A DNA stretch of 57,193 nucleotides from Candidatus Krumholzibacteriia bacterium (lineage in GTDB: Bacteria > Krumholzibacteriota > Krumholzibacteriia > JAJRXK01), in assembly GCA_035268685.1 (NCBI GenBank), contig DATFKK010000197.1, positions 1-57,193 of the forward strand, given 5' to 3'. The position numbers were made by a program, and so were the translations under genes. Of the stretch, positions 1 through 57,193 are shown piece after piece (positions within the stretch are counted from its first letter, which is position 1; the number at the start of each line of letters is the position of its first letter). Under the pieces are notes generated by a model. It worked only from the letters and a program-made list of their open reading frames with translations. It was not told where the DNA came from and made no database searches.

Positions 1-1
1 G

Positions 2-262
2 GCACCGAACGCGGTCGAACGAGACCCCTTCGTCGACCGGACCGAACCCGACCCCCCGCCCGCTCCCGGCGTCCGGACCGCGCGACCGGTCCCGGCGCCG
101 TCCCTGCGCGGCATCGTCCGTTCGGAGGGTCGCCTGGTCGCACTCTTCGACGGCGGTTCGGCCGGTGTGGACGACACCGTGGGCGGTTGGCGCGTGACCG
201 CGATCGACGCCCGATCGGTGACCCTCGAACGCGGTCGGCGCATCGTCCGCCGCACGCTCTGA
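2..262 (+). CDS. PilP/GspC-like pilus or secretion assembly protein, C-terminal fragment
   Basis: An open frame enters from the left edge and stops at 260-262, giving about 86 C-terminal residues. A Pro-rich linker (DPFVDRTEPDPPPAPG) is followed by a small beta domain: LRGIV, then VALFDGG, then DDTVGGWRVTAID and SVTLERG. This order (short beta strand, glycine turn, 'vGD.v.gwrV..I....V.L') is typical of the periplasmic domain of PilP and GspC. In type IV pilus machines PilP links inner-membrane PilN/O to the PilQ secretin. The secretin gene starts 17 bases later with its own Shine-Dalgarno, so the two are probably one operon. The N-terminus lies outside the window. PilP and GspC cannot be separated on this fragment. 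Confidence 0.6.
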   Translation, partial: APNAVERDPFVDRTEPDPPPAPGVRTARPVPAPSLRGIVRSEGRLVALFDGGSAGVDDTVGGWRVTAIDARSVTLERGRRIVRRTL

Positions 263-279
263 GAGCAGGAGGAGTGAGC

Positions 280-1554
280 ATGGACCGCATCCCCGCCCGT
301 CTGCACACGCTGATCCTGGCCGCGCTGCTGACGCCCGCACTGGCCATCGCGCAGTCCGATCTGCAGTCCGATCCGCAGTCCCAACTGCAGTACGACATGG
401 AGTTCCGCGACGCCCGCGTCGACGACATCCTGCGCGTCCTCGCCGAGCGCTACGACGCGAACCTGGCCATCTCCGGCCGGATCGACGCGACCACGACCGT
501 GAACCTGCGTGGCATGGACCTCGAGTCCGCGCTCGACGTGCTGCTCGAGGGGTCCGGATTCACGTGGAGACGCGAGGGACGCGAACGCGACGTCGTCCGT
601 GTCCTCAGCCGCACCACACCGGTCACCGAGGTCTATCCGCTGTCGTACACCAACGCCGCGGAACTCGTGCAGGTGATCGCCGCCCAGGTCGCAGGTGTGA
701 CCGTGAACGCCGAAGCGCACTCGAACAGCCTGATCGTCAGTGGCCCCCTGGCGGCGGTGCGAGAAGTGGCGTGGCTGATCGACAGCGTCGACCGTTACCG
801 CTCCCAGGTGAGCATCCGCGCCGAAATGGTCGAGGTCACCCTGGGTCAGGAGGACGTGCGCGGTGTCGACCTCACCACGCTTTTCTCCGGCGGCGAGTTC
901 GACGCCGATCTGAACACCTCGTTCTCCGACGGCAACGAGAACGTGAACCTGAACGTCGCCACCGTGCAGGGCGACTTCGACATCCGGGGACTGTTGGCCG
1001 TGTTGCGCGAGGACCGCGAGGCGCACCTGCTGAGCAGTCCCGAGATCACCACGCTCGACAACCAACCGGCCAAGGTACACGTGGGCGAGCGTGTGCCCTA
1101 CCAGCGCGCGACCGTGGAGACCCAGACCGGAGCCACCCTGGCCGAGGTCGAGTTCATCGACGTGGGTGTGAAGCTCGATGTCACGCCGACGGTGAGCGCC
1201 GACGACATGCTCTACCTGCAGATCCACAGCGAGGTGAGCGAGGTCCTCGACCAGAGCGTGCAGAACGTCCCGCGCATCGGCACCCGGGAGGCGGACACCC
1301 GTGTGCTCGTGCGCCACGGCGACACCGTCGTGATCGGCGGCCTGATGAAGGACAACGTGAACACCGTCACCCGTAAGGTCCCGATCCTCGGCGACATCCC
1401 GCTGCTGGGAATGCTCTTCCGCCGCGACGCGGTGCAGAAGACCAAGACCGAATTCCTGGTCTTCATCCGCCCGTTGATCCTCGACGACCCCAGCGAGATG
1501 CGCGCCGACCGGCGCGCGCAACGACTGCGCGACGAGGTGGTCGGCGACCGCTGA
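280..1554 (+). CDS. PilQ/GspD-family outer-membrane secretin (short form)
   Basis: 424-residue secretin. The start ATG at 280 follows a clear GCAGGAGGAG ribosome site and gives a signal peptide ending near ALAIAQ. A longer upstream frame exists but has no signal peptide. After the signal come an STN/N0-type domain (MEFRDARVDDILRVLAERYD, about residues 38-110), one N1-type domain (YPLSYTNAAELVQVIAAQV) and the secretin core (about 215-410) with LLSSPEITTLDNQPAKVHVG, VPRIGTREADTRV and the end motif VPILGDIPLLGMLF. It would form the outer-membrane gate for a type IV pilus or type II secretion machine. It lacks the AMIN domains and repeated N domains of classical PilQ, so it is unusually short. 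The stop TGA shares the palindrome TGATCA with the stop of the convergent gene. Confidence 0.88.
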   Translation: MDRIPARLHTLILAALLTPALAIAQSDLQSDPQSQLQYDMEFRDARVDDILRVLAERYDANLAISGRIDATTTVNLRGMDLESALDVLLEGSGFTWRREGRERDVVRVLSRTTPVTEVYPLSYTNAAELVQVIAAQVAGVTVNAEAHSNSLIVSGPLAAVREVAWLIDSVDRYRSQVSIRAEMVEVTLGQEDVRGVDLTTLFSGGEFDADLNTSFSDGNENVNLNVATVQGDFDIRGLLAVLREDREAHLLSSPEITTLDNQPAKVHVGERVPYQRATVETQTGATLAEVEFIDVGVKLDVTPTVSADDMLYLQIHSEVSEVLDQSVQNVPRIGTREADTRVLVRHGDTVVIGGLMKDNVNTVTRKVPILGDIPLLGMLFRRDAVQKTKTEFLVFIRPLILDDPSEMRADRRAQRLRDEVVGDR

Positions 1555-1932
1555 TCAGACGACGGCCCCGAGAGCGTCGTCGATCGCCTCGAGCAAGCGG
1601 GTGTTGTCGGCCGGCTTCTTGAAGTAGGCCCGGGCACCCAGTCTGTGGGCCCGATCGCGGTTGCCGATCGGATCGCGGGCCGACAGGACGATCACCGGCA
1701 GATTCGCCAGTTCACCGATGCTCTGCATCCTCTCCATGACCAGGAAGCCCTCTCCGGCCGGAAGCCCCAGGTCGAGGATCATGAGATCGGGGCGCTCCTT
1801 CCGCGCGGTGGCCAGTGCCGTGTAGCTGTCCGCGGCCGTGATCACGTCGTAGCCCTGGGCACGCAGACGCATCCCCAGCCCCATGAGCAGGTCCTGGTCG
1901 TCGTCGACCACGAGGATCCTTCGTTGATTCAT
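1555..1932 (-). CDS. Single-domain response regulator
   Basis: 125-residue stand-alone receiver with no output domain. All receiver landmarks are present: the acidic cluster DDD in ILVVDDDQD, the phospho-acceptor Asp in MILDLGLP, Ser in IVLSARD and Lys in YFKKPAD. The start ATG at 1932 overlaps the stop of the upstream kinase as ATGA, so translation is probably coupled and the kinase is the likely phosphodonor. It may act by protein contact like CheY or Spo0F. The gene ends back-to-back against the secretin gene. Confidence 0.88.
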   Translation of the reverse strand: MNQRRILVVDDDQDLLMGLGMRLRAQGYDVITAADSYTALATARKERPDLMILDLGLPAGEGFLVMERMQSIGELANLPVIVLSARDPIGNRDRAHRLGARAYFKKPADNTRLLEAIDDALGAVV

Positions 1933-3842
1933 TCGTCGACTCCTTGACGGACGGCGACGCGGACGTCGCTCTCCTCCAGTTCGGCCACCAGCCGGGTGAC
2001 GGCATCCTGCTCGTCGCGGGCGGCCAGGGCGGACGGCTCGATCTCCGAGACCGTCCACGTGATACGTTCGAGATCGGGGTCGAAGGTGTCCGCCACCTGG
2101 CGCCCGAAGCGGTCGAGGATCACCTCGGCACCGCGAGCATCGGTGGAGGCCACGATCACGACACCCGTGCCGGAACGTGAAGCGGGGCGCGGAACCACCG
2201 TATCGGTACTGCCCACCACGCTGCGCTCGGCGATCGCGCGCAACTGACGCAGTTCCACCGGATCGACTTCCCCCCGGCGCACGCCGGGTGGTGGCGCGAG
2301 GATCACGTCGATGAGGGCCAGGCCACGCCCTAGCCGTCGCGCCTCGATCACCGATGGCGCCACCAGCGTGGCCAGATCGAAGAGCGGAACGTCGAAGAAG
2401 AAGGTGGAGCCTTCGCCCGTGGACGATTCGACCCAGATCCGTCCCCCGTGACGCGCCACGATCTCCTTGCTGATGAACAATCCCAGGCCCAGGCCCTTGC
2501 GCGAGCGCACAGCCACGTCCTCCACCTGCACGAGCCGCTCGAAGATGCGGCGCTGGTGCACGATGGGGATTCCCGGCCCGTCGTCCTCGACGGTGAAGCG
2601 GACACGGTCCGGAGTGTCGGCACGGTGTTCGGCGCGCAGGACGATCCGTCCGCCCGGCGGTACGAACTTGACGGCGTTGCCCACGAGATTCACGAGCACT
2701 TGCCGGAGGCGCGTCGGGTCACCGTAGATCGACGGGACGGTCCCCGCCCGGTCGACCTCCAGCTCCAGGCCACTGGTCTGGGCCACCGACCGTTGTGCCT
2801 CGCACACCTCGTCGATCAGCCGGAACGGATCGAGACGCTGCCGGTCGAGCGAGAACTTGTCGGTCCGCGCGCGCGTGGCCTCGACCAGACCGCTGATCAT
2901 GGTGTCGAGTTCTCCGACGTTCCGAAGAGCGGCCTGCACCAGCTGCTCCTGCCCCTCGTTCACGTCACCGGCCAGTCCGTCGACCAGATTCGTCAGGAAC
3001 TGGTAGATGGCGGTCAACGGTGTCCGCAATTCGTGGGACACGTGCGAGATCAGCCGCTCCTGTGCGTAGCGGCGCTCGGACACGTCGGTCAGACTTCCGG
3101 CCATACGCCGTACCGATCCCCCCGATCCGCGCACGCCCACGCCGCGGGCCAGCATCCACTGGTCCTCGCCGTCCTCGTTGCGCATGCGGAACTCGCACTC
3201 GACGTGCGGCGCCGATCCTTCGATGTGTTCGCTCAGGGCGCGGTGCAGATCCTCCCGATCGGCGGGGTGCACGCGGTCGGTCCAGGCTTCGATCCGGGCG
3301 GGATTCGGCGGCGGGTCCTCGACGCCGATCAGCGCCCACCATCGCGAGGAGTAGTGGACCTCGTTCGTCTGGAGGTCCCAGTCCCAGATGCCATCGTTGG
3401 CACCCTCGATCGCCAGGGCATGTCGCTCCTCGCTGGCGCGCAGCATGCGTACGCTGGCCGCTCGCTCACGCGCGTGGTGGATCGCTCGTTGCAGCTCGGC
3501 CGTCGAGAGTCGGCTCTTCGGCAGGTAGTCCGAAGCTCCGGTGCGCAGGGCCTGCACGTCGTGCTCGGGCTGGTCGAAACTCGTCAGCAGGATCACGGGC
3601 ACGTCACGGTCGATACGTCGGATCTGCTGGACCAGGTCGAGGCCGTTCTTCTCGCCGAGGCAGTAGTCCACCAGATGGAGATCGAAGGCACCGCGCTCGA
3701 GGAGGGTACAGGCGGACTCGTAGGACGTCGCCGTGGCCAGCTCGCACTGGAGACCGCGTGCCCTCGACAGCAGCTTGCGCACGATCGTCAGATCCTCGAC
3801 GTCGTCGTCGACGAGCAGTACGCGCACGGTGGTGGTCGACAT
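1929..3842 (-). CDS. Hybrid sensor histidine kinase: receiver-PAS-HisKA-HATPase with C-terminal extra domain
   Basis: 637-residue cytoplasmic kinase with no membrane segment. Order: N-terminal receiver (about 5-125; VDDD, Asp in DLHLVDYCLG, Lys in YLPKS); PAS/PAC (about 135-258; ANDGIWDWDL and DVSERR); HisKA with phospho-His in SHVSHELRTPL (His270); HATPase with LVNLVGNAVKF (N box), EDDGPGIP and GLGLGLFI. About 130 residues follow the ATPase (from roughly 505) that I do not recognise. Start ATG 3842 is chosen for its GGGAGAG site; the longer frame has no ribosome site. An N-terminal receiver implies that it is itself controlled by another kinase. It forms an operon with the downstream receiver and is divergent from the 4038-6293 signalling genes. 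Confidence 0.88.
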   Translation of the reverse strand: MSTTTVRVLLVDDDVEDLTIVRKLLSRARGLQCELATATSYESACTLLERGAFDLHLVDYCLGEKNGLDLVQQIRRIDRDVPVILLTSFDQPEHDVQALRTGASDYLPKSRLSTAELQRAIHHARERAASVRMLRASEERHALAIEGANDGIWDWDLQTNEVHYSSRWWALIGVEDPPPNPARIEAWTDRVHPADREDLHRALSEHIEGSAPHVECEFRMRNEDGEDQWMLARGVGVRGSGGSVRRMAGSLTDVSERRYAQERLISHVSHELRTPLTAIYQFLTNLVDGLAGDVNEGQEQLVQAALRNVGELDTMISGLVEATRARTDKFSLDRQRLDPFRLIDEVCEAQRSVAQTSGLELEVDRAGTVPSIYGDPTRLRQVLVNLVGNAVKFVPPGGRIVLRAEHRADTPDRVRFTVEDDGPGIPIVHQRRIFERLVQVEDVAVRSRKGLGLGLFISKEIVARHGGRIWVESSTGEGSTFFFDVPLFDLATLVAPSVIEARRLGRGLALIDVILAPPPGVRRGEVDPVELRQLRAIAERSVVGSTDTVVPRPASRSGTGVVIVASTDARGAEVILDRFGRQVADTFDPDLERITWTVSEIEPSALAARDEQDAVTRLVAELEESDVRVAVRQGVDE

Positions 3843-3915
3843 GGACTCTCCCACTGGGATCGGGACGAGTGAGGGATATCGGGCGACCGGGCAGCCGGGT
3901 TGAGCGGAAAAGCGT

Positions 3916-3925
3916 TGCAATTGCA
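3916..3925. promoter_or_regulatory. Palindrome in the divergent signalling promoter region
   Basis: The 195 bases between the two divergent signalling operons hold the perfect 10-base palindrome TGCAATTGCA, AT-rich compared with its surroundings. Its place between two divergent starts would suit an operator. No consensus family is assigned. Confidence 0.25.
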
Positions 3926-4037
3926 TCATCCCTCAAGTTCGCCCGCAGTGGATCCGATGATCCTTTCGTCATCGCTGATGCCGTCGAGGCGATGCAGATC
4001 GTCTTCCCGGCCACATCCGAGCAGATGGGGGGGACCC

Positions 4038-4400
4038 ATGTCGCGGATCCTGGTGGTCGACGTCTCGCCGTACTTCCGCGCGCGGACGCGGGCCCTGCTC
4101 GAGTCCCGGGCACACGAGGTGCTCGAAGCCATCGACGTGCGGACCGCCGTCCAGTGCGTGTTCCGCGAGGCACCCGACGCCGTCGTGCTCGATCTGATCG
4201 TCCCCGAACAGGACGGTCTCGACCTCCTGCGCGAACTCCGACGCCGTGGCTTCGTCGGTCCCCGGATCGTCGTGACCGCCGATCGGCAGCCGATGACGCG
4301 CCACCTCGCGCTGGCCCACGGCGCCACCGCCCTCCTCCCCGAGCCCGTCGACGCCGAGACCCTGCTCGAGCACGTCGAGGAAGGCGGAGTCCTTGTCTGA
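4038..4400 (+). CDS. Atypical single-domain receiver protein
   Basis: 120 residues, one receiver fold. Phospho-acceptor Asp52 (VLDLIVP) and Thr80 (IVVTADR) are present. The usual acidic pair is reduced to one Asp (VVDVSPY: Asp8, then Val) and the conserved Lys before Pro is Glu102 (LLPEPVD). In CheY numbering these correspond to Asp13 and Lys109, needed for metal binding and for transmitting phosphorylation, so signalling is probably altered or phosphate-independent. Start ATG 4038 follows a run of G (ATGGGGGGGACCC). The end overlaps the next gene by 8 bases. Confidence 0.8.
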   Translation: MSRILVVDVSPYFRARTRALLESRAHEVLEAIDVRTAVQCVFREAPDAVVLDLIVPEQDGLDLLRELRRRGFVGPRIVVTADRQPMTRHLALAHGATALLPEPVDAETLLEHVEEGGVLV

Positions 4401-5016
4401 TCTGCTGGTCGAACGCGTGCTGGAGCCCGACCAGGAAGCGGCCCTGGCGCACCTCACCGGAATCGGCCTGGGGCGGGCGATCGCCGTACTCGGCGACGTG
4501 CTCGGCGTACGACTGCGTCCGCGCGAACCCGTGGTGCACTTCGTATCGCTCCCGGACGAGGACCTGCACCAGCGCGAGGAATTCGACGATCCGTGGTCGG
4601 CGGTTTCCGCGGACTTCCGGGGCGATTCGACGGGTCGGGTCGCGGCCGCGCTGCCGCGGACCACGATCGACTACCTGTGTTCGCGCCTGGGTGGACTCGA
4701 TGCCTGGCGCGACGCGAGCCGCGCGGTTCCGGCCGTCACCGGCCAGGAGATCGCGGGCATCTTCCTGAACTCCCTGGTCGACGGGTTCCGTCCCCTGCTG
4801 TCGCCAGAGCTCCGATTCTCGCCTCCGCAACCGTCGACCGACCTGGCGGCCTGGTGGCGCGACGCAGGCACCGAGGCCGTCGGTGGAGTCCGTACCGAGC
4901 TGACCGTCGAGGACGGCGACCACGACCTGCAGGTACAGTTCGCCCTGGTCGCCGGACCACGTGCCCTGGACGATCTCCTGCTCGCCGTCCAGGGCATGAC
5001 GGGAGGGATCCGATGA
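4393..5016 (+). CDS. CheC/CheX-like chemotaxis phosphatase homologue
   Basis: 207 residues, TTG start at 4393 preceded by AGGAAGGCGGAG. Two segments resemble the paired CheC helices: one around HLTGIGLGRAIAVLGDVLG (compare EIGNIGAGNAATALSQ of CheC) and one around EIAGIFLNSLVDGF (compare NILAGAYLNALSEF). In CheC-family proteins these helices carry the Glu and Asn that remove phosphate from CheY-type receivers. Here those residues are not clearly retained, so it may bind receivers without catalysis. The gene lies between a receiver and a kinase with overlapping ends on both sides, which supports a role in that phosphorelay. The family call is moderate, based on motif layout only. Confidence 0.5.
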   Translation: MSDLLVERVLEPDQEAALAHLTGIGLGRAIAVLGDVLGVRLRPREPVVHFVSLPDEDLHQREEFDDPWSAVSADFRGDSTGRVAAALPRTTIDYLCSRLGGLDAWRDASRAVPAVTGQEIAGIFLNSLVDGFRPLLSPELRFSPPQPSTDLAAWWRDAGTEAVGGVRTELTVEDGDHDLQVQFALVAGPRALDDLLLAVQGMTGGIR

Positions 5017-6293
5017 CGCGACTCACCGAACGTGACCCGAATCCCGATCCTGCGGCCCTCGGTGTGCTCGAGGCCCTCCCCGTCGGGGCCGCGGTCGTCG
5101 ACACCGACTACCGCATCCACGCCTGGAACGCCGCACTCGGCACACTCACCGGAGTCGATCCCTCCTGGGCGCTCGGGCACGATCTCCGGCACGTACTTCC
5201 GGCTCTGGCCCGACCCCGCTTCGAACTGCGGATCGAGGAGGTACTGCGCGGGGCGCCGGCGGCCACCTTCGACTCGCTGTTGCACTCCGGACTGTTGAAG
5301 GATCCCCGCGGGGCCGAGACCGGCCCACGGGTCCGGATCGGTGTCGGTCCATGGCACGACCCTGCCGGAGACGCGAGCTTCGCGGTGATCGTCGTCGAGG
5401 ACCGCAGCACCCTGCACGAGCTCTGCGACGAGATGCGGGCGTCGCGCGACAGCGCGCGCGACGAGGTCGTCCGGCGCCAACGCAGCGAGAGCGAACTCCG
5501 CCAGCACGCCGATCACCTGGCCGCGGCCAACGACGAGCTGCAGCAGTTCGCGTACATGGCCTCCCACGACCTGCGCGAGCCCCTTCACAAGGTGCGCATG
5601 TTCGTGGGCCTGCTCGAAGAGGACATCCGGGACACCGCCGACGACGAGACCCTCGACACGGTGCACCGCATCGGGCGCGCCACCGAGCGTCTCGAGGATC
5701 TGCTCACCGAGAGCCTGGCCCTGTTGCGTGCCGGAGAGAACGTCGAGACCACGGGAAGGGTCGACTGCGAGCAGATCGCGCGCGACGCGATCGACGACCT
5801 GGATTCGAGTATCGCCGAGGCCGACGCCGTCGTCGAACTCGGCGACCTGCCTCCGGTGACGGCCGATGCCGTCTCGGTTCACCACCTGCTCCTGAACCTG
5901 CTGTCGAACGCGCTCAAGTTCCGGCATCCCGACCGGCGGTGCCGAGTGGAGATCGAGGCCAGCCGGGGATCCGTGCTCACGGCCGAGGGCGAGCTCGACG
6001 CGGTGCGACTGGTCGTCCGGGACAACGGAATCGGCTTCGACCCTCGCTACGCGAGCGAGATCTTCAAACCCTTCCGGCGTCTGCACGGACGCGATCGCTC
6101 CTACCACGGACACGGACTGGGTCTGTCGATCTGTCGTCGCATCGTCCGCCGTCACGGCGGACAGATCTGGGCGGAGAGCCGGCGTGACCGCGGCGCCACC
6201 TTCCACGTGGTGCTCCCCGCGGTGATCGAAGAGGACGACACGGGATCGCTCGATGCCGTCGCCGAACCCGTCGTGAATACGGTCGGAGCCTGA
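5013..6293 (+). CDS. PAS-containing sensor histidine kinase
   Basis: 426-residue soluble kinase. A PAS domain (about 12-132; LPVGAAVVDTDYRIHAWN) and a coiled coil (about 135-175) precede HisKA with phospho-His in MASHDLREPL (His185). The HATPase has LLLNLLSNALKF, VRDNGIGFD and HGHGLGLSI. The DLREPLHK form of the His box and the order resemble phytochrome-like and CheC-linked kinases. Start ATG 5013 overlaps the CheC-like stop as ATGA. It is the likely phosphodonor for the receiver at 4038. It ends two bases before a convergent gene, with no room for a separate terminator. Confidence 0.88.
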   Translation: MTRLTERDPNPDPAALGVLEALPVGAAVVDTDYRIHAWNAALGTLTGVDPSWALGHDLRHVLPALARPRFELRIEEVLRGAPAATFDSLLHSGLLKDPRGAETGPRVRIGVGPWHDPAGDASFAVIVVEDRSTLHELCDEMRASRDSARDEVVRRQRSESELRQHADHLAAANDELQQFAYMASHDLREPLHKVRMFVGLLEEDIRDTADDETLDTVHRIGRATERLEDLLTESLALLRAGENVETTGRVDCEQIARDAIDDLDSSIAEADAVVELGDLPPVTADAVSVHHLLLNLLSNALKFRHPDRRCRVEIEASRGSVLTAEGELDAVRLVVRDNGIGFDPRYASEIFKPFRRLHGRDRSYHGHGLGLSICRRIVRRHGGQIWAESRRDRGATFHVVLPAVIEEDDTGSLDAVAEPVVNTVGA

Positions 6294-6295
6294 AC

Positions 6296-8254
6296 TCAGG
6301 GAGTCCGGACGATCCGCGCGGTGCGCCGGCGAGAGTCCTGCTCGAGGACGACGAAGTAGACTCCGTGCGCCGTGCCCCGTCCCGCGGCGTCGCGGCCGTC
6401 GAGAACGACCCGCCGCTCGGCGACCGGTCCGTCGCCCCGCGCCAGGGTGCGCACGACCCGTCCCCGCACGTCGATCAGACGCAGATGCCAGGGCGCGTCG
6501 GCGTCGGCACGCAGACGGACCTCGTGGCCCGCACCGCCACGGACGACGTCGAGACGCAGGGACACGTCGCTGCGTGAGGGGAGCCGGAAGGAGCGCGATC
6601 GATCGAGACCGCCGTCCTCCCAGGTGAGGACCACCGTGTCGGTCCCTTCGGACCGACCGAAGGTCGCACGAACCCCCGCCTCCGTCCGTTCGATGCCCGA
6701 ACCCAGACGTGCGAGCACCCGGGTTCCCGCCGCCAGGGTCACCGACGAGGCGCGCTGCAGCGACCGCGACTCGAAGTCGAGCGTCGTCACCGTCGACACC
6801 GCGTCGACCACGCGCATGCGCACGCCGTCGGCCGCGACCACCCCGAACGACGACGATACGATCCCGACCAGTCCGCGCACCGCGCCGTTCTCGACGTTGG
6901 CATCGGGCGCGCCGACCAGGAAGTCGTCGGCCCCGTCGCCGTCGACGTCCACGTGATCGCTCAGGCTCCAACCCCAGCGGTCGCCGGCCACGCCGAGCGA
7001 AGATCGGTTCGCGGGCAGGACGTCCTCGGGAATCGGGCCGGTCCCGTCGAAGAGGTGGATCCAGCCCGCGTCGAGACCGCTGTCGTCCCGCCCGGGTGCC
7101 CCGGCGACCCAGGAACCCGGACTGCCCCGATGATCGCCCGCCGCGGCCACGGCGAAGCCGAAGCGATCGCCCGCGGTCTGCCCGGTACGCACGAGATCGG
7201 CCACGTCGTCGGTCGACGGAGGACTGCTCGATCCGTAGAAGACCTTCACCAGCCCGCGGTCGCCATCGGCACCGGGTGCTCCGACCAACAGGTCCTGGCG
7301 CGCGTCCCCGCTGATCAGGCCACCCCGCGACACCGACCAGCCGAACTGCTGGTCGGAGGTCGCATTCCCGAAGACCACGGTGGGTGTCGACGGCAAGGCG
7401 CTCGCTCCGACGAACAGATGCACACGTCCGCTGGCGCCGGCCGCACCGGGGGCGCCCACGGCCACGGCATCCCGACCGTCGCCCCGGAAGTTCGGAACGT
7501 CGGCGAGCGACCAGCCGAAGCCGGGTCCACCGATGGGTTCGGCGTCGGGTGCGAAGTCCGCGAAGTCGCCCGTGGCGATCGGGCCGCCCAGCGCGGGCCC
7601 GTCCCACGTCGCCGCGGCCGTGGTCGGGAGGCTCGACGCGCGGCTGCCACGGAACACGTACACGCGTCCACGGTCGGTCCCCGTGGCGTCGCTGTAAGGG
7701 GCGCCCACCACGAAATCGTCGATGCCATCGTCGTCGAGATCGCCGGCGGCCGACACCGACCACCCGAAACGGTCCCCGCCGACCTCACCCGCGAAGATCG
7801 GCTCGGAGGAACCGCTGAAGGACGGTCCCCCCAGATACACGTACACGGCGCCGCTCTTCTCGCCCGACGGATCGTCGCCCGGCGCGCCCACGGCCACGTC
7901 GTCGTAGCCGTCGTCGTCGACGTCGCCGATGCCCGCCACCGAGAACCCGAACCAGTCCCCGGCACTGCCGTCGTCGAGCACGACGTCTGGCCGATCGCTC
8001 ATACTGGACCCACCGAACCACACGAAGGCCCGTCCGGCCTCGGCGCCCAGCGCATTGTCGAAGGGCGCACCGGCGATGAAGTCGCCGATCCCGTCGCCGT
8101 TGACGTCGCCGGCGTGATCCACGGCGAAACCGTGGCGGATCTCGCTGCCGCCGGTCGAGGGGCTCTGGAAGAGATCGGTCGCCGCCCACGCAGACGGTGC
8201 GGCGGCGACGATCGTCACGAGGATCCACGATGCGAACTGCGATGGGCGTTTCAC
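6296..8254 (-). CDS. Secreted FG-GAP (integrin-alpha-like) beta-propeller protein with C-terminal sorting-type domain
   Basis: 652 residues. GTG start at 8254 with AGGAGATCCC ahead, then a signal peptide (MKRPSQFASWILVTIVAAAP, cleavage near AWA-A). Seven FG-GAP repeats run from about residue 35 to 450, each with a Ca2+-loop such as GDVNGDGIGDFIAGAP, GDVDDDGYDDVAVGAP or VDVDGDGADDFLVGAP; some are degenerate (NFRGDGRDAVAVGAP). The last 70 residues (LRLIDVRGRVVRTLARGD, GVYFVVLEQ) match the FlgD-Ig/type-A C-terminal domain seen in secreted proteins of the FCB group and Eisenbacteria-like lineages, often linked to type IX secretion. It is probably a surface adhesion or structural protein; the ligand is unknown. 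Confidence 0.85.
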   Translation of the reverse strand: MKRPSQFASWILVTIVAAAPSAWAATDLFQSPSTGGSEIRHGFAVDHAGDVNGDGIGDFIAGAPFDNALGAEAGRAFVWFGGSSMSDRPDVVLDDGSAGDWFGFSVAGIGDVDDDGYDDVAVGAPGDDPSGEKSGAVYVYLGGPSFSGSSEPIFAGEVGGDRFGWSVSAAGDLDDDGIDDFVVGAPYSDATGTDRGRVYVFRGSRASSLPTTAAATWDGPALGGPIATGDFADFAPDAEPIGGPGFGWSLADVPNFRGDGRDAVAVGAPGAAGASGRVHLFVGASALPSTPTVVFGNATSDQQFGWSVSRGGLISGDARQDLLVGAPGADGDRGLVKVFYGSSSPPSTDDVADLVRTGQTAGDRFGFAVAAAGDHRGSPGSWVAGAPGRDDSGLDAGWIHLFDGTGPIPEDVLPANRSSLGVAGDRWGWSLSDHVDVDGDGADDFLVGAPDANVENGAVRGLVGIVSSSFGVVAADGVRMRVVDAVSTVTTLDFESRSLQRASSVTLAAGTRVLARLGSGIERTEAGVRATFGRSEGTDTVVLTWEDGGLDRSRSFRLPSRSDVSLRLDVVRGGAGHEVRLRADADAPWHLRLIDVRGRVVRTLARGDGPVAERRVVLDGRDAAGRGTAHGVYFVVLEQDSRRRTARIVRTP

Positions 8255-8287
8255 GGGATCTCCTGGGTCACGAGCCCTCGGCAGCCT

Positions 8288-10564
8288 CTAACGCGCCACC
8301 ACGGGGCCCTTCTTCCTCTGGGCCTCCAACACGGCGTAGGCGGCCAGGTTCACGATGTCGCCGACCTCGGCGTCACGCGGCAGCACGTGGACCGATCGGG
8401 AGAAACCCGAAAGGATCGGGCCGATCAGCTCTCCGCCACCCACACGGTACAGCAGCTTGTATGCCGCGTTGGCCGCGGTCAGATTCGGGAACACGAGGAC
8501 GTTCGCGGTGTCACTCAGGCGGCTGAACGGATGCCGTTCCCGCATGAGCGACCGCACGACCGCCGTGTCGGCGTGCATTTCGCCGTCGAGTTCGAGTTCC
8601 GGCTCGCGTTCGTGACAGATCTCCACCGCACGGCGCACCTTCGCCGCCTCGGCGCTCCGAACGCTGCCGAAGTTCGAATGGCTGACCATGGCCACCCGCG
8701 GCACCGTGTCCATGTCCCGGGCCAGCGAGGCGGAGGCGAGGGCGATCTCGGCCAGCTGTTCGGCCGTCGGTTCGAGGTTCACCGCGCAGTCGGCCAGGAA
8801 CCACGTGCGCCCGCCGAGCAGCACCACGTAGGTCGAGCTGACGACCGTGCGCCCCGTCTCGAGCGCGATGACCTGCAGGGCGGGCCGGATCGTCTCGGGG
8901 AAGTAGTTGGTGAGGCCTCCCACCAGAGCCGCCGCGTCTCCGCGCTGGACCAGCATGGCCGCGAAGACGTTCGGGTCGTCGAGCTCCTCGCGCGCGTCGA
9001 CCAGGGTCATGCCCCGCCTTTGCCGCAGGCCGAAGAGTTCCCCGGCGATGACCTCGCGTTCGGGATCGGTGCGCGGGTCGCGGACCTGCAGACCCTCCAG
9101 ATCCAGGTTCATCTCGCGGATCGCGGTCCGGACCTCGTGCTCGTCGCCGATCACCAGCGGCCGCGCGATGCCCTCGTCGATCAGGCGCGCACAAGCGCGC
9201 AAGGTGCGCACGTCGTCGCCGGTGGGGAAGACGACCTGCTTCGGCTCCTGCTGGGCCCGCACCCGCACGTTGTGCATCACGCCGAAGGTCACCTCGAAGC
9301 GCGCCCGCAGGTCCTCGGCGTACGTGTCCACGTCCTGCAGCGGCACGCGCGCCACGCCTTCCTCGGTCGCGGCCCGGGCCACCGCCGGCGCCACGTGCCA
9401 CAGGACGCGGGGATCGAAGGGCTTGGGAATGATCAGGTCCGGGCCGAATTCGAGCGCGTCGGCCTCGTAGGCACGGAGCACCGAGGCGGGCACCGGTTCC
9501 TTGGCCAGATCGGCCAGGGCGTGCGCCGCGGCCACCTTCATGCGATCGGTGATCCCGGTCGCGTGCACGTCGAGCGCGCCGCGGAACAGGAAGGGGAATC
9601 CCAGGACGTTGTTCACCTGGTTCGGCGTGTCGCTGCGCCCGGTGGCCACGATCGCGTCCGGAACGGCCGCCTTCGCGCGGTCGTAGGGGATCTCGGGATC
9701 GGGGTTCGCCAACGCGAACACGATCGGCTTCGGAGCCATGGACTTCACCATGTCCTCGTCCACGACGTCCTTCACGCTCACCCCGAAGAACACGTCGGCG
9801 CCGCGCATGGCATCGGCCAGACTGCGGCGATCGGTCGAGACGGCGAAGGCCTGCTTGTAATCGTTCAGGTCGTCGCGTCCGTCGTGCACCACGCCCTTGC
9901 TGTCGCACAGGATCACGTTCTCCTGCTGCACCCCGAGGCTGATCACGAACTTCGCACAGGCGATCCCCGCCGCGCCGGCGCCGTTGATCACCAGCGTCAG
10001 GTCCTCGAGCCGGCGGTCGGTCAGTTCGCAGGCGTTGATCAGGCCGGCACCGGCGATGATCGCCGTGCCGTGCTGGTCGTCGTGGAAGACGGGAATGTCC
10101 AGGCGCTCCTTGAGCGTCTCCTCGATGACGAAGCACTCGGGCGCCTTGATGTCCTCGAGATTGATGCCGCCGAAAGTCGGTTCCATCATCTCGCAGGCGC
10201 GGATGACGTCCTCGGGATCGCTGGCCTCGAGCTCGATGTCGTAGACGTCGATGTCGGCGAAGCGCTTGAAGAGGACCGCCTTGCCCTCCATGACGGGCTT
10301 GCCGGCCAGTGCGCCGATGTTGCCGAGTCCGAGCACGGCCGACCCGTTGCTGACCACGGCGACCAGGTTGGCTCGGTTCGTGTAACGGAAGGCGAGGTCC
10401 GGCTCCCGGGCGATCTCGAGGCAGGGCTCGGCCACGCCGGGAGAGTAGGCCAGGCTGAGATCGTGCGCCGTGGCCGTGGGTTTGGTCGGAGAGATCTGCA
10501 GCTTCCCCGGCCGTGGATGGGCGTGGTATTCGAGGGCCTCGTTGAATCGCCGCTCGTCACTCAT
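8288..10564 (-). CDS. maeB: NADP-dependent malic enzyme, MaeB type with phosphotransacetylase-like domain
   Basis: 758 residues, the length usual for MaeB. The N-terminal malic domain has [11 protein letters not shown] and [12 protein letters not shown], and the Rossmann site has [16 protein letters not shown]; together they decarboxylate malate to pyruvate with reduction of NAD(P)+. From about residue 430 a PTA-like domain follows ([44 protein letters not shown]). In MaeB this domain is thought to be regulatory, responding to acetyl-CoA, and is not an active acyltransferase. Start ATG 10564 follows GGGAGGTTCCCCC. It is transcribed alone, divergent from the peptidase gene. NADP preference is inferred from the family. 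Confidence 0.93.
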
Positions 10565-10592
10565 GGGGGAACCTCCCGTCGGGTACGGACCT

Positions 10593-10632
10593 AGCATAGA
10601 TCCTTGCACGGCGGGGAACCAACCACTAGCCT
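10593..10632. promoter_or_regulatory. Candidate divergent sigma-70-type promoters (maeB / M23 peptidase)
   Basis: The 141-base intergenic region holds, on the minus strand, TTGGTT-18-TATGCT (10622 to 10593) pointing to maeB. On the plus strand it holds TTGCAC-17-TAGCCT (10604-10632) pointing to the peptidase. Both are weak matches (3-4 of 6 per box) and they overlap, which would make the promoters mutually exclusive. Confidence 0.28.
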
Positions 10633-10705
10633 GGCCCGGCGGCCACGGCAAACCCTTGCCAGTCACGAATTCGGTGCTCGACCCGCGGCTCCGGGGAACC
10701 ACTGC

Positions 10706-12097
10706 ATGTTGCGATACCTCCGCCTCGTCCTCGGCATCGGCGTGCTCGCCGCGATCTACTGGCAGATCGGCGGATTCGGTCCGATGACCGGCGAGTCCAC
10801 CGACTCCCGCGAGCCGGCGCCGACGACCGAGGCCACCGCCGACACCGTCGCGGCCGGCGGCCCCGACGACGGCCCGTCGTTCGGCTACCCGCCGCTCGAC
10901 CACGAGAACGACCTCGAACGGGTGCGCCGTAGCGTCCCGATGTCCGAGATCGAGGAGTGGGACGAGTTGGTCATCGGCCGGAACGAGTCCTTCTACGTCG
11001 CCCTTCGTCGCGCCGGACTGGACCACGACACCATCATGCGGGTGGTCGACGCGGCCGAGCCCCACGCCGACCTCAGCCGTGTCCGTCGCGGCGACCGCTT
11101 CCTGCTCGCCCACGACGACGACGACGATTCCCTGCGCGCCATCCGCTTCGACGTGCGCGACGAGAATTACGTGGTGATCGACCTCTCGACCGAGGAGCCG
11201 CGCACCGAACTCTCGCGCTATCCGGTCGAGCGGAAGGTCCGGGCGGCCCGGGGCTCGATCCGCACCAATCTCTTCGACGCGCTGAAGGCCCAGGACGCCG
11301 ACCCCACCCTGGCCGATCAGCTCGCCGAGATCCTGGGCTGGGACATCGACTTCTTCCGCGACCTGCGCGTGGGGGATCGTTTCCTGATCCTGTACGCGGA
11401 ATACGTGCACGACGACGAGATCGTACGCGATCCCCAGATCCTGGCCGTCCGCTTCGTGAACCGCGGGCGTGAACTGCGGGCCTACCGCTACGAGAACGAG
11501 TACGGCCTACCCGCCTACTACCAGGCCGACGGAACCTCGCTCGAACGGCAGTTCCTGAGGGCTCCGTTGAAGTTCACGCGTGTGTCGAGCCGCTTCAGCC
11601 ATCGGCGTCTGCACCCGGTGCTGAAGCGTTACCGTCCGCACTACGGCGTGGACTACGCGGCCCCGCTGGGCACACCCGTGCACGCCACCGCCGACGGCGT
11701 GGTGATCGAGCGCACGCGGGATCGGGCGAGCGGGAACTTCGTCGGGCTCCGTCACGGCAACGGTTACGAGAGCTACTACCTGCACCTGTCGCGCTTCGCG
11801 AAGGGCGTGTCGAAGAGCGGGAAGGTGACGCAGGGCCAGGTGATCGGCTACGTCGGCAACACCGGGTGGTCCACCGGACCCCACCTCGACTACCGGATCC
11901 GGCGCAATGGCAAGTGGATCGACCCGAACAAGTTGTCGCTGCCACCGGCCGATCCCATCGACGAGGCCGGACTGCCGGCGTACCGTGAGCACGTGGCCGC
12001 GCTCGACGCCCAGCTCGAGATCGTTCCGGTCGATGCCGCCAACGTCGTCCTGCGAACGGGCCTCGCTCCGGCCCTCGGAGCCGCGGTCACCGACTGA
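10706..12097 (+). CDS. M23 (LytM-type) zinc metallopeptidase, MepM-like cell-wall hydrolase
   Basis: 463 residues. Start ATG 10706 (GGGGAACCACTGC ahead) gives an N-terminal membrane anchor (about 3-22). A low-complexity Glu/Thr/Ala linker precedes an OapA/LysM-like region (about 85-245) of the type found before M23 domains in MepM and ShyA. The M23 domain (about 290-410) has the zinc motif H312-YGV-D316, catalytic YYLH (His360) and GPHLDYR (His393). It is expected to cut peptidoglycan cross-bridges in the periplasm during growth or division. The second His of the usual HxH motif is Asp here (HLD), the common MepM form being HLH. The gene is alone or leads into the next one 43 bases on. Confidence 0.88.
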   Translation: MLRYLRLVLGIGVLAAIYWQIGGFGPMTGESTDSREPAPTTEATADTVAAGGPDDGPSFGYPPLDHENDLERVRRSVPMSEIEEWDELVIGRNESFYVALRRAGLDHDTIMRVVDAAEPHADLSRVRRGDRFLLAHDDDDDSLRAIRFDVRDENYVVIDLSTEEPRTELSRYPVERKVRAARGSIRTNLFDALKAQDADPTLADQLAEILGWDIDFFRDLRVGDRFLILYAEYVHDDEIVRDPQILAVRFVNRGRELRAYRYENEYGLPAYYQADGTSLERQFLRAPLKFTRVSSRFSHRRLHPVLKRYRPHYGVDYAAPLGTPVHATADGVVIERTRDRASGNFVGLRHGNGYESYYLHLSRFAKGVSKSGKVTQGQVIGYVGNTGWSTGPHLDYRIRRNGKWIDPNKLSLPPADPIDEAGLPAYREHVAALDAQLEIVPVDAANVVLRTGLAPALGAAVTD

Positions 12098-12140
12098 CAC
12101 CTCGCGCCCACATCCACGTGCGGCGCGGACGGAGGCCGCC

Positions 12141-14144
12141 GTGGACAGCCGCTCCGACTGGACCCCGCTCCGCGAGGCGCTCGACCCCGAGCGCTTCGGT
12201 CGCAAAGCGGCCACGCTGGCCGCCCTGGTGCAGGCGCGCTCGCCGGTCCTGCCCGGATGGGTGGCCCCCGTCGACGTCGACCCCGACCCGGGTGCCCTGC
12301 TCGACCTCCACGCGACCCGCGACTGGATGCTCCGCTCGTCGAGCCCGCTCGAGGACCGCCCCGAGGGCTCGGCCGCCGGCGTCTTCCACAGCGGCCACGC
12401 CCCCGCCGTGGTCGAGGAACTCCGCGACGAGATCGACGCCGTCCGCGCGTCCGGACGGACGGATCGCGCTCGCTCGCTGTTGGGCGACGACGCCGCCCGT
12501 GTGGCCGTCCTCGCCCAGCCCTTCGTCGCCTTCGACCGCTGGTGCACGCTGGAGCTCGACGCCGAGGGATACGAACTCGAAGGATGGATCTTCGAGGACG
12601 ACGGCGCACCCCGTCGCTGGCGGGAGGGGGGCGGGCGGGGAGACCGGATCGTCGGGATCGCACGCCGGGCGGCGCGGGCGGCGTCGATCGACCACGCCCT
12701 GCTCGAGATCGGAACCCGTGCCGACGACGTGTGGGTCCTGCAGATCCGGCCCGCGCCGGGTCGGAGACCGCGCCATGACGAACCCCGGATCGAGGCGCCG
12801 GCCGATCTTCCCGGCCTCGGAGCACGGGTCGCCCCCGGGGACGCCGACGTCGACTGGGTGTGGGATCGGGAGCACTCGCCCCTTCCCCTGTGCCCGCTGC
12901 TCGCCACCGTCTTCGGGCGATGGATCGACGCGCTCGAAGGCGCCTATCCGAGCCGCCTGATCCAGGGGCGCTGGCACGACCGGCCCCGGGATCGGGAGGC
13001 CACGCGCGAGGACCCGGACATGGTCGAGGCGCTGTTGTCGAGCTGGCGCACGGCACTCGACGCGCTTCCCCGCGCGATCGATCGCGTGGACACCGCGATC
13101 GCCGCTCTCGACGGAGGCGTCGAGACCTGGCGGGAATTCGTGTCGCGCTGGCTCGACGTGCAGGCGCTGTACTTCGACGTGCCCTCGGGCCGCCTCCGCC
13201 GCTGGGCCCACCGGCTCGAGCAGCGCCAGGGGATCGACCTGCGGCCTCGCCCGGGGACCACCGTCGCCGCACAGCGGGCCGCCACCTGGCGCGCGCTGGG
13301 ACGGCGCATCCTCGAACGTGAAGACGTCGGGGCGGAGACCGCCCGGGGTCTGCGCTCCTGGATCGAAGCCCACGGCGACGACCCCCTCGCTCGTGAGATC
13401 CGCGCCGCCCTCGACGACGCCGGCCATCTGTGCGCCCTGCCCTACGACGGCCGTGGCGTACCCTGGGAAGAGGATCCCGCGCCCTTCCTCCGGGCCCTGC
13501 TGCGCCACGCGAAGTCCCCGGTCGCCGGGCCCGAACGCCATGAAGACGACGACCGGGCGACCGCCCTCGCCCGGGACGTGGTCACACTGGCCGAGGACGA
13601 CGACGACCTGCTCCTGCGCACATACCTGCGCTGGCGCCGGGCGCTCACCGCGGTCGCACCGACCACCCCGGCAGCCGGCGCGCCGGACCCGTTGCTCGAC
13701 CTGATCGTCGACGATCTCGAGCACTGGATGCGCGAACGCGACGAGACCGCCTTCCGCGGGGCCCTCGACCGCGGGCGTGCTCTCGCCGCACACTGGCGCG
13801 GCGCGATCGACGACGGCGCAGCGAGCGGTCTGGTGGGCCGCCCCGCCGCCCCCGGCCGCGCCGAGGGAACGGTGGTCCGGGCCGCTCACCTCGGCGACGT
13901 CGAACCCGACCGCCCCGACACGATCGCCGTGGTGTCGACCGTGCTGCCGGCGGACGCGTCGATCGTCCCCTTCCTGGCCGGGCTCGTGTGCGAGAGCGGC
14001 GATGTCCTCGGCCACGCCTCGATCCTGGCCCGCGAAGCCGCGATTCCCTGCGTGGTGGACGTCGGGGACGCGCGGCGTCGGCTCGCCCGCGCCGACCGCG
14101 TGGTGGTCGACGGCGACAGCGGCCGTGTGATCGTCACCTCCTGA
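12141..14144 (+). CDS. Compact PEP-utilising-enzyme-like protein (ATP-grasp remnant + phospho-His swivel domain)
   Basis: 667 residues. GTG start at 12141 with GGAGG five bases ahead. The N-terminus (FGRKAATLAAL, LPGWV, MLRSSSPLEDRPEGSAAGVF, VWVLQIRP) follows PPDK/PEP-synthase ATP-grasp landmarks in only about 215 residues, where about 320 is usual. A long Arg/Glu-rich helical middle has no PEP-binding TIM barrel. The C-terminus is the mobile swivelling domain with catalytic His625 in GDVLGHASILARE. ATP-grasp, helical linker and swivel domain without a barrel is the layout of rifampicin phosphotransferase-like proteins. It could phosphorylate an unknown substrate using ATP. The linker is not recognisably similar to the rifampicin-binding domain, so no substrate is proposed. 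Confidence 0.6.
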   Translation: MDSRSDWTPLREALDPERFGRKAATLAALVQARSPVLPGWVAPVDVDPDPGALLDLHATRDWMLRSSSPLEDRPEGSAAGVFHSGHAPAVVEELRDEIDAVRASGRTDRARSLLGDDAARVAVLAQPFVAFDRWCTLELDAEGYELEGWIFEDDGAPRRWREGGGRGDRIVGIARRAARAASIDHALLEIGTRADDVWVLQIRPAPGRRPRHDEPRIEAPADLPGLGARVAPGDADVDWVWDREHSPLPLCPLLATVFGRWIDALEGAYPSRLIQGRWHDRPRDREATREDPDMVEALLSSWRTALDALPRAIDRVDTAIAALDGGVETWREFVSRWLDVQALYFDVPSGRLRRWAHRLEQRQGIDLRPRPGTTVAAQRAATWRALGRRILEREDVGAETARGLRSWIEAHGDDPLAREIRAALDDAGHLCALPYDGRGVPWEEDPAPFLRALLRHAKSPVAGPERHEDDDRATALARDVVTLAEDDDDLLLRTYLRWRRALTAVAPTTPAAGAPDPLLDLIVDDLEHWMRERDETAFRGALDRGRALAAHWRGAIDDGAASGLVGRPAAPGRAEGTVVRAAHLGDVEPDRPDTIAVVSTVLPADASIVPFLAGLVCESGDVLGHASILAREAAIPCVVDVGDARRRLARADRVVVDGDSGRVIVTS

Positions 14145-14150
14145 GACGTC

Positions 14151-14179
14151 TTGTCGCCCACGGGCGCGCGGCCTACGAT
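14151..14179 (+). promoter_or_regulatory. Candidate sigma-70-type promoter for the outer-membrane barrel gene
   Basis: TTGTCG (14151-14156), a 17-base spacer and TACGAT (14174-14179) each match 4 of 6 consensus bases at ideal spacing, 60 bases ahead of the next ATG. It lies in the 95-base gap after the PEP-utilising-like gene. Confidence 0.4.
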
Positions 14180-14239
14180 CGTCGCCCCGCGATCCGGTCG
14201 TGTCGGACGACCCTTCCCTCGGCTTCCGGAGTGGTATCC

Positions 14240-14791
14240 ATGTCGCGCTTTCCACGTGTCGGTCTCGCCCTGATCACTCTCGTGCTCGTCGCGAGCACCT
14301 CCCCGGCCCAGGCGCAGACGCGTTTCAGCGTCGAGGCCGGTCCGCTCGTCCCCTTCTCGGACTTCGCCGACGCGGTCGACGCGAGTGCGTGGATCGGAGC
14401 GCGGGCCGAGTACCAGCCCATGAACTCGCTCGGCCAGGTCGCCGAACTTGCCTTCGTGGTGCAGACCGGCTACGCAGATCTCGAACTCGACACCGATCTC
14501 GACGCGAGTGCTTCGCTGTGGGCGCTGGGCGCCGGCGTGCGCGTGTACTCCATGGCCCTGCCCTTCTTCCTGCACGGCGGCATCGAGTACATGTCGACCG
14601 ATCTGGACTTCGGGCCGATCGACGCCTCGACCGACGGCTTCGGTCCGACCTTCGGGGCGGGGCTGAACTTCGGACTCGGTGGCGTCTTCGTCGAGGTCGA
14701 GGGGCGGCTGCACCTCGGCGTGGGAGCCGACGACGAAGAGATCGACCCTCGCTTCACGACCCTCACCGCTGCGCTCGGTCTGCCGTTCTAG
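14240..14791 (+). CDS. Small outer-membrane beta-barrel protein
   Basis: 183 residues. Signal peptide MSRFPRVGLALITLVLVAST ends at AQAQ. The mature part alternates hydrophobic and polar residues in short strands (RFSVEAGPLVPFSDF, AWIGARAEYQP, ALGAGVRVYSM, GGIEYMSTDLDF, GAGLNFGLGGVFVEVEGRLHLG) and ends LTAALGLPF with a terminal aromatic, as expected for barrel insertion. It resembles 8-strand OmpA/OmpX/OmpW-like porin-fold proteins. Function is unknown. The amidohydrolase begins 11 bases later and its ribosome site covers this gene's stop. Confidence 0.75.
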   Translation: MSRFPRVGLALITLVLVASTSPAQAQTRFSVEAGPLVPFSDFADAVDASAWIGARAEYQPMNSLGQVAELAFVVQTGYADLELDTDLDASASLWALGAGVRVYSMALPFFLHGGIEYMSTDLDFGPIDASTDGFGPTFGAGLNFGLGGVFVEVEGRLHLGVGADDEEIDPRFTTLTAALGLPF

Positions 14792-14801
14792 GAGACGTCC
14801 C

Positions 14802-16475
14802 ATGATCCGGTTCTCGACGCTCGCACTCCTGCTCCTGGCCGGTGGGCTCGCCCACGGTGCCGCTGACGTCGTGTTCGTGGGCGGCACCATCCACACGCTC
14901 GCCGGAGAACGACCCTCGACGGTCGAGGCCCTGGCGATCGGGGACGGCACCGTCGTCGCGGCCGGCGACCGAACGACGGTGGAGGCTCACGTGGGCGACG
15001 CCACCCGAGTGGTCGACCTGGCGGGCCGTACCGTGATCCCCGGGCTGGTCGACGCCCACGCACACCTGAGCGGTCTGGGCGCGGCCCTGGCCCGGGTCGA
15101 CCTGCGGGGAGCCCGCTCGGCCGAGGAGTGCGTCGACCGGGCCCGGGCCGTGCACGGCGAACTGCCCGACGGCGCGTGGCTACTCGGCCGGGGCTGGGAT
15201 CAGAACGGCTGGGACGGACAGGCCTTTCCCGACCGGTCGCTGCTCGACGAGGCCTTCGGCGACCGGCCGGTGCGCTTCACCCGCATCGACGGCCATGCCT
15301 CGTGGGTCAACACCGCGGCGCTGCGCCGTGCCGGCATCGACCGCGACACTCCGGATCCCGAAGGCGGGGAGATCGAGCGCGATCCGGCCACGGGCCGGGC
15401 CACGGGGATCCTGATCGACGCCGCCGAGTCGCTCGTCGGAGCCGCGATCCCCGAGCCCGACGCCGCCGAGATCGAACGGCGCTACCGCCGCGCGGTGCAG
15501 TCCTGCGTGGAACTGGGCATCACCGGCGTCCACGACATGGGCGTGTCGCTCGAGGAACTCGAGGTCCTGCGCCGCGGTGAGCGCGAGGGGTGGCTCGACC
15601 TGCGCATGGTCGTCTACCTCGGCGGCGATCAGATCCTCGCCGCGTACGAGGGCGGGCGCGCGGGACTCGAGCCCTCGTCGCGCGTACGCGTCGAGGGCGT
15701 GAAGCTGTACGCCGACGGGGCACTGGGCAGCCGGGGCGCCGCGCTGCTCGAGGACTACTCCGATCGTCCGGGGCACCGCGGGCTGTTGATCCAGGAGCCC
15801 GCCGTACTGCAGCAGAGAATCGAGCGGGTCTTCGCCCGCGACCTCGGCCTGGCCGTGCACGCGATCGGCGACCGCGCGAATCGCATCGTGCTCGACCGGA
15901 TCGTCGCCGCGCACACCGCGCTGACCGAGCGCCGTGTCGACGTGGCACCACTTCCCTCCCTGAACGCGCGCATCGAGCACGCGCAGATCGTCCACCCCGA
16001 CGACCTGCACCGCTTCGCCCGGCACGGGATCCTGCCCAGCATGCAGCCCACGCACTGCACCAGCGACATGCCGTGGGCCCCCGATCGTCTCGGCCAGGAA
16101 CGTCTCGAGGGCGCCTATGCCTGGCGTACCCTGCGCGAGCTGGGGTGCATCATCCCCCTGGGCAGCGACTTCCCGGTCGAGGAGGCCTCGCCCTTGCTGG
16201 GACTGCACGCGGCCGTGACGCGGCAGACGCCCGACGGACATCCGCCGGACGGCTGGTCGCCCGATCAGAGCCTGACGCCGCTCGAGGCCCTGCTCGGTTT
16301 CACGGTCTGGCCCGCGCGGGCGATCGATGCCGAGGCATGGGGAACCCTCGCGGTGGGTTCACGCGCCGACCTCGTCGTGGTCGACCGCGACCCGCTCTCG
16401 GTCGACGCATCCCGACTGCTCGACACCACGGTGCAGATGACCATGGTCGACGGCGAAATCGTCTTCGAACGCTGA
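14802..16475 (+). CDS. Amidohydrolase, YtcJ-type, probably exported
   Basis: 557 residues. Start ATG 14802 with TAGGAGACGTCCC. A hydrophobic N-terminus (MIRFSTLALLLLAGGLAHGA) looks like a signal peptide, unusual for this mostly cytosolic family. Metal-dependent hydrolase landmarks: VIPGLVDAHAHLS (His86, His88), VKLYADGALGSRGA (Lys-containing motif), HAIGDRANR, RIEHAQIV, LGSDFPVEEASPL and GTLAVGSRADLVVVD. YtcJ/exoenzyme-regulatory-type members hydrolyse amide or imide substrates that are mostly unassigned. No pathway partner nearby suggests the substrate. The gene ends one base from the convergent DUF4340 gene. Confidence 0.82.
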   Translation: MIRFSTLALLLLAGGLAHGAADVVFVGGTIHTLAGERPSTVEALAIGDGTVVAAGDRTTVEAHVGDATRVVDLAGRTVIPGLVDAHAHLSGLGAALARVDLRGARSAEECVDRARAVHGELPDGAWLLGRGWDQNGWDGQAFPDRSLLDEAFGDRPVRFTRIDGHASWVNTAALRRAGIDRDTPDPEGGEIERDPATGRATGILIDAAESLVGAAIPEPDAAEIERRYRRAVQSCVELGITGVHDMGVSLEELEVLRRGEREGWLDLRMVVYLGGDQILAAYEGGRAGLEPSSRVRVEGVKLYADGALGSRGAALLEDYSDRPGHRGLLIQEPAVLQQRIERVFARDLGLAVHAIGDRANRIVLDRIVAAHTALTERRVDVAPLPSLNARIEHAQIVHPDDLHRFARHGILPSMQPTHCTSDMPWAPDRLGQERLEGAYAWRTLRELGCIIPLGSDFPVEEASPLLGLHAAVTRQTPDGHPPDGWSPDQSLTPLEALLGFTVWPARAIDAEAWGTLAVGSRADLVVVDRDPLSVDASRLLDTTVQMTMVDGEIVFER

Positions 16476-16476
16476 G

Positions 16477-17868
16477 TCAGCTCTCGGCCGGCGCGTGCAG
16501 CGCGTCGACCAGGGCGCGCAACCGCAGGTACATACCGCGCTCGACCTCGACGAGTGCGCGGTCGCCTTCCATGTAGAACCACGCGCCCTCTTCGTCGGGA
16601 CGCCAACCGAACTGCAGGGTGATCTCGCCGTCGGGCCATCGGATGTCGACGCTCGCAGTCTTCTCCGAGAGCATGACGGCAGGGGGCCGCCCCTCGGACA
16701 CGAAGACCGTGCTTCCGGGCTGCATCTCCTCGATCCCGCGGGCCACGTTCCGCGCGGCGTTCTCGCGGTAGGACGACGTGGGGACCTGGCCGTCCTCGGT
16801 CAGCAGCACCCACTCGCGGTCCCCTCGCCGGATCTCGGCCCAACGGCCCGAGCCGTCGTCCACCCGGAAGGCGATCGCGCGTTTGACGTTGCGGGGAATG
16901 GGATTGCGATCCTCCCACCCGCGGAGTCCACGGTCGAGCAGACCGACGAACGACGGCGTCAGCGCGAGCACGGTGTCCAGACCCTGCTTGCGGGCGAAGT
17001 ACTGCTGCTCGTTCGCCTCGTTGCCGAACCACACGGTCGTCGTCCGGCCGGAACGATCGGTCACGCTGAGTTCGGCCCACGGACGGTCGAGGCCGTAGCC
17101 CGACCACTCGCGTTCGCCCAGGTCGTCGCGCAGGTACCCTGCGATGGTCTGCGTGGCCACGACCAATGCGATGTCGTCGAGCTCCCAGCGGCGCAGACGC
17201 GGCGGGGTTCCGGGCGGTCCCGACCACCACAGGCCGGTGGTCGTGTCCCGGGCGGCCACCCACCGACCGGCAGGACCCCGTCCCTCGAGACGAAGGATCG
17301 CCTCGTCGTCGACGTCGAACAACGAACGGCGGCGGAAACCGTGGTGGGCCGACCGCACGAGCTCGAGCACGTTGATGTCGGCCAGCTCGAGCGCAGAGGA
17401 GTCCTCGCGCCGGACGTAGCAGAACTCGCCGGTGACGACTTCGATGCCGACGGCCAGTCGACGGGACGCGCCGTCGGACGACGCCAGCACGAGTTCGGTG
17501 CGCGCGGGTTGTCCTACCTCGAGGCCGTAGCTCGCCCACGAAGCCTCGTCGAGCTCGGGATTGAGTTCGCGCTGCCGCACCTCGGTCGTGATCCGTTCGA
17601 GCACCGACGCGACGACACGATCCTCGGCCCGTTCCACGATGGGCTCGGTCAACCACCACCCCTCGTCGCGCCGGACCAGGGTCCAGCCGCCGCCCGTACG
17701 TTCGACCCGCAGCGTGTCCACGGCCGACGGGTCGACCGGCAACAGCAGGGCAGCCTCCTGCCGTGCCTCGAAGACCCGCTGTTCGCGTGGGATGTCGATC
17801 CCGAAGATCCACACGGCCAGAGCCAGAACGACCAGTGCGAGCAGGAAGGTCCATCGGTTCAGACCCAT
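16477..17868 (-). CDS. DUF4340 membrane-anchored protein of a Gld-like ABC cassette
   Basis: 463 residues. Start ATG 17868 after GGAGGAGACGCCA. One N-terminal membrane helix (WTFLLALVVLALAVWIFGI) is followed by a large extracytoplasmic region of DUF4340-type repeats with the pattern 'W.L..p....d...v..ll..l..l' (WWLTEPIVERAEDRVVASVL; SYGLEVGQPARTELVL; GYGLDRPWAELSVTDRSGR). It is the last gene of an overlapping minus-strand operon: ATPase, permease, GldG-like, this one. The same four-gene order occurs in many phyla without a proven substrate. Confidence 0.78.
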   Translation of the reverse strand: MGLNRWTFLLALVVLALAVWIFGIDIPREQRVFEARQEAALLLPVDPSAVDTLRVERTGGGWTLVRRDEGWWLTEPIVERAEDRVVASVLERITTEVRQRELNPELDEASWASYGLEVGQPARTELVLASSDGASRRLAVGIEVVTGEFCYVRREDSSALELADINVLELVRSAHHGFRRRSLFDVDDEAILRLEGRGPAGRWVAARDTTTGLWWSGPPGTPPRLRRWELDDIALVVATQTIAGYLRDDLGEREWSGYGLDRPWAELSVTDRSGRTTTVWFGNEANEQQYFARKQGLDTVLALTPSFVGLLDRGLRGWEDRNPIPRNVKRAIAFRVDDGSGRWAEIRRGDREWVLLTEDGQVPTSSYRENAARNVARGIEEMQPGSTVFVSEGRPPAVMLSEKTASVDIRWPDGEITLQFGWRPDEEGAWFYMEGDRALVEVERGMYLRLRALVDALHAPAES

Positions 17869-19352
17869 TGGCGTCTCCTCCACAGGGTCCACGCCCCGAT
17901 TGCGAGGAAGACCAGCGGCACCACCATCAGCGCCGCGATGCGCAGGACCTCGACCTGGGCCGACGAGAGCACGACGGGATCGTTGAGGTCGGGACGCGGG
18001 GGCAGCGCGATCCGATTCTCCTGCTCGGTGAGCCACAGCACCGATGCCAGCAGGAGCTGGGTGTTCCCCTGGACACGCAGGTTCGCGTTGCCCGCGAAGT
18101 CGGTGTCGCCGATCACCACCATGCGCGCGTTCTCCGCCAGTTCCTGCTCGAGCTCCAGGCCGGCGGCGCGCAGGGTGTCGACGCGGGTCGTGTCCCGCAC
18201 GTCGACGGCATCGCGCATCATCTCGAAGGTGGTGGCCATGGTCGACGAGATCTCTTCGGAACCGAAGAAGAAGCTGCGCAGATCGATCCGCACGGCGTAG
18301 GCCAGGGGCAGGGGGCCGGGACGATCGACCTCGGGATCGAACGCGATCCCGTCGACCTGTTCCTCCGGACCGCCGCGCTCGCTCCACGCCTCGGGTTGCG
18401 ACTCCAGCAGCCGCACCGCGCGCACGCCCGACGGCACGGGTTGCACCACACGCAGGCTCCGCGCCAGGGGGAAGACCGCGGTGTAGGTGAAGTCGCGGGT
18501 GATCGGGTGCTCGGGATTGCCGCCCATCGCGATCGCGATGCGTCCGTCGCCCCCGCGGGTCAGGTTGATCTGCTCGTCGCTGGTGTCGACCACGAATCCG
18601 GGACCCGGCTCGATCCCGAACTCCGCGATCAGCGAATCGGTGCTGCTCGAGGCCAGGGGCTCGAGCGTGGCCAGCACCCGCCCCCCGCGCAGGACGTAGT
18701 CGGCGATCATGTCGGTCTCGGCCGTCGTCAGGTCCGACTCCGGTCCGGCCAGGACGAGCAACGAGGTGTCCTGGGGGATCCGTTCGACGGTCTGGGTCGC
18801 GAGGGTCCGCACGTCGAAGTTCTGCTCGACCAGGAGCTGCGCCGCCTGGCTCCAGCCCGCCGGAGATGTGTCCTCGAGCGACGCCTCACCGTGGCCGGTG
18901 ACGAACAACACCAGCGGGCGCTCCGACGACAGCAGGCGCACGAGCCCCGCGGTGAGCTGGGCCTCGACGGGATCGACCATACGGATCCGCAGATCGCCCT
19001 GGGCGAGCACGACGGTTCCGTTGGCAGTGACGCCGTACTCCTCGGCCAGGTCGGGACGGCGGTCGGGATCCACGGTACGCAGGCTCAGCAGGGGTTGTTC
19101 CTCACGGTAGCGTCGCACGAGGTCGGCCAGGCGCGCTTCCTCCTGGGGCCGCTGCGCGTAGAACGAGACCACCTCGACCGGGCGATCGATCATCGCGAGG
19201 ACCCGCAGCGACTGCGGCGACAGCGTGCGACGATCGCCCCGCGTGACGTCGACGCGCACCTCGTTGCGAGACACCGCGATGGTCCCGAGCACCACGAGCA
19301 GGCCCAGCAGGACCGAGGTCACGACGAATCCGATGCCGCGGCGCGCGCTCAT
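17859..19352 (-). CDS. GldG-like ABC-associated auxiliary protein
   Basis: 497 residues with a helix at each end (about 8-27 and 467-488) and a periplasmic body. After the first helix, VDVTRGDRRTLSPQSLRVL and RPVEVVSFYAQRP match the start of GldG/ABC_transp_aux proteins. A DUF4350-like fold follows (VLFVTGHGEASL; TSLLVLAGPESDLTTAETDMIADYVLRGGRVLATLEP), related to class I glutamine amidotransferase-like domains but without a catalytic Cys. Start ATG 19352 overlaps the permease stop as ATGA. In Flavobacterium GldG works with GldF and GldA; outside gliding bacteria the role of such cassettes is open. Confidence 0.8.
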   Translation of the reverse strand: MSARRGIGFVVTSVLLGLLVVLGTIAVSRNEVRVDVTRGDRRTLSPQSLRVLAMIDRPVEVVSFYAQRPQEEARLADLVRRYREEQPLLSLRTVDPDRRPDLAEEYGVTANGTVVLAQGDLRIRMVDPVEAQLTAGLVRLLSSERPLVLFVTGHGEASLEDTSPAGWSQAAQLLVEQNFDVRTLATQTVERIPQDTSLLVLAGPESDLTTAETDMIADYVLRGGRVLATLEPLASSSTDSLIAEFGIEPGPGFVVDTSDEQINLTRGGDGRIAIAMGGNPEHPITRDFTYTAVFPLARSLRVVQPVPSGVRAVRLLESQPEAWSERGGPEEQVDGIAFDPEVDRPGPLPLAYAVRIDLRSFFFGSEEISSTMATTFEMMRDAVDVRDTTRVDTLRAAGLELEQELAENARMVVIGDTDFAGNANLRVQGNTQLLLASVLWLTEQENRIALPPRPDLNDPVVLSSAQVEVLRIAALMVVPLVFLAIGAWTLWRRRQWV

Positions 19353-20134
19353 CCCGCCACCCTCCGGGTCTGCCGCCAGCGACGCCGGCCCAGCGATCCG
19401 ATCGCAAGGTGCAGGAAGAACACCACCGCGCCGACGAAGAACACCGTGCTCGACAGGCGCCATTCCCCGTGGGCGAAGTGTCCGACGTGGCCGGTGAAGT
19501 TCACCAGCCGTAGCACCGTGCCCCAGGGCGGATCGACCTCCACCCCCCAGTCTCCGATGACCACGAGGGTGAGCAGGATCACGAAGGTCGACGCGAAGGC
19601 GATCACCTGGTTCTCGGTCAGGGTGCTCATGGCCAGTCCCGCGGCCAGGACCATGATCGCGTACAGCCACAGACCGAGATGCCCCAGCAACGCCACCGGA
19701 ACCTCGACCTGACCGAAGAAGGCGGTGGCCGCCGAGTGCAGCGCGGCAAGCAACACCATGGCCGTGACCACGAAGGTCGCCGCCAGGTACTTGCCCAGGA
19801 CGATCTGGCTCTCGCTCAAGGGATAGGTCAGCAGCAGGTCGCTGGTACCGCTCTTCCACTCGTCGGCCATCTGACGCATCGTCAGCGCCGGCAGCAGGAG
19901 CATGAGGACGAAGGTGTCCCCCACGAGCAGCGGCTGCACCACCCGGTCGACCAACGTGAAGTCCTGCGCGGTGGTCCCGCTCAGTATGCGGAGCGAATTC
20001 GCCGAATAGCGTTCCATGAGCTGCACGAAGAAGAGCCCGTGCAGGAACAGGAAGATCGCCGTGACCGTCCACGCCACCGGCGACCGTACGAGCGCGCGGA
20101 GTTCGCGCAGGGTGACCGCCCAGGCGCCGGTCAT
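19349..20134 (-). CDS. ABC-2 type permease, GldF-like
   Basis: 261 residues, about six membrane helices. Family features are visible: LRELRALVRSPVAWTVTAIFLFL at the N-terminus, then LLLPALTMRQMADEWKSGTSDLLLTYPLSESQIVLGKY, the coupling segment typical of GldF and NosY-type permeases. Start ATG 20134 overlaps the ATPase stop as ATGA. The partner ATPase is encoded just upstream and the GldG-like protein just downstream. Confidence 0.85.
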   Translation of the reverse strand: MTGAWAVTLRELRALVRSPVAWTVTAIFLFLHGLFFVQLMERYSANSLRILSGTTAQDFTLVDRVVQPLLVGDTFVLMLLLPALTMRQMADEWKSGTSDLLLTYPLSESQIVLGKYLAATFVVTAMVLLAALHSAATAFFGQVEVPVALLGHLGLWLYAIMVLAAGLAMSTLTENQVIAFASTFVILLTLVVIGDWGVEVDPPWGTVLRLVNFTGHVGHFAHGEWRLSSTVFFVGAVVFFLHLAIGSLGRRRWRQTRRVAG

Positions 20135-21063
20135 GACGGGACCTCGACGCCCGGATCCGACCGGACCAACCGCAGGAAGACCTCTTCCAATCCCATGCGT
20201 TCGGGACGCACCTCGTGGACCGAGCAGCCGGCGGCGACCAGTTCGCGGACGGCGTCGGCTGCACCGGCATCTCCGGACTGGCGGACGCGCACCGAATCCG
20301 CGTCGGAATCCTCCACGTCGAGTCCTGCGATCGGGGCCAGCGCCTCCCGAGCGCGATCGACCGGGTCGACGACGATCCGCAGCAACGGGCGCTCGGACAG
20401 GGCCTCGCCCAGGCGCTCGGGGGTGTCTTCGGCGCGTCGCTCTCCGTGGTGCAGGATCAGGACGCGATCGCACAGGCGGCTGGCTTCGCTGAGCACGTGC
20501 GTGCTCAAGATCACCGCCTTGTCCGCGGCCAACGTTGCGACCCGCTCACGGATGTCGACGATCTGCGAGGGGTCGAGACCCACGGTGGGTTCGTCGAGCA
20601 CCAGCGCCGGTGGATCGCCCACGAGTGCCTGGGCCAGGCCCGTCCGCTGCCGGTAGCCGCGGCTGCAGAAGCCGATCAACCGGTCCCGGACCTCCTCGAG
20701 TCCGCAGATCCCGATCACCCGTTCGATCTCGTCGTCGAGCTGCGCCGCCCGCACACCCTTGGCGCGAGCTGCGAAGCGCAGGAACTCGCGCACGCGCAGC
20801 TCGCGGTCGAGGGGCACGTGTTCGGGGAGGTAGCCCAGCAGGGCCCGCGCGGCGCGGCTGTCGTCGGCCAGATCGTGGCCGCCGATGCGGATGGTCCCCT
20901 CCGTGGGAGACAACAGGCCCACGATCGCGCGCATGGCGGTGCTCTTGCCGGCCCCGTTCGGACCGAGCAGTCCGAGCACCTCTCCGCGTCGCACGGTGAA
21001 GGAGAGATCGCGCACGGCCGTCAGCGGGCCGTAGCGGTGCGTGAGACCACGGACTTCGATCAT
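20131..21063 (-). CDS. ABC transporter ATP-binding protein, GldA/CcmA-like
   Basis: 310 residues. Walker A GPNGAGKST, Q-loop region LGYLPEHVPL, signature CSRGYRQRTGLAQAL (a variant of LSGGQ, common in this subfamily), Walker B ALVLDEPTVGLDP and the switch His in ILSTHVLSEA. About 80 C-terminal residues beyond the ATPase are typical of ABC-2 exporters. Start ATG 21063 begins MIEVRGLTHRYG; a longer frame has no support. First gene of the four-gene cassette. Confidence 0.9.
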   Translation of the reverse strand: MIEVRGLTHRYGPLTAVRDLSFTVRRGEVLGLLGPNGAGKSTAMRAIVGLLSPTEGTIRIGGHDLADDSRAARALLGYLPEHVPLDRELRVREFLRFAARAKGVRAAQLDDEIERVIGICGLEEVRDRLIGFCSRGYRQRTGLAQALVGDPPALVLDEPTVGLDPSQIVDIRERVATLAADKAVILSTHVLSEASRLCDRVLILHHGERRAEDTPERLGEALSERPLLRIVVDPVDRAREALAPIAGLDVEDSDADSVRVRQSGDAGAADAVRELVAAGCSVHEVRPERMGLEEVFLRLVRSDPGVEVPS

Positions 21064-21091
21064 GGGGCCGGGAACCGGGGACGAGGAGCGG

Positions 21092-22102
21092 TCAGTCGAT
21101 CGTCCATCGTAACGCCGCCCCACCCCAGGTGAAGCCGGCGCCGAAGGTGGAGATCAACACCAGCGAACCGCGCTCCAATTTGCCCTCTTCCTGGGCAATG
21201 CACAAGCTCGTGGGAATGGTCGCCGCCGTCGTGTTGCCGAAGCGATCGATGGTCAGCATGACCTTTTCGGGCGCCAGCTTCGCTTTGCGGCGGGCGTACT
21301 CGATGATCCGGGCGTTCGCCTGGTGTGGGACGAAGAGGTCGACCTCTTCACCCGTCGCGCCGATCCGCTCGAGGATGTCGAGGGTCACCCGCGACATGCC
21401 GTCGACGGCGGCGCGGAAGACGTTCTGGCCGTCCTGGTAGATCGAGTGCTCGCGCGCCGCGACCGTCGCCTCCGAGGCCGGCTTCAGGCTGCCACCGGCC
21501 GGCATGTACAGGAATTCGCCGCCCTCGCCGTCGGCACCGATCTCGACGTCGAGCACACCCTCCTGCCCGGCGGGCATCCGCTCGAAGAGCGTGGCGCCGG
21601 CGCCGTCGCCGAAGAGCACGCAGGTGTTGCGGTCGGTCATGTCCATGATGGCGGTCATGACGTCGACGCCCACCACGAGGATCTTGTCGGCCGCCCCACT
21701 GCGGATCATGCTGTCGGCCACGCTCGCGGCGTAGACCCAGCCGCTGCACGCCGCGCTCAGGTCGAAGGCGAAGCAGTTCTTCGTGCCCAGCCTGCGCTGC
21801 AGCGAGCAGGCTCCGGGCGGGAAGATCATGTCGGGCGTGATCGTGGCCATGATGATGCCGTCGAGCTCGTCGGGCTCGACGCCGGCCATCTCCAGGGCCT
21901 GCCGAGCGGCGGGAGCGGCCAACTCGCTCGCTCCGGTTCCGGGATCGGAGAAGCGGCGCGCGTGGATTCCCGTGCGCTCGACGATCCAGTCGTGGTCGGT
22001 GTCGACGATCTTCTCGAGATCGTGGTTGGTGACCTCGCGCTCCGGGAAGTGCTTCCCGACTCCGGTGATGCCGGAATGGATCCGATCGGTCGTCGCCATC
22101 AT
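21092..22102 (-). CDS. fabH: 3-oxoacyl-ACP synthase III (KAS III)
   Basis: 336 residues, standard length. Catalytic triad: Cys119 in LSAACSGWVYA, His260 in VPHQANARI, Asn290 in DRFGNTTAATIP; also FGDGAGA. It condenses acetyl-CoA (or a branched starter) with malonyl-ACP to start fatty acid synthesis. The start is either ATG 22102, overlapping the upstream aminotransferase stop as ATGA, or the adjacent ATG 22099. It is not beside plsX or fabD as in many genomes; its coupling to an aminotransferase gene is unusual. A role in making a dedicated starter or secondary acyl product cannot be excluded. Confidence 0.92.
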   Translation of the reverse strand: MMATTDRIHSGITGVGKHFPEREVTNHDLEKIVDTDHDWIVERTGIHARRFSDPGTGASELAAPAARQALEMAGVEPDELDGIIMATITPDMIFPPGACSLQRRLGTKNCFAFDLSAACSGWVYAASVADSMIRSGAADKILVVGVDVMTAIMDMTDRNTCVLFGDGAGATLFERMPAGQEGVLDVEIGADGEGGEFLYMPAGGSLKPASEATVAAREHSIYQDGQNVFRAAVDGMSRVTLDILERIGATGEEVDLFVPHQANARIIEYARRKAKLAPEKVMLTIDRFGNTTAATIPTSLCIAQEEGKLERGSLVLISTFGAGFTWGGAALRWTID

Positions 22103-23286
22103 GCGCCTTCCGTGGCGGTGCTCCGCGCTTGCTGGAGGTAGTCGTCGAGCCGGGCCAGCCCTTCGCGCAGCGCTTCGACGTCCCCGCCGAAACCGAGCCG
22201 GAACGCGCGCGCGTCGCCGAAGAACGCCCCCGGCGTGAGTTGTACGCCGTGGGTGCGGCGGAGGTCCTCGATCCAGAGTTCGGACCCGTCCTCATCACCG
22301 TCGAGGCCGAAGCCCAGGGGTCGCTGCACGCCGTGGCGCCGGGCGTGGGCCACGGCGGCACGGTGCGTCTCCTCGTCGAGACGCGGGAAGCAGATGATCC
22401 CCGTGGTGGGGAGGGGAGCGTCGATCCGCCCGCCCTGACGGGCCGACCACGCGTGGACGACGTCGCGTCCGCGCGCGGCGGATTCACGCGCTCGCTGCCA
22501 CAGCACGTGGCGCTGGTCCCAGGCGCGATGGGCGAGCGCCTGGCTCGGCCCCGGGACGGCCACGGCCGCGTGGTCGGTGAGAGCGGCGGTCCGCTCGATC
22601 CAGTCGCGCGGCGCCGTGATCCCGCTGCAGCGAAGCGTCCCCAGACCCATGACCTTGGTGAAGCTGCGCACCGCGGCCACGTCTGCGAGCCGGGCCCGTG
22701 GCGATACGAGATCGGCGTCGAAGTCGGCGTAGACCTCGTCGGAGATCACGGCGCAGCTCGTGCGGTCCTGCAGGGTTTGCAGGGCCTCCAGATCGGCGTC
22801 GATCAGCGTGGCCCCGGTCGGATTGTGCGGATGGCTCAGCACCACGGCCGACGGATGCGCGGCGGCCAGGCGGTCGACGGCGCCGGGATCGAGGGCGAAC
22901 GATGTCGCCCGGGGCCGCGGCCACGGGAGCACGTCGGCGCCCAGGGCCCGGGCGATCGCCCACAGCGGCTCGTAGGCCGGCTCCTCGACCACCACCGGTC
23001 CGGGACGCTCACCCAGACGCGCGGCCAGCAGCAAGAGGATCGAGAGATGCGTGCCCGGCTGCACCAGGACCTGCTCCGGCGGAACCTTCCATTCCTCGGC
23101 CAGCCGGAAGGTCAGGGGCGGATGATCACCCACCGGAAAGTGCAGTAGATCGGCCACGTTCACGTGGCCGAGGAGCGCCGGGTCGGGAGGGGCCATGCCG
23201 CTCGCCGTCAGCGCGATCTCCGGAAACGGAGGCTCGGCCTGCGAGCGCGCCCAGCGCAGATAGGGGATGTCGGGCCAGCGGATCAT
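22099..23286 (-). CDS. PLP-dependent aminotransferase, class I/II
   Basis: 395 residues from ATG 23286; a GTG nine bases upstream is possible. Fold-type I landmarks: SHPHNPTGA (residues 151-159), CAVISDEVYADFD (Asp183, Tyr186), RSFTKVMGLGTLRCSG (Schiff-base Lys211) and RLGFGGD near the C-terminus with the carboxylate-binding Arg. The substrate is not evident; closest in style to MalY/aspartate-aminotransferase-like proteins. No Shine-Dalgarno precedes the ATG. A TAGAGT box ends only 7 bases before it, so a leaderless message is possible. Followed by fabH in ATGA overlap. Confidence 0.83.
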   Translation of the reverse strand: MIRWPDIPYLRWARSQAEPPFPEIALTASGMAPPDPALLGHVNVADLLHFPVGDHPPLTFRLAEEWKVPPEQVLVQPGTHLSILLLLAARLGERPGPVVVEEPAYEPLWAIARALGADVLPWPRPRATSFALDPGAVDRLAAAHPSAVVLSHPHNPTGATLIDADLEALQTLQDRTSCAVISDEVYADFDADLVSPRARLADVAAVRSFTKVMGLGTLRCSGITAPRDWIERTAALTDHAAVAVPGPSQALAHRAWDQRHVLWQRARESAARGRDVVHAWSARQGGRIDAPLPTTGIICFPRLDEETHRAAVAHARRHGVQRPLGFGLDGDEDGSELWIEDLRRTHGVQLTPGAFFGDARAFRLGFGGDVEALREGLARLDDYLQQARSTATEGA

Positions 23287-23589
23287 GCGGCGCACTCTAG
23301 CACCGGGGCGCAGGCCCCGCGAGTCCGGATCGTCGCCCTCACGGAGAGGCTACCACCCGGTGAAAAGCAGTAGCGGGACGGCCGAATCGCCGCCCCGCCA
23401 CAGACATCCTCATCCCCCTGTTGTGAGGATGCAGCGACACCATAACACGACCCCCCGCCCGGGGAAGACCCCCGGATCGCGGTTTACGCCGAGTTGACAA
23501 TTCGGCAACGCGGGTCTTCGAACCCACGCCCGGCGGCCGGCCGGCGGGGATCCCGCGAGGGGGCACCGCGAAGAAAAGGCGGAACCCGA
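23287..23589. other. 303-base intergenic region
   Basis: No convincing gene. It separates the NapD-like gene from the aminotransferase gene, both on the minus strand. It holds the hairpin at 23405-23431, an alternating GC-rich stretch around 23530-23545 (CGGCCGGCCG palindrome) and, on the minus strand, TGTTATGGT just ahead of the hairpin, which could serve as an extended -10 element. A short reading frame spans the hairpin but has no homology that I recognise. Confidence 0.5.
23405..23431. terminator. Perfect 8-bp hairpin between the NapD-like and aminotransferase genes
   Basis: CATCCTCA (23405-23412) pairs with TGAGGATG (23424-23431) across an 11-base loop. No T-run follows on either strand. 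It may be a Rho-assisted terminator or an RNA-end stabiliser for the upstream minus-strand genes, or a leader element for the aminotransferase gene. Confidence 0.35.
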
Positions 23590-23853
23590 TCAGTGGTCGG
23601 GATCCGGCCGACGGCGCCCCTCCCCCACGGGCACGCGCGCCGAGGCGTCGATCGTCACGATCTGGGGGATCTCCGTCCGAGCGAAGCGCTCGACGTCGTG
23701 GACCTGCTCGCGGTCGTGTCCTTCGATCACCACCACGATGTGCTCCTCGCGACAACGACCCAGGATGGTCAATCGCGGAATCCGTTCCAACCGCCCCTCC
23801 ACCTCGGCGGCCGTCCCGTGCTCGACCTCGACGATCCGACTCGCGACGAGCAT
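23590..23853 (-). CDS. Second NapD-like small protein
   Basis: 87 residues from ATG 23853, preceded by GGATGGAGACG; an ATG nine bases upstream is possible. It has the ferredoxin-like pattern of NapD: ASRIVEVEHGTAAEVEGRLE, then RLTILGRCREEHIVVVIEG, then IPQIVTIDASARV. NapD binds the Tat signal peptide of NapA and helps its maturation. Motif order and length match the NapD at 34973, although identity is low. It lies 3' of the porin gene and is not beside a reductase. It could serve NapA or another Tat-exported Mo enzyme elsewhere. Assignment rests on fold pattern and neighbourhood. Confidence 0.5.
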   Translation of the reverse strand: MLVASRIVEVEHGTAAEVEGRLERIPRLTILGRCREEHIVVVIEGHDREQVHDVERFARTEIPQIVTIDASARVPVGEGRRRPDPDH

Positions 23854-23903
23854 CGTCTCCATCCAGAGGATCCGGATCTCCCGATGTCGCGCCGAGGCAG
23901 GGT

Positions 23904-23969
23904 GAGTCCGGAACACGCGGTTGCACAGTCGCCCACTCTTGCAGTGGAAAAGGTACGCGTTCCGGACTC
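23904..23969 (-). ncRNA. 66-base structured inverted repeat between porin and NapD-like gene
   Basis: An 11-bp perfect outer stem (23904-23914 with 23959-23969) extends by three more pairs after a 2-base bulge. It encloses a 5-bp hairpin, CCACT/AGTGG (23933-23937 with 23943-23947). It starts 36 bases after the porin stop and ends 50 bases before the NapD-like ATG. It could be a 3' stabiliser or attenuator of the porin message, or a leader element for the downstream gene. No U-run follows. I know no RNA family that it matches. Confidence 0.45.
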
Positions 23970-24005
23970 CCTGCTCCGCTCGGCCGGGAGGCACTCGGTG
24001 AAGAC

Positions 24006-25490
24006 CTAGAAGCGAACGGCCAGGTAACCCTTCGTCTCGTAGGCCATGTCGTCGTTGGCGGTGTTGCCGTTGATCAGGTTCAGCGCCCCGTCACCGGGCA
24101 TGAAGAAACCGCCGCGGATGCCGACGGTGGCGCTGGGCCGGACGGCCCACGACAGGTTGTAGTCGAACTCCGAACCGATGTCGTCGGCCGCGGCGCCGTA
24201 GTCCACGATGGTCTGCTGCACCCCGTCGACCTCGCCGACGCTCCACGCCGGGATCTCCTCGGTGGCCATGAGATACGTGTAGCTCAGGAACAGCTTCCAC
24301 TTCTCGACCGGCTTGACCGTGGCGTTCACCTGGAAGGCCGTGGTGTTCTCGAGCTCGCGGTAACCGCGCGTGTTCGGAGCACCCAGACCCTGCGGCGTGA
24401 TGCCCTCTTCGTCGGGCATGATCGAGTCTTCCCAGACCTCGGTCAGGTAGAAGAAGCCCGAGGTGCGGATCTTGTTGACGTTGCCCTCGCCGCTGGTGAC
24501 GTCGTCGTCACCACTGCCCATACCGAAGACACCGCCGAAGGCGACCATGTCGTTCACGTCGTAGTCGGCCTTCACGTAGACGTTCCAGCCGGAGATGTCG
24601 CCGTCGTTGACGTCGTTGAACTGGCGGTTCGGATCGATGATCGGGTTGTCGAGGTCGTCCTCGCCCACGAGGTAGCTCGCCTCACCCTTGATCTTGAGGT
24701 TGTCCTTCGCGTAGTCACCCGTCAGACCGATGACGTAGAGGTCGGTGACGTTCGGCGCGAAACGACTGCGGAAGTAGTTCAGGTCGTTGGGCAGGTAGCT
24801 GCCGCCGTCGTCGAAGCTCTGGTCGAGGTAGTACGAACCGAAGACGCTGTACTGCAGGTGCCGGGTCCGGTTGTGGAACGACAGCGCGAAGAGGTGGGCG
24901 TCCTCGCCGTCGGCCACGACCTCGCCCTCGGACTCGATCTCGTTGTCGGTCAGCGAGTCCAGCCCCTCGCTCACCTTCGAGTACTGCAGACGCCAGGTAC
25001 CGGTGCGCGTGAAGTCGACCTGCACGCCGTCGAGGTTGTTGTCGAGGATCATCTTGTTGCCGAGCTGGTAGTGCATGCGGCCCACGCGCACGGTCAGGTC
25101 CTGGTCCGGGAACTTCAGGAATCCGTAGGCCTGATCGACGTGCAGCAGGAAGTTCGTGTCCTTGAAGTCGAACAGCTGGCTGAAGCCGTCGCGGCCACCG
25201 GGGCGATCGTTGGTGCGATCGGCGTTGTCCACGCCCCAGAAGCCCTGCGCCATGTCGAAACGCGTGGCGGCACCCACGTATTCGTTCGCGTGGAACTTCA
25301 GGTTCAGCCGGAGCATCTGCACGGCGTAGTTGTCGTTGTAGTCGGTCTTGCCGAAGAAGAAGTCCTGTTGGGACTGGGCCCAGGCCGAGTACAGACCGCT
25401 GTACTCGAAGCTCTTCTCCGCCTGCGCCGGTGTCGTCGCGATCAGTGCGATCAGCACCGCCACCGTCACCATCATCCGTCGTCTCGACAT
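24006..25490 (-). CDS. Outer-membrane porin, alginate-export/OprO-like
   Basis: 494 residues. Start ATG 25490 after AAGGAGGCGACGGA, one of the best ribosome sites in the window. Signal peptide MSRRRMMVTVAVLIALIATTP ends at AQA-EKS. The mature protein is rich in Asp, Asn, Tyr and Phe with alternating strands (LRLNLKFHANEYVGAATRFDMAQ, VRVGRMHYQLGNK, YSVFGSYYLDQSF, WNVYVKADYDVNDMVAFGGVF) and ends GYLAVRF with terminal Phe, as in 16- to 18-strand porins. Asp-rich turns (GSGDDDV, NDGDISG) may bind Ca2+. It sits beside the NtrC-type regulator gene and has a candidate sigma-54 promoter, so it probably belongs to the same regulon as the Hao/Nap genes, perhaps admitting anionic substrate. The substrate is inferred from context only. 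Confidence 0.78.
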   Translation of the reverse strand: MSRRRMMVTVAVLIALIATTPAQAEKSFEYSGLYSAWAQSQQDFFFGKTDYNDNYAVQMLRLNLKFHANEYVGAATRFDMAQGFWGVDNADRTNDRPGGRDGFSQLFDFKDTNFLLHVDQAYGFLKFPDQDLTVRVGRMHYQLGNKMILDNNLDGVQVDFTRTGTWRLQYSKVSEGLDSLTDNEIESEGEVVADGEDAHLFALSFHNRTRHLQYSVFGSYYLDQSFDDGGSYLPNDLNYFRSRFAPNVTDLYVIGLTGDYAKDNLKIKGEASYLVGEDDLDNPIIDPNRQFNDVNDGDISGWNVYVKADYDVNDMVAFGGVFGMGSGDDDVTSGEGNVNKIRTSGFFYLTEVWEDSIMPDEEGITPQGLGAPNTRGYRELENTTAFQVNATVKPVEKWKLFLSYTYLMATEEIPAWSVGEVDGVQQTIVDYGAAADDIGSEFDYNLSWAVRPSATVGIRGGFFMPGDGALNLINGNTANDDMAYETKGYLAVRF

Positions 25491-25560
25491 TCCGTCGCCT
25501 CCTTGAAAGCCAAGCGGGGCCGACACCGAGACGGTAGCCGGACCCAGGTACGGAAGATCG

Positions 25561-25580
25561 GCTCGCATCCGGCATACCAG
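25561..25580 (-). promoter_or_regulatory. Candidate sigma-54 (-24/-12) promoter of the porin gene
   Basis: On the minus strand CTGGTATGCCGGATGCGA matches the form YTGGCAYGNNNNTTGCW. The invariant GG (25578-25577) and GC (25566-25565) are exactly 10 bases apart, with 5 of 7 matches in the -24 box and TGC in the -12 box. The predicted start lies near 25553, about 60 bases ahead of the porin ATG. The next gene upstream encodes a sigma-54 activator. Confidence 0.45.
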
Positions 25581-25628
25581 ACGCAAATGACGCGATTGCA
25601 GGAGCTTGACCGCGGAGGACGGGAGCAT

Positions 25629-25659
25629 CTGCCGACGGTTCGGCACCGGATCTCGGCAG
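25629..25659. promoter_or_regulatory. Inverted repeat, possible NtrC-type enhancer site
   Basis: CTGCCGA (25629-25635) and TCGGCAG (25653-25659) form a perfect 7-bp dyad with a 17-base spacer. It lies about 75-105 bases ahead of the predicted porin transcription start, where enhancer sites of sigma-54 activators usually lie. It is between the activator gene's stop and the candidate promoter. Confidence 0.4.
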
Positions 25660-25678
25660 GTCGGTTGTGGGAACGTGA

Positions 25679-27043
25679 TCAGGCCAGGCCGAGCTTGCGC
25701 AGGTGGTGCTGCAACGTGGTGCGCGGCACCCCGAGCAGCTTGGCCGCCCGGCTCTGGTTGTGACCCGAGGCTTCCCAGGCCCGCTCCACGAGGTGATCGG
25801 TGGCCTGGTGGAGCAGGTTGCCGGCCTCGTCACCGAGGCGGAGGCGTACCTCGAAGGGATCGTCGGCGCTGCCGTTCACGCCCAGGTGCAGGTCCTGCGT
25901 CCCGAGCACACCCGACCGGCTCAACAGGGCCGCGCGCTCGAGCACGTTGCGCAGCTCCCGCACGTTGCCCGGCCAGGGATGCTCGCGCAACGAACGCTGG
26001 GCGTGTTCGTTGAGCTCGATCGAGCGCTTGTTCAGCTTCTTCTCGATCCCCAGCAGGAGACGGTGGGCCAGCGGCAGGATGTCGGCGGGACGCTCGCGGA
26101 GGGGCGGGATGGTGAGGGGGGCGACGTTCAGGCGGTAGTAGAGATCCCGTCGGAAGCTGCGCTCGGCGACACGGGCCTCGAGGTCGACGTTCGTGGCAGC
26201 GATGAAGCGCACGTCGATCGGCCGCGGTTCGACCGATCCCACCCGTTGCACCTGCCCACTCTCGAGCACCAGCAGCAGCTTGGACTGCAGATCCGGGTGC
26301 AGGTCCCCGATCTCGTCGAGCAGCAGCGTGCCCCCGTTCGCCCGCTCCACCAGACCCGTCTTGCCCCGCTGCGACGCCCCCGTGAACGCACCCTCGTCGT
26401 AGCCGAAGAGTTCGCTCTCGAGCAGCTCCGACGGGATGGCTCCACAGTTCAACGTGACCAACGGACCGTCCGAACGGTCGCTGTGATGGTGCACGTACTC
26501 GGCAATGAGCGACTTGCCCGTTCCCGTCTCGCCCCGGAGCAGGATCGTGACGTCGGTCGACGCGTACTCGCGGGCTGCCCGCAGGACCTCCTGCATGGCC
26601 GCACTCTCGGCCACTACGCCCTGGACCCGGGCTCGGCCCTCGGACCCGAGCGCCTCGACCTCGCGCCGCAGGCGCACCTGTTCGAGTGCACGCTCCACGA
26701 CCATGCGCATGAGCTCGGGATCGCAGCCCTTCTCGAGGAAGTCGAAGGCACCGCCACGCATGGCCTCGACGGCCAGCTGGATGTTGCCGTGGGCGGTCAA
26801 CATGACCACCGCGGCCTCCGGGCAGAGTTCACGCGCCTCGGCGAGGACCTCGAGCCCCGTTCCGTCGCCCAACCGGTAGTCCGCCAGGATCAGGTCGAAG
26901 TCCTCGGACCGGAGGGTCTTCCGCGCCTCGGACACCCCAGCGGCCGCTCGGATCTCCCACCCACGACGCCGCAGCGACCGCGACAGGGAGTTTCGGACGA
27001 TCCGCTCGTCATCGACGATCAGCAGTCGGAAGCCCATGGTCAT
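25679..27043 (-). CDS. NtrC-family sigma-54-dependent response regulator
   Basis: 454 residues with the three expected domains. Receiver (1-120; DDE at 11-13, Asp55 in LILADYRLGD, Thr in VMLTAHG, Lys in FLEKG where Gly replaces the usual Pro). AAA+ domain (about 143-370) with Walker A GETGTGKS (171-178), sigma-54 contact loop GAFTGA (219-224) and Walker B GTLLLDEIGDL. Fis-type helix-turn-helix at the end (NQSRAAKLLGVPRTTLQHHLRKLG). It should activate sigma-54 promoters when phosphorylated by the heme-linked kinase whose gene overlaps its start by 35 bases. Start is ATG 27043 or the ATG six bases on; neither has a strong ribosome site, as expected with coupled translation. Confidence 0.93.
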   Translation of the reverse strand: MTMGFRLLIVDDERIVRNSLSRSLRRRGWEIRAAAGVSEARKTLRSEDFDLILADYRLGDGTGLEVLAEARELCPEAAVVMLTAHGNIQLAVEAMRGGAFDFLEKGCDPELMRMVVERALEQVRLRREVEALGSEGRARVQGVVAESAAMQEVLRAAREYASTDVTILLRGETGTGKSLIAEYVHHHSDRSDGPLVTLNCGAIPSELLESELFGYDEGAFTGASQRGKTGLVERANGGTLLLDEIGDLHPDLQSKLLLVLESGQVQRVGSVEPRPIDVRFIAATNVDLEARVAERSFRRDLYYRLNVAPLTIPPLRERPADILPLAHRLLLGIEKKLNKRSIELNEHAQRSLREHPWPGNVRELRNVLERAALLSRSGVLGTQDLHLGVNGSADDPFEVRLRLGDEAGNLLHQATDHLVERAWEASGHNQSRAAKLLGVPRTTLQHHLRKLGLA

Positions 27044-28619
27044 CGTTCACTTGCGATGGGTGCCGGCACGGCAGACGAAGCGTGAACACACTACCCTCAC
27101 CCTTCTGACTGCGCACCTGGACCGTGCCCTGGTGCTGCTGGACCACGCGACGGACGATCGTGAGCCCCAGGCCCGTCCCGTTGCGACTGCGTGTGAAGAA
27201 GGGATCGAAGATCCGTGGCAGCAGGTCCTCACCGATCCCCTGACCGTTGTCGGCCACCTCGATCACGACCTGCTCGCCGTCGAGTTCCGCGCGCAGGTCC
27301 ACTTCGGGATCGGCGACGGTCTCGACCGCCCGGATCGCGTTCGACACGAGGTTGAGCAGGGCCTGTTCGATCCGATGACGATCGATCTCGACCGTGGGCA
27401 CGTCCCCGGACACGTCGACGCGAACGCGGACCGACTCCCGCTGCATCTGCTTGCCCGACAACAACATCACGCGGTCGAAGATCTCGTGCAGGTCGTGCTC
27501 GCCGAACTCGGGCGGATGCGGCCGGGCGAAGTCGTTGACCTCGCTGACGATCCGACCGATGCGCTGCAGGCCTTCGTCCATCTCGTCGTAGACCTCGGCC
27601 TCCTCCTCGTCGTCCACCCCACGGCGACGCAGGTAGTCCAGGTTGCTGCGGACGGCGAAGAGCGGGTTGCGGACGTCGTGGGCGATCCCGGCCGCGATCT
27701 CGCCGAGCGAGACCATCTTCTCGCTCTCGATCTGGCGCTCGGTGGTGTCGCGGATCTCCTGCTGCATGCGATCGAGAGCCCGCGACAGCCCCCCGATCTC
27801 GTCGCTGTCCCCATTCGGGATCGGGGTCTCGAAGTCCCCGCGGCCGATCCGCGCGGCAGCCGACTCCAGCGATTTCACTCGCCGCACGACCGCACCCTCG
27901 ATGAAGCGGTAGACCAGTGTGGCGATCACCGCCGAGGCGATCAGGCAGATCAGGACGCTCCACCAGAAGAAGTCCGTGCGCGCCTCGTCGACGTCGTCCA
28001 TGGGAATGGACACGCTGAGCGCTCCGCGCACGTCACCGACCTCGTAGCCCTGCTCGCCGTGACACTCCAGGCACGAGACGTCGGCCACCAGCGGCGCCAG
28101 GTAACGGTACCGGCGTCCCTCCGGCCCGTCGTCCACCCGTGCGACCTCCCGTAGCTCCCGGCCCTCGGCGCGGGCGGCGTGCACTTCCTCGAGCGCCTCC
28201 CGCTCGAAGCCGTCGGGAGCGTTCACCGGGTTGATGGGATCGAGACTGGTGATGTGGAAGTGGACGTCGAACTCTTCGTTCGGGCTCAGTTCCGCGATCT
28301 CCCGGGTGAGCATGGCGGGGTTGCGCAGGACCAGCGAGTCGCCGTCGGCGGTGATCGCCACGTCGTCGCTGAGGAACGGGTTGTCCTCGACTCCCGGCCG
28401 TTTCGGCACGTAGACGCCGCCGTGGTAGGCGACCCAACCACGGACCACGACCATCTCGTGGTAGAGGTGCCGCGAGACGTCGCGCATCCCCTCTTCGAGC
28501 AGCTCGTGGGTGCGCTGCCCGACGTGACGGAAGGCCAACAGGTTGATCGCCAGGACGATCACCGTGACCCCGACACCGATGCGCACGGACAGACTGGAAA
28601 GAGGTCCGGGCCAGTTCAT
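27009..28619 (-). CDS. Membrane histidine kinase with periplasmic heme-c (DUF3365/Tll0287-like) sensor domain
   Basis: 536 residues. Helix 1 (about 13-31), periplasmic domain (32-215), helix 2 (about 218-238), HAMP (about 240-292), HisKA with phospho-His314 in AAGIAHDVRNPLFAV, HATPase with NLVSNAIRAV, VADNGQGIGED and GTGLGLTI. The periplasmic domain ends in CLECHGEQGYEVGDVRGALSV: one CxxCH heme-c site (Cys183, Cys186, His187) followed by the 'GD.rGalSv..p' strand of Tll0287-like domains. Such sensors bind heme covalently and respond to redox state or a gas such as NO. It overlaps the NtrC-type regulator gene and is divergent from the Hao/Nap operon, the evident target. Confidence 0.9.
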   Translation of the reverse strand: MNWPGPLSSLSVRIGVGVTVIVLAINLLAFRHVGQRTHELLEEGMRDVSRHLYHEMVVVRGWVAYHGGVYVPKRPGVEDNPFLSDDVAITADGDSLVLRNPAMLTREIAELSPNEEFDVHFHITSLDPINPVNAPDGFEREALEEVHAARAEGRELREVARVDDGPEGRRYRYLAPLVADVSCLECHGEQGYEVGDVRGALSVSIPMDDVDEARTDFFWWSVLICLIASAVIATLVYRFIEGAVVRRVKSLESAAARIGRGDFETPIPNGDSDEIGGLSRALDRMQQEIRDTTERQIESEKMVSLGEIAAGIAHDVRNPLFAVRSNLDYLRRRGVDDEEEAEVYDEMDEGLQRIGRIVSEVNDFARPHPPEFGEHDLHEIFDRVMLLSGKQMQRESVRVRVDVSGDVPTVEIDRHRIEQALLNLVSNAIRAVETVADPEVDLRAELDGEQVVIEVADNGQGIGEDLLPRIFDPFFTRSRNGTGLGLTIVRRVVQQHQGTVQVRSQKGEGSVFTLRLPCRHPSQVNDDHGLPTADRR

Positions 28620-29134
28620 GGTGAAAGGGTATCAGGTGGACGAGGGCCGTCCAGGGCACGGCGAGCGCGGAAACGGGGGCGTCACAGAAGTAGGACAACA
28701 TCTGCATTGCGCGCCGCGCGGCGGAAGCGTTGACTTGTCCCCGAGGCCGACGGCGCTCCCAGCGCCGATGCACAGTCGCCCTCGCTCTTGCCGCCCGCCT
28801 TCGGCGCAACGAAGGCATCGGAGATCCGCTCATGGAGCGCCGCGTCCGCCAGGACGCGCGGTGCGCGACCCCGGTCCGCCGGATCGGTGCGCCGTCCTCC
28901 GTGCCCGACGACGAACGCGTCTCGTCCGCAGTGGATCCCCACCGCGGTTCCCGATCCGGTGTGCGCACGTCCACCATGCCCGCCCCGTGGCATGCCGTGG
29001 CGTGCCCGCCGGATCGTGGAAACCCCTTTTCGCTGATCCCGTCGTTTCCCGTCCGGAGACACCGGAGCCCGGCTCGCTCCGTGTGCGCTCGTCCGTACGA
29101 GCCGGTCCACGTTCTTCGCAGAGAGGTCCGAACC
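28620..29134. other. 515-base divergent control region between the heme-kinase and Hao genes
   Basis: No gene is supported: the frame of the Hao gene runs back to 28730 but gives a sequence with no recognisable similarity, and the signal peptide begins at 29135. The region holds a 7-bp hairpin CGGCGCT/AGCGCCG (28751-28767), a 6-bp hairpin GCTCGT/ACGAGC (29087-29102) near the Hao ribosome site, and a weak sigma-54-like GGGCACG-GCGA-GCGCG (28654-28669) on the plus strand. No FNR-like TTGAT-N4-ATCAA is seen. Confidence 0.5.
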
Positions 29135-30508
29135 ATGATCCGAGCCTGCCTGATCGCCCTGTGTGCCTTGGCCCTCCTGGCCACCGGCGCCACGGCGCAA
29201 CTCCCCGACGAAGCTTCCGTGGCCGGCAAATGCATGACCTGCCACAAGGAGAAGCATCCCGGCCTGTACCAGCAGTGGTACGAGTCGGCCCACGGCATCC
29301 ACAACGTCACGTGCATGAGCTGTCACCAGGCCAAGGAAGGCGAACCCGACGCCTACGAGCACTACGACGCAACGATCGCGACCATGGTCACGCCGAAGGA
29401 CTGCGGTCGTTGTCACGAGAAGGAAGCCGAGCAGGTCAACGACAGTTACCACGCGAAAGCCGGCCAGATCCTCGACTCGGCCGACGCCTACCTGGCCCAC
29501 GTCGGCGCGGGGCATCCCGCCGCGATCCAGGGCTGCGAGAGCTGTCACGGCGCCAAGATGGAGATCGATCCCGAGTCGCCGAACAAGCTCAGCAAGAAGA
29601 CCTGGCCCAACAGCGGCATCGGGCGCATCAACCCCGACGGATCGCTCGGAAGCTGCAACGCCTGCCACACACGGCACTCCTTCGACATCGCTCAGGCCCG
29701 CCAGCCAGAATCGTGCGGCAAGTGCCACCTCGGCCCGGATCATCCCCAGAAGGAGATCTACGAGGAGAGCAAGCACGGCAACACGTACTTCACCAACCGC
29801 GAGAAGATGAACCTGGACGCCCAGGAGTGGGTGGTCGGCGAGGACTACAACGTGGCCCCCACCTGCGCGACGTGCCACATGTCGGCCACGCGCACCCAGG
29901 CGTTCACGCACGACGTGGGCGACCGCATCGCCTGGACCAACCGTCCGGTGATCTCGAAGCACAAGGAGAACCACGTCCAGAAGCGCACGGCGATGCAGGA
30001 CGTCTGCCTGGCCTGTCACGGCGACACCTTCGCCGACGGCCACTTCTACCAGTACGACGCCTCGGTGAAGCTCTACAACGAGAAGTTCGCCCAGCCGGCC
30101 CAGGCGATCATGAACAAGATCAAGGAGAAGGACCTCCTCGAGACGCCGGCCGCCTTCTCGAACGACGTCGAGTGGGCGTTCTGGGAGCTTTGGCACCACG
30201 AAGGCCGTCGCGCCCGCCACGGCGCCTCGATGATGGGCCCCGACTACACGTGGTGGCACGGCTTCTACGACGTGCTGCACAACTTCTACTTCGACTTCCT
30301 GCCGAAGGCGCGTGAGTACGGCGATCCCGAGGTCACGGCGATGATCGACGACCTGCTCCAGAACGATCCGATGCACCAGTGGGTGATGACCGACACCGAA
30401 ACGCTGAAGCGCCGGATCAACGAGGGCACCATGCAAGAGGTCTTCGCCAACATGTTCGATGCCTACATCGAGGCGGAAGCACGCGAAGACGAAGAAGAAA
30501 ACGAGTAG
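29135..30508 (+). CDS. Octaheme cytochrome c of the hydroxylamine oxidoreductase (Hao) family
   Basis: 457 residues. ATG 29135 with AGAGAGG ahead and a signal peptide ending GATA-Q (residues 1-21). Eight CxxCH sites have Cys at 33, 60, 90, 134, 174, 194, 244 and 291. A helical C-terminal part without hemes follows, as in Hao, including PDYTWWHGFYDVLHNF (369-384). Hao enzymes oxidise hydroxylamine; epsilonproteobacterial Hao, usually encoded with a NapC-like partner, is proposed to run in reverse and reduce nitrite towards ammonium. That gene pairing is seen here, so a reductive role is the better inference. DYTWWHG is in the region where oxidative Hao carries its cross-linking Tyr; whether Tyr371 is that residue needs alignment. 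First gene of the operon. Confidence 0.82.
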   Translation: MIRACLIALCALALLATGATAQLPDEASVAGKCMTCHKEKHPGLYQQWYESAHGIHNVTCMSCHQAKEGEPDAYEHYDATIATMVTPKDCGRCHEKEAEQVNDSYHAKAGQILDSADAYLAHVGAGHPAAIQGCESCHGAKMEIDPESPNKLSKKTWPNSGIGRINPDGSLGSCNACHTRHSFDIAQARQPESCGKCHLGPDHPQKEIYEESKHGNTYFTNREKMNLDAQEWVVGEDYNVAPTCATCHMSATRTQAFTHDVGDRIAWTNRPVISKHKENHVQKRTAMQDVCLACHGDTFADGHFYQYDASVKLYNEKFAQPAQAIMNKIKEKDLLETPAAFSNDVEWAFWELWHHEGRRARHGASMMGPDYTWWHGFYDVLHNFYFDFLPKAREYGDPEVTAMIDDLLQNDPMHQWVMTDTETLKRRINEGTMQEVFANMFDAYIEAEAREDEEENE

Positions 30509-30520
30509 GGAGACTCATCC

Positions 30521-32014
30521 ATGATCCGAACGTTCTCCATGTTCCTGCGAGCGATATCGATCAGCTCGATCGGGCGTCTCGGGATCGCTCTGGTCACGGG
30601 ATCGTTCGTCACCTTCGTGCTCTTCCAGATCGCCAGCGTTTCCGGCCTGATCGCGAACGCCTACTTCGGTCTGATCCTCTACCTGGGTCTGCCGACGCTG
30701 TTCGTGCTCGGTCTGCTGCTGATCCCGGTGGCCTTCTGGAGGGTCCGCGGATCCTCGGGCAAGAGCCTGCAGGCCCTGCTCGAGGACCGGGTGGGGCCCG
30801 AACAGGTCGAAGGGGGTGCTCTCGGTGCCCCGATCACGCGCACCGTTCTGGTGCTCACCCTGGTGAACGTGATCTTCCTCGGCGTCGCGGGAATGCAAGG
30901 GCTGCACTTCATGGAGTCCCCCGAGTTCTGCGGCACCGCCTGCCACTCCGTCATGAACCCCGAGTGGACCACCTACCAGGCCTCCCCTCACGCGCGGGTG
31001 GACTGCGTGGAGTGCCACGTGGGCGAAGGCGTCGACGCCCTGATCGACTCGAAGATCCAGGGCGCGTGGCAGATGATCTCGGTGACCTTCGATCTCTACG
31101 AACGACCCATCCCCACTCCCGTGCACACCCTCCGGCCGGCGCAGGAGACCTGCGAGCACTGCCACTGGCCCGAGAAGTTCTACGGGAACAAGCTCGAGAC
31201 CTTCGTCCGCTACCAGCAGGACGAGGAGTCGACCCCGATCTACTCCACTCTCAGCATCAAGATCGACTCGCGCGGACGCGGCGACGGTGGCGTGCACTGG
31301 CACGTGGCCGAAGAGAACGAGGTCCGCTACGCGTCGGTCGAGGACCAGCGTCGCGAGATGATCTGGGTCGACGCACGTCAGCCCGACGGCTCGTGGAAGC
31401 GCTACGAGAACACCGATCTCGTGGGGGACCCCGACACCGCCGGACACGAGCGTCGTTTCGACTGCGTGGACTGCCACAACCGGGCCACGCACGTCTACGA
31501 GCAGCCGGACTTCGCGATCGACGAACGCATGCGGCTGGGCCACATCGACCCGGACCTTCCCTTCGTCAAGCGCGAGGCCCTGGCCGCCATCACCTTCGAC
31601 TACCCCGACGTGGAAGCCGCCATGGCCGGCATCGCCAATCACATGCGTGGCTACTACCGACGGTTCTACCCGGAGGTGAGCAGTGGCAACACGAACGAGA
31701 TCGACGCGGCCATCGAATCGCTGCGGTCGATCTACCGGCGCAACATCCACCCGGAGATGAACATCACGTGGGGCTCCTATCCGAGCCTTCTCGGTCACGA
31801 AGAGAGCGCGGGTTGTTTCCGTTGCCACAACCAGAAGCTGAAGGCTGCCGACGGCAGTCACATCAGCGACGACTGCACGATGTGCCACTCCATGCTCGCC
31901 AACGAGGAACCGGATCCGTTCCTCTACATCCGCGAACCGGCCGAGGGACAGCGGACGGCGGCCATGCACACCTACCTGAAGGAAGAGTTCCTGAACTCCT
32001 TCTTCGATCAATGA
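30521..32014 (+). CDS. Membrane-bound hexaheme NapC/NirT-like cytochrome c (quinol dehydrogenase)
   Basis: 497 residues. ATG 30521 after AGGGAGACTCATCC. Three N-terminal membrane helices (about 20-44, 48-72, 106-128) precede a periplasmic domain with six heme sites: one CX3CH (C137-GTA-C141-H142) and five CxxCH (Cys at 162, 211, 315, 432, 452). The block SPEFCGTACHSVMNPEWTTY then SPHARVDCVECHVG is the NapC/NrfH-like start, in which the first heme site often gets a nearby Met. It should pass electrons from menaquinol to the Hao-like protein and possibly to NapA. It is longer than NapC/NrfH (usually one helix, four hemes, about 200 residues). The insert at about 220-310 has no heme. Gene 12 bases after hao. 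Confidence 0.83.
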   Translation: MIRTFSMFLRAISISSIGRLGIALVTGSFVTFVLFQIASVSGLIANAYFGLILYLGLPTLFVLGLLLIPVAFWRVRGSSGKSLQALLEDRVGPEQVEGGALGAPITRTVLVLTLVNVIFLGVAGMQGLHFMESPEFCGTACHSVMNPEWTTYQASPHARVDCVECHVGEGVDALIDSKIQGAWQMISVTFDLYERPIPTPVHTLRPAQETCEHCHWPEKFYGNKLETFVRYQQDEESTPIYSTLSIKIDSRGRGDGGVHWHVAEENEVRYASVEDQRREMIWVDARQPDGSWKRYENTDLVGDPDTAGHERRFDCVDCHNRATHVYEQPDFAIDERMRLGHIDPDLPFVKREALAAITFDYPDVEAAMAGIANHMRGYYRRFYPEVSSGNTNEIDAAIESLRSIYRRNIHPEMNITWGSYPSLLGHEESAGCFRCHNQKLKAADGSHISDDCTMCHSMLANEEPDPFLYIREPAEGQRTAAMHTYLKEEFLNSFFDQ

Positions 32015-32079
32015 CCCGTGTCGGACTAGGGCCTCGAGTGGAGGTCCGCGAGAAACGGCACACATCGGAAGGAAGTCCC

Positions 32080-32499
32080 TTGAGATCCGCCATGTTGACC
32101 GCCTTGATCCCCCTGGTGGCCCTGGCCCTCGCCTCGTGTGCGCAGGGAACGGGTTCCGGGGTGGCGACCGTCGAAGAAACGGTCGAAGTGGCCGCGCAGG
32201 CGTCGCGGGTGGACGTACCCGCCGACCACCCGTCCCTGTCCGAGCAGGAACAATTGATCGCTTGCGCGGACTGCCACCGCGACACCACCCCCGACGTCTA
32301 CGATTCCTGGTACGCCTCGACCCACGGCATCGGCAACGTGAAGTGCTACCAGTGCCACGGGACCTACGAGGACATGAAAGTGGCACCGGCCGTGTCCAAC
32401 TGCGCTACCTGCCACGCGGACATGATCACGAAACAGGCCGACGCTCCCGCGTGTTGGACCTGCCACCCCGCCCACACGTTCGATCCGCACGCGGAGTAG
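32080..32499 (+). CDS. Tetraheme cytochrome c lipoprotein, paralogous to the Hao N-terminus
   Basis: 139 residues from a TTG start (32080) with GGAAGGAAG at ideal distance; the in-frame ATG at 32092 is too far from it. The lipobox LALASC puts the lipidated Cys at 20. Four CxxCH sites have Cys at 62, 89, 108 and 125. Residues 62-93 align without gaps to Hao residues 33-64: PDVYDSWYASTHGIGNV against PGLYQQWYESAHGIHNV, with identical heme spacing. It is probably an electron shuttle anchored to a membrane facing the periplasm, between the NapC-like cytochrome and NapA or Hao. No napB is seen, so it may stand in for diheme NapB. The gene is 65 bases after the NapC-like stop and 11 before napA. Confidence 0.82.
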   Translation: MRSAMLTALIPLVALALASCAQGTGSGVATVEETVEVAAQASRVDVPADHPSLSEQEQLIACADCHRDTTPDVYDSWYASTHGIGNVKCYQCHGTYEDMKVAPAVSNCATCHADMITKQADAPACWTCHPAHTFDPHAE

Positions 32500-32510
32500 G
32501 AGGCGAAGAC

Positions 32511-34901
32511 ATGAATGCGATCTCGAGACGACAGTTCATCAAGCGTGCGGCGGCCCTGACCGCGGCGTCGTACGTGGGCATGAAGCTGCCCTTCTTCCTG
32601 GCCGACGCCCAGGGTCAGGACGCCGACACCTGGACCCGCGGCACCTGCCGCCTCTGCGGGGTCGGATGCCGTCTGGAACTCGGCCTGCGCAACGGGAAGC
32701 CGGTCGCCCTGCGCGGCGTGTCCGATTCACGCACCAACCTCGGTTACCTGTGCATGAAGGGCATGCTCTTCCACAAGATCATGGAGCACCCCGACCGCCT
32801 GACGAAGCCGCTCTACCGCGAGAAGAAGTCCGACGACTTCCGTGAGATCTCGTGGGAAGAAGCCCTGGACATCGCGGCCCAGAAGTTCGTCGACGTGAAG
32901 ACCGAGTACGGATCCGACGCCTGCGCGTACTACGGCTCTGGCCAGGCCCAGACCGAGGAGACCTACTTCTTCCAGAAGGTCATGCGCGCCGGGCTCCAGA
33001 CCAACAACGTGGAAGGCAATCCTCGTCTCTGCATGGCGAGCGCCGTGGGCGGCTACCTGACCAGCTTCGGAGCCGACGAACCGATCGGCGGCTACAGTGA
33101 CATCGAGCAGTGCTACTACTTCTTCATCATCGGGTCGAACATGGCCGAAGCGCATCCGGTGATCTGGCGCCGCGTCATGCGTCGCAAGCTCGACAACCCC
33201 GACACGGTGAAGGTCGTCAACGCCGACCCCCGGATCTCGGCAACATCGCGTATCGCCGACCTGCATCTGCAGTTCGATCCGGGCACGGATCTGGCGCTGC
33301 TCAACGCGATGGCCCACGTGATCATCGAGGAGGATCTCGTCGACCACGACTTCCTGAGGGACTATTGCGTCTTCAAGAAGGGTGGCGACACGATCGACTT
33401 CGATCAGTTCGCGAAGGACGTGGCCGAGTACACGCCCGAGAAGGCGGCCGAGATCTGCGGCGGGAGCATGAACCCCGACGACATCCGCAAGACCGCCCGC
33501 TGGTTCGCCAACAGCAAGGGCACCATGAGCATGTGGTGCATGGGGATCAACCAGCGCAAGCGTGGGGTGTGGGCGAACAACCTGATCCACAACCTGCACC
33601 TTCTCACCGGGCAGTTGTGCAAGCCGGGCGCCGACAGCTTCTCGCTGACCGGTCAGCCCAATGCCTGCGGCGGCGTGCGCGAGGGCGGTGGCCTGTGCCA
33701 CATCCTTCCGGGCCACCGTCCGGTCGCCAAGGATCCGCTGCGCAAGGACGTCGAGCGTCTCTGGGGAGTGCCCGAGGGCAGGATCCCTCCCAAGCCGGGC
33801 TACCACACCATGGCCATGTTCAGCGCCGTGAACGACAGGAAGATCCGGGCGATCTGGATCAACTGCACGAGCCCCGCACAGTCCCTGCCGAACCTCACCC
33901 CCTATCGTGACGGTATGGCGCAGGACGAGGTCTTCGTTGTGGTGACCGACGTCTTCGCCACCAAGACCACCGAGGTGGCGAACCTGGTGCTGCCCACGGC
34001 CTTCCACTTCGAGAAGACCGGCGTCTACGGGTGCACCGAGCGCCGTTCGCAGATCACGCCGAAGGCCAAGGACGCTCCCGGCGAGGCCATGCCCGAGGTG
34101 TGGATGATCCGCGAGTGGGCGCGGCGCATGGGCGAGAAGCTGAACGACCCCGTGTTCGCCAAGGTCATCGAACCCTTCGAGGGTCTCGAGCCGGACTTCG
34201 ACCTGCCCAAGGCGATCTGGGACGAGTACACGCAGAAGCTCACCAAGGGTCGCGACAACGACCTGCGCGGAGCGACCTACGACGTGCTCCTGCAGATGCC
34301 CGATGGTGTGCAGTGGCCGGCTCCCACGGAGAAGTTCGCCCTGACCGGGGGAGCAGTGAAGAAGTTCGTGCGCGGCAAGGACCCGTTGGTCGAGGAGCAC
34401 GGGGAGGGCGATGCCCCCTACGTCTTCTACGGCCCGGCTCACGCCGACAAGAAGCTCTACGTGTGGTTCCGCCCGCATGCCCTGCCGGGCGAGGTGCCCG
34501 ACGACGAGTATCCGATGTATCTGTCCACCGGACGGATCATCGACCATTGGCACACCACCAGCATGACGGGTCGCATTCCCGAACTGCTGCGGGCCAATCC
34601 CTATTCGTTCGTCGAGATCAATCCGAAGGACGCCGAGCGGATGGGGATCAAACCCAACGACATGATCGAGATCACCACCCGCCGCGGGAAGGTGACCATG
34701 CCCGCCCGCGTCATGGAGGGTCCGCTCGAAGGCACCGTGTTCGCCTACTGGCACGACATGGCCGAGAGCCGGATGATCAACAAGGTCGTCAACGACGTCT
34801 TCGATCCCGGTTCGAAGGAGCCCGAGTTCAAGATCGGGGCGTGCCGGATCCGCCGGGTCTCCGGCCCGCGGGACCTTGACCCCGTGGTGACGCAACTCTG
34901 A
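32511..34901 (+). CDS. napA: Periplasmic nitrate reductase catalytic subunit (NapA-type molybdopterin oxidoreductase)
   Basis: 796 residues. ATG 32511 after TAGGAGGCGAAGAC. Strong Tat signal SRRQFIKRAAA at residues 5-15. The [4Fe-4S] site has C46, C49, C53 and C81 (CRLCGVGC and YLCMKG). The Mo ligand is Cys174 in NPRLCMASAV, matching NapA (Nas and NarG differ in this region). Other matches are LPTAFHFEKTGVYGCTERRSQ and TGRIIDHWHTTSMTGR in the cofactor-binding C-terminal domain. It reduces nitrate to nitrite in the periplasm. The family also contains reductases of other oxyanions, so nitrate is likely but not proven. NapB and NapC are missing here; NapD, NapG and NapH follow. Confidence 0.87.
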   Translation: MNAISRRQFIKRAAALTAASYVGMKLPFFLADAQGQDADTWTRGTCRLCGVGCRLELGLRNGKPVALRGVSDSRTNLGYLCMKGMLFHKIMEHPDRLTKPLYREKKSDDFREISWEEALDIAAQKFVDVKTEYGSDACAYYGSGQAQTEETYFFQKVMRAGLQTNNVEGNPRLCMASAVGGYLTSFGADEPIGGYSDIEQCYYFFIIGSNMAEAHPVIWRRVMRRKLDNPDTVKVVNADPRISATSRIADLHLQFDPGTDLALLNAMAHVIIEEDLVDHDFLRDYCVFKKGGDTIDFDQFAKDVAEYTPEKAAEICGGSMNPDDIRKTARWFANSKGTMSMWCMGINQRKRGVWANNLIHNLHLLTGQLCKPGADSFSLTGQPNACGGVREGGGLCHILPGHRPVAKDPLRKDVERLWGVPEGRIPPKPGYHTMAMFSAVNDRKIRAIWINCTSPAQSLPNLTPYRDGMAQDEVFVVVTDVFATKTTEVANLVLPTAFHFEKTGVYGCTERRSQITPKAKDAPGEAMPEVWMIREWARRMGEKLNDPVFAKVIEPFEGLEPDFDLPKAIWDEYTQKLTKGRDNDLRGATYDVLLQMPDGVQWPAPTEKFALTGGAVKKFVRGKDPLVEEHGEGDAPYVFYGPAHADKKLYVWFRPHALPGEVPDDEYPMYLSTGRIIDHWHTTSMTGRIPELLRANPYSFVEINPKDAERMGIKPNDMIEITTRRGKVTMPARVMEGPLEGTVFAYWHDMAESRMINKVVNDVFDPGSKEPEFKIGACRIRRVSGPRDLDPVVTQL

Positions 34902-34972
34902 TGATCCTGCGTCGGGGAGGGACGGATCCACGTCCCTCCCCGGCCGTCCCGAACCCCCTGAACGGAGCCGAC

Positions 34973-35272
34973 ATGCCCATCGGAGGATTCGTCATCACCG
35001 TCGCCCCCGAGGAGATCGACACCGTCGAGGCGGAGCTTTCCGGCCGCGACGCGTGCGAGGTCCACGGGACCGACGACAAGGGCAACATCGTGGCCGTGCT
35101 GGACACCGAGACCAGCGACGCCATGGACGACATCGTCCACGAACTCGAGCAGGATGCCCGGATCCTGTCGGTCGGACTGGCCTATCTCCATGCAGAAGAC
35201 GAAGTCGAAAAGATCATCCGCGGAGAGCTCACTCCCGACCTCCGCAAGCGACGCAGGAACGAGTCGTCGTGA
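34973..35272 (+). CDS. napD: NapD, chaperone for NapA maturation
   Basis: 99 residues from ATG 34973 (AACGGAGCCGAC ahead); an upstream ATG exists but the NapD fold starts here. Pattern: GGFVITVAPEEIDTVEAELS, GNIVAVLDTETSDAMDDIV and ARILSVGLAYLHAED, the beta-alpha-beta arrangement of NapD, which binds the Tat signal of NapA. A charged tail (ELTPDLRKRRRNESS) is longer than usual because the coding region overlaps napG by 83 bases. Gene 71 bases after napA. Confidence 0.8.
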   Translation: MPIGGFVITVAPEEIDTVEAELSGRDACEVHGTDDKGNIVAVLDTETSDAMDDIVHELEQDARILSVGLAYLHAEDEVEKIIRGELTPDLRKRRRNESS

Positions 35273-35834
35273 GGTCCTCCGGGGCCTGGCGGCCGTGACC
35301 CTGGCCGGGCTGGTCAGTGCTCCTTCCCTCGCACTGGCCGGTCCGGTGGGGCGCGATCGCCTTCGGCCGCCAGGAGCGCTCGACGAGGACCACTTCGCCT
35401 CGCGCTGCATCCGCTGCGGCCGCTGCGCCGCCGTGTGCCCCTACGAGTCCATCCAGATGCTCGGCCTGGGCGAGGGCCTGCACGCCGCGACCCCGATCGT
35501 CGAACCGGTCGAGGTGCCCTGCTACATGTGCATGGAGTGCGTCGACGTCTGCCCCACGCGCGCGATCGAGCCGGTCGAGATGGAAGAGATCACCATGGGC
35601 ACGGCGAAGGTCGACCGCGAGATGTGCGTCGCGTGGAACGGTACCAGCCTCTGCCGCACCTGCTACACCGTATGCCCGCTGCGTGACCGTGCGATCACGA
35701 ACTGGGAGTTCAAGCCCGAGGTCGTCGACGACGTCTGCACCGGCTGTGGCGTGTGTGTGCATGCCTGTCCGATCTCCGACGAGACGGGCGACCGCAAGGC
35801 GATCTACGTCGACCCTCCCGGGGTGCGGTCGTGA
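35190..35834 (+). CDS. napG: NapG-like periplasmic ferredoxin with four [4Fe-4S] sites
   Basis: 214 residues from ATG 35190, the only start codon left before the Tat motif TSRREVLRGLAAVTLAG (residues 24-40). This makes the N-region long and overlaps napD by 83 bases. Four cluster motifs: Cys 73/76/79/83 (CIRCGRCAAVC), 111/114/117/121, 146/155/158/162 (CVAWNGTSLCRTCYTVC, the NapG/MauM signature) and 183/186/189/193. NapG works with NapH to move electrons from quinol to periplasmic acceptors. The stop overlaps the napH start as GTGA. Confidence 0.87.
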   Translation: MQKTKSKRSSAESSLPTSASDAGTSRREVLRGLAAVTLAGLVSAPSLALAGPVGRDRLRPPGALDEDHFASRCIRCGRCAAVCPYESIQMLGLGEGLHAATPIVEPVEVPCYMCMECVDVCPTRAIEPVEMEEITMGTAKVDREMCVAWNGTSLCRTCYTVCPLRDRAITNWEFKPEVVDDVCTGCGVCVHACPISDETGDRKAIYVDPPGVRS

Positions 35835-36649
35835 TCCGGCGCTGGCGACACTCCGTCCAGGCCTTCGCTCTGCTCCTGCCGATCGCCCTGCCGGCGATCC
35901 ACGTGTTCTTCGGCTGGTCGTGGATCCAGGGCGGATACCAGTCCCTGGGCATCGGGCCCGTGTGGTTCCTCTCGCCGCTCGAGGGGGTCGAGTCGGCGCT
36001 CGCGAGCCGGTCGATCCCCTGGACGATCATCGTGGGCGCCGTCCCCCTGGCTCTGCTCGCGGTGTTCATGGGCCGCGTCTTCTGCAGCTGGATGTGTCCG
36101 ATCAACACCCTGCAGGAACTGGCCGAGTGGCTCGCCCGCACGCTCTTCGGCTACCGCCCCGGCAACCGACTTCCGATGCCCCGGCCGGTGATCTGGATCG
36201 TGCTGGGCGCCGATCTGGTGCTGAGCTTCCTGCTCGCCACGCCGCTGTTCTCGATCGTCTCGCCGCCCGGGCTCGTCAGCCGCGAGGCGATGGGCATGTG
36301 GTTCTTCGGTCTGGTCGGCTTCCAGACGGCGATCATCGCGGCGGTCCTGGTGCTCGGCCTGATCACGCGCCGCTGGTTCTGCCGTGGGCTGTGCCCGGTG
36401 GGCGGTCTGCTCGGCCTGCTGGGGACCAGGCGCGTCCTGAACGTGACCTTCGACCCCAGCAACTGCCTGAACTGCGGACTCTGCACCGAGGCCTGCCCCA
36501 TCGGCCTGGAGCCGGGCCGCAACGAGGTGAACCTCCTGGTGTGCTGGAACTGCGCGGAGTGCGTGGAGACCTGCCCCGGGAACAGCCTCGACCTGACGTT
36601 CACCCGCCCCCGCCGGCGGGAAGAGATCCTGGAGGAGACCCCGGCATGA
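35831..36649 (+). CDS. napH: NapH-like membrane ferredoxin (quinol dehydrogenase)
   Basis: 272 residues, GTG start at 35831 overlapping the napG stop. Four or five membrane helices; two CX3CP motifs at their ends (FCSWMCPIN, FCRGLCPVG) and two [4Fe-4S] sites on the C-terminal side (CLNCGLCTEACP, CWNCAECVETCP). This is the NapH/NosR-C-terminal type that, with NapG, oxidises menaquinol. The NapGH pair and the NapC-like cytochrome give this locus two possible quinol-side entries. Overlaps mobB as ATGA. Confidence 0.88.
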   Translation: MIRRWRHSVQAFALLLPIALPAIHVFFGWSWIQGGYQSLGIGPVWFLSPLEGVESALASRSIPWTIIVGAVPLALLAVFMGRVFCSWMCPINTLQELAEWLARTLFGYRPGNRLPMPRPVIWIVLGADLVLSFLLATPLFSIVSPPGLVSREAMGMWFFGLVGFQTAIIAAVLVLGLITRRWFCRGLCPVGGLLGLLGTRRVLNVTFDPSNCLNCGLCTEACPIGLEPGRNEVNLLVCWNCAECVETCPGNSLDLTFTRPRRREEILEETPA

Positions 36650-37176
36650 ACGCGCGCCCGCAGGCCGTGGCCTTCGTTGCCCCCTCCGGCACGGGGAAGA
36701 CGACCCTCGTGGAGGCCGTGATCCGGACCCTGCGGGGGCGCGGATGGCGCGTGGGAGCCCTGAAACACGACGCTCACGACTTCGACATCGACCATCCCGG
36801 CAAGGACTCGCATCGTTTCCGGGAGGCCGGAGCCGGCACGACCGCGATCGCGTCGGCCACACAGGTGGCCGTCATGCGAACGACCGCGTCGGCCTGGTCG
36901 CTCGACCGCGTCCTCGCCACCTGTTTCGGCGACGAGGACCTGGTGCTGGTCGAGGGCTACTCCACCGGGGACCTGCCGAAGATCGCGGTCCACCGGGCGG
37001 CGACCGGACAGCCCCTGCGTGTCGGGATCGACGACCCGGACCTGATCGCGGTGGTCACCGATGTCGAGCTCGAGACCGGCGTCCGCTGCTTCGCACTGGA
37101 CCGGCCCGCCGAAGTGGCCGCGTTCCTCGAGACGACCCTGATCCGCCGGAGGCCGCTCACGCGCGTCCCACAGTAG
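36646..37176 (+). CDS. mobB: MobB, molybdopterin-guanine dinucleotide biosynthesis adaptor
   Basis: 176 residues. P-loop APSGTGKTTLVEAVI near the N-terminus, then WRVGALKHDAHDFDIDHPGKDSHRFREAGA, the MobB signature, and LVLVEGYS (Walker B-like). MobB binds GTP and assists MobA in forming the guanylated cofactor carried by NapA-type enzymes. ATG 36646 overlaps the napH stop, so cofactor supply is translationally tied to the reductase genes. Confidence 0.9.
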   Translation: MNARPQAVAFVAPSGTGKTTLVEAVIRTLRGRGWRVGALKHDAHDFDIDHPGKDSHRFREAGAGTTAIASATQVAVMRTTASAWSLDRVLATCFGDEDLVLVEGYSTGDLPKIAVHRAATGQPLRVGIDDPDLIAVVTDVELETGVRCFALDRPAEVAAFLETTLIRRRPLTRVPQ

Positions 37177-37291
37177 AACATCCGTGACTTCCGAGCCCGG
37201 CTGCCTACCCCGCGCGCGACGCGGCACGGCGAAGGGCCGATACGGTCGCGGGGGAAACCCCTCGATCAGCTCCCGTTCCTGGAAGGAAGCC
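37177..37291 (+). promoter_or_regulatory. 115-base moaA leader with several short hairpins
   Basis: The gap between mobB and moaA can form CGGC/GCCG around 37227-37239 and GGGG-GAAA-CCCC (37250-37261, GNRA loop), and ends in CTCCCGTTCCTGGAAGG, which includes the moaA ribosome site. Moco riboswitches lie in this position upstream of moaA in many bacteria and have a GNRA-capped stem. I cannot show the conserved core by eye, so this stays a weak suggestion. Confidence 0.2.
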
Positions 37292-38317
37292 ATGATCCAC
37301 CCGACCCGCCGCGTGACTCCCGCGCCGAGCGGCGAACATCTCGAGGATCCCTTCGGCCGCCGGCTCGACTACCTGCGCCTGTCGGTCACCGATCGTTGCA
37401 ATCTGCGTTGCCGCTACTGCATGCCGGCCACGGGCGTGGCCAAGGTCGGGCACGACGACGTGCTGCGGATCGAGGAGATGCTCGAACTCTGCTCGATCCT
37501 CGTCGACCTCGGTGTGCGCAAGATCCGACTGACCGGAGGGGAACCCCTGGTCCGGCGCGGAGTGCTCGACCTGCTGCGCGGCCTGGACGAGCTTCCGACC
37601 CCGCCGACGCTGGCCGTCACCACGAACGGTGTATTGATCGAGGACAAGCTCGATGCCCTGCTCGCCACAGGTGTCGACCGCGTGAACCTGAGTCTGGACT
37701 CGCTCCGTCCCGAGACCTTCGCGCGGATCACCCGGCGCGACGACTTCGACCGCGTCCGCCGCGGCCTCGACCTGCTGCTCGCCTCGCCGCTCAACCTCAA
37801 GATCAACGTGGTCGTCCTGCCGGGCACGAACGACCACGAGTTCGGTGACTTCGTCGATCTGGTCCGCGACCACGACGTGACCGTGCGCTTCATCGAACCG
37901 ATGCCCTTCGACGGCGACGGCGGCCGCGAGGCCACGAGCATGGACGGCGACACGATCGTCGACCGGTTGCGCACCCACGTCGACCTGAGGCCTCTCGGCC
38001 GCGGTCCTCGCGACGTGGCCGAGACCTGGGAGAGCGACGCACTGCGTGGTCGTCTGGGCGTGATCCGGGCCCACACCCGCGCCTTCTGCGCCGACTGCAA
38101 CCGCTTGCGGCTCGACGCCCGCGGTCGCCTGCGCACCTGCCTGTACGGCACGCCGAGCGCCGACCTCGGCGCGATCCTGCGCAGCGGAGGTCACCCCGAC
38201 ACCGTGCGGGGCGCGATCGCCGAGGCGATCACCCGTCGCCATGCCGACGGCTACGTCGCCGAGGCCACCCGTTGCCGCACCACCACCAACGAATCCATGT
38301 CGAGCATCGGGGGCTGA
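37292..38317 (+). CDS. moaA: GTP 3',8-cyclase MoaA (radical SAM)
   Basis: 341 residues from ATG 37292 (TGGAAGGAAGCC). The radical-SAM cluster motif is in CNLRCRYCMP; GTP-side features are LTGGEPLVR and the second [4Fe-4S] site FCADCNRLRLDARGRLRTC. The C-terminus ends in Gly-Gly, as needed for activity in MoaA. It catalyses the first step of molybdenum cofactor synthesis together with MoaC. Start chosen at the MoaA N-terminal region before FGRRLDYLRLSVTDRC. Confidence 0.95.
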   Translation: MIHPTRRVTPAPSGEHLEDPFGRRLDYLRLSVTDRCNLRCRYCMPATGVAKVGHDDVLRIEEMLELCSILVDLGVRKIRLTGGEPLVRRGVLDLLRGLDELPTPPTLAVTTNGVLIEDKLDALLATGVDRVNLSLDSLRPETFARITRRDDFDRVRRGLDLLLASPLNLKINVVVLPGTNDHEFGDFVDLVRDHDVTVRFIEPMPFDGDGGREATSMDGDTIVDRLRTHVDLRPLGRGPRDVAETWESDALRGRLGVIRAHTRAFCADCNRLRLDARGRLRTCLYGTPSADLGAILRSGGHPDTVRGAIAEAITRRHADGYVAEATRCRTTTNESMSSIGG

Positions 38318-38353
38318 TCCCCCGGACCCTGCCGATCGAGACGAGGAACGATC

Positions 38354-38806
38354 ATGGGAAACGTCAAGGCCATCTGCATCAGCGAGAAGAAGGGCACCAC
38401 CAAGGTCCCCGTGGACGCCTGCCGGTTCGCGACCGAGCACGGCATCGAGGGCGACGCCCACGCCGGCCCCTGGCACCGTCAGGTGTCGCTGCTCGCCCAC
38501 GAGAGCATCGAGCGCATGCGTGCGGTGTTCCCCGCCATCGAGGACGGCGCCTTCGCCGAGAACGTGGTGGTCGAGGACGTCGACCTGGCCGCGTTGGGCA
38601 TCGGTGATCGCCTTCGCCTGGGCCGAGGCGTCGAGCTCGAGGTCACGCAGATCGGCAAGGAGTGCCACCACGGCTGCGTGATCCGCGAGAAGACCGGCGA
38701 CTGCATCATGCCCCGCGAGGGGATCTTCTGCCGCGTGGTGTCCGGCGGTGAACTGCGATGCGGCGACACCGTCGAGCTGGCGGCGACGACCACGGACGTG
38801 CGGTGA
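38354..38806 (+). CDS. MOSC-domain protein of the molybdenum cofactor cluster
   Basis: 150 residues, ATG 38354 after GAGGAACGATC. A stand-alone MOSC domain: KKGTTKVPVDACRF, HGIEGDAHAG, RQVSLL, FAENVVVEDVDL, LEVTQIGKECHHGC and MPREGIFCRVVSGG. MOSC domains bind or transfer sulfur or the molybdenum cofactor. This short type commonly sits beside moa/mog genes. The Cys-rich segment (GKECHHGC, GDCIMP) may hold the reactive thiol. The stop overlaps mobA as GTGA. Confidence 0.85.
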   Translation: MGNVKAICISEKKGTTKVPVDACRFATEHGIEGDAHAGPWHRQVSLLAHESIERMRAVFPAIEDGAFAENVVVEDVDLAALGIGDRLRLGRGVELEVTQIGKECHHGCVIREKTGDCIMPREGIFCRVVSGGELRCGDTVELAATTTDVR

Positions 38807-39405
38807 ACACGCCCTCGGCCATCGTCCTGGGCGGCGGTCGGTCGACGCGCTACGGCCGCGACAAGGTCACCGCTCCCTGGGCCGACTCCACGCTCCTGCA
38901 ACAGGTGCTGACCGCGATCCCGATGCAGCGCCGCGAGGTCCTGCTCGTGCTCCGCGAGGACCAGACCGACACCTGTCCCGGGATCGATCGCGTGGTCCGG
39001 GACGATCCAGCGGCGCCCGATGGCCCTCTCCGTGGCGTCGTCGCCGGTCTGCGGGCGACCACGTCGGCGTGGAACTGGATCCTGGGCTGCGACCTCCCCC
39101 GCCTGCGCCCGCCGATGCTCGAACTGTTGATGGACCACGCGCACGACGGCGTCGACGCGGTGGTCTTCCGTCACGGCGGACACCCCGAACCCCTGGTGGC
39201 CGCCTACGCGCGCGGCTGCCTCGACCCTTTCGAACGCGCCCTCGCGTCGGGGGAGGTCGCTCCCCGACGCGCTCTGCGGCAGGTGCGCGCGCACTGGATC
39301 GACGAAGACGTCTGGCGCTCCGTCGATCCGGACGGCGAGACCTTCCTCAACGTGAACACCCCGATCGATCCCCGGCGTGCGTCCGGGACGGAGGACCTGC
39401 GATGA
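38803..39405 (+). CDS. mobA: MobA, molybdenum cofactor guanylyltransferase
   Basis: 200 residues with GTG start at 38803. Nucleotidyltransferase signature LGGGRSTRYGRDK (family form LAGGxSxRMGxDK), GPLRGVVAGL, ILGCDLPRLRPPML with the metal-binding Asp, and FLNVNTPID near the end. It transfers GMP from GTP to Mo-molybdopterin, producing the form needed by NapA. Overlaps its neighbours on both sides, indicating one operon. Confidence 0.9.
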   Translation: MNTPSAIVLGGGRSTRYGRDKVTAPWADSTLLQQVLTAIPMQRREVLLVLREDQTDTCPGIDRVVRDDPAAPDGPLRGVVAGLRATTSAWNWILGCDLPRLRPPMLELLMDHAHDGVDAVVFRHGGHPEPLVAAYARGCLDPFERALASGEVAPRRALRQVRAHWIDEDVWRSVDPDGETFLNVNTPIDPRRASGTEDLR

Positions 39406-40337
39406 TCGACGTCGGCCACAAGACCACAACCCTGCGCACCGCCACCGCCCGCGCCGTGATCCAGGCGCGCAGTGCCACGCTCGACCGCGTGCGCGAGAGG
39501 ACCGTACCCAAGGGCGATTGCCTCGAGGTGGGCCGCGCCTGCGCCGCCCTCGCCGCCAAGAACGTGGCGAACACCATTCCCTACTGCCATCCCATCCGCA
39601 TCGACTGGGTCGGGACCCTGTACGAGATGACCGACGAGCAGATCCAGGTCGACGTGACCGTCCACGCCGTCGACCGCACCGGTGTCGAGGTCGAGGCCAT
39701 GGCCGCCGCGTCGGCCGCGTCGCTGGTGATCTACGACATGCTGAAGATGCTCGACGACAGCGTGTCGATCGAGGGCATCCGCCTGGTGCAGAAGTCCGGG
39801 GGCAAGACCGACTGGAACAAGATCGACCCCAGCGGCATCCGCGCGGGCGTGCTGGTGTGCAGCGACTCGATCAGCGCGGGCCACAAGACCGATCGCTCGG
39901 GCGAGCTGATCCGCGAGCGCCTGGTCGGACGCGGATTCGACGTGGCGGAGTACGAGGTCGTCCCCGACGACGAGGACACGATCGCGTCGACCGTACGCCG
40001 CTGGATCGACGACGACCGGATCCGCCTGGTGATCACCACCGGCGGAACCGGCTTCGGCCCCCGCGACCACACGCCCGAGGCCATGGACGCCGTCATCGAA
40101 CGCGAAGCGCCGGGCATCGTCGAGGCCGCTCGGGCCCACGGTCAGGAGCGCACACCCTTCAGCATGCTCAGCCGCGGCCGCGCCGGAATCCGGGGCGAAG
40201 GCCTGATCGTGAACCTGCCGGGTTCGACGGGGGGCGTGAAGGACTCGATCGACGCGGTGCTCACCGGCGTGATCCACGGATTCAAGATGCTCCGCGGTGG
40301 CGGGCACGAGGACGACCCACGGGGGACACAGGGATGA
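39402..40337 (+). CDS. moaCB: MoaC-MoaB fusion: cyclic pyranopterin monophosphate synthase and molybdopterin adenylyltransferase
   Basis: 311 residues from ATG 39402 (ATGA overlap). Residues 1-145 are MoaC: DVGHKTTTLRTATARAVI, AKNVANTIPYCHPI, EAMAAASAASLVIYDMLK and SGGKTDW with the conserved Lys135. Residues 147-300 are MoaB/MogA: GVLVCSDSISAGHKTDRSG, LVITTGGTGFGPRDHTPEA and NLPGSTGGVKDS. The first part completes precursor Z synthesis with MoaA; the second adenylates molybdopterin before metal insertion. Such fusions are known in several phyla. The late step is thus encoded on one polypeptide with an early one. Confidence 0.92.
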   Translation: MIDVGHKTTTLRTATARAVIQARSATLDRVRERTVPKGDCLEVGRACAALAAKNVANTIPYCHPIRIDWVGTLYEMTDEQIQVDVTVHAVDRTGVEVEAMAAASAASLVIYDMLKMLDDSVSIEGIRLVQKSGGKTDWNKIDPSGIRAGVLVCSDSISAGHKTDRSGELIRERLVGRGFDVAEYEVVPDDEDTIASTVRRWIDDDRIRLVITTGGTGFGPRDHTPEAMDAVIEREAPGIVEAARAHGQERTPFSMLSRGRAGIRGEGLIVNLPGSTGGVKDSIDAVLTGVIHGFKMLRGGGHEDDPRGTQG

Positions 40338-41557
40338 TCGACCACGAACAGGCGCTGCAGACGATCCTCGAGCACGTGAAGCGGCATCCGGTCCGATCGA
40401 CCCCGCTGGAGGACACCCTCGGCCTGGCGCTGGCGAAGCCCGTGAAGGCGCGTCTGCGCATGCCCCGTTTCGACCAGTCGGCCATGGACGGGATCGCGGT
40501 GCGGGTCGCCGACGTCGAGGGCGCCGATCCGGCCGCGCCGGTCGCCCTGCGCCTGGCCGGAGAGATCCCGGCCGGCAGCGCGCGGACACCCCGCCTGCGA
40601 CCCGGCCACGCGGTGAAGGTCTTCACCGGCGGACCGATCCCCGACGGGACCGAGGCGGTGGTGGTGGTCGAGCGCTGTCGCTTCGAGGGCGACACGGTGT
40701 TCGTGGAGCGCGCCGCGATGCCAGGGGAGAACGTCCGGCGCGCCGGCGAAGAGGTGGCTCGAGGAGACGAACTGCTCGAGGCGGGCACCCTGATCACACC
40801 GCCTGTGGTCGGGCTGCTCGCGCTCTTCGGCCACGAGACGGTGCCGGTGCGCCCGCGCCCGCGGGTGGCCGTGATCACCATGGGCGACGAAGTCGCCGGA
40901 CCGGGCGAGAAGCTCGGTCCCCACCAGATCCACGACGCGAACGGACCGGCCCTTCGCGCCGCCCTGCGCGGGCTCGGATTCGACGACCTGAAGTCGTGGC
41001 GCGTCGACGACCGCCCACGCTCGCTCGTGCGCGCCCTGAAGAAGGCCCTGGGGACCTGCGACGTGGTCCTCACCGCCGGCGGCGCCTCCGTCGGCGATCA
41101 CGACCACGTGCGGGCGGCCCGCGAGGAACTGGGAGTCCGCGAACTCTTCGCACGCGTGGCCATCAAGCCGGGTAAGCCCAACGTGTTCGGCGTGGGGCCG
41201 AAGCAGGTCCCGGTGTTCTCGCTGCCGGGCAACCCGGTGTCGGCGATGGTCTCGTTCCATCGCTTCGTCCGGCCCGCGCTGTGGCACATGATCGGGCGAA
41301 CACACGAAGCCGCGCTGGACAGTGCCACCGCGCGCCTCGAGGCCCGGGCGAAGAAGAAGGCCGGCCGGCTGGAATGGGTGCGCGGCGCGGCCCGCTGGGA
41401 CGGCGACACGCTGGTCGCCCACCCCGTGGCCGCGCAGGGCTCGCACATGCTCACCGGACTGGCCCGGGCCGACGCCCTGATCGAACTCGACCGCGAGGGC
41501 GAGGTCTTCGACGAGGGCAGCGCGGTGACCCTGCGCTGGCTCCGCTGGTTCGACTAG
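40334..41557 (+). CDS. moeA: MoeA, molybdopterin molybdenumtransferase
   Basis: 407 residues, ATG 40334 overlapping moaCB as ATGA. Domain landmarks: RFDQSAMDGIAV, GEIPAGS, RLRPGHAVKVFTGGPIPDGTEAVV, GENVRRAGEEV, VAVITMGDEV, DANGPALRAAL, LTAGGASVGDHDH, KPGKPNVFG and FSLPGNPVSAMVSF. It inserts molybdate into adenylated molybdopterin. Last gene of the right-going run. moaD and moaE (molybdopterin synthase) are not in this cluster and must be elsewhere. Confidence 0.93.
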   Translation: MIDHEQALQTILEHVKRHPVRSTPLEDTLGLALAKPVKARLRMPRFDQSAMDGIAVRVADVEGADPAAPVALRLAGEIPAGSARTPRLRPGHAVKVFTGGPIPDGTEAVVVVERCRFEGDTVFVERAAMPGENVRRAGEEVARGDELLEAGTLITPPVVGLLALFGHETVPVRPRPRVAVITMGDEVAGPGEKLGPHQIHDANGPALRAALRGLGFDDLKSWRVDDRPRSLVRALKKALGTCDVVLTAGGASVGDHDHVRAAREELGVRELFARVAIKPGKPNVFGVGPKQVPVFSLPGNPVSAMVSFHRFVRPALWHMIGRTHEAALDSATARLEARAKKKAGRLEWVRGAARWDGDTLVAHPVAAQGSHMLTGLARADALIELDREGEVFDEGSAVTLRWLRWFD

Positions 41558-41564
41558 TCCCGAC

Positions 41565-41801
41565 TCAGAAGCACGCGTCGCCGAAGTGGATCGCGAAGGT
41601 GCCGAGGTCGGCGATGTCGATCGAACCGTCGGCGACCAGATCGCTGCGGAAGACCGGCGCACCCGCCACGAAGTCGACCGTGAACTCGCCGAGGTCGGCC
41701 AGGTCGACCGCACCGTCGCGTGTGATGTCCGGATCGGCGGCTGCGGGACCGACCGCGACGGCCAGCACGAACAGGACGAGGAGGGGGCGGGACTCGATCA
41801 T
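41565..41801 (-). CDS. Small secreted dockerin-like protein
   Basis: 78 residues. Signal peptide MIESRPLLVLFVLAVAVGP ends near AAA-DP. The mature 56 residues are two Ca2+-loop repeats of dockerin type: DITRDGAVDLADLGEFTVDF and VADGSIDIADLGTFAIHFGD, ending in ACF. Dockerin pairs usually cap larger secreted enzymes; here almost nothing but the pair is encoded. ATG 41801. Convergent with moeA, whose stop is 7 bases away. It may be the remnant of a larger secreted protein or a free-standing module. Confidence 0.7.
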   Translation of the reverse strand: MIESRPLLVLFVLAVAVGPAAADPDITRDGAVDLADLGEFTVDFVAGAPVFRSDLVADGSIDIADLGTFAIHFGDACF

Positions 41802-41911
41802 GGGTGTGCCTTCCGGGCACGAGTCGCGTGGCGACGAGTCACCGGAAGCCTACCACGAAGCGGATGACGGCGGTCGGTGCTCCGTCCTCACGTGCACCGC
41901 ACCGGAAACGC

Positions 41912-41941
41912 CGGAAGGGGAACCCGTGGGTTCCCCTTCCG
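41912..41941 (-). terminator. Strong hairpin terminator after rplQ
   Basis: A 13-bp perfect stem (41912-41924 with 41929-41941) with the loop CGTG, 49 bases beyond the rplQ stop. On the minus strand the stem is followed by GGCGTTTCC, only a short T-run. It is the only obvious terminator in the ribosomal region and closes the superoperon. Confidence 0.75.
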
Positions 41942-41989
41942 CTGAGAACACGCCGCCAGGGGCCTCGGCAGACGCCGGACCGCCCCCGG

Positions 41990-42532
41990 TCAGTCCTTCT
42001 TCGTTTCCTCTTCCGAGGACTCCTCGGAAGCCGCCTCGGTGGTGGTCTCCTCGGCCGGAACCTCCTCGACCACCGGCTCGGCCGGCGTCTCCTCGACCGC
42101 GGCGGCGGCCGGCCGGCCCGGAACCTCGTAGGGCTGGGCCTTGCGGGCGCTGCGCTTGCGGTCGGGGCGATCCCCGTCCCTCACGAACTCGAGCAGCGCC
42201 ATCTCCGCGTTGTCGCCACGACGAGGCTTGCCGAACTTCACCACGCGGGTGTAGCCGCCGGCCCGCTCGGTGTAGCGAGGTCCGATCTCGTCGAAGAGCT
42301 TCTTCACCGCCGCCTTGTCGTTCAGGATCCGGGCGGCGTGACGACGCGCACTCAGATCCCCGCGCTTGGCGAAGGTGATCAGCCGCTCGGCCAGCCGACG
42401 CGCTTCCTTCGCCTTGGGCGTGGTCGTCTTGATCCGCTCGTGCTGGATCAACGAGATCACCAGGCTCCGGTACAGCGCCCGGCGGTGGGCAGCGGTGCGC
42501 CCCAGCTTCCGTCCGTCAACGTTGTGTCGCAT
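41990..42532 (-). CDS. rplQ: 50S ribosomal protein L17, with long acidic tail
   Basis: 180 residues; the L17 core is residues 1-120 ([45 protein letters not shown]). The last 50 residues are an Ala/Glu/Pro/Thr-rich acidic tail ([20 protein letters not shown]) not seen in most L17. Last gene of the superoperon, 21 bases after rpoA. Confidence 0.95.
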
Positions 42533-42553
42533 GACTCGACTTCCTCGTGTTTC

Positions 42554-43558
42554 CTACTTGTTGGCGGCGGTCTCGCCCTTGACGAGACGTTGCACGTCCT
42601 CGTCGAAGCTCATACCGAAGCGCAGTCCCATACCCTCGAGCAGCTCGCCGATCTCGTTCAGGCTCTTGCGCCCGAAGTTGCGGAACTTGAGCATTTCGCT
42701 CTCGCTCTTCGTGACCAGGTCGTACAGCGAGTCGATGTTGCCCGCCTTCAGACAGTTGGCCGAGCGGACGCTCAGTTCCAACTCGTCGACGCTGCGACGC
42801 AGCAGTTCCACGAGCTTCTCGGTACCTTCGTCGACCTGGCTCTCCTGTTCGTCCATGGGAGCTTCGTCGAAGTTGATCAGCAGCTGGGCGTAGTCCTTGA
42901 CGATCTTCGCGGCGTGGCCCACGGCGTCGTCCGGCGTGATGCTGCCATCGGTGTCGACGGTCAGCACCAGGCGGTCGTAGTCGGTCCGCTGACCGACACG
43001 CGTGTCCTCGACCCGGTAGCTCACGCGGCGGATCGGGCTGAAGTTCGCGTCGAGGCGGATGACACCGATCGACTCGTCGGGGCACTCGATCTCCTCGCGA
43101 TCGACGTAGCCCCGGCCGGTGACCAGGTACATCTCCATCTGAACGCTGGCGCCCTCGCCGAGCGTGCAGATGTGCATGTCCGGGTTGATGACCTTCACAC
43201 CCTCGGGCACCTGAATCATACCTGCGGTGACGGCACCCGCGCTGTCGGCCTTCAGGCTTATCCAGCAGGGCTCCTCGCGGTCGAACTCGAAGACGACCTG
43301 CTTCAGGTTCAGGACGATGTCGGTGACGTCCTCGGTGACGCCCGGGATGATGCTCAGTTCGTGACGCACACCCTCGATCTTCACGGCGCTGATCGCGGCA
43401 CCCTGGATCGCGGCCAGCAGCGTCCGGCGCAGGGCGTTGCCCAACGTCAGACCGAACCCGCGCTCCAGCGGCTGCAGGACGATCTCGGCGTGGTTGCCCT
43501 CGAACTTGCTCTGCTCACGATCGATGCCCGAGGGCATGAGGAGCTTTTCCCACTTCAT
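42554..43558 (-). CDS. rpoA: RNA polymerase alpha subunit
   Basis: 334 residues with both domains. N-terminal dimer domain: GFGLTLGNALRRTLLAAIQGAA, then LKADSAGAVTAGMI. C-terminal domain (from about 245): DELELSVRSANCLKAGNIDSL, then KFRNFGRKSLNEI, which contacts DNA and activators. It starts 129 bases after rpsK; rpsD, normally between them, is absent. Confidence 0.97.
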   Translation of the reverse strand: MKWEKLLMPSGIDREQSKFEGNHAEIVLQPLERGFGLTLGNALRRTLLAAIQGAAISAVKIEGVRHELSIIPGVTEDVTDIVLNLKQVVFEFDREEPCWISLKADSAGAVTAGMIQVPEGVKVINPDMHICTLGEGASVQMEMYLVTGRGYVDREEIECPDESIGVIRLDANFSPIRRVSYRVEDTRVGQRTDYDRLVLTVDTDGSITPDDAVGHAAKIVKDYAQLLINFDEAPMDEQESQVDEGTEKLVELLRRSVDELELSVRSANCLKAGNIDSLYDLVTKSESEMLKFRNFGRKSLNEIGELLEGMGLRFGMSFDEDVQRLVKGETAANK

Positions 43559-43687
43559 CTCGGTCTCCTTAATGCGGCGCTCGGCGGCCCCGCCGTTCGC
43601 GGATCGATCTCGTGGACGTCAGGTCGGGACGACAGCGGTTCGGGTCCGTCACCGCACCGCGGTGGAACCCTGCGCTCTCTCCCAGGA

Positions 43688-44080
43688 CTAACGCCGACGG
43701 CGCGGCTGACGGGTCCCGTTGTGCGGGATGGCCGTCACGTCCTTGATCCGCGCGATCTCGAGCGGCGAGGTCTTCAGGGAGCGGATCGCGGCCTCACGAC
43801 CACTCCCCGGGCCCTTGACCCAGATCTCGACCTTCTTCATACCGAGCCCGTACACCTCTTCGGCGCACTGACGAGCGGCCTGCTGGGCAGCGAACGCGGT
43901 GCTCTTGCGCGAGCCCTTGTTCCCCACCTTTCCACCACTGCTCCAGGTCACCACGTTGCCCTGGGTGTCGGTGATGGTGATGATGGTGTTGTTGAAGGAC
44001 GACTTGACGTGGGCCACGCCCATCGCATCGACCCTCTTCTTGACCTTGCGGCCCTTGCCCTTCTTGGGTGCAGCAGCCAC
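43688..44080 (-). CDS. rpsK: 30S ribosomal protein S11
   Basis: 130 residues: [57 protein letters not shown] and the basic end GTRQPRRRR. Standard length. Part of the 30S platform near the mRNA exit channel. 67 bases after rpsM. Confidence 0.97.
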
Positions 44081-44147
44081 GTTTCCTCCTCGCCCCGTCG
44101 TTCAGGGACCTGTGAATCCGGATCTCGGAACCGTTGGGTTCGTAGGA

Positions 44148-44516
44148 CTACTTCTTCTTCGCGCCCGGACGACCCTTCGGGCCCTTGCGGGTGCGGGCAT
44201 TGTTCTTCGTGTTCTGACCCCGCACGGGCAGGCCACGGCGGTGCCGCAGACCCCGGTAGCATCCGATGTCCTTCAGACGCTGCAGGTTCATGCTGACCTC
44301 CGAGCGCAGAGCACCCTCGACCTGGTAGTCCTTCTCGATGATGTTGCGGATCAGGCGCGCCTGATCCTCGGTCAACGAGCTGGTCGTGGTCTGGGGATCG
44401 ATCCCGCACTTCTCGCAGATCTCGAACGCGCGCGTGTCGCCGATCCCGAAGATGTAGGTCAGCGAGGTCGCGATCCGCTTCTCGTTCGGAATGTCGACTC
44501 CGGCGATTCGTGCCAC
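44148..44516 (-). CDS. rpsM: 30S ribosomal protein S13
   Basis: 122 residues with GTG start at 44516, preceded by AAAGGAGCCAGA; a longer upstream frame is not S13. Core: [41 protein letters not shown] and the tail [14 protein letters not shown] that reaches the P-site tRNA. Confidence 0.96.
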
Positions 44517-44584
44517 TCTGGCTCCTTTCGTGCCCGCCCTGGGTGGGCGGACGCCTCGGGGTCGTTCCCCGCCGATACCGGGAA

Positions 44585-44698
44585 CTAACCCTGCCGCTGG
44601 ATGTGGCGGCGGTTCTCGCAGATGACCCGCACCTTGCCCTTGCGGCGGATGATCTTGCACTTGTCACAGATCTTCTTGACGGATGCCCGGACCTTCAC
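44585..44698 (-). CDS. rpmJ: 50S ribosomal protein L36
   Basis: 37 residues, GTG start at 44698 with GGGAGCAGG ahead. Zinc-type L36: [20 protein letters not shown], then [13 protein letters not shown], with Cys11, Cys14, Cys27 and His32 as ligands. Lies between infA and rpsM as usual. Confidence 0.95.
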
Positions 44699-44714
44699 GG
44701 TTTCCTGCTCCCGG

Positions 44715-44933
44715 TCACTTGTAGCGGTACGTGATCCGACCTCGGGTCAGATCGTAGGGGGAAAGCTCCACGGTCACCTTGTCCCCGGGCAGGATACGGA
44801 TGAAGTGCATCCGCATCTTCCCCGACACGTGCGCGAGAATGTTGTGCCCATTCTCGAGCTCCACTCGGAACATGGCGTTCGGGAGGGCCTCGGTAACCGT
44901 TCCTTCGACCGAGATCGCCTCTTCCTTGGCCAT
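44715..44933 (-). CDS. infA: Translation initiation factor IF-1
   Basis: 72 residues, one OB-fold: [40 protein letters not shown] and [13 protein letters not shown]. It blocks the A site during initiation. Located after map, a common order in the spc/alpha region. Confidence 0.97.
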
Positions 44934-44952
44934 AAACGTTTCCCCGTTTCCA

Positions 44953-45714
44953 TCATCGGGCCGTGAGCACTCGCGGCCCGTCCTCGGTGATCGCGACGGT
45001 GTGCTCGAAGTGGGCGGACCACTTCCCGTCCAGCGTCACGATCGTCCATTCGTCCCGGAGCACGCGCACCCTGCCCGTGCCGAGATTGAACATCGGTTCG
45101 AGCGCCAGCACCCATCCGGCCTCCAGTTCGAGGTTCGGGTGCCGAAAGCTCTCGTAGTTGAACACCTGCGGTTCCTCGTGCAGGTCGCGACCGATCCCGT
45201 GACCAGCCATCGACTCGACGAGCCCGTAGCCGTTCTCCCGGGCCTGCGACTCGATCGCCCGCCCGATCCCCGCCAGGCTCGCGCCCACGCGGCAGGCACC
45301 GATCCCGTCGGCCAGCGCGCGCTCGGTGACCCGGCACAGCTGCTCGGCCTCGGGCGACACGACGCCCACGCAGATCGTCTCTGCGCTGTCGGCGTGCCAC
45401 CCCTCGCGCACGAGGCCGATGTCCACGCCGACGATGTCTCCGTCCTCGATCACGCGGTCGCCGGGAATCCCGTGGACGACCTCTTCGTCGATCGAGACGC
45501 ATGCACTCCCCGGAAACCCGTGGAAGCCCTTGAACGCCGGGAGGTTCCCCTGGTCGTGGATCACTTCTTCCACGAAGCGGTCCACGTCCTTCGCCCGCGC
45601 TCCTGCTCGAACGACACCTTCGCGCCGCAGGGCCAGGAAGACCTCCGCGAGGTCGCCTCCGGCGGCGGCCATGGCGTCGATCTCGACGGGCGTCTTAGGC
45701 CGGATCCGAGGCAT
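44953..45714 (-). CDS. map: Methionine aminopeptidase, type I
   Basis: 253 residues. Metal ligands are in [19 protein letters not shown] (Asp, Asp), [12 protein letters not shown] (His), LEPMF (Glu) and FEHTVAI (Glu). Removes initiator Met from nascent proteins. The start overlaps the adk stop by 20 bases. Confidence 0.95.
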
Positions 45715-46261
45715 CCAGTGCGCTCTCGATCCGACGGGTGACCTCCTCGACGTCTCCCACCCCGTCCACGTCGTAGCGTGGGACCTTGCCCTCGAGCACG
45801 GCGAGAACGGGTTCTGTCTGCTGCTCGTACACCTTCAAACGGTGACGAATCGTCTCTTCGGTGTCGTCGTCCCGACCGCGGCCGATCACCCGACGCACCA
45901 GTTCATCCTCGGGCACCTGCATCACGATCACCGCGCCCAGCTGCCGGTCGCCCTCGAGTCCGTCGAGGAGCGCGTGGGCCTGCGCCACGGTCCGCGGAAA
46001 TCCGTCGAGCAGGAATCCCTTTCGGGCGTCCGGCTGATCCAGACGCTCCTTCACGAGCTCCAGCATCAGGTCGTCCGAGACCAGGTCGCCCCGCTCCAGT
46101 GTCGCCTTGACCCGCTCACCGAGGTCGCTGCCCTCGGCGATGGCGGCCCGCAGCATGTCGCCCGTCGAGATGTGCACCATTCCGCGCTTCTCGGCGATGC
46201 GATCCGCCTGCGTGCCCTTGCCCGACCCCGGAGGGCCCATGATCAAGACGTTGCGAGCCAT
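45695..46261 (-). CDS. adk: Adenylate kinase, short (LID-less) form
   Basis: 188 residues: P-loop GPPGSGKGTQ, STGDMLRAAI, LLDGFPRTVAQA, and a short LID region (GRGRDDDTEETIRHRL) without the zinc-finger-like insert of the long form. Interconverts ATP+AMP and ADP. Follows secY by 16 bases, as in many spc operons. Confidence 0.95.
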   Translation of the reverse strand: MARNVLIMGPPGSGKGTQADRIAEKRGMVHISTGDMLRAAIAEGSDLGERVKATLERGDLVSDDLMLELVKERLDQPDARKGFLLDGFPRTVAQAHALLDGLEGDRQLGAVIVMQVPEDELVRRVIGRGRDDDTEETIRHRLKVYEQQTEPVLAVLEGKVPRYDVDGVGDVEEVTRRIESALDASDPA

Positions 46262-46277
46262 GACAGCCTGCCTCCGC

Positions 46278-47594
46278 CTACCTGCGTCCGCGCAGCTTGC
46301 CGCGCTTCATGAAGCCCTCGTAGTTCCGCATGAGCAGATGGCTCTCGATCTGCTGCATGGTGTCCAGAGTCACACCGACCGTGATCAGCAGCCCCGTACC
46401 ACCGAAGTAGAACGGTACGTTGAACGAACGGATCAGCACGTCCGGAAGGACGGCGATCAGTGCCAGGAAGATCGCTCCCGGCAACGTGACCCGAGTCAGC
46501 ACGCGATCGATGAATTCGGCCGTGCGCTTGCCGGGGCGGATGCCCGGAATGAACCCGCCGTACTTCTTCATGTTGTCCGCGAGGTCGACCGGATTCAGGA
46601 CCACCGCGGTGTAGAAATAGGCGAAGAAGACGATGATCACCGAGTACACGACGATGTAGACCGGGGCGCCGGGCGCGAAGATGTTCGCCAGCCACTGCAT
46701 GGCCCCGCTGTCCGGGAAATACTGCGCGAGCGTCCCCGGGAACATGATGATCGACTGCGCGAAGATGATCGGGATCACGCCGGCGGTGTTGACCTTCAGC
46801 GGGATGTGCGTGCTCGCGCCTCCGTACATGCGGCGCCCGACCATCTTCTTCGCGTACTGGACCGGGATCCGGCGTTGCCCCTGGGTCATGAGGATCACGG
46901 CTGCGATCACGAACACCATGAAGATCAGCAACCCGATCAGCGTGAACGGGTTCATGGCGCCGACCTCGAGCTGGGCCAGCACGCGGTTCAGATCCGCCGG
47001 ATAGCTCGCAATGATCCCGATCGTGATGATGAGCGAGATTCCGTTCCCGATCCCCCGCTCCGTGATCTGCTCGCCGAGCCACATCACGAACATGGTCCCG
47101 GCGATCAGCGTGATCACCATCTGGAACTTGAAGAACAGCCCGGGATTCGTGACGACCGCTGCTCCGCCCGGAGCTGCGAGGTTCTCGACGGCGATCGACA
47201 TGCCCGCCGCCTGGACCGCGGCCAGGGCCACCGTTGCGTACCGGGTGTACTGCGTGATCTTCGCCCGGCCCTCTTCGCCTTCCTTCGCCAGCTTCTCCAG
47301 CGCCGGCACCACCGCCTGCATGAGCTGGAAGATGATGGACGCGCTGATGTAGGGCATGATGCCCAGGGCGAAGATGGTTGCCCGCGACAGATTGCCACCC
47401 GCGAACATGTCGTACAGGCCGAGAAGTCCACCGCGCATCGAGTCGAAGAACTGCTCGAGCGCGTTGGCGTCGACTCCGGGTACCGGAACATGGCTGCCGA
47501 GTCGATAGATGATCAGGATGAACGCCGTGAACAGAAGACGTCGCTTCAGCTCCGGGATCCTGAACATGTTCTGATAGCCGGCGGTCAGTCGCAC
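46278..47594 (-). CDS. secY: Preprotein translocase subunit SecY
   Basis: 438 residues with ten membrane helices. Landmarks: YRLGSHVPVPGVD, GGNLSRATIFALGIMPYISASII, GIGNGISLIITIGI, the ribosome-binding loops VQYAKKMVGRRMYGG and KKYGGFIPGIRPGKRTAEF, and the C-terminal end MRNYEGFMKRGKLRGRR. Forms the Sec channel. Confidence 0.97.
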   Translation of the reverse strand: MRLTAGYQNMFRIPELKRRLLFTAFILIIYRLGSHVPVPGVDANALEQFFDSMRGGLLGLYDMFAGGNLSRATIFALGIMPYISASIIFQLMQAVVPALEKLAKEGEEGRAKITQYTRYATVALAAVQAAGMSIAVENLAAPGGAAVVTNPGLFFKFQMVITLIAGTMFVMWLGEQITERGIGNGISLIITIGIIASYPADLNRVLAQLEVGAMNPFTLIGLLIFMVFVIAAVILMTQGQRRIPVQYAKKMVGRRMYGGASTHIPLKVNTAGVIPIIFAQSIIMFPGTLAQYFPDSGAMQWLANIFAPGAPVYIVVYSVIIVFFAYFYTAVVLNPVDLADNMKKYGGFIPGIRPGKRTAEFIDRVLTRVTLPGAIFLALIAVLPDVLIRSFNVPFYFGGTGLLITVGVTLDTMQQIESHLLMRNYEGFMKRGKLRGRR

Positions 47595-47612
47595 GACGTC
47601 ATCCTTCCCGGG

Positions 47613-48083
47613 CTAGCCCTGGTTCGTGCTCTCGGGCTCGCCGGCCCGGATCTCGACCTTGCCGCCCGCGGCCTCGATCGCCGCGACCGCAGACCTGCTC
47701 GCCTTGTCGACCACCAACGTCAGCGCCTTGTTCACTTCGCCGTCACCGAGCAGCTTCACGCGGCCGCGCGGGTCCTTCACCAGGCCGTGGGCGGCCAGGA
47801 CCGCGGCGTCGGCCTCGGTCACGTCGCCCAGGCGCTCGAGATCGCGCAGGTTGACGAGCTGGTAGCGGACGCTGAAGCGGTTGTAGAAACCCCGCTTCGG
47901 CAGACGTCGGTTCACGGGCATCTGCCCGCCCTCGAACCACGCCCGGAACTTGGCACCGCTGCGGGCCTTCTGGCCCTTGTGGCCGCGTCCGGCAGTCTTG
48001 CCCAGGCCGCTGCCCGGCCCGCGACCCTTGCGCGGCTTCGGCTTCTTGTTGCCGGCGGGCCGGCGAATCTCGTTGAGCTTCAT
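47613..48083 (-). CDS. rplO: 50S ribosomal protein L15
   Basis: 156 residues: KPRKGRGPGSGLGKTAGRGHKGQKAR, then FEGGQMPVNRRLPKRGF and a conserved C-terminal fold. Normal length. Located before secY as in the canonical spc operon. Confidence 0.97.
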   Translation of the reverse strand: MKLNEIRRPAGNKKPKPRKGRGPGSGLGKTAGRGHKGQKARSGAKFRAWFEGGQMPVNRRLPKRGFYNRFSVRYQLVNLRDLERLGDVTEADAAVLAAHGLVKDPRGRVKLLGDGEVNKALTLVVDKASRSAVAAIEAAGGKVEIRAGEPESTNQG

Positions 48084-48090
48084 CGCGATC

Positions 48091-48285
48091 TCACTCCTCG
48101 TCCGCGCCGACGGGCTCGACCCGCACCAGGTGGGGGATCTTCGCGACCATGCCGCGGATCACCGGGGTGTCCTCGTGCACGCGGCTCGTCTGGTGCCGTC
48201 GCAGGCCGAGCGACTCCAGGACTCGCTTGTGCTTCCCGGGTCGATCGATCCCGCTCCGGATCTGGGTGACCTTGATCTTGGCCAT
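48091..48285 (-). CDS. rpmD: 50S ribosomal protein L30
   Basis: 64 residues: IKVTQIRSGIDRPGKHKRVL, LGLRRHQTSRVHEDTPVIRG. Usual size and place between rpsE and rplO. Confidence 0.95.
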   Translation of the reverse strand: MAKIKVTQIRSGIDRPGKHKRVLESLGLRRHQTSRVHEDTPVIRGMVAKIPHLVRVEPVGADEE

Positions 48286-48291
48286 GACTCG

Positions 48292-49014
48292 TTACTCCTG
48301 GCTCTCCGACGAGCTCGGTGCCGGCGCCTCGGCGCTGGCTTCGGGCTGCGGAACCGACGCCTCGGCGTCCTTCTCCGCGGGCTCCTTCTTCTTCAATCCG
48401 TAGACCTCGGGAACCGAGATCCCGCGGCGCCGGGCGACCTGCTCGACGGTTCGCAGCGAGCGGATCCCCTCCATGGCCGCCTTGACCACGTTGTGGGGAT
48501 TGTTGGTCCCCAGCTGCTTGGTCAGGATGTCCTGCACACCGGCCACCGTCAGAATCGCGCGCACACCACCGGCGGCGATGACACCCGTACCGGGGGCCGC
48601 CGGCTTCAGCAGCACGCGGCCGGAGCCGAAGTGACCGATCACCTGATGCGGAATCGTCCCGCCCACCATGGGAATGGTCGTCATGTTGCGCTTGGCGTTC
48701 TCTCCGGCCTTGCGGATCGCGTCGGAGATCTCGTTCGCCTTGCCCAGACCGACACCCGCCTTCCCCTGGCCGTCTCCGACGGCGACGATCGCGTTGAAGC
48801 TGAATCGCCGACCACCCTTGACGACCTTGGAGTTGCGGTTGAGCGCGATCACCTGCTCGAGGAGATCACTCTTCTCGGCATCACGGTCCCGGCGTCCGCC
48901 ACGACCTCCGCGCCCGCGACCGTCACCACGGCCACCGCGGCCGCCGCCCGGGCGGTTGTCGCCGCGCCCGCCTCGGCGAGCGCCCGTGTTCTCCGCGCTT
49001 CTCGGTTCCGCCAC
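48292..49014 (-). CDS. rpsE: 30S ribosomal protein S5 with Arg/Gly-rich N-terminus and acidic C-terminus
   Basis: 240 residues against the usual 165-170. The S5 core runs from about 46 to 200 ([74 protein letters not shown]). Residues 10-45 form an Arg/Gly tract ([19 protein letters not shown] and similar), and about 40 residues after the core are Ala/Glu/Ser-rich. The start ATG 49014 keeps the tract in frame and is the only good start. Confidence 0.95.
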
Positions 49015-49033
49015 GATTCCTCCTCGAACTCTC

Positions 49034-49411
49034 TCAGAACTTCAGGCCGCCCTCGCGGGCGCCCTCGGCGAGGGCCGCGATGCGACCGTGATATCGATAG
49101 CCCGACCGGTCGAAGACGATCGTCTCGATCCCCTTGCCCTTGGCCTTCTCGGCCACGGCCTGTCCCACGGCGCGGGCCCGGGCCACCTTGCCGTCGGCAC
49201 CCTCGATCTCGGGCGGATCCATGCGCAGATCGTGGGCCGAGGCCAGGGTGATCCCCGACTCGTCGTCGATCAGCTGGGCGAAGATGTGCTTGTTGCTGCG
49301 ATGGACGCTCAGACGCGGCTTCTCGGCCGATCCGGACACCCGGCGCCGGACCCGCTGCGACCGGCGCAGCCGGCTGTCCCGGCGGTACTTCGCACTCTCT
49401 CGAACACTCAT
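49034..49411 (-). CDS. rplR: 50S ribosomal protein L18
   Basis: 125 residues: [55 protein letters not shown] and the end [10 protein letters not shown]. Binds 5S rRNA. Between rplF and rpsE. Confidence 0.97.
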
Positions 49412-49431
49412 GACTCGCTCCTGCCTCGCGG

Positions 49432-49974
49432 CTAGGCCTTGGTGGCCGACTTCCCGGCCTTGCGCTGCACTTTCTCGTCGGCATAGCGCACACCCTTGCC
49501 CTTGTAGGGCTCGGGCGGACGCAGATCGCGGATCTCGGCCGCGATCTGTCCGACCACCTGCTTGCTCGAGCCCTTCACGACCACCTTGGTCTGCTCGGGG
49601 ACCTCGAAGGTGATGCCCTCGGGCGCCGGCACCTCGATCGGGTGCGAATAGCCCAGGTTCATCACCAGATTCCTGCCCTTCAGCTCGGCGCGGTATCCCA
49701 CACCGACGATCGTGAGCTCTCGCGAGAATCCCTCGCTCACACCCTTGACCTGGTTCGCGATCAACGCGCGCACCAGACCGTGGTTGGAGCGGTCACGGGG
49801 ATGCTCACTCGGCCGCGAGCAGACGACGTTGCCGTCTTCGACCTTGATCTCGATCCCGGCCGGGATGTGCTGACGCAGTTCACCCTTCGGGCCCTTCACG
49901 ATCGAGAGGCTCTCCTCGATCTCGATCTCGACGCCCGAGGGCAGCGGAATCGGCTTCAGACCGACGCGCGACAT
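49432..49974 (-). CDS. rplF: 50S ribosomal protein L6
   Basis: 180 residues from ATG 49974 ([15 protein letters not shown]); an upstream in-frame ATG is not conserved in the family. Core includes [28 protein letters not shown] and the C-terminal [14 protein letters not shown]. Confidence 0.97.
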
Positions 49975-49990
49975 GATGCCTCCAGTCGAA

Positions 49991-50386
49991 CTACCAGACC
50001 TTGCAGAGAACCTCGCCACCGACACCGGCCATGCGGGCCTGGTGTCCGGTGAGGATTCCCTTCGATGTCGACACGACGGCTGTTCCGTAACCGCCGAGAA
50101 CCTTGGGGATCTCGTCCTTCGGGACGTAGCGCCGCAGTCCCGGCTTGCTCACGCGTTCGATCCCCTCGAACGCCGGAATCCGTTCCTCGCTGTACTTGAG
50201 GTAGATCCGCAGGGTGCCCTGCGGGCCCTCCTCGAGGAACTTCACCGAACGCAGGTACCCCTCGCGCACGAGAAGCTCCGCCACCGCCCGCTTCATCTTG
50301 CTGGCGGGAATGTCCACCCGGCGCTTACGCGCCTTGGCTCCGTTGCGGATGCGGGTCAGCATGTCCGCGATCGGATCGGTCATCAT
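49991..50386 (-). CDS. rpsH: 30S ribosomal protein S8
   Basis: 131 residues: TDPIADMLTRIRNGAKARK, YLKYSEERIPAFEGIERVSKPG and the end VSTSKGILTGHQARMAGVGG. Starts at ATG 50386 or the adjacent ATG 50383. Binds 16S rRNA and is the usual translational regulator of spc operons. Confidence 0.97.
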   Translation of the reverse strand: MMTDPIADMLTRIRNGAKARKRRVDIPASKMKRAVAELLVREGYLRSVKFLEEGPQGTLRIYLKYSEERIPAFEGIERVSKPGLRRYVPKDEIPKVLGGYGTAVVSTSKGILTGHQARMAGVGGEVLCKVW

Positions 50387-50416
50387 GGCTCGCTCGTCTC
50401 CTGACTCGGTGGATCG

Positions 50417-50602
50417 CTACCAGCTGGCCTTGACCACACCCGGGATGTCGCCCTTGAGCGCCAGGTCCCGGAAGCAGATCCGACACAGACCGAACTTGCG
50501 GTAATAGGCACGCGCACGGCCGCAGCGGCGGCAGCGGTTGTACGCCCTCACCTTGAACTTGGGCTTCTTGTTGGCCTTCACGATCAGGCACTTCTTCGCC
50601 AC
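50417..50602 (-). CDS. rpsN: 30S ribosomal protein S14, zinc-binding type Z
   Basis: 61 residues, the short zinc-dependent form: CRRCGR and [10 protein letters not shown] supply four Cys ligands. Ends [11 protein letters not shown]. Located between rplE and rpsH. Confidence 0.97.
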
Positions 50603-50618
50603 GTCTTGGTCCTTTGGC

Positions 50619-51155
50619 TCAGTTCCGGAACGGCATTCCGAAGAGGCGCAGCAGCTCGCGGCCCTCTTCGTCGGTCTTCGCCGAGGTCACCACCGTCACG
50701 TTCATCCCCCGCACCGCGTCGATCTTGTCGAAGTCGATCTCCGGGAAGATGAACTGCTCCTTCAGACCGAGGTTGTAGTCTCCTCGGCCACTCATCTTGC
50801 CCGGCACGCCGCGGAAGTCGCGGACACGCGGCAGGGCCACATTGATCAATCGGTCCAGGAACTCCCACATGCGCTCGCCTCGCAGGGTGACGCGGGCGCC
50901 GATCGGCATGCCCTCGCGCAGCTTGAAGTTACTGATCGACTTCCGGGCACGGCGCACCTCGGGCTTCTGCCCGGTGATGGCGGTGAGGTCCTTCACCGCC
51001 GCCTCCATGTGCGAGGCGCTCTCGATCGCCTTTCCCACGCCCATGTTCACGACGACCTTCTCGATCCGGGGCACTTCCATGACGTTCCCGTACTGGAACT
51101 TCTCCTGGAGCGCCGGGGCGACCGTCTTCTGATAGTCTTCTCTCAAGCGAGCCAT
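50619..51155 (-). CDS. rplE: 50S ribosomal protein L5
   Basis: 178 residues: [61 protein letters not shown] and [11 protein letters not shown]. Contacts 5S rRNA and P-site tRNA. Confidence 0.97.
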
Positions 51156-51193
51156 GTCGTTTCGACCTCTCTAGCGGTGCTCGGCTTCCGAAC

Positions 51194-51439
51194 TCACGAC
51201 TTCTCGGTGCCGCGCGAACCCTTCGACACCAGCTTCACGTTGCTGATGGCGATCGGGGCCTCGGCCTCGACGATCCCGCCCTGCGATTGACCGCGGACCT
51301 GCTTCTTGTGCCGCTTGGTCAATCGAACCTTCTCGACCGTCACCCGATCCTTCTTCCGGTCGATGTGGATCACACGGCCCTGCTTGCCGCGGTCGTCGCC
51401 GGCGATCACTTCGACGATGTCGTTACGCGCGATCTTCAT
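51194..51439 (-). CDS. rplX: 50S ribosomal protein L24 (short)
   Basis: 81 residues: a KOW domain, ARNDIVEVIAGDDRGKQGRV, then VRLTKRHKK, GGIVEAEAPIAISNVKLV. About 20 residues shorter than the common form, with no C-terminal extension. Confidence 0.95.
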   Translation of the reverse strand: MKIARNDIVEVIAGDDRGKQGRVIHIDRKKDRVTVEKVRLTKRHKKQVRGQSQGGIVEAEAPIAISNVKLVSKGSRGTEKS

Positions 51440-51453
51440 GATTCCTCCGACGC

Positions 51454-51822
51454 CTACAGCACTTCGGGAGCCAGGGAGAGGATGCGCATGAACTTGCGCT
51501 CGCGGAGCTCGCGCGCGACGGGTCCGAAGATACGCGTCCCGACCGGCTCCTTCTCCTCGTTGATGATGACCACGGCGTTGTCGCTGAAGCGGATGTAGCT
51601 GCCGTCACGCCGGCGCTGTTCCTTCCGCGTCCGAACGATCACGCCCTTGACCACCGAACCCTTCTTGATCGTCCCGTCGGGCAACGCCGTCTTCACGGTG
51701 AGGACCACGACGTCACCCACGTGGGCGTAGCGGCGATTCGTGCCCCCGAGCACGCGGATGCACTTCGCCGTCTTGGCCCCCGAGTTGTCCGCCACGTTCA
51801 GCAGCGTTTCTTCCTGGATCAT
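51454..51822 (-). CDS. rplN: 50S ribosomal protein L14
   Basis: 122 residues, normal: [56 protein letters not shown]. Confidence 0.98.
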
Positions 51823-51865
51823 CTCGCTCGCCCTTCCGCCTGCGCGGTTTCCTGAGAACGACTGA

Positions 51866-52150
51866 CTACTTGGCGCGTTCGACGACCTCGAGCAGCCGCC
51901 ATCGCTTCAACTTGCTCAGCGGACGCGTGCCCATCACGCGAACCACGTCGCCCTCGCGAGCGTCGTTCGTCTCGTCGTGCACGTGCAGCTTCGTGGACTT
52001 CTTGATGAACCGCTCGTAGAGCGGATGACGAACACGGCGCGTCACGCGAACCACGATCGTCTTGTCCATCTTGACGCTCTCCACGACTCCCTGCCGCACG
52101 GTGCGCGCATTGCGCTCGGGCTGGGTGTCGACCTGGGTCTCGTCGGTCAT
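51866..52150 (-). CDS. rpsQ: 30S ribosomal protein S17
   Basis: 94 residues from ATG 52150, which has AGGAGACCGAAG ahead; a further ATG 33 bases upstream lacks a site. Core: [39 protein letters not shown]. Confidence 0.95.
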
Positions 52151-52209
52151 CTTCGGTCTCCTGTCCGGCGTGGCTCGCGCCACCCCGAATCACCCGGTTC
52201 GCCGTCAGC

Positions 52210-52419
52210 TCAGTCGCGAGCGGACTCGGCTTCCTTCTGCTTCTCGGTCAGGACGGTCTTCATGCGAGCCAGCTCACGACGCGCCGCCCGGTAGTTCAGC
52301 GGGTTGTCCAGCGTGCGCCCCTTGAGCTTGATCCGCATGTTCATGAGGTTCTCCGACTCCTCGGCGATCCGGGCCTCGAGCTCCTCGACCGAGAGGTCAC
52401 GCATCTCGAAGGTCTTCAT
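52210..52419 (-). CDS. rpmC: 50S ribosomal protein L29
   Basis: 69 residues: MRDLSVEELEARIAEESENL, NPLNYRAARRELARMKTVL. Two-helix protein at the exit tunnel. Its ATG directly follows the rplP stop. Confidence 0.96.
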   Translation of the reverse strand: MKTFEMRDLSVEELEARIAEESENLMNMRIKLKGRTLDNPLNYRAARRELARMKTVLTEKQKEAESARD

Positions 52420-52833
52420 CTAGTCGTCCTCCCGCTCGATGAAGCGCACGGGGATCGGCAGCTTGTGGCGCCCGCGGGTCAGCGCCTCGCGAGCCAGCTC
52501 CTCGCTCACACCACCGAGCTCGAACAGGACCCGCCCCGGCTTCACCACGGCGACCCAGTACTCGGGCGCTCCCTTGCCCTTGCCCATGCGGGTCTCGGCC
52601 GGCTTCATGGTGATCGGCTTGTCCGGGAAGATGCGGATCCACAGCTTGCCCTGACGCTTCACGTGGCGCGTGATCGCGATACGCGCGGCCTCGATCTGCC
52701 GGGCGGTGATCCAACCCGCCTCCGAGGCCTGCAGCGCGTAACGACCGAACGACACCCGCGAGCCGCGGTGCGCGAGGCCCCTCATGCGCCCCTTCTGCTG
52801 CTTTCGATGCTTGACTCGCTTCGGCATCAACAT
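52420..52833 (-). CDS. rplP: 50S ribosomal protein L16
   Basis: 137 residues. ATG 52833, one base after the rpsC stop, has GGAGG nine bases ahead; ATG 52827 is the usual family start but is farther from it. Core: [40 protein letters not shown]. Confidence 0.96.
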
Positions 52834-52834
52834 G

Positions 52835-53506
52835 TCAGAGCGCCTCCTGGACCTCGTTGGCGAGCTTCTTCTTGAATTCCATGGGGTGGACCTCTCCCTT
52901 GCAGATCCACACCTTCACGCCGATGGTCCCGTAGGTCGTGAACGAGACCGCGGTCCCGTAGTCGACATCGGCGCGCAGCGTGTGCAGAGGCACCGATCCC
53001 TCGTGGTAGCTCTCCACGCGGCCCATCTCGGCGCCACCCAGGCGACCACCGCACCGGATCCGGATACCCTTGGCCCCCATACGCATGGCCGTCGCGATGG
53101 CCTTCTTCATGGCCCGCCGGAAACTCACGCGCTGCGCGAGCTGGTGGGCGATGTGTTCGGCCACGAGGACCGAGGTCAGCTCGGGCTTCTTGACCTCTTT
53201 CACGTCGAGCGTGACCGACTTGCCCGAGAGCTTCTGCAGATCACCGCGGAGCTTGTCGACCGTCGCGCCCTTGCGACCGATCACCACGCCGGGACGCGAG
53301 GTCTGCAGCGTGACGGTGACCTTCTTCGGGCTGCGCTTGATCTGGCAGTCGGCGATCCCGGCGTTCCCGACCTGCTTCTGCACCATCTTCCGGATCGCGA
53401 TGTCCTCCTCGAGCCAGTCCGCGTAGCTCTTGTGCGCGAACCACTTCGAGTTCCAATCCTTGATGATTCCCAGGCGGAATCCGGTCGGATGCGTCTTCTG
53501 ACCCAT
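52835..53506 (-). CDS. rpsC: 30S ribosomal protein S3
   Basis: 223 residues: [22 protein letters not shown] domain with [16 protein letters not shown], and the C-terminal [36 protein letters not shown]. Standard. Confidence 0.98.
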
Positions 53507-53520
53507 GTGGTCTGCCTTCC

Positions 53521-53889
53521 TTACTCGGCGGCTTCGGTCGCCTCGTCGGCGAGCGCTCGCACGACGACCTTCACGTGACTGGTGCGCTTGCGGATACGGA
53601 ACGCGCGACCCTGGGCGCGCGGCCGGATCCGCTTGAAGGTCGGGCCCTCGTCGACCCGGATCTCGTGGACCACGAAGTCCTCTTCGCTCATCCCGACGTT
53701 CTCGTCGTGCTGCTTCGCATTCGCGACCGCCGACAGGATCGTCTTCTGGAGGATGGGCGCGGCCTTCTTCGGCATGAGCTCGAGGGCGTGCACCGCTTCC
53801 TCGACCCCCATACCGCGCACCGCGTCCGCCACCAGGCGAACCTTGCGCGCCGAGATCCGGTTGAATCGGGAGATCGCCGTGCTCTGCAT
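53521..53889 (-). CDS. rplV: 50S ribosomal protein L22
   Basis: 122 residues: [59 protein letters not shown], with a short acidic tail ([11 protein letters not shown]). Confidence 0.97.
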
Positions 53890-53904
53890 GGTTCTGCTCC
53901 TGCG

Positions 53905-54174
53905 CTACTTCTTGCCCTTGGTCGTATGACCGCGGTACGTACGGGTGGGCGCGAACTCTCCGAGCTTGTGCCCGACCATGTTCTCCTGCACGTAGACGGG
54001 AACGAACTGCTTCCCGTTGTGCACGGCGATCGTGTGGCCCAGGAACTCGGGAACGATCGTGCAGTTCCGGGCCCAGGTCTTCACGACCTTCTTCTCGCTC
54101 TTCGAATTCAGGACCTCGACCTTCATGAGGAGCGAGTCCTCTACGAACGGGCCCTTCTTGATCGAACGTGCCAT
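53905..54174 (-). CDS. rpsS: 30S ribosomal protein S19
   Basis: 89 residues: [59 protein letters not shown]. Standard. Confidence 0.98.
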
Positions 54175-54210
54175 GCGGCGATCTCCTCGTCGGTGTCGAC
54201 CGACAGCCTG

Positions 54211-55038
54211 CTACTTCTGGTTCCGACGACGGACGATGAACTTGTCACTGGGCTTGTTACGCCGGGTCTTCATGCCCTTGGTCTTCCAGCCCCACGGCGA
54301 CACCGGGTGCCCGCCACCCGAGCTCTTGCCCTCACCACCACCCATGGGGTGATCGATCGGGTTCATGGCCACACCGCGAACGTGCGGTCGACGCCCGAGC
54401 CAACGGCTCTTGCCGGCCTTGCCCCGCACCACGTTCTCGTGCGTGGGATTGCCGACCTCGCCGATGGTGGCCTGGCAGGTGCGGTGCACCATGCGCATCT
54501 CGCCGCTCGGCAGACGAAGGGTGACCTGGTTGCCCTCCTTCGCCATGACCTGCGCGTAGGTCCCGGCGCCGCGCGCCAACTGACCGCCGCGCCCCGGTAC
54601 CATCTCGACGTTGTGCACCAGCGTGCCCAGTGGCACCCGTTCGAGCGGCATGGCATTGCCGACGTTGAACGGGGCTTGCGAGCCCGACACGACCTTCGCG
54701 CCGACCTCGAGGCCCTTGGGCGCGATGATGTAGCGTTTCTCGCCGTCGATGTAGTGCAGGAGCGCGATCCGGGCCGAGCGGTTGGGATCGTATTCGATCG
54801 CCGCGACCCGGGCCTCGATGTCGTGCTTCTTGCGCTTGAAATCGATCAGACGGTAGCGCCGTTTGTGACCGCCACCACGGTGACGGCTGGTGATCCGGCC
54901 ACGGTTGTTGCGGCCACCCGTACGCTTGCGCGGCTCCAGTAGCGCCTTCTCGGGCTCACTCTTCGTGACGTCCGAGAAGTCCGACACCGTGCGGTAGCGA
55001 GCGGACGGGGTCACCGGCTTGAACTTCTTGACTCCCAT
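54211..55038 (-). CDS. rplB: 50S ribosomal protein L2
   Basis: 275 residues from ATG 55038 ([18 protein letters not shown]). Contains [19 protein letters not shown], the peptidyl-transferase-proximal region [19 protein letters not shown], and ends in a basic tail. An upstream in-frame ATG is not conserved. Confidence 0.98.
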
Positions 55039-55058
55039 GAGACCTCTCTCCCAGCGCC

Positions 55059-55346
55059 TCAGACCACGTCGAACAGGTCGATCTTGTCGCCTTCGCCGAC
55101 CGTGACGACGGCCTTCTTCCATCCGGGACGGCGCCCGGTGTACATGCCGAGTCGCTTGGGTTTGCCCTTCACGTTCATGGTGCGGACGTCGAGAACCTTC
55201 ACGCCGAAGTAGCGTTCCACGGCCTGTCGGATCTCGACCTTGTTGGCCGCCGGAGCGACCTCGAAGACGTACTTGTTGCTCTCACCCATTGCGGTGGTCT
55301 TCTCGGTCACCACCGGACGGACGATCACCCGCGTCAGATCCTTCAT
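55059..55346 (-). CDS. rplW: 50S ribosomal protein L23
   Basis: 95 residues: [40 protein letters not shown]. Start overlaps the rplD stop as ATGA. Docking site for trigger factor and SRP. Confidence 0.97.
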
Positions 55347-55972
55347 GCTCCGAACACCTCCGTCACCTGCTGGAGCGACGCCTCGGTGAACACGAGCTCT
55401 TCGCTGCGAAGCACCCGGTAGGCGTTCAACTGATAGGCCGGGATCACGTCGACACCCTCGATGTTGCGCAGGGACCTGTAGAGCGTGTTCCCGTCTCCGG
55501 GTACGACGAACAGGACCTTCTTGTCGCTCAGCCCCATGTTCCCGAGCACCGACACCATGATCCGGGTCTTCGGGGCGTCCAGCGACGGATCCTCGACCAC
55601 GGAGATGGCCCGGTTGGCAGCGCGATCGCTGAGCGCGCTCAACAGAGCCAGGCGCCGGACCTTTCGGTTGAGCCGGGTCCTGTGGTCCCGCGGCTTCGGC
55701 CCGAAGGTCGTGCCACCGCCCGAACGAATCGGCGACTTCAGGGAGCCGGCGCGCGCGCGCCCCGTTCCCTTCTGGCGGAAGAGCTTGGTCCCGGAGTAGG
55801 CGACCTCGCCCCGCTCCTTGGTCTTCGCCGTGCCCTGGCGCTGGTTCTTCAGGTAGACCTTGACGGTCTCGTACAGCGCCTGTTCGTGCACGGGGGCCTC
55901 GAACAGCAGCTCGGGGAGCCGCTGTTCGCTCTGCCCTTCACCGTTCTCGTTGAATCGCTTGGCCACTGCCAT
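55343..55972 (-). CDS. rplD: 50S ribosomal protein L4
   Basis: 209 residues: [58 protein letters not shown]. Standard; in many bacteria L4 also regulates the S10 operon. Confidence 0.97.
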
Positions 55973-56026
55973 CGCAATGTCCTTCTGGACTCGAGTTCAT
56001 CGTCGGGACCGCGGTCCCGACCGTTC

Positions 56027-56659
56027 TCAGGCGCCCGTCGCCTGGACGAGCACGTATCCGTTCTTCGCCCCGGGCACGGCGCCCTTCACCAGGATCAGGT
56101 TGTTCTCGGTGTCGACACGCATCACCTGCAGGTTCTTCACCGTCCGCCGCTGGTTCCCGTACCGACCGGCCATCTTCTGGCCGCGATGGGTTCGGCTGGG
56201 CGTGGCGCACATGCCGATGGTTCCGGCACGCCGATGGTGGTGCGAACCATGGGTCTCGCGACCGCCGCCGAAGTCGTAGCGCTTCATCAGACCGGTGAAA
56301 CCGCGACCCTTCGTGTAGCCCGTGACCTTGACCGCACCGACGCCCTCGAAGGCGTCGACCGTCACCATCTGGCCGAGCTCGAGACCATCGGTCTCCTGCA
56401 CGCGGAACTCACGGAGCACGCGTTGTGGTCCCGCGCCGGCCCGGGTCACGTGGCCCATGTGCGCCTTCGGCGTGCGCTTGGGCTTGCGGTCGTTGCCGTA
56501 GCCGATCTGGACCGCCCGGTAGCCATCGGTCTCTTCCGTCTTGATCTGCGTGATCGGACACGGCCCGCACTCGAGCACGGTCACCGGCACCACCCGCCCG
56601 TCTTCGTCGAAGACCTGGGTCATGCCGACCTTCTTTCCGATCAGTCCTCGAACCGCCAT
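56027..56659 (-). CDS. rplC: 50S ribosomal protein L3
   Basis: 210 residues: [40 protein letters not shown], the methylated-Gln loop region and [17 protein letters not shown]. Standard. Confidence 0.98.
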
Positions 56660-56669
56660 GACTGTCTCC

Positions 56670-56978
56670 TCAGACCTTCAGCTCGATGTCGACGCCCGCC
56701 GGCAGATTGAGCTTCATCAGCGCGTCCACCGTCTGATTGGTGGAGTTGACGATGTCGATCAGGCGCTTGTGCACCCGCAGCTCGAACTGCTCCCGCGACT
56801 TCTTGTCGACGTGGGGCGAACGGTTGACGGTGAACACCGACCGCTTGGTCGGCAGGGGCACCGGACCCCGGATGTCCGCGCCGGTCCGCTTCGCGGTGTC
56901 GCAGATGACCTGGGCCGACCGGTCCAGCGTCGTCGGCTCGTAGGCCTTCAAGCGGATCCGGATCTTCTGACGCGCCAT
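56670..56978 (-). CDS. rpsJ: 30S ribosomal protein S10
   Basis: 102 residues: [59 protein letters not shown]. First ribosomal protein gene of the S10 block, 81 bases after tuf. Confidence 0.98.
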
Positions 56979-57059
56979 TCCTCGTTCTCCTGCTTCTTCG
57001 CGTTGCCGTGGGCGAACCGGCCGTTCCGGGCCACCCCCGAACGAATGCTGTCCGCCGGA

Positions 57060-57193
57060 CTACTCGTAGATCTCCGCGACGACACCGGCACCGACGGTGC
57101 GGCCGCCCTCGCGGATCGCGAAGCGGAGTCCCTCTTCCATTGCGATCGGGGTGATCAGATCCACCTGCAGCTCCACGTTGTCGCCCGGCATCA
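57060..57193 (-). CDS. tuf: Elongation factor Tu, C-terminal fragment (cut by window end)
   Basis: The last 43 codons are present: [20 protein letters not shown], then [20 protein letters not shown] and the end IYE. This is domain III of EF-Tu. The rest lies beyond the right edge. tuf directly ahead of rpsJ is the classical str-S10 junction. Confidence 0.95.

Follow-up and report, generated by a model that had tools for sequence, protein, structure and literature searches.

How would a bacterium in which an octaheme cytochrome gene precedes the genes for a periplasmic nitrate reductase dispose of the nitrite that this reductase forms? The question is raised by a MAG of Candidatus Krumholzibacteriota, a phylum about which little is known, one contig of which was analysed as a window of 57,193 nucleotides. 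The seven collinear + strand genes that a first-pass annotation had placed at 29135-36649 are all present, with operon-like spacing:

29135..30508, + strand: Hao-like octaheme cytochrome c (457 aa, signal peptide, 8 CXXCH)
30521..32014, + strand: hexaheme membrane NapC/NrfH-like cytochrome (497 aa, 5 CXXCH + 1 CX3CH)
32092..32499 (alternative start 32011), + strand: NapM-like tetraheme cytochrome lipoprotein (135 aa, 4 CXXCH, LASC lipobox assigned by eye)
32511..34901, + strand: NapA, catalytic subunit of periplasmic nitrate reductase, D. desulfuricans-like (Tat motif SRRQFIK)
34973..35272, + strand: NapD, Tat proofreading chaperone (family match 5.4e-16)
~35190..35834 (start uncertain, ORF from 35154), + strand: NapG, 4Fe-4S ferredoxin-type (SRREVL Tat motif)
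35831..36649 (GTG start; ORF from 35753), + strand: NapH, polytopic 4Fe-4S quinol dehydrogenase

We think it fairly probable, judging from the sequences, that this operon combines a nitrate-reducing Nap chain with a separately inherited, quinol-fed octaheme/hexaheme module that would reduce nitrite. The genes are separated by 12 nt between the octaheme and NapC-like genes and by 11 nt between the lipoprotein gene and napA; the NapC-like and lipoprotein genes share an ATGA overlap if the start at 32011 is used or lie 77 nt apart if it is 32092, and the NapD/NapG and NapG/NapH reading frames overlap. Profile scores are far above chance for NapA (645 bits), NapG (2.4e-36), NapH (3.5e-37) and Hao (PF13447, 1.4e-25), and the heme sites and Tat motifs that had been described as directly visible are there, both in the CXXCH and CX3CH counts and in the SRRQFIK and SRREVL motifs. 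A scan for sigma-70 promoters and terminators gave two promoter-like and six terminator-like sites, none of them upstream of Hao or at the operon end.

On the nitrate side, the best family for NapA is periplasmic nitrate reductase (645 and 607 bits), followed by Fdh-alpha at 504. The alignment retains as identical Cys140, Gln346, Arg354 and Asp155 (D. desulfuricans numbering), whose roles we take to be those that they have in the D. desulfuricans enzyme; the molybdenum-ligand Cys is residue 174 of the operon protein. Loss of this ligand, considered on account of a glycine in DEPxG, was rejected, the ligand being the Cys of NPRLC, which the alignment shows to be kept. The earlier identification of NapA as a nitrate reductase is thus upheld by the top-scoring family and by the conserved Mo-Cys, Gln and Arg, although the scores fall under the NCBIfam equivalog cut-offs (645 against 904; 607 against 930.55), which counts against the main reading. 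The tetraheme lipoprotein has no NapM profile match in the model libraries and resembles cytochromes in the same place at two other loci, L075 and L077, at 62% (92 aa) and 46% (133 aa). Molybdenum-cofactor genes lie directly 3' of napH, and regulatory genes lie on the other side of the operon:

36646..37176, + strand: MobB
37292..38317 (start approximate; ORF from 37184), + strand: MoaA
38354..38806, + strand: MOSC-domain protein
38758..39405, + strand: MobA-like NTP transferase
39402..40337, + strand: MoaC-MoaB-like fusion (MoaC + MoCF_biosynth domains)
40349..41557, + strand: MoeA
27009..28619, - strand, divergent: sensor histidine kinase with a Tll0287-like sensor domain (CLECH heme site) and HAMP
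25679..27043, - strand: NtrC-type sigma-54 response regulator, the partner of the kinase

The divergent heme-sensor histidine kinase is a possible regulator of the operon. A scan of the window for sigma-54 promoters, as would suit an NtrC-type regulator, gave 11 near-matches where 14.05 were expected, none of them upstream of Hao.

Does the octaheme protein belong with the enzymes that oxidize hydroxylamine? Both marks of oxidative HAO/HDH, the cross-linking Tyr and membership of their clade, are missing; eight heme sites, no cross-link Tyr and a place outside that clade are instead the features of a reductive, Tyr-less HAO-family protein. Trp373 aligns with the cross-link column (NeHAO Tyr467), which holds Tyr in 5/5 HAO-type, 5/5 HDH and 13/15 anammox paralogue rows; this column is likewise Trp in the reductive HAOr (6H5L), according to a weak (-1.4 bit) printed alignment. 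The phylogenetic check proposed at the outset, run as an unrooted tree of 65 rows that comprises neither Campylobacterota Hao nor C. abyssi Hao, sets the protein firmly apart from oxidative HAO and HDH. Together with all 26 close relatives included, it forms a clade of its own (support 100/100), and a 100/99 split divides this clade and the IhOCC-like proteins from oxidative HAO, HDH and the anammox paralogues, with the tree program warning of long branches that come together between the IhOCC-like side and the HDH side. HAOr and a second octaheme clade sit on the HAO/HDH side, so the side of the tree is by itself uninformative on catalytic direction. The HAOr row was assembled from printed fragments and its branch is long; a search with a 36-residue piece of HAOr matched HAOr alone.

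The best solved relative by both sequence and fold is PDB 4QO5, which we take to be IhOCC of Ignicoccus hospitalis and which likewise has no Tyr in the cross-link column, although it belongs to a separate clade (100/99) beside that of the octaheme protein. Among the best 80 of 572 candidates, the nearest kin form a clade that extends across about a dozen phyla, beside IhOCC. The AlphaFold model, built without hemes, has a pLDDT of 80.8, and all three Foldseek matches in the PDB at E<=0.001 are HAO-family proteins, with an overall TM of only 0.30-0.34. An oxidative use, in which the octaheme protein would oxidize hydroxylamine and the hexaheme protein return the electrons to quinone (forward HURM), would be in keeping with the HAO-family fold; the Trp in place of Tyr, the clade and the link to nap make it barely credible.

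The gene that follows encodes a likely quinol dehydrogenase for the adjacent octaheme protein. The hexaheme protein has three or four hydrophobic segments within its first 125 residues and a CX3CH site that is invariant in 8/8 aligned homologues, and it scores 35 bits against PF03264, above the cut-off of 24.1, and 60 bits against TIGR03153, under the cut-off of 134.2. Among 80 named loci, the best of 572 confirmed candidates, some of which share contigs with loci from the genome searches, the hexaheme gene lies directly downstream of the octaheme gene in 50, and the pair spans about a dozen phyla. In five of the other 30 the sequence stops within 250 nt of Hao; the remaining 25 are without a downstream hexaheme gene, four of these (L105, L134, L136, L169) with under 450 nt of sequence available. 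Desulfofustis glycolicus DSM 9705, a culturable carrier of the clade, has the octaheme gene with no hexaheme gene after it; a Melioribacter roseus MAG has both genes of the pair. Octaheme homologues of at least 60% occur in 19 other genomes, 17 of which were examined with their surroundings (G068 and G072 were left out); the pair is adjacent in 16 of the 17 Krumholzibacteriota loci, and in the 17th the contig ends. No mention of such an octaheme plus hexaheme NapC-like module was noticed among the open full-text papers searched.

Octaheme and hexaheme genes are a two-gene module separate from nap, and the operon joins modules with different kin. The kin found for NapA, in a search within the phylum, belong to another Krumholzibacteriota family (74-76% identity), unlike the octaheme-protein kin, which lie in Acidobacteriota. 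One genome (G032) carries napMADGH with the cofactor genes and the octaheme/hexaheme pair on separate contigs, and the gene-order search found pair and napMADGH joined in this one MAG only among the examined loci: within at most 9 kb on each side, no other examined locus has napMADGH beside the pair, so Nap-derived nitrite is not a general, linked substrate of the pair. Hao-type genes do adjoin other nap layouts in G003 and in two Nitrospiraceae loci, so that the wider octaheme clade is joined to three different nap layouts, the present operon included. NapH-like genes (24-34%) occur near Hao in 11 further loci. A junction confined to one genome, with kin in Acidobacteriota on one side and, within the phylum searched, in another family on the other, might be put down to MAG assembly, an explanation compatible with the other readings; we judge it very improbable in view of the intact boundary, where the NapC-like and NapM-like ORFs overlap by ATGA if the earlier start is used, and of the GC content, which is even (0.63-0.66) over 30-34.5 kb.

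Is the module then the only route for nitrite in this genome? The first-pass annotation had seen neither nrfA nor nirB; this stands for the operon, and the NirB domain NIR_SIR (PF01077) has no match in the assembly, but an nrfHA pair is present on another contig (C176), by which the idea of an NrfA-free genome is rejected. Nitrite ammonification would then be covered twice, which weighs against the main reading. Hcp/prismane (PF03063) has no match in the assembly (G000), which is listed as 99.33% complete, and matches in 5/14 controls. Without a detected hcp, the route through hydroxylamine that had been suggested for the locus is, in its Nautilia form with free hydroxylamine, incomplete here, and the handing of hydroxylamine to Hcp was rejected.

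With nrfHA in the same genome, a heme-sensor two-component system next to the operon and no Hcp found, so that another sink for hydroxylamine or NO would be useful, the octaheme cytochrome might serve detoxification or scavenging, clearing leaked NO and hydroxylamine as NrfHA carries out the respiratory nitrite step. We consider this unlikely: the other examined contigs have no napA near the pair, and within the Krumholzibacteriota family f5 it turns up in genomes with no NrfA found, both of which suit a main respiratory role more than that of a guard for Nap. Of the 38 genomes of that family, 36 were counted (G071 and G076 were left out): 18 have Hao only, 8 NrfA only, none both and 10 neither (one-sided Fisher p 0.0014, kinship ignored). 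Exclusion is weak across the whole phylum, with 1 genome having both, 19 Hao only, 15 NrfA only and 43 neither (n=78, p 0.039), or, when all Hao matches are counted, 3 both, 27 Hao only, 13 NrfA only and 35 neither (p 0.06). Because octaheme protein and NrfA are never found together in f5, the data suggest that the octaheme module substitutes for NrfAH in that family.

The same exclusion bears on a further reading, namely that the pair reduces a non-nitrogen acceptor (a sulfur oxyanion, a metal or an extracellular acceptor) and stands beside nap by chance. ImcH is an example of an inner-membrane quinol dehydrogenase used for metal reduction, and the hexaheme multi-TM NapC-like protein may resemble such dehydrogenases; the pair is widespread in MAGs with no napA within at most 9 kb on each side. 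The HAO-family clade beside IhOCC, the three nap layouts joined to the wider octaheme clade in addition to published ones and the f5 exclusion with NrfA nevertheless make this reading quite improbable.

Under the preferred reading of a Nap chain joined to a nitrite-reducing module, the electron path, direction, substrate and product that we infer would be as follows. NapGH, and possibly the NapC-like protein too, would draw electrons from quinol, and the tetraheme NapM-like lipoprotein would relay them to NapA for the reduction of nitrate to nitrite. The hexaheme membrane protein would oxidize quinol and feed the octaheme cytochrome, which probably takes the Nap-made nitrite on to ammonium; it may reduce nitrite itself or NO or hydroxylamine derived from nitrite, and reduction fully to ammonium is most likely because no Hcp was found. 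The pair would thereby act like the NrfAH complex, which it seems to replace in related genomes. More broadly, and only as a tentative proposal that may well prove wrong, the pair could be an unrecognised, horizontally mobile quinol:nitrite/N-oxide oxidoreductase of about a dozen phyla, forming ammonium without Hcp, standing in for NrfAH and here captured by a napMADGH operon and coexisting with NrfHA.

If this is true, the ammonium-forming branch of the nitrogen cycle gains a widespread nitrite-reducing module, and a testable rule follows, that NrfA and the pair replace each other in one Krumholzibacteriota family. The octaheme module is easily mistaken for a 'hydroxylamine dehydrogenase', and hao matches should not be taken as nitrification; equally, labelling a genome NrfA-free requires that the whole genome be scored for nrfHA first.

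How do these genes compare with known systems? The order, at first thought unlike that of known nap operons, is not new: the D. desulfuricans 27774 operon reads napC-M-A-D-G-H (PMC5701242), and hao adjoining napMADGH has already been published (PMC6896113, PMC5317091, PMC5276818). The D. desulfuricans system likewise has a tetraheme NapM and no NapB (PMC5276818, PMC5317091), and the NapA here is closest to structure 2nap. Classical NapC, however, is tetraheme (PMC5276818), whereas the NapC position here holds a hexaheme protein of 497 aa with several hydrophobic segments that belongs with the octaheme gene; the NapM here is a predicted lipoprotein, and the genes named for the published operon include no hao.

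Caldithrix abyssi (Nap-epsilonHao) and Deferribacter autotrophicus (nap-hao) share with the present operon a napM nitrate reductase cluster with Hao, which is proposed there to be a nitrite reductase and is Tyr-less in C. abyssi (PMC5317091, PMC6896113). Both clusters are without NapC, whereas a hexaheme NapC-like gene follows Hao here; the C. abyssi cluster has a Rieske/cyt b pair, and that of D. autotrophicus has a decaheme cytochrome and Hcp, the latter not found in our genome. The reverse-HURM pathway of Nautilia profundicola similarly places an octaheme Hao and a NapC/NrfH-family quinol dehydrogenase beside Nap metabolism, but its haoA (1280) and cycB (0559) have distant locus tags, its CycB is tetraheme and Hcp takes part (PMC3701875); here the genes are adjacent, the putative NapC/NrfH-family partner of Hao is hexaheme and no Hcp was found in the assembly. 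As in NrfHA, a membrane quinol oxidase of the NapC/NrfH family is proposed to feed a multiheme nitrite reductase, which would be an octaheme HAO-family protein rather than the pentaheme NrfA. Pairings of nap with hao are already known; the gene combination described here is new.

The seven-gene run proposed by the first-pass annotation was borne out position for position by open reading frames (ORFs) and family matches.

Genes of the window operon (heme motifs counted directly)
29135-30508, + strand: octaheme cytochrome, eight CXXCH (ORF, family match)
30521-32014, + strand: NapC/NrfH-like cytochrome (the hexaheme protein), five CXXCH and one CX3CH (ORF, family match)
32092-32499, + strand: tetraheme lipoprotein, four CXXCH (ORF)
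32511-34901, + strand: NapA (ORF, family match)
34973-35272, + strand: NapD (ORF, family match)
about 35190-35834 (start approximate), + strand: NapG (ORF, family match)
35831-36649, + strand: NapH (ORF, family match)

The CX3CH of the hexaheme protein, FCGTACH, is kept in 8/8 aligned homologues. Genes for MobB, MoaA, a MOSC protein, MobA, a MoaC fusion and MoeA lie 3′ of NapH, and divergent upstream genes encode a Tll0287-like sensor kinase and an NtrC-type regulator. Beside these two-component genes, at 24006-25646 (- strand), lies a gene for a porin-like outer membrane protein with a weak DESULF_POR1/alginate-export match, which is possibly an anion porin. The host MAG, taken to belong to Candidatus Krumholzibacteriota, comprises 4.59 Mb in 202 contigs, of which the window is C197, and is 99.33% complete and 1.76% contaminated.

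That the window NapA is a Desulfovibrio-type nitrate reductase is very likely: its closest solved structure is Desulfovibrio desulfuricans NapA (721 bits, as against 498 for 2NYA, the Escherichia coli NapA, and 380 for the best-scoring enzyme outside the Nap group), the residues that align with Cys140, Asp155, Gln346 and Arg354 of the D. desulfuricans enzyme are identical, and its top NCBIfam family is NapA, although at a score under the equivalog cut-offs. Within the phylum, its kin reach 74-76% in three genomes (G032, G075, G065) of f5, a related Krumholzibacteriota family, and at most 43% elsewhere.

Judged by gene neighbourhoods, the operon joins two modules whose relatives differ, since the octaheme/hexaheme pair occurs elsewhere without napMADGH in the fetched flanks, and napMADGH occurs in G032 without hao beside it. 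The hexaheme gene adjoins the octaheme gene in 16 of 17 fetched Krumholzibacteriota loci (homologue at least 60%), the contig ending in the 17th, and the fetched flanks of these 17 show no nap genes. Among the best 80 of 572 confirmed octaheme homologue candidates, the hexaheme gene is directly downstream in 50 (5 loci end too soon, 25 show none), napMADGH is in none of the fetched flanks, and NapA is seen just in L163 and L167. According to their record titles, the 50 loci with the pair come from about a dozen phyla: Acidobacteriota, GN15, Zixibacteria, Calditrichota, CSSED10-310, Planctomycetota, Neomarinimicrobiota, Ignavibacteria, Aminicenantes, Myxococcota, KSB1 and Krumholzibacteriota. 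One Planctomycetota MAG locus carries two inverted pair copies about 5 kb apart (L112:1070-3895 and 9172-11394). A NapH-like gene (24-34%) is found near hao on the same strand in 11 loci, in six of which it starts no more than 500 nt upstream and napA is not seen; it is possible that this polyferredoxin is a second electron feeder. Three such genes that were checked have a NapH/MauN-type top match, under cut-off.

NapH-like polyferredoxin genes upstream of hao, same strand as hao
L099:7918-8517
L102:3994-4548
L124:1381-1998
L135:7974-8531
L145:2892-3446
L161:7887-8732

In G032, napM-A-D-G-H is followed by MoeA, MobB, MoaA and MobA with no hao alongside (L075), the pair lying on a separate contig (L035). 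The only octaheme gene near the napMADGH of G065 is more distant (41%), on the opposite strand and 8 kb off, and both contigs of G075 stop at the critical site, where the two modules may adjoin. Other joins of octaheme genes to nap differ in layout: Hao (44%)-NapA (39%)-tetraheme NapB-like in G003, a genome of the same family, and Hao (51-52%)-NapA-NapG in two Nitrospiraceae loci, the longer of which (L167) adds NapH and a diheme protein. This repeated joining of octaheme genes to nap supports a common N-oxide function.

Strong sequence and fold matches of the octaheme protein are to the HAO family, the Ignicoccus hospitalis octaheme cytochrome (IhOCC) first, and NrfA chains match weakly. A phylogeny of this protein sets it apart from oxidative HAO and anammox hydrazine dehydrogenase (HDH): in an unrooted tree of 65 rows with long branches, the protein and all 26 included close relatives form one clade (100/100), IhOCC-like proteins (100/99) share its side of a 100/99 split, and the far side holds oxidative HAO, HDH, anammox paralogues, reductive HAO and a second Krumholzibacteriota octaheme clade. 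To examine the residue that marks oxidative as against reductive members, an alignment was made; with five HAO-type rows (from a search centred on Nitrospirota, with 61-81% identity to the 1FGJ fragment), five HDH rows over the NCBIfam HDH cut-off and 15 anammox paralogues, it puts the Tyr common to HAO and HDH at position 467, numbered onward from 1FGJ residue 405; 13 of the paralogues have Tyr in this column, and the window protein has Trp373. The second clade (L022, L023, L024, L025, L026, L028, L029, L030, L031; 34-39% to the window protein), on the HAO/HDH side, has DYxxWYG at the site of the window DYTWWHG, with Tyr in the cross-link column in L026 and L030 (DYAYWYG). At L047:7830-10031 (same gene in L018), G026 encodes an octaheme-family protein of 733 aa with nine CXXCH, an extended version of the one in the window.

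Three Acidobacteriota rows (Thermoanaerobaculales, Holophagae) adjoin the window protein (97/90), and the f5 relatives take other positions in the clade, so the octaheme gene has probably passed from one phylum to another. Identities of the hexaheme protein agree with this, at 57-58% to L091-L093 (two Thermoanaerobaculales, one GN15) versus 46-55% in f5.

The first-pass statement that nrfA is missing holds for the window but not for the genome, where nrfHA lies on contig C176 (L080:4125-6248, - strand). This NrfA, from a PF02335 search, is a 557-aa pentaheme protein with CXXCH at all five sites and CXXCK at none, scoring 249 bits with NCBIfam, short of the cut-off at 595, and 371 bits with Pfam, above its cut-off; the adjoining NrfH scores 160 bits with TIGR03153, above the cut-off of 134. 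Contig C44 (L081:4330-5838, - strand) encodes a cytochrome with nine CXXCH whose N-terminus resembles that of a lipoprotein and whose score as NrfA is weak. Searches of the assembly gave no match to prismane/Hcp (5/14 controls matched) or to the siroheme nitrite reductase domain (11/14 matched).

Across the 36 f5 genomes in both searches, the octaheme protein (at least 60%) occurs in 18, NrfA in 8, both in 0 and neither in 10 (one-sided Fisher p 0.0014, with kinship ignored and MAGs incomplete). Under the same limits, the 78 genomes of the phylum divide into both 1 (the window genome), Hao only 19, NrfA only 15 and neither 43 (p 0.039), or, counting all octaheme matches, 3, 27, 13 and 35 (p 0.06).

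From the observed gene content we infer that quinol electrons would enter via NapGH, perhaps also via the hexaheme protein, that the NapM-like lipoprotein cytochrome would pass electrons to NapA for reduction of nitrate to nitrite, and that the hexaheme/octaheme pair would reduce nitrite onward. Because no Hcp was found, it appears more likely that the octaheme enzyme would itself form ammonium, or that NrfHA would take over, than that the Nautilia route is used.

Published relatives include napCMADGH and NapM (PMC5701242), Nap-epsilonHao in Caldithrix (PMC5317091), a nap-hao cluster in Deferribacter (PMC6896113), a Hao homologue near napMADGH in Thermosulfurimonas/Dissulfuribacter (PMC5276818) and reverse-HURM, whose genes were at that time reported together with those of NrfAH in a single genome, that of C. 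fetus (PMC3701875). Tyr-less hao has been described as abundant in hypersaline mats (PMC8940962), and the Tyr and the reaction direction of HAO-family proteins have also been treated (PMC12758564). The window operon is of the hao-beside-nap kind already published, in a version that is new.

Follow-up and report, generated by a model that had tools for sequence, protein, structure and literature searches.

The window, by which we mean the whole analysed stretch of DNA with its 57,193 nucleotides, contains a gene cluster with the order hao-napC-napM-napA-napD-napG-napH. The third gene of this cluster encodes a small tetraheme lipoprotein, which is very probably NapM. The features of the cluster are as follows.

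29135 to 30508 (+): hao, octaheme cytochrome of the Hao family with eight CxxCH motifs
29231 to 29326 (+): block of Hao hemes 1 and 2, homologous to NapM
30521 to 32014 (+): napC-like gene, long membrane cytochrome of the NapC/NirT type, probable quinol oxidiser
32080 to 32499 (+): napM (tetraheme lipoprotein), 139 residues from TTG at 32080 or 135 residues from ATG at 32092, based on the open reading frame and orthologues
32137 to 32139 (+): Cys20 of the lipobox LASC (residues 17-20), predicted lipid attachment site
32227 to 32229 (+): His50, likely distal heme ligand, invariant in 22 NapM proteins
32263 to 32358 (+): two-heme block CxxCH - WxxSxH - CxxCH, residues 62-93, homologous to Hao residues 33-64
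32401 to 32415 (+): heme 3, CATCH, residues 108-112
32452 to 32490 (+): heme 4, CWTCH, with the invariant His132 and the nearly invariant His137
32511 to 34901 (+): napA, monomeric (Desulfovibrio-type) periplasmic nitrate reductase
34901 to 35272 (+): napD (PF03927)
35154 to 35834 (+): napG, 4Fe-4S protein, limits of the open reading frame with the true start inside
35753 to 36649 (+): napH, membrane 4Fe-4S protein, limits of the open reading frame

The gap between napM and napA measures 11 bases. The NapC-like protein is unusually long (497 residues), with extra CxxCH sites past the NapC/NirT region, and its first heme-like site (30929 to 30946, +) is of the form CX3CH (CGTACH). Downstream of napH we found MobB-like and MoaA-like molybdenum cofactor genes (36649 to 38317, +; read from the translations of open reading frames only). 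Upstream of hao lies a divergent two-component system (25679 to 28619, −) similar to NrfS-NrfR as known from Desulfovibrio (PMC5701242). Its histidine kinase possesses a Tll0287-like sensor domain (PF11845) holding a CxxCH motif, and its response regulator, as read from the open reading frame, is of the sigma-54 type.

In the alignment the Hao of the window has a Trp at the position of Tyr467 of Nitrosomonas europaea HAO, which we take to be the cross-link Tyr of that enzyme, and a Tyr two residues away. The Trp is in line with a reductive octaheme enzyme. The same genome carries a separate gene for a pentaheme nitrite reductase of the NrfA family (contig C176, 4200 to 5603; L073, L074) and thus offers both Hao and NrfA as candidates for nitrite reduction, so that Hao as the only nitrite reductase could be ruled out.

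Relatives of the lipoprotein were collected by searches with the protein itself and then with profiles, run on 80 same-phylum genomes, on 136 genomes from a different phylum and on a sample of 387 genomes. The clear relatives are tetraheme open reading frames of 124-171 residues. A search of plasmids for NapM yielded nothing useful; two plasmids, from Desulfobaculum bizertense (L070, 7272 to 9269) and Desulfosarcina ovata (L071, 7242 to 9260), each carry a pair of napC/nirT and octaheme Hao genes with no napM or napA within 8 kb, in the latter case with nitric oxide reductase and norR nearby. No curated family specific to the lipoprotein scored over its cut-off: Pfam gave the generic PF14522 and a borderline PF02085, and no NCBIfam model came near its cut-off.

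The TTG start of the lipoprotein gene has the purine stretch GGAAGGAAG on its 5' side. The four CxxCH motifs of the protein occupy residues 62-66, 89-93, 108-112 and 125-129. Across 22 aligned NapM proteins the four hemes never vary, nor do His50, His82 and His132, and His137 is nearly invariant. These four histidines are enough for four bis-His hemes, and we infer this type of ligation for NapM.

The lipid anchor claimed in the original prediction is upheld as a prediction, made from a signal peptide with the lipobox LASC and its Cys20. A lipobox occurs in five of 23 NapM proteins, namely in the window protein, in three relatives from the same class (L028, L029, L030) and in L111 (8175 to 8687, −), and it is absent from the other 18. 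L111 belongs to a second, unrelated lineage; its NapM, with the lipobox LGAC, is encoded directly before napA and beside a five-heme open reading frame. On the sampled tree this distribution needs two changes. In the four same-class proteins the lipobox Cys is followed by Ala, Ser, Asn or Val and never by Asp, although the sorting rule of Escherichia coli may not be that of this lineage. According to the alignment, about 29 residues lie between Cys20 and the first conserved histidine, His50, and this stretch is much shorter in NapM proteins without a lipobox. Anchored in this way, the carrier would stay at a membrane surface, and the tethered form may serve as a natural test of NapM as a diffusible versus a membrane-bound carrier.

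The starting point of the analysis was the claim that residues 62-93 of the lipoprotein and residues 33-64 of the neighbouring Hao align without gaps and that a third heme site follows in both proteins. The alignment proved to be exact: CADCHRDTTPDVYDSWYASTHGIGNVKCYQCH of the lipoprotein and CMTCHKEKHPGLYQQWYESAHGIHNVTCMSCH of Hao share 16 of 32 residues, and 10 of 26 if the heme Cys and His residues are disregarded. When the 26 non-heme residues were shuffled with the six heme Cys and His residues kept in place, none of 200,000 shuffles equalled the real pair in identity count or in BLOSUM62 score, which rules out chance or an artefact of the heme motif. BLASTP of the lipoprotein against Hao gave E = 2e-10 as a single comparison. 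The third heme site is present in both proteins, at a distance from heme 2 of 19 residues in the lipoprotein versus 30 in Hao, and profile methods carry the match through it.

The 50% identity across this block and the location of hao two genes upstream of napM could suggest that the N-terminal module of the adjacent Hao was duplicated to give rise to the lipoprotein, whose main task would be that of an electron partner of Hao, the more so as NapM was proposed to mediate electrons to Hao in Caldithrix (PMC5317091). We regard this scenario, the duplication part of which goes back to the original prediction, as highly improbable. In trees of the module, which comprise 59-77 columns only, a clade of the lipoprotein and its own Hao is rejected (AU test, p = 0.0014 with 35 rows and p = 0.0004 with 42 rows), and the lipoprotein groups with other NapM proteins. 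Counted over the 26 non-heme positions, the lipoprotein has 15-18 identities with NapM proteins of the same class, 10-14 with those of other phyla and 10 with its own Hao. The Hao of the window in turn has 7-11 of 26 identities with NapM proteins of other phyla, which are about as close to it as its own neighbour, and the match to Hao hemes 1-3 is just as good for NapM proteins from other lineages. Furthermore, napM and napA were found together in eight loci in which the examined stretch contains no hao (L028, L029, L105, L106, L108, L110, L111, L112). The kinship of NapM and Hao is family-wide and old, with no local duplication.

The neighbourhoods of the relatives bear on the function as well. 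In 22 of the 23 loci read napA lies directly downstream of napM; in the remaining locus (L030) the contig ends 86 bases past napM. In 12 of these loci the fetched stretch also contains hao on the same strand, and in one (L068) hao is divergent. The other ten showed no hao; among them, L030 and L069 are truncated by the end of a contig. As napA is next to napM in nearly every locus while hao is frequent but optional, NapA represents the constant partner of napM. In addition, six genomes of the same class, several of them drafts, encode a Hao with 60-63% identity but no NapM at E <= 1e-12. A dedicated partnership with Hao, as had been suggested, is therefore not borne out, and a role of NapM towards Hao would be secondary at best. 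In one genome from another phylum (L059, 1107 to 5267), napC-napM-napA is preceded on the same strand by a pair of hao genes that are similar in size but differ from each other.

The NapM name is based on gene order, heme count, relatives, the absence of NapB and the type of NapA, and not on the sequence of NapM from Desulfovibrio desulfuricans. The protein is a small secreted cytochrome with four CxxCH motifs, and four hemes were found in all relatives read. Its gene is located directly upstream of napA in a cluster with napD, napG and napH. NapA is closest to the monomeric NapA of D. desulfuricans (721 bits compared to at most 498 bits for other NapA proteins). A search for NapB (PF03892) gave no match anywhere in the 99% complete genome, the lipoprotein itself included, whereas the E. 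coli control was detected.

To place the three-heme module among multiheme cytochromes, a profile built from 22 NapM proteins was scored against Hao proteins, decahemes and NrfA. Nine Hao proteins not chosen for their likeness to the lipoprotein reached 29-38 bits, and 11 others, which had been selected as matches of the lipoprotein search, 33-56 bits. The scores were 17-31 bits for 20 decahemes of the DmsE type and 11.5 bits for NrfA of E. coli. All Hao matches are in register at hemes 1-2 or 1-3. In the reverse direction, a profile of Hao hemes 1-3 found NapM proteins as its best multiheme targets outside the Hao family, with up to 44 bits (two truncated Hao proteins scored higher), while profiles of Hao hemes 3-4, 4-6 and 6-8 gave no NapM above 17 bits. 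A comparison of NapM with Hao hemes 1-3 by hhalign resulted in 99.2% over 62 columns. The lipoprotein is not itself a member of the Hao family, which is characterized by eight hemes including the catalytic heme 4: it has four hemes, and module 1-3 alone matches.

An alternative explanation is that the resemblance reflects a generic multiheme motif (CxxCH, WxxSxH, CxxCH) and no special kinship of NapM and Hao. A wider NapM profile run against the PDB also matches 6r2q_A (45.5 bits), which we take to be MtrA of an MtrCAB complex, whatever its PDB label, together with cytochromes of alternative complex III and NrfA, and 21 out of 22 NapM proteins match the DmsE family model weakly. The occurrence of the same motif in unrelated cytochromes, which would speak against a relationship, was seen in part, as a weaker version of the module in DmsE/MtrA-type decahemes. 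The unselected Hao proteins still score higher than decahemes and NrfA, and their matches are in register. A further hint arises from the structure model. AlphaFold2 with an alignment of 22 rows led to a NapM model with a pLDDT of 80 and a pTM of 0.56 (a version with 11 rows was poor, with a pLDDT of 60), and its seven best Foldseek matches are structures of HAO and octaheme nitrite reductases. While one must keep in mind that even the best of these matches scores weakly (E = 0.11, probability 0.91, TM 0.40) and that the model was built without hemes, they favor the octaheme enzymes, and we consider the generic explanation to be unlikely.

Taken together, we propose with good confidence that the lipoprotein is the NapM of a nitrate reductase of the napCMADGH type, replacing NapB and lipid-anchored in this case, that it delivers electrons from quinol to monomeric NapA, and that its first three hemes and hemes 1-3 of octaheme Hao are homologous versions of an ancient module. 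What appeared to be an odd lipoprotein would thereby be identified as a component of a NapB-less nitrate reductase, and the homology of the module ties NapM to the entry module of octaheme enzymes of the nitrogen cycle. In the literature accessible to us we found no statement of such a kinship.

The direction of descent might also be the reverse of a duplication out of Hao. Octaheme enzymes were proposed to be fusions of a pentaheme enzyme and a triheme cytochrome (PMC12285233), so NapM could be a free relative of this triheme unit, an idea rather than a result. Hemes 1-3 of Hao would then descend from a NapM-like triheme or tetraheme cytochrome fused to a pentaheme NrfA-like enzyme. The restriction of the profile match to Hao hemes 1-3 fits this idea, and the 42-row tree places, with weak support, a short subfamily of octahemes among the NapM proteins. 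The best-scoring octahemes for the NapM profile come from this shorter subfamily (L014, L015, L016, L020) rather than being the Hao of the operon. The subfamily, to which L022 also belongs, shows the heme spacing 27,25-26,43,29,20,41,82 and mostly has a length of about 420-450 residues. Against this stand the 59 columns, the unrooted tree with long branches, the 35-row tree, which groups all 11 NapM proteins in one clade, and the decahemes of the DmsE/MtrA type as a further, weaker relative of the module. We thus judge descent of the Hao module from a NapM-like cytochrome improbable on present evidence. The fuller picture is a shade less probable still: NapM would be the free-living relative of a triheme cytochrome whose fusion in front of an NrfA-like pentaheme enzyme gave rise to the octaheme Hao and nitrite reductases, here still located beside nitrate reductase and Hao and tethered to a membrane by a lipid. 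Should structures bear out the kinship, NapM could serve as a small and tractable model of the ancestral N-terminal half of Hao.

Returning to the preferred assignment as NapM, the following electron route may be envisaged in analogy to proposals from the literature (PMC5317091). Electrons would leave the quinol pool via the NapC-like cytochrome and/or NapGH and would then pass to the tetraheme head of NapM, tethered from the lipidated Cys20. From there they could enter monomeric NapA at its iron-sulfur cluster and serve to reduce nitrate. In a side branch the head of NapM could also feed the neighbouring Hao. It should be noted that NapG has been put forward as another protein that could donate electrons directly to NapA (PMC5317091), which counts against the NapM route, and that a review from 2026 calls the role of NapM "not clear" (PMC13223375), which counts against the role assigned here.

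In comparison with known systems, octaheme Hao shares with NapM the three-heme module, the spacing of 27 residues between hemes 1 and 2, and the WxxSxH motif 12 residues before heme 2. NapM differs in that it has four hemes where Hao has eight, lacks the catalytic heme, has a shorter spacing between hemes 2 and 3, and carries a heme 4 tail of its own, CWxCHxxH(x4)H. Decahemes of the DmsE/MtrA type match NapM weakly over four hemes (TIGR03508; PDB 6r2q) but possess ten hemes, score below Hao and lie outside nap clusters in the cases seen. NapB, like NapM, is a proposed electron donor to NapA, yet it belongs to another family and has two hemes compared to four. The substitution of NapB suggested in the original prediction appears to be right, and it had already been published for NapM of napCMADGH systems. 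D. desulfuricans has napCMADGH without NapB, and its NapM is induced together with NapC and NapA (PMC5701242, citing Marietou 2005). The cluster napCMADGH was also reported for Thermovibrio ammonificans (PMC5441870), and from napC on the gene order of the window is the one published for these two organisms. Clusters of napM with nap and hao are on record for Caldithrix (PMC5317091), Deferribacter (PMC6896113) and Thermosulfurimonas/Dissulfuribacter (PMC5276818). Like the window protein, the published NapM of napCMADGH or napMADGH systems (D. desulfuricans 27774, Thermovibrio, Deferribacter, Caldithrix) is a small tetraheme c-type cytochrome encoded directly upstream of napA, with no napB and often near hao. 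Compared to the NapM proteins read in other phyla, which have no lipobox except for L111, the NapM of the window is distinguished by its predicted lipid anchor and its long tether.
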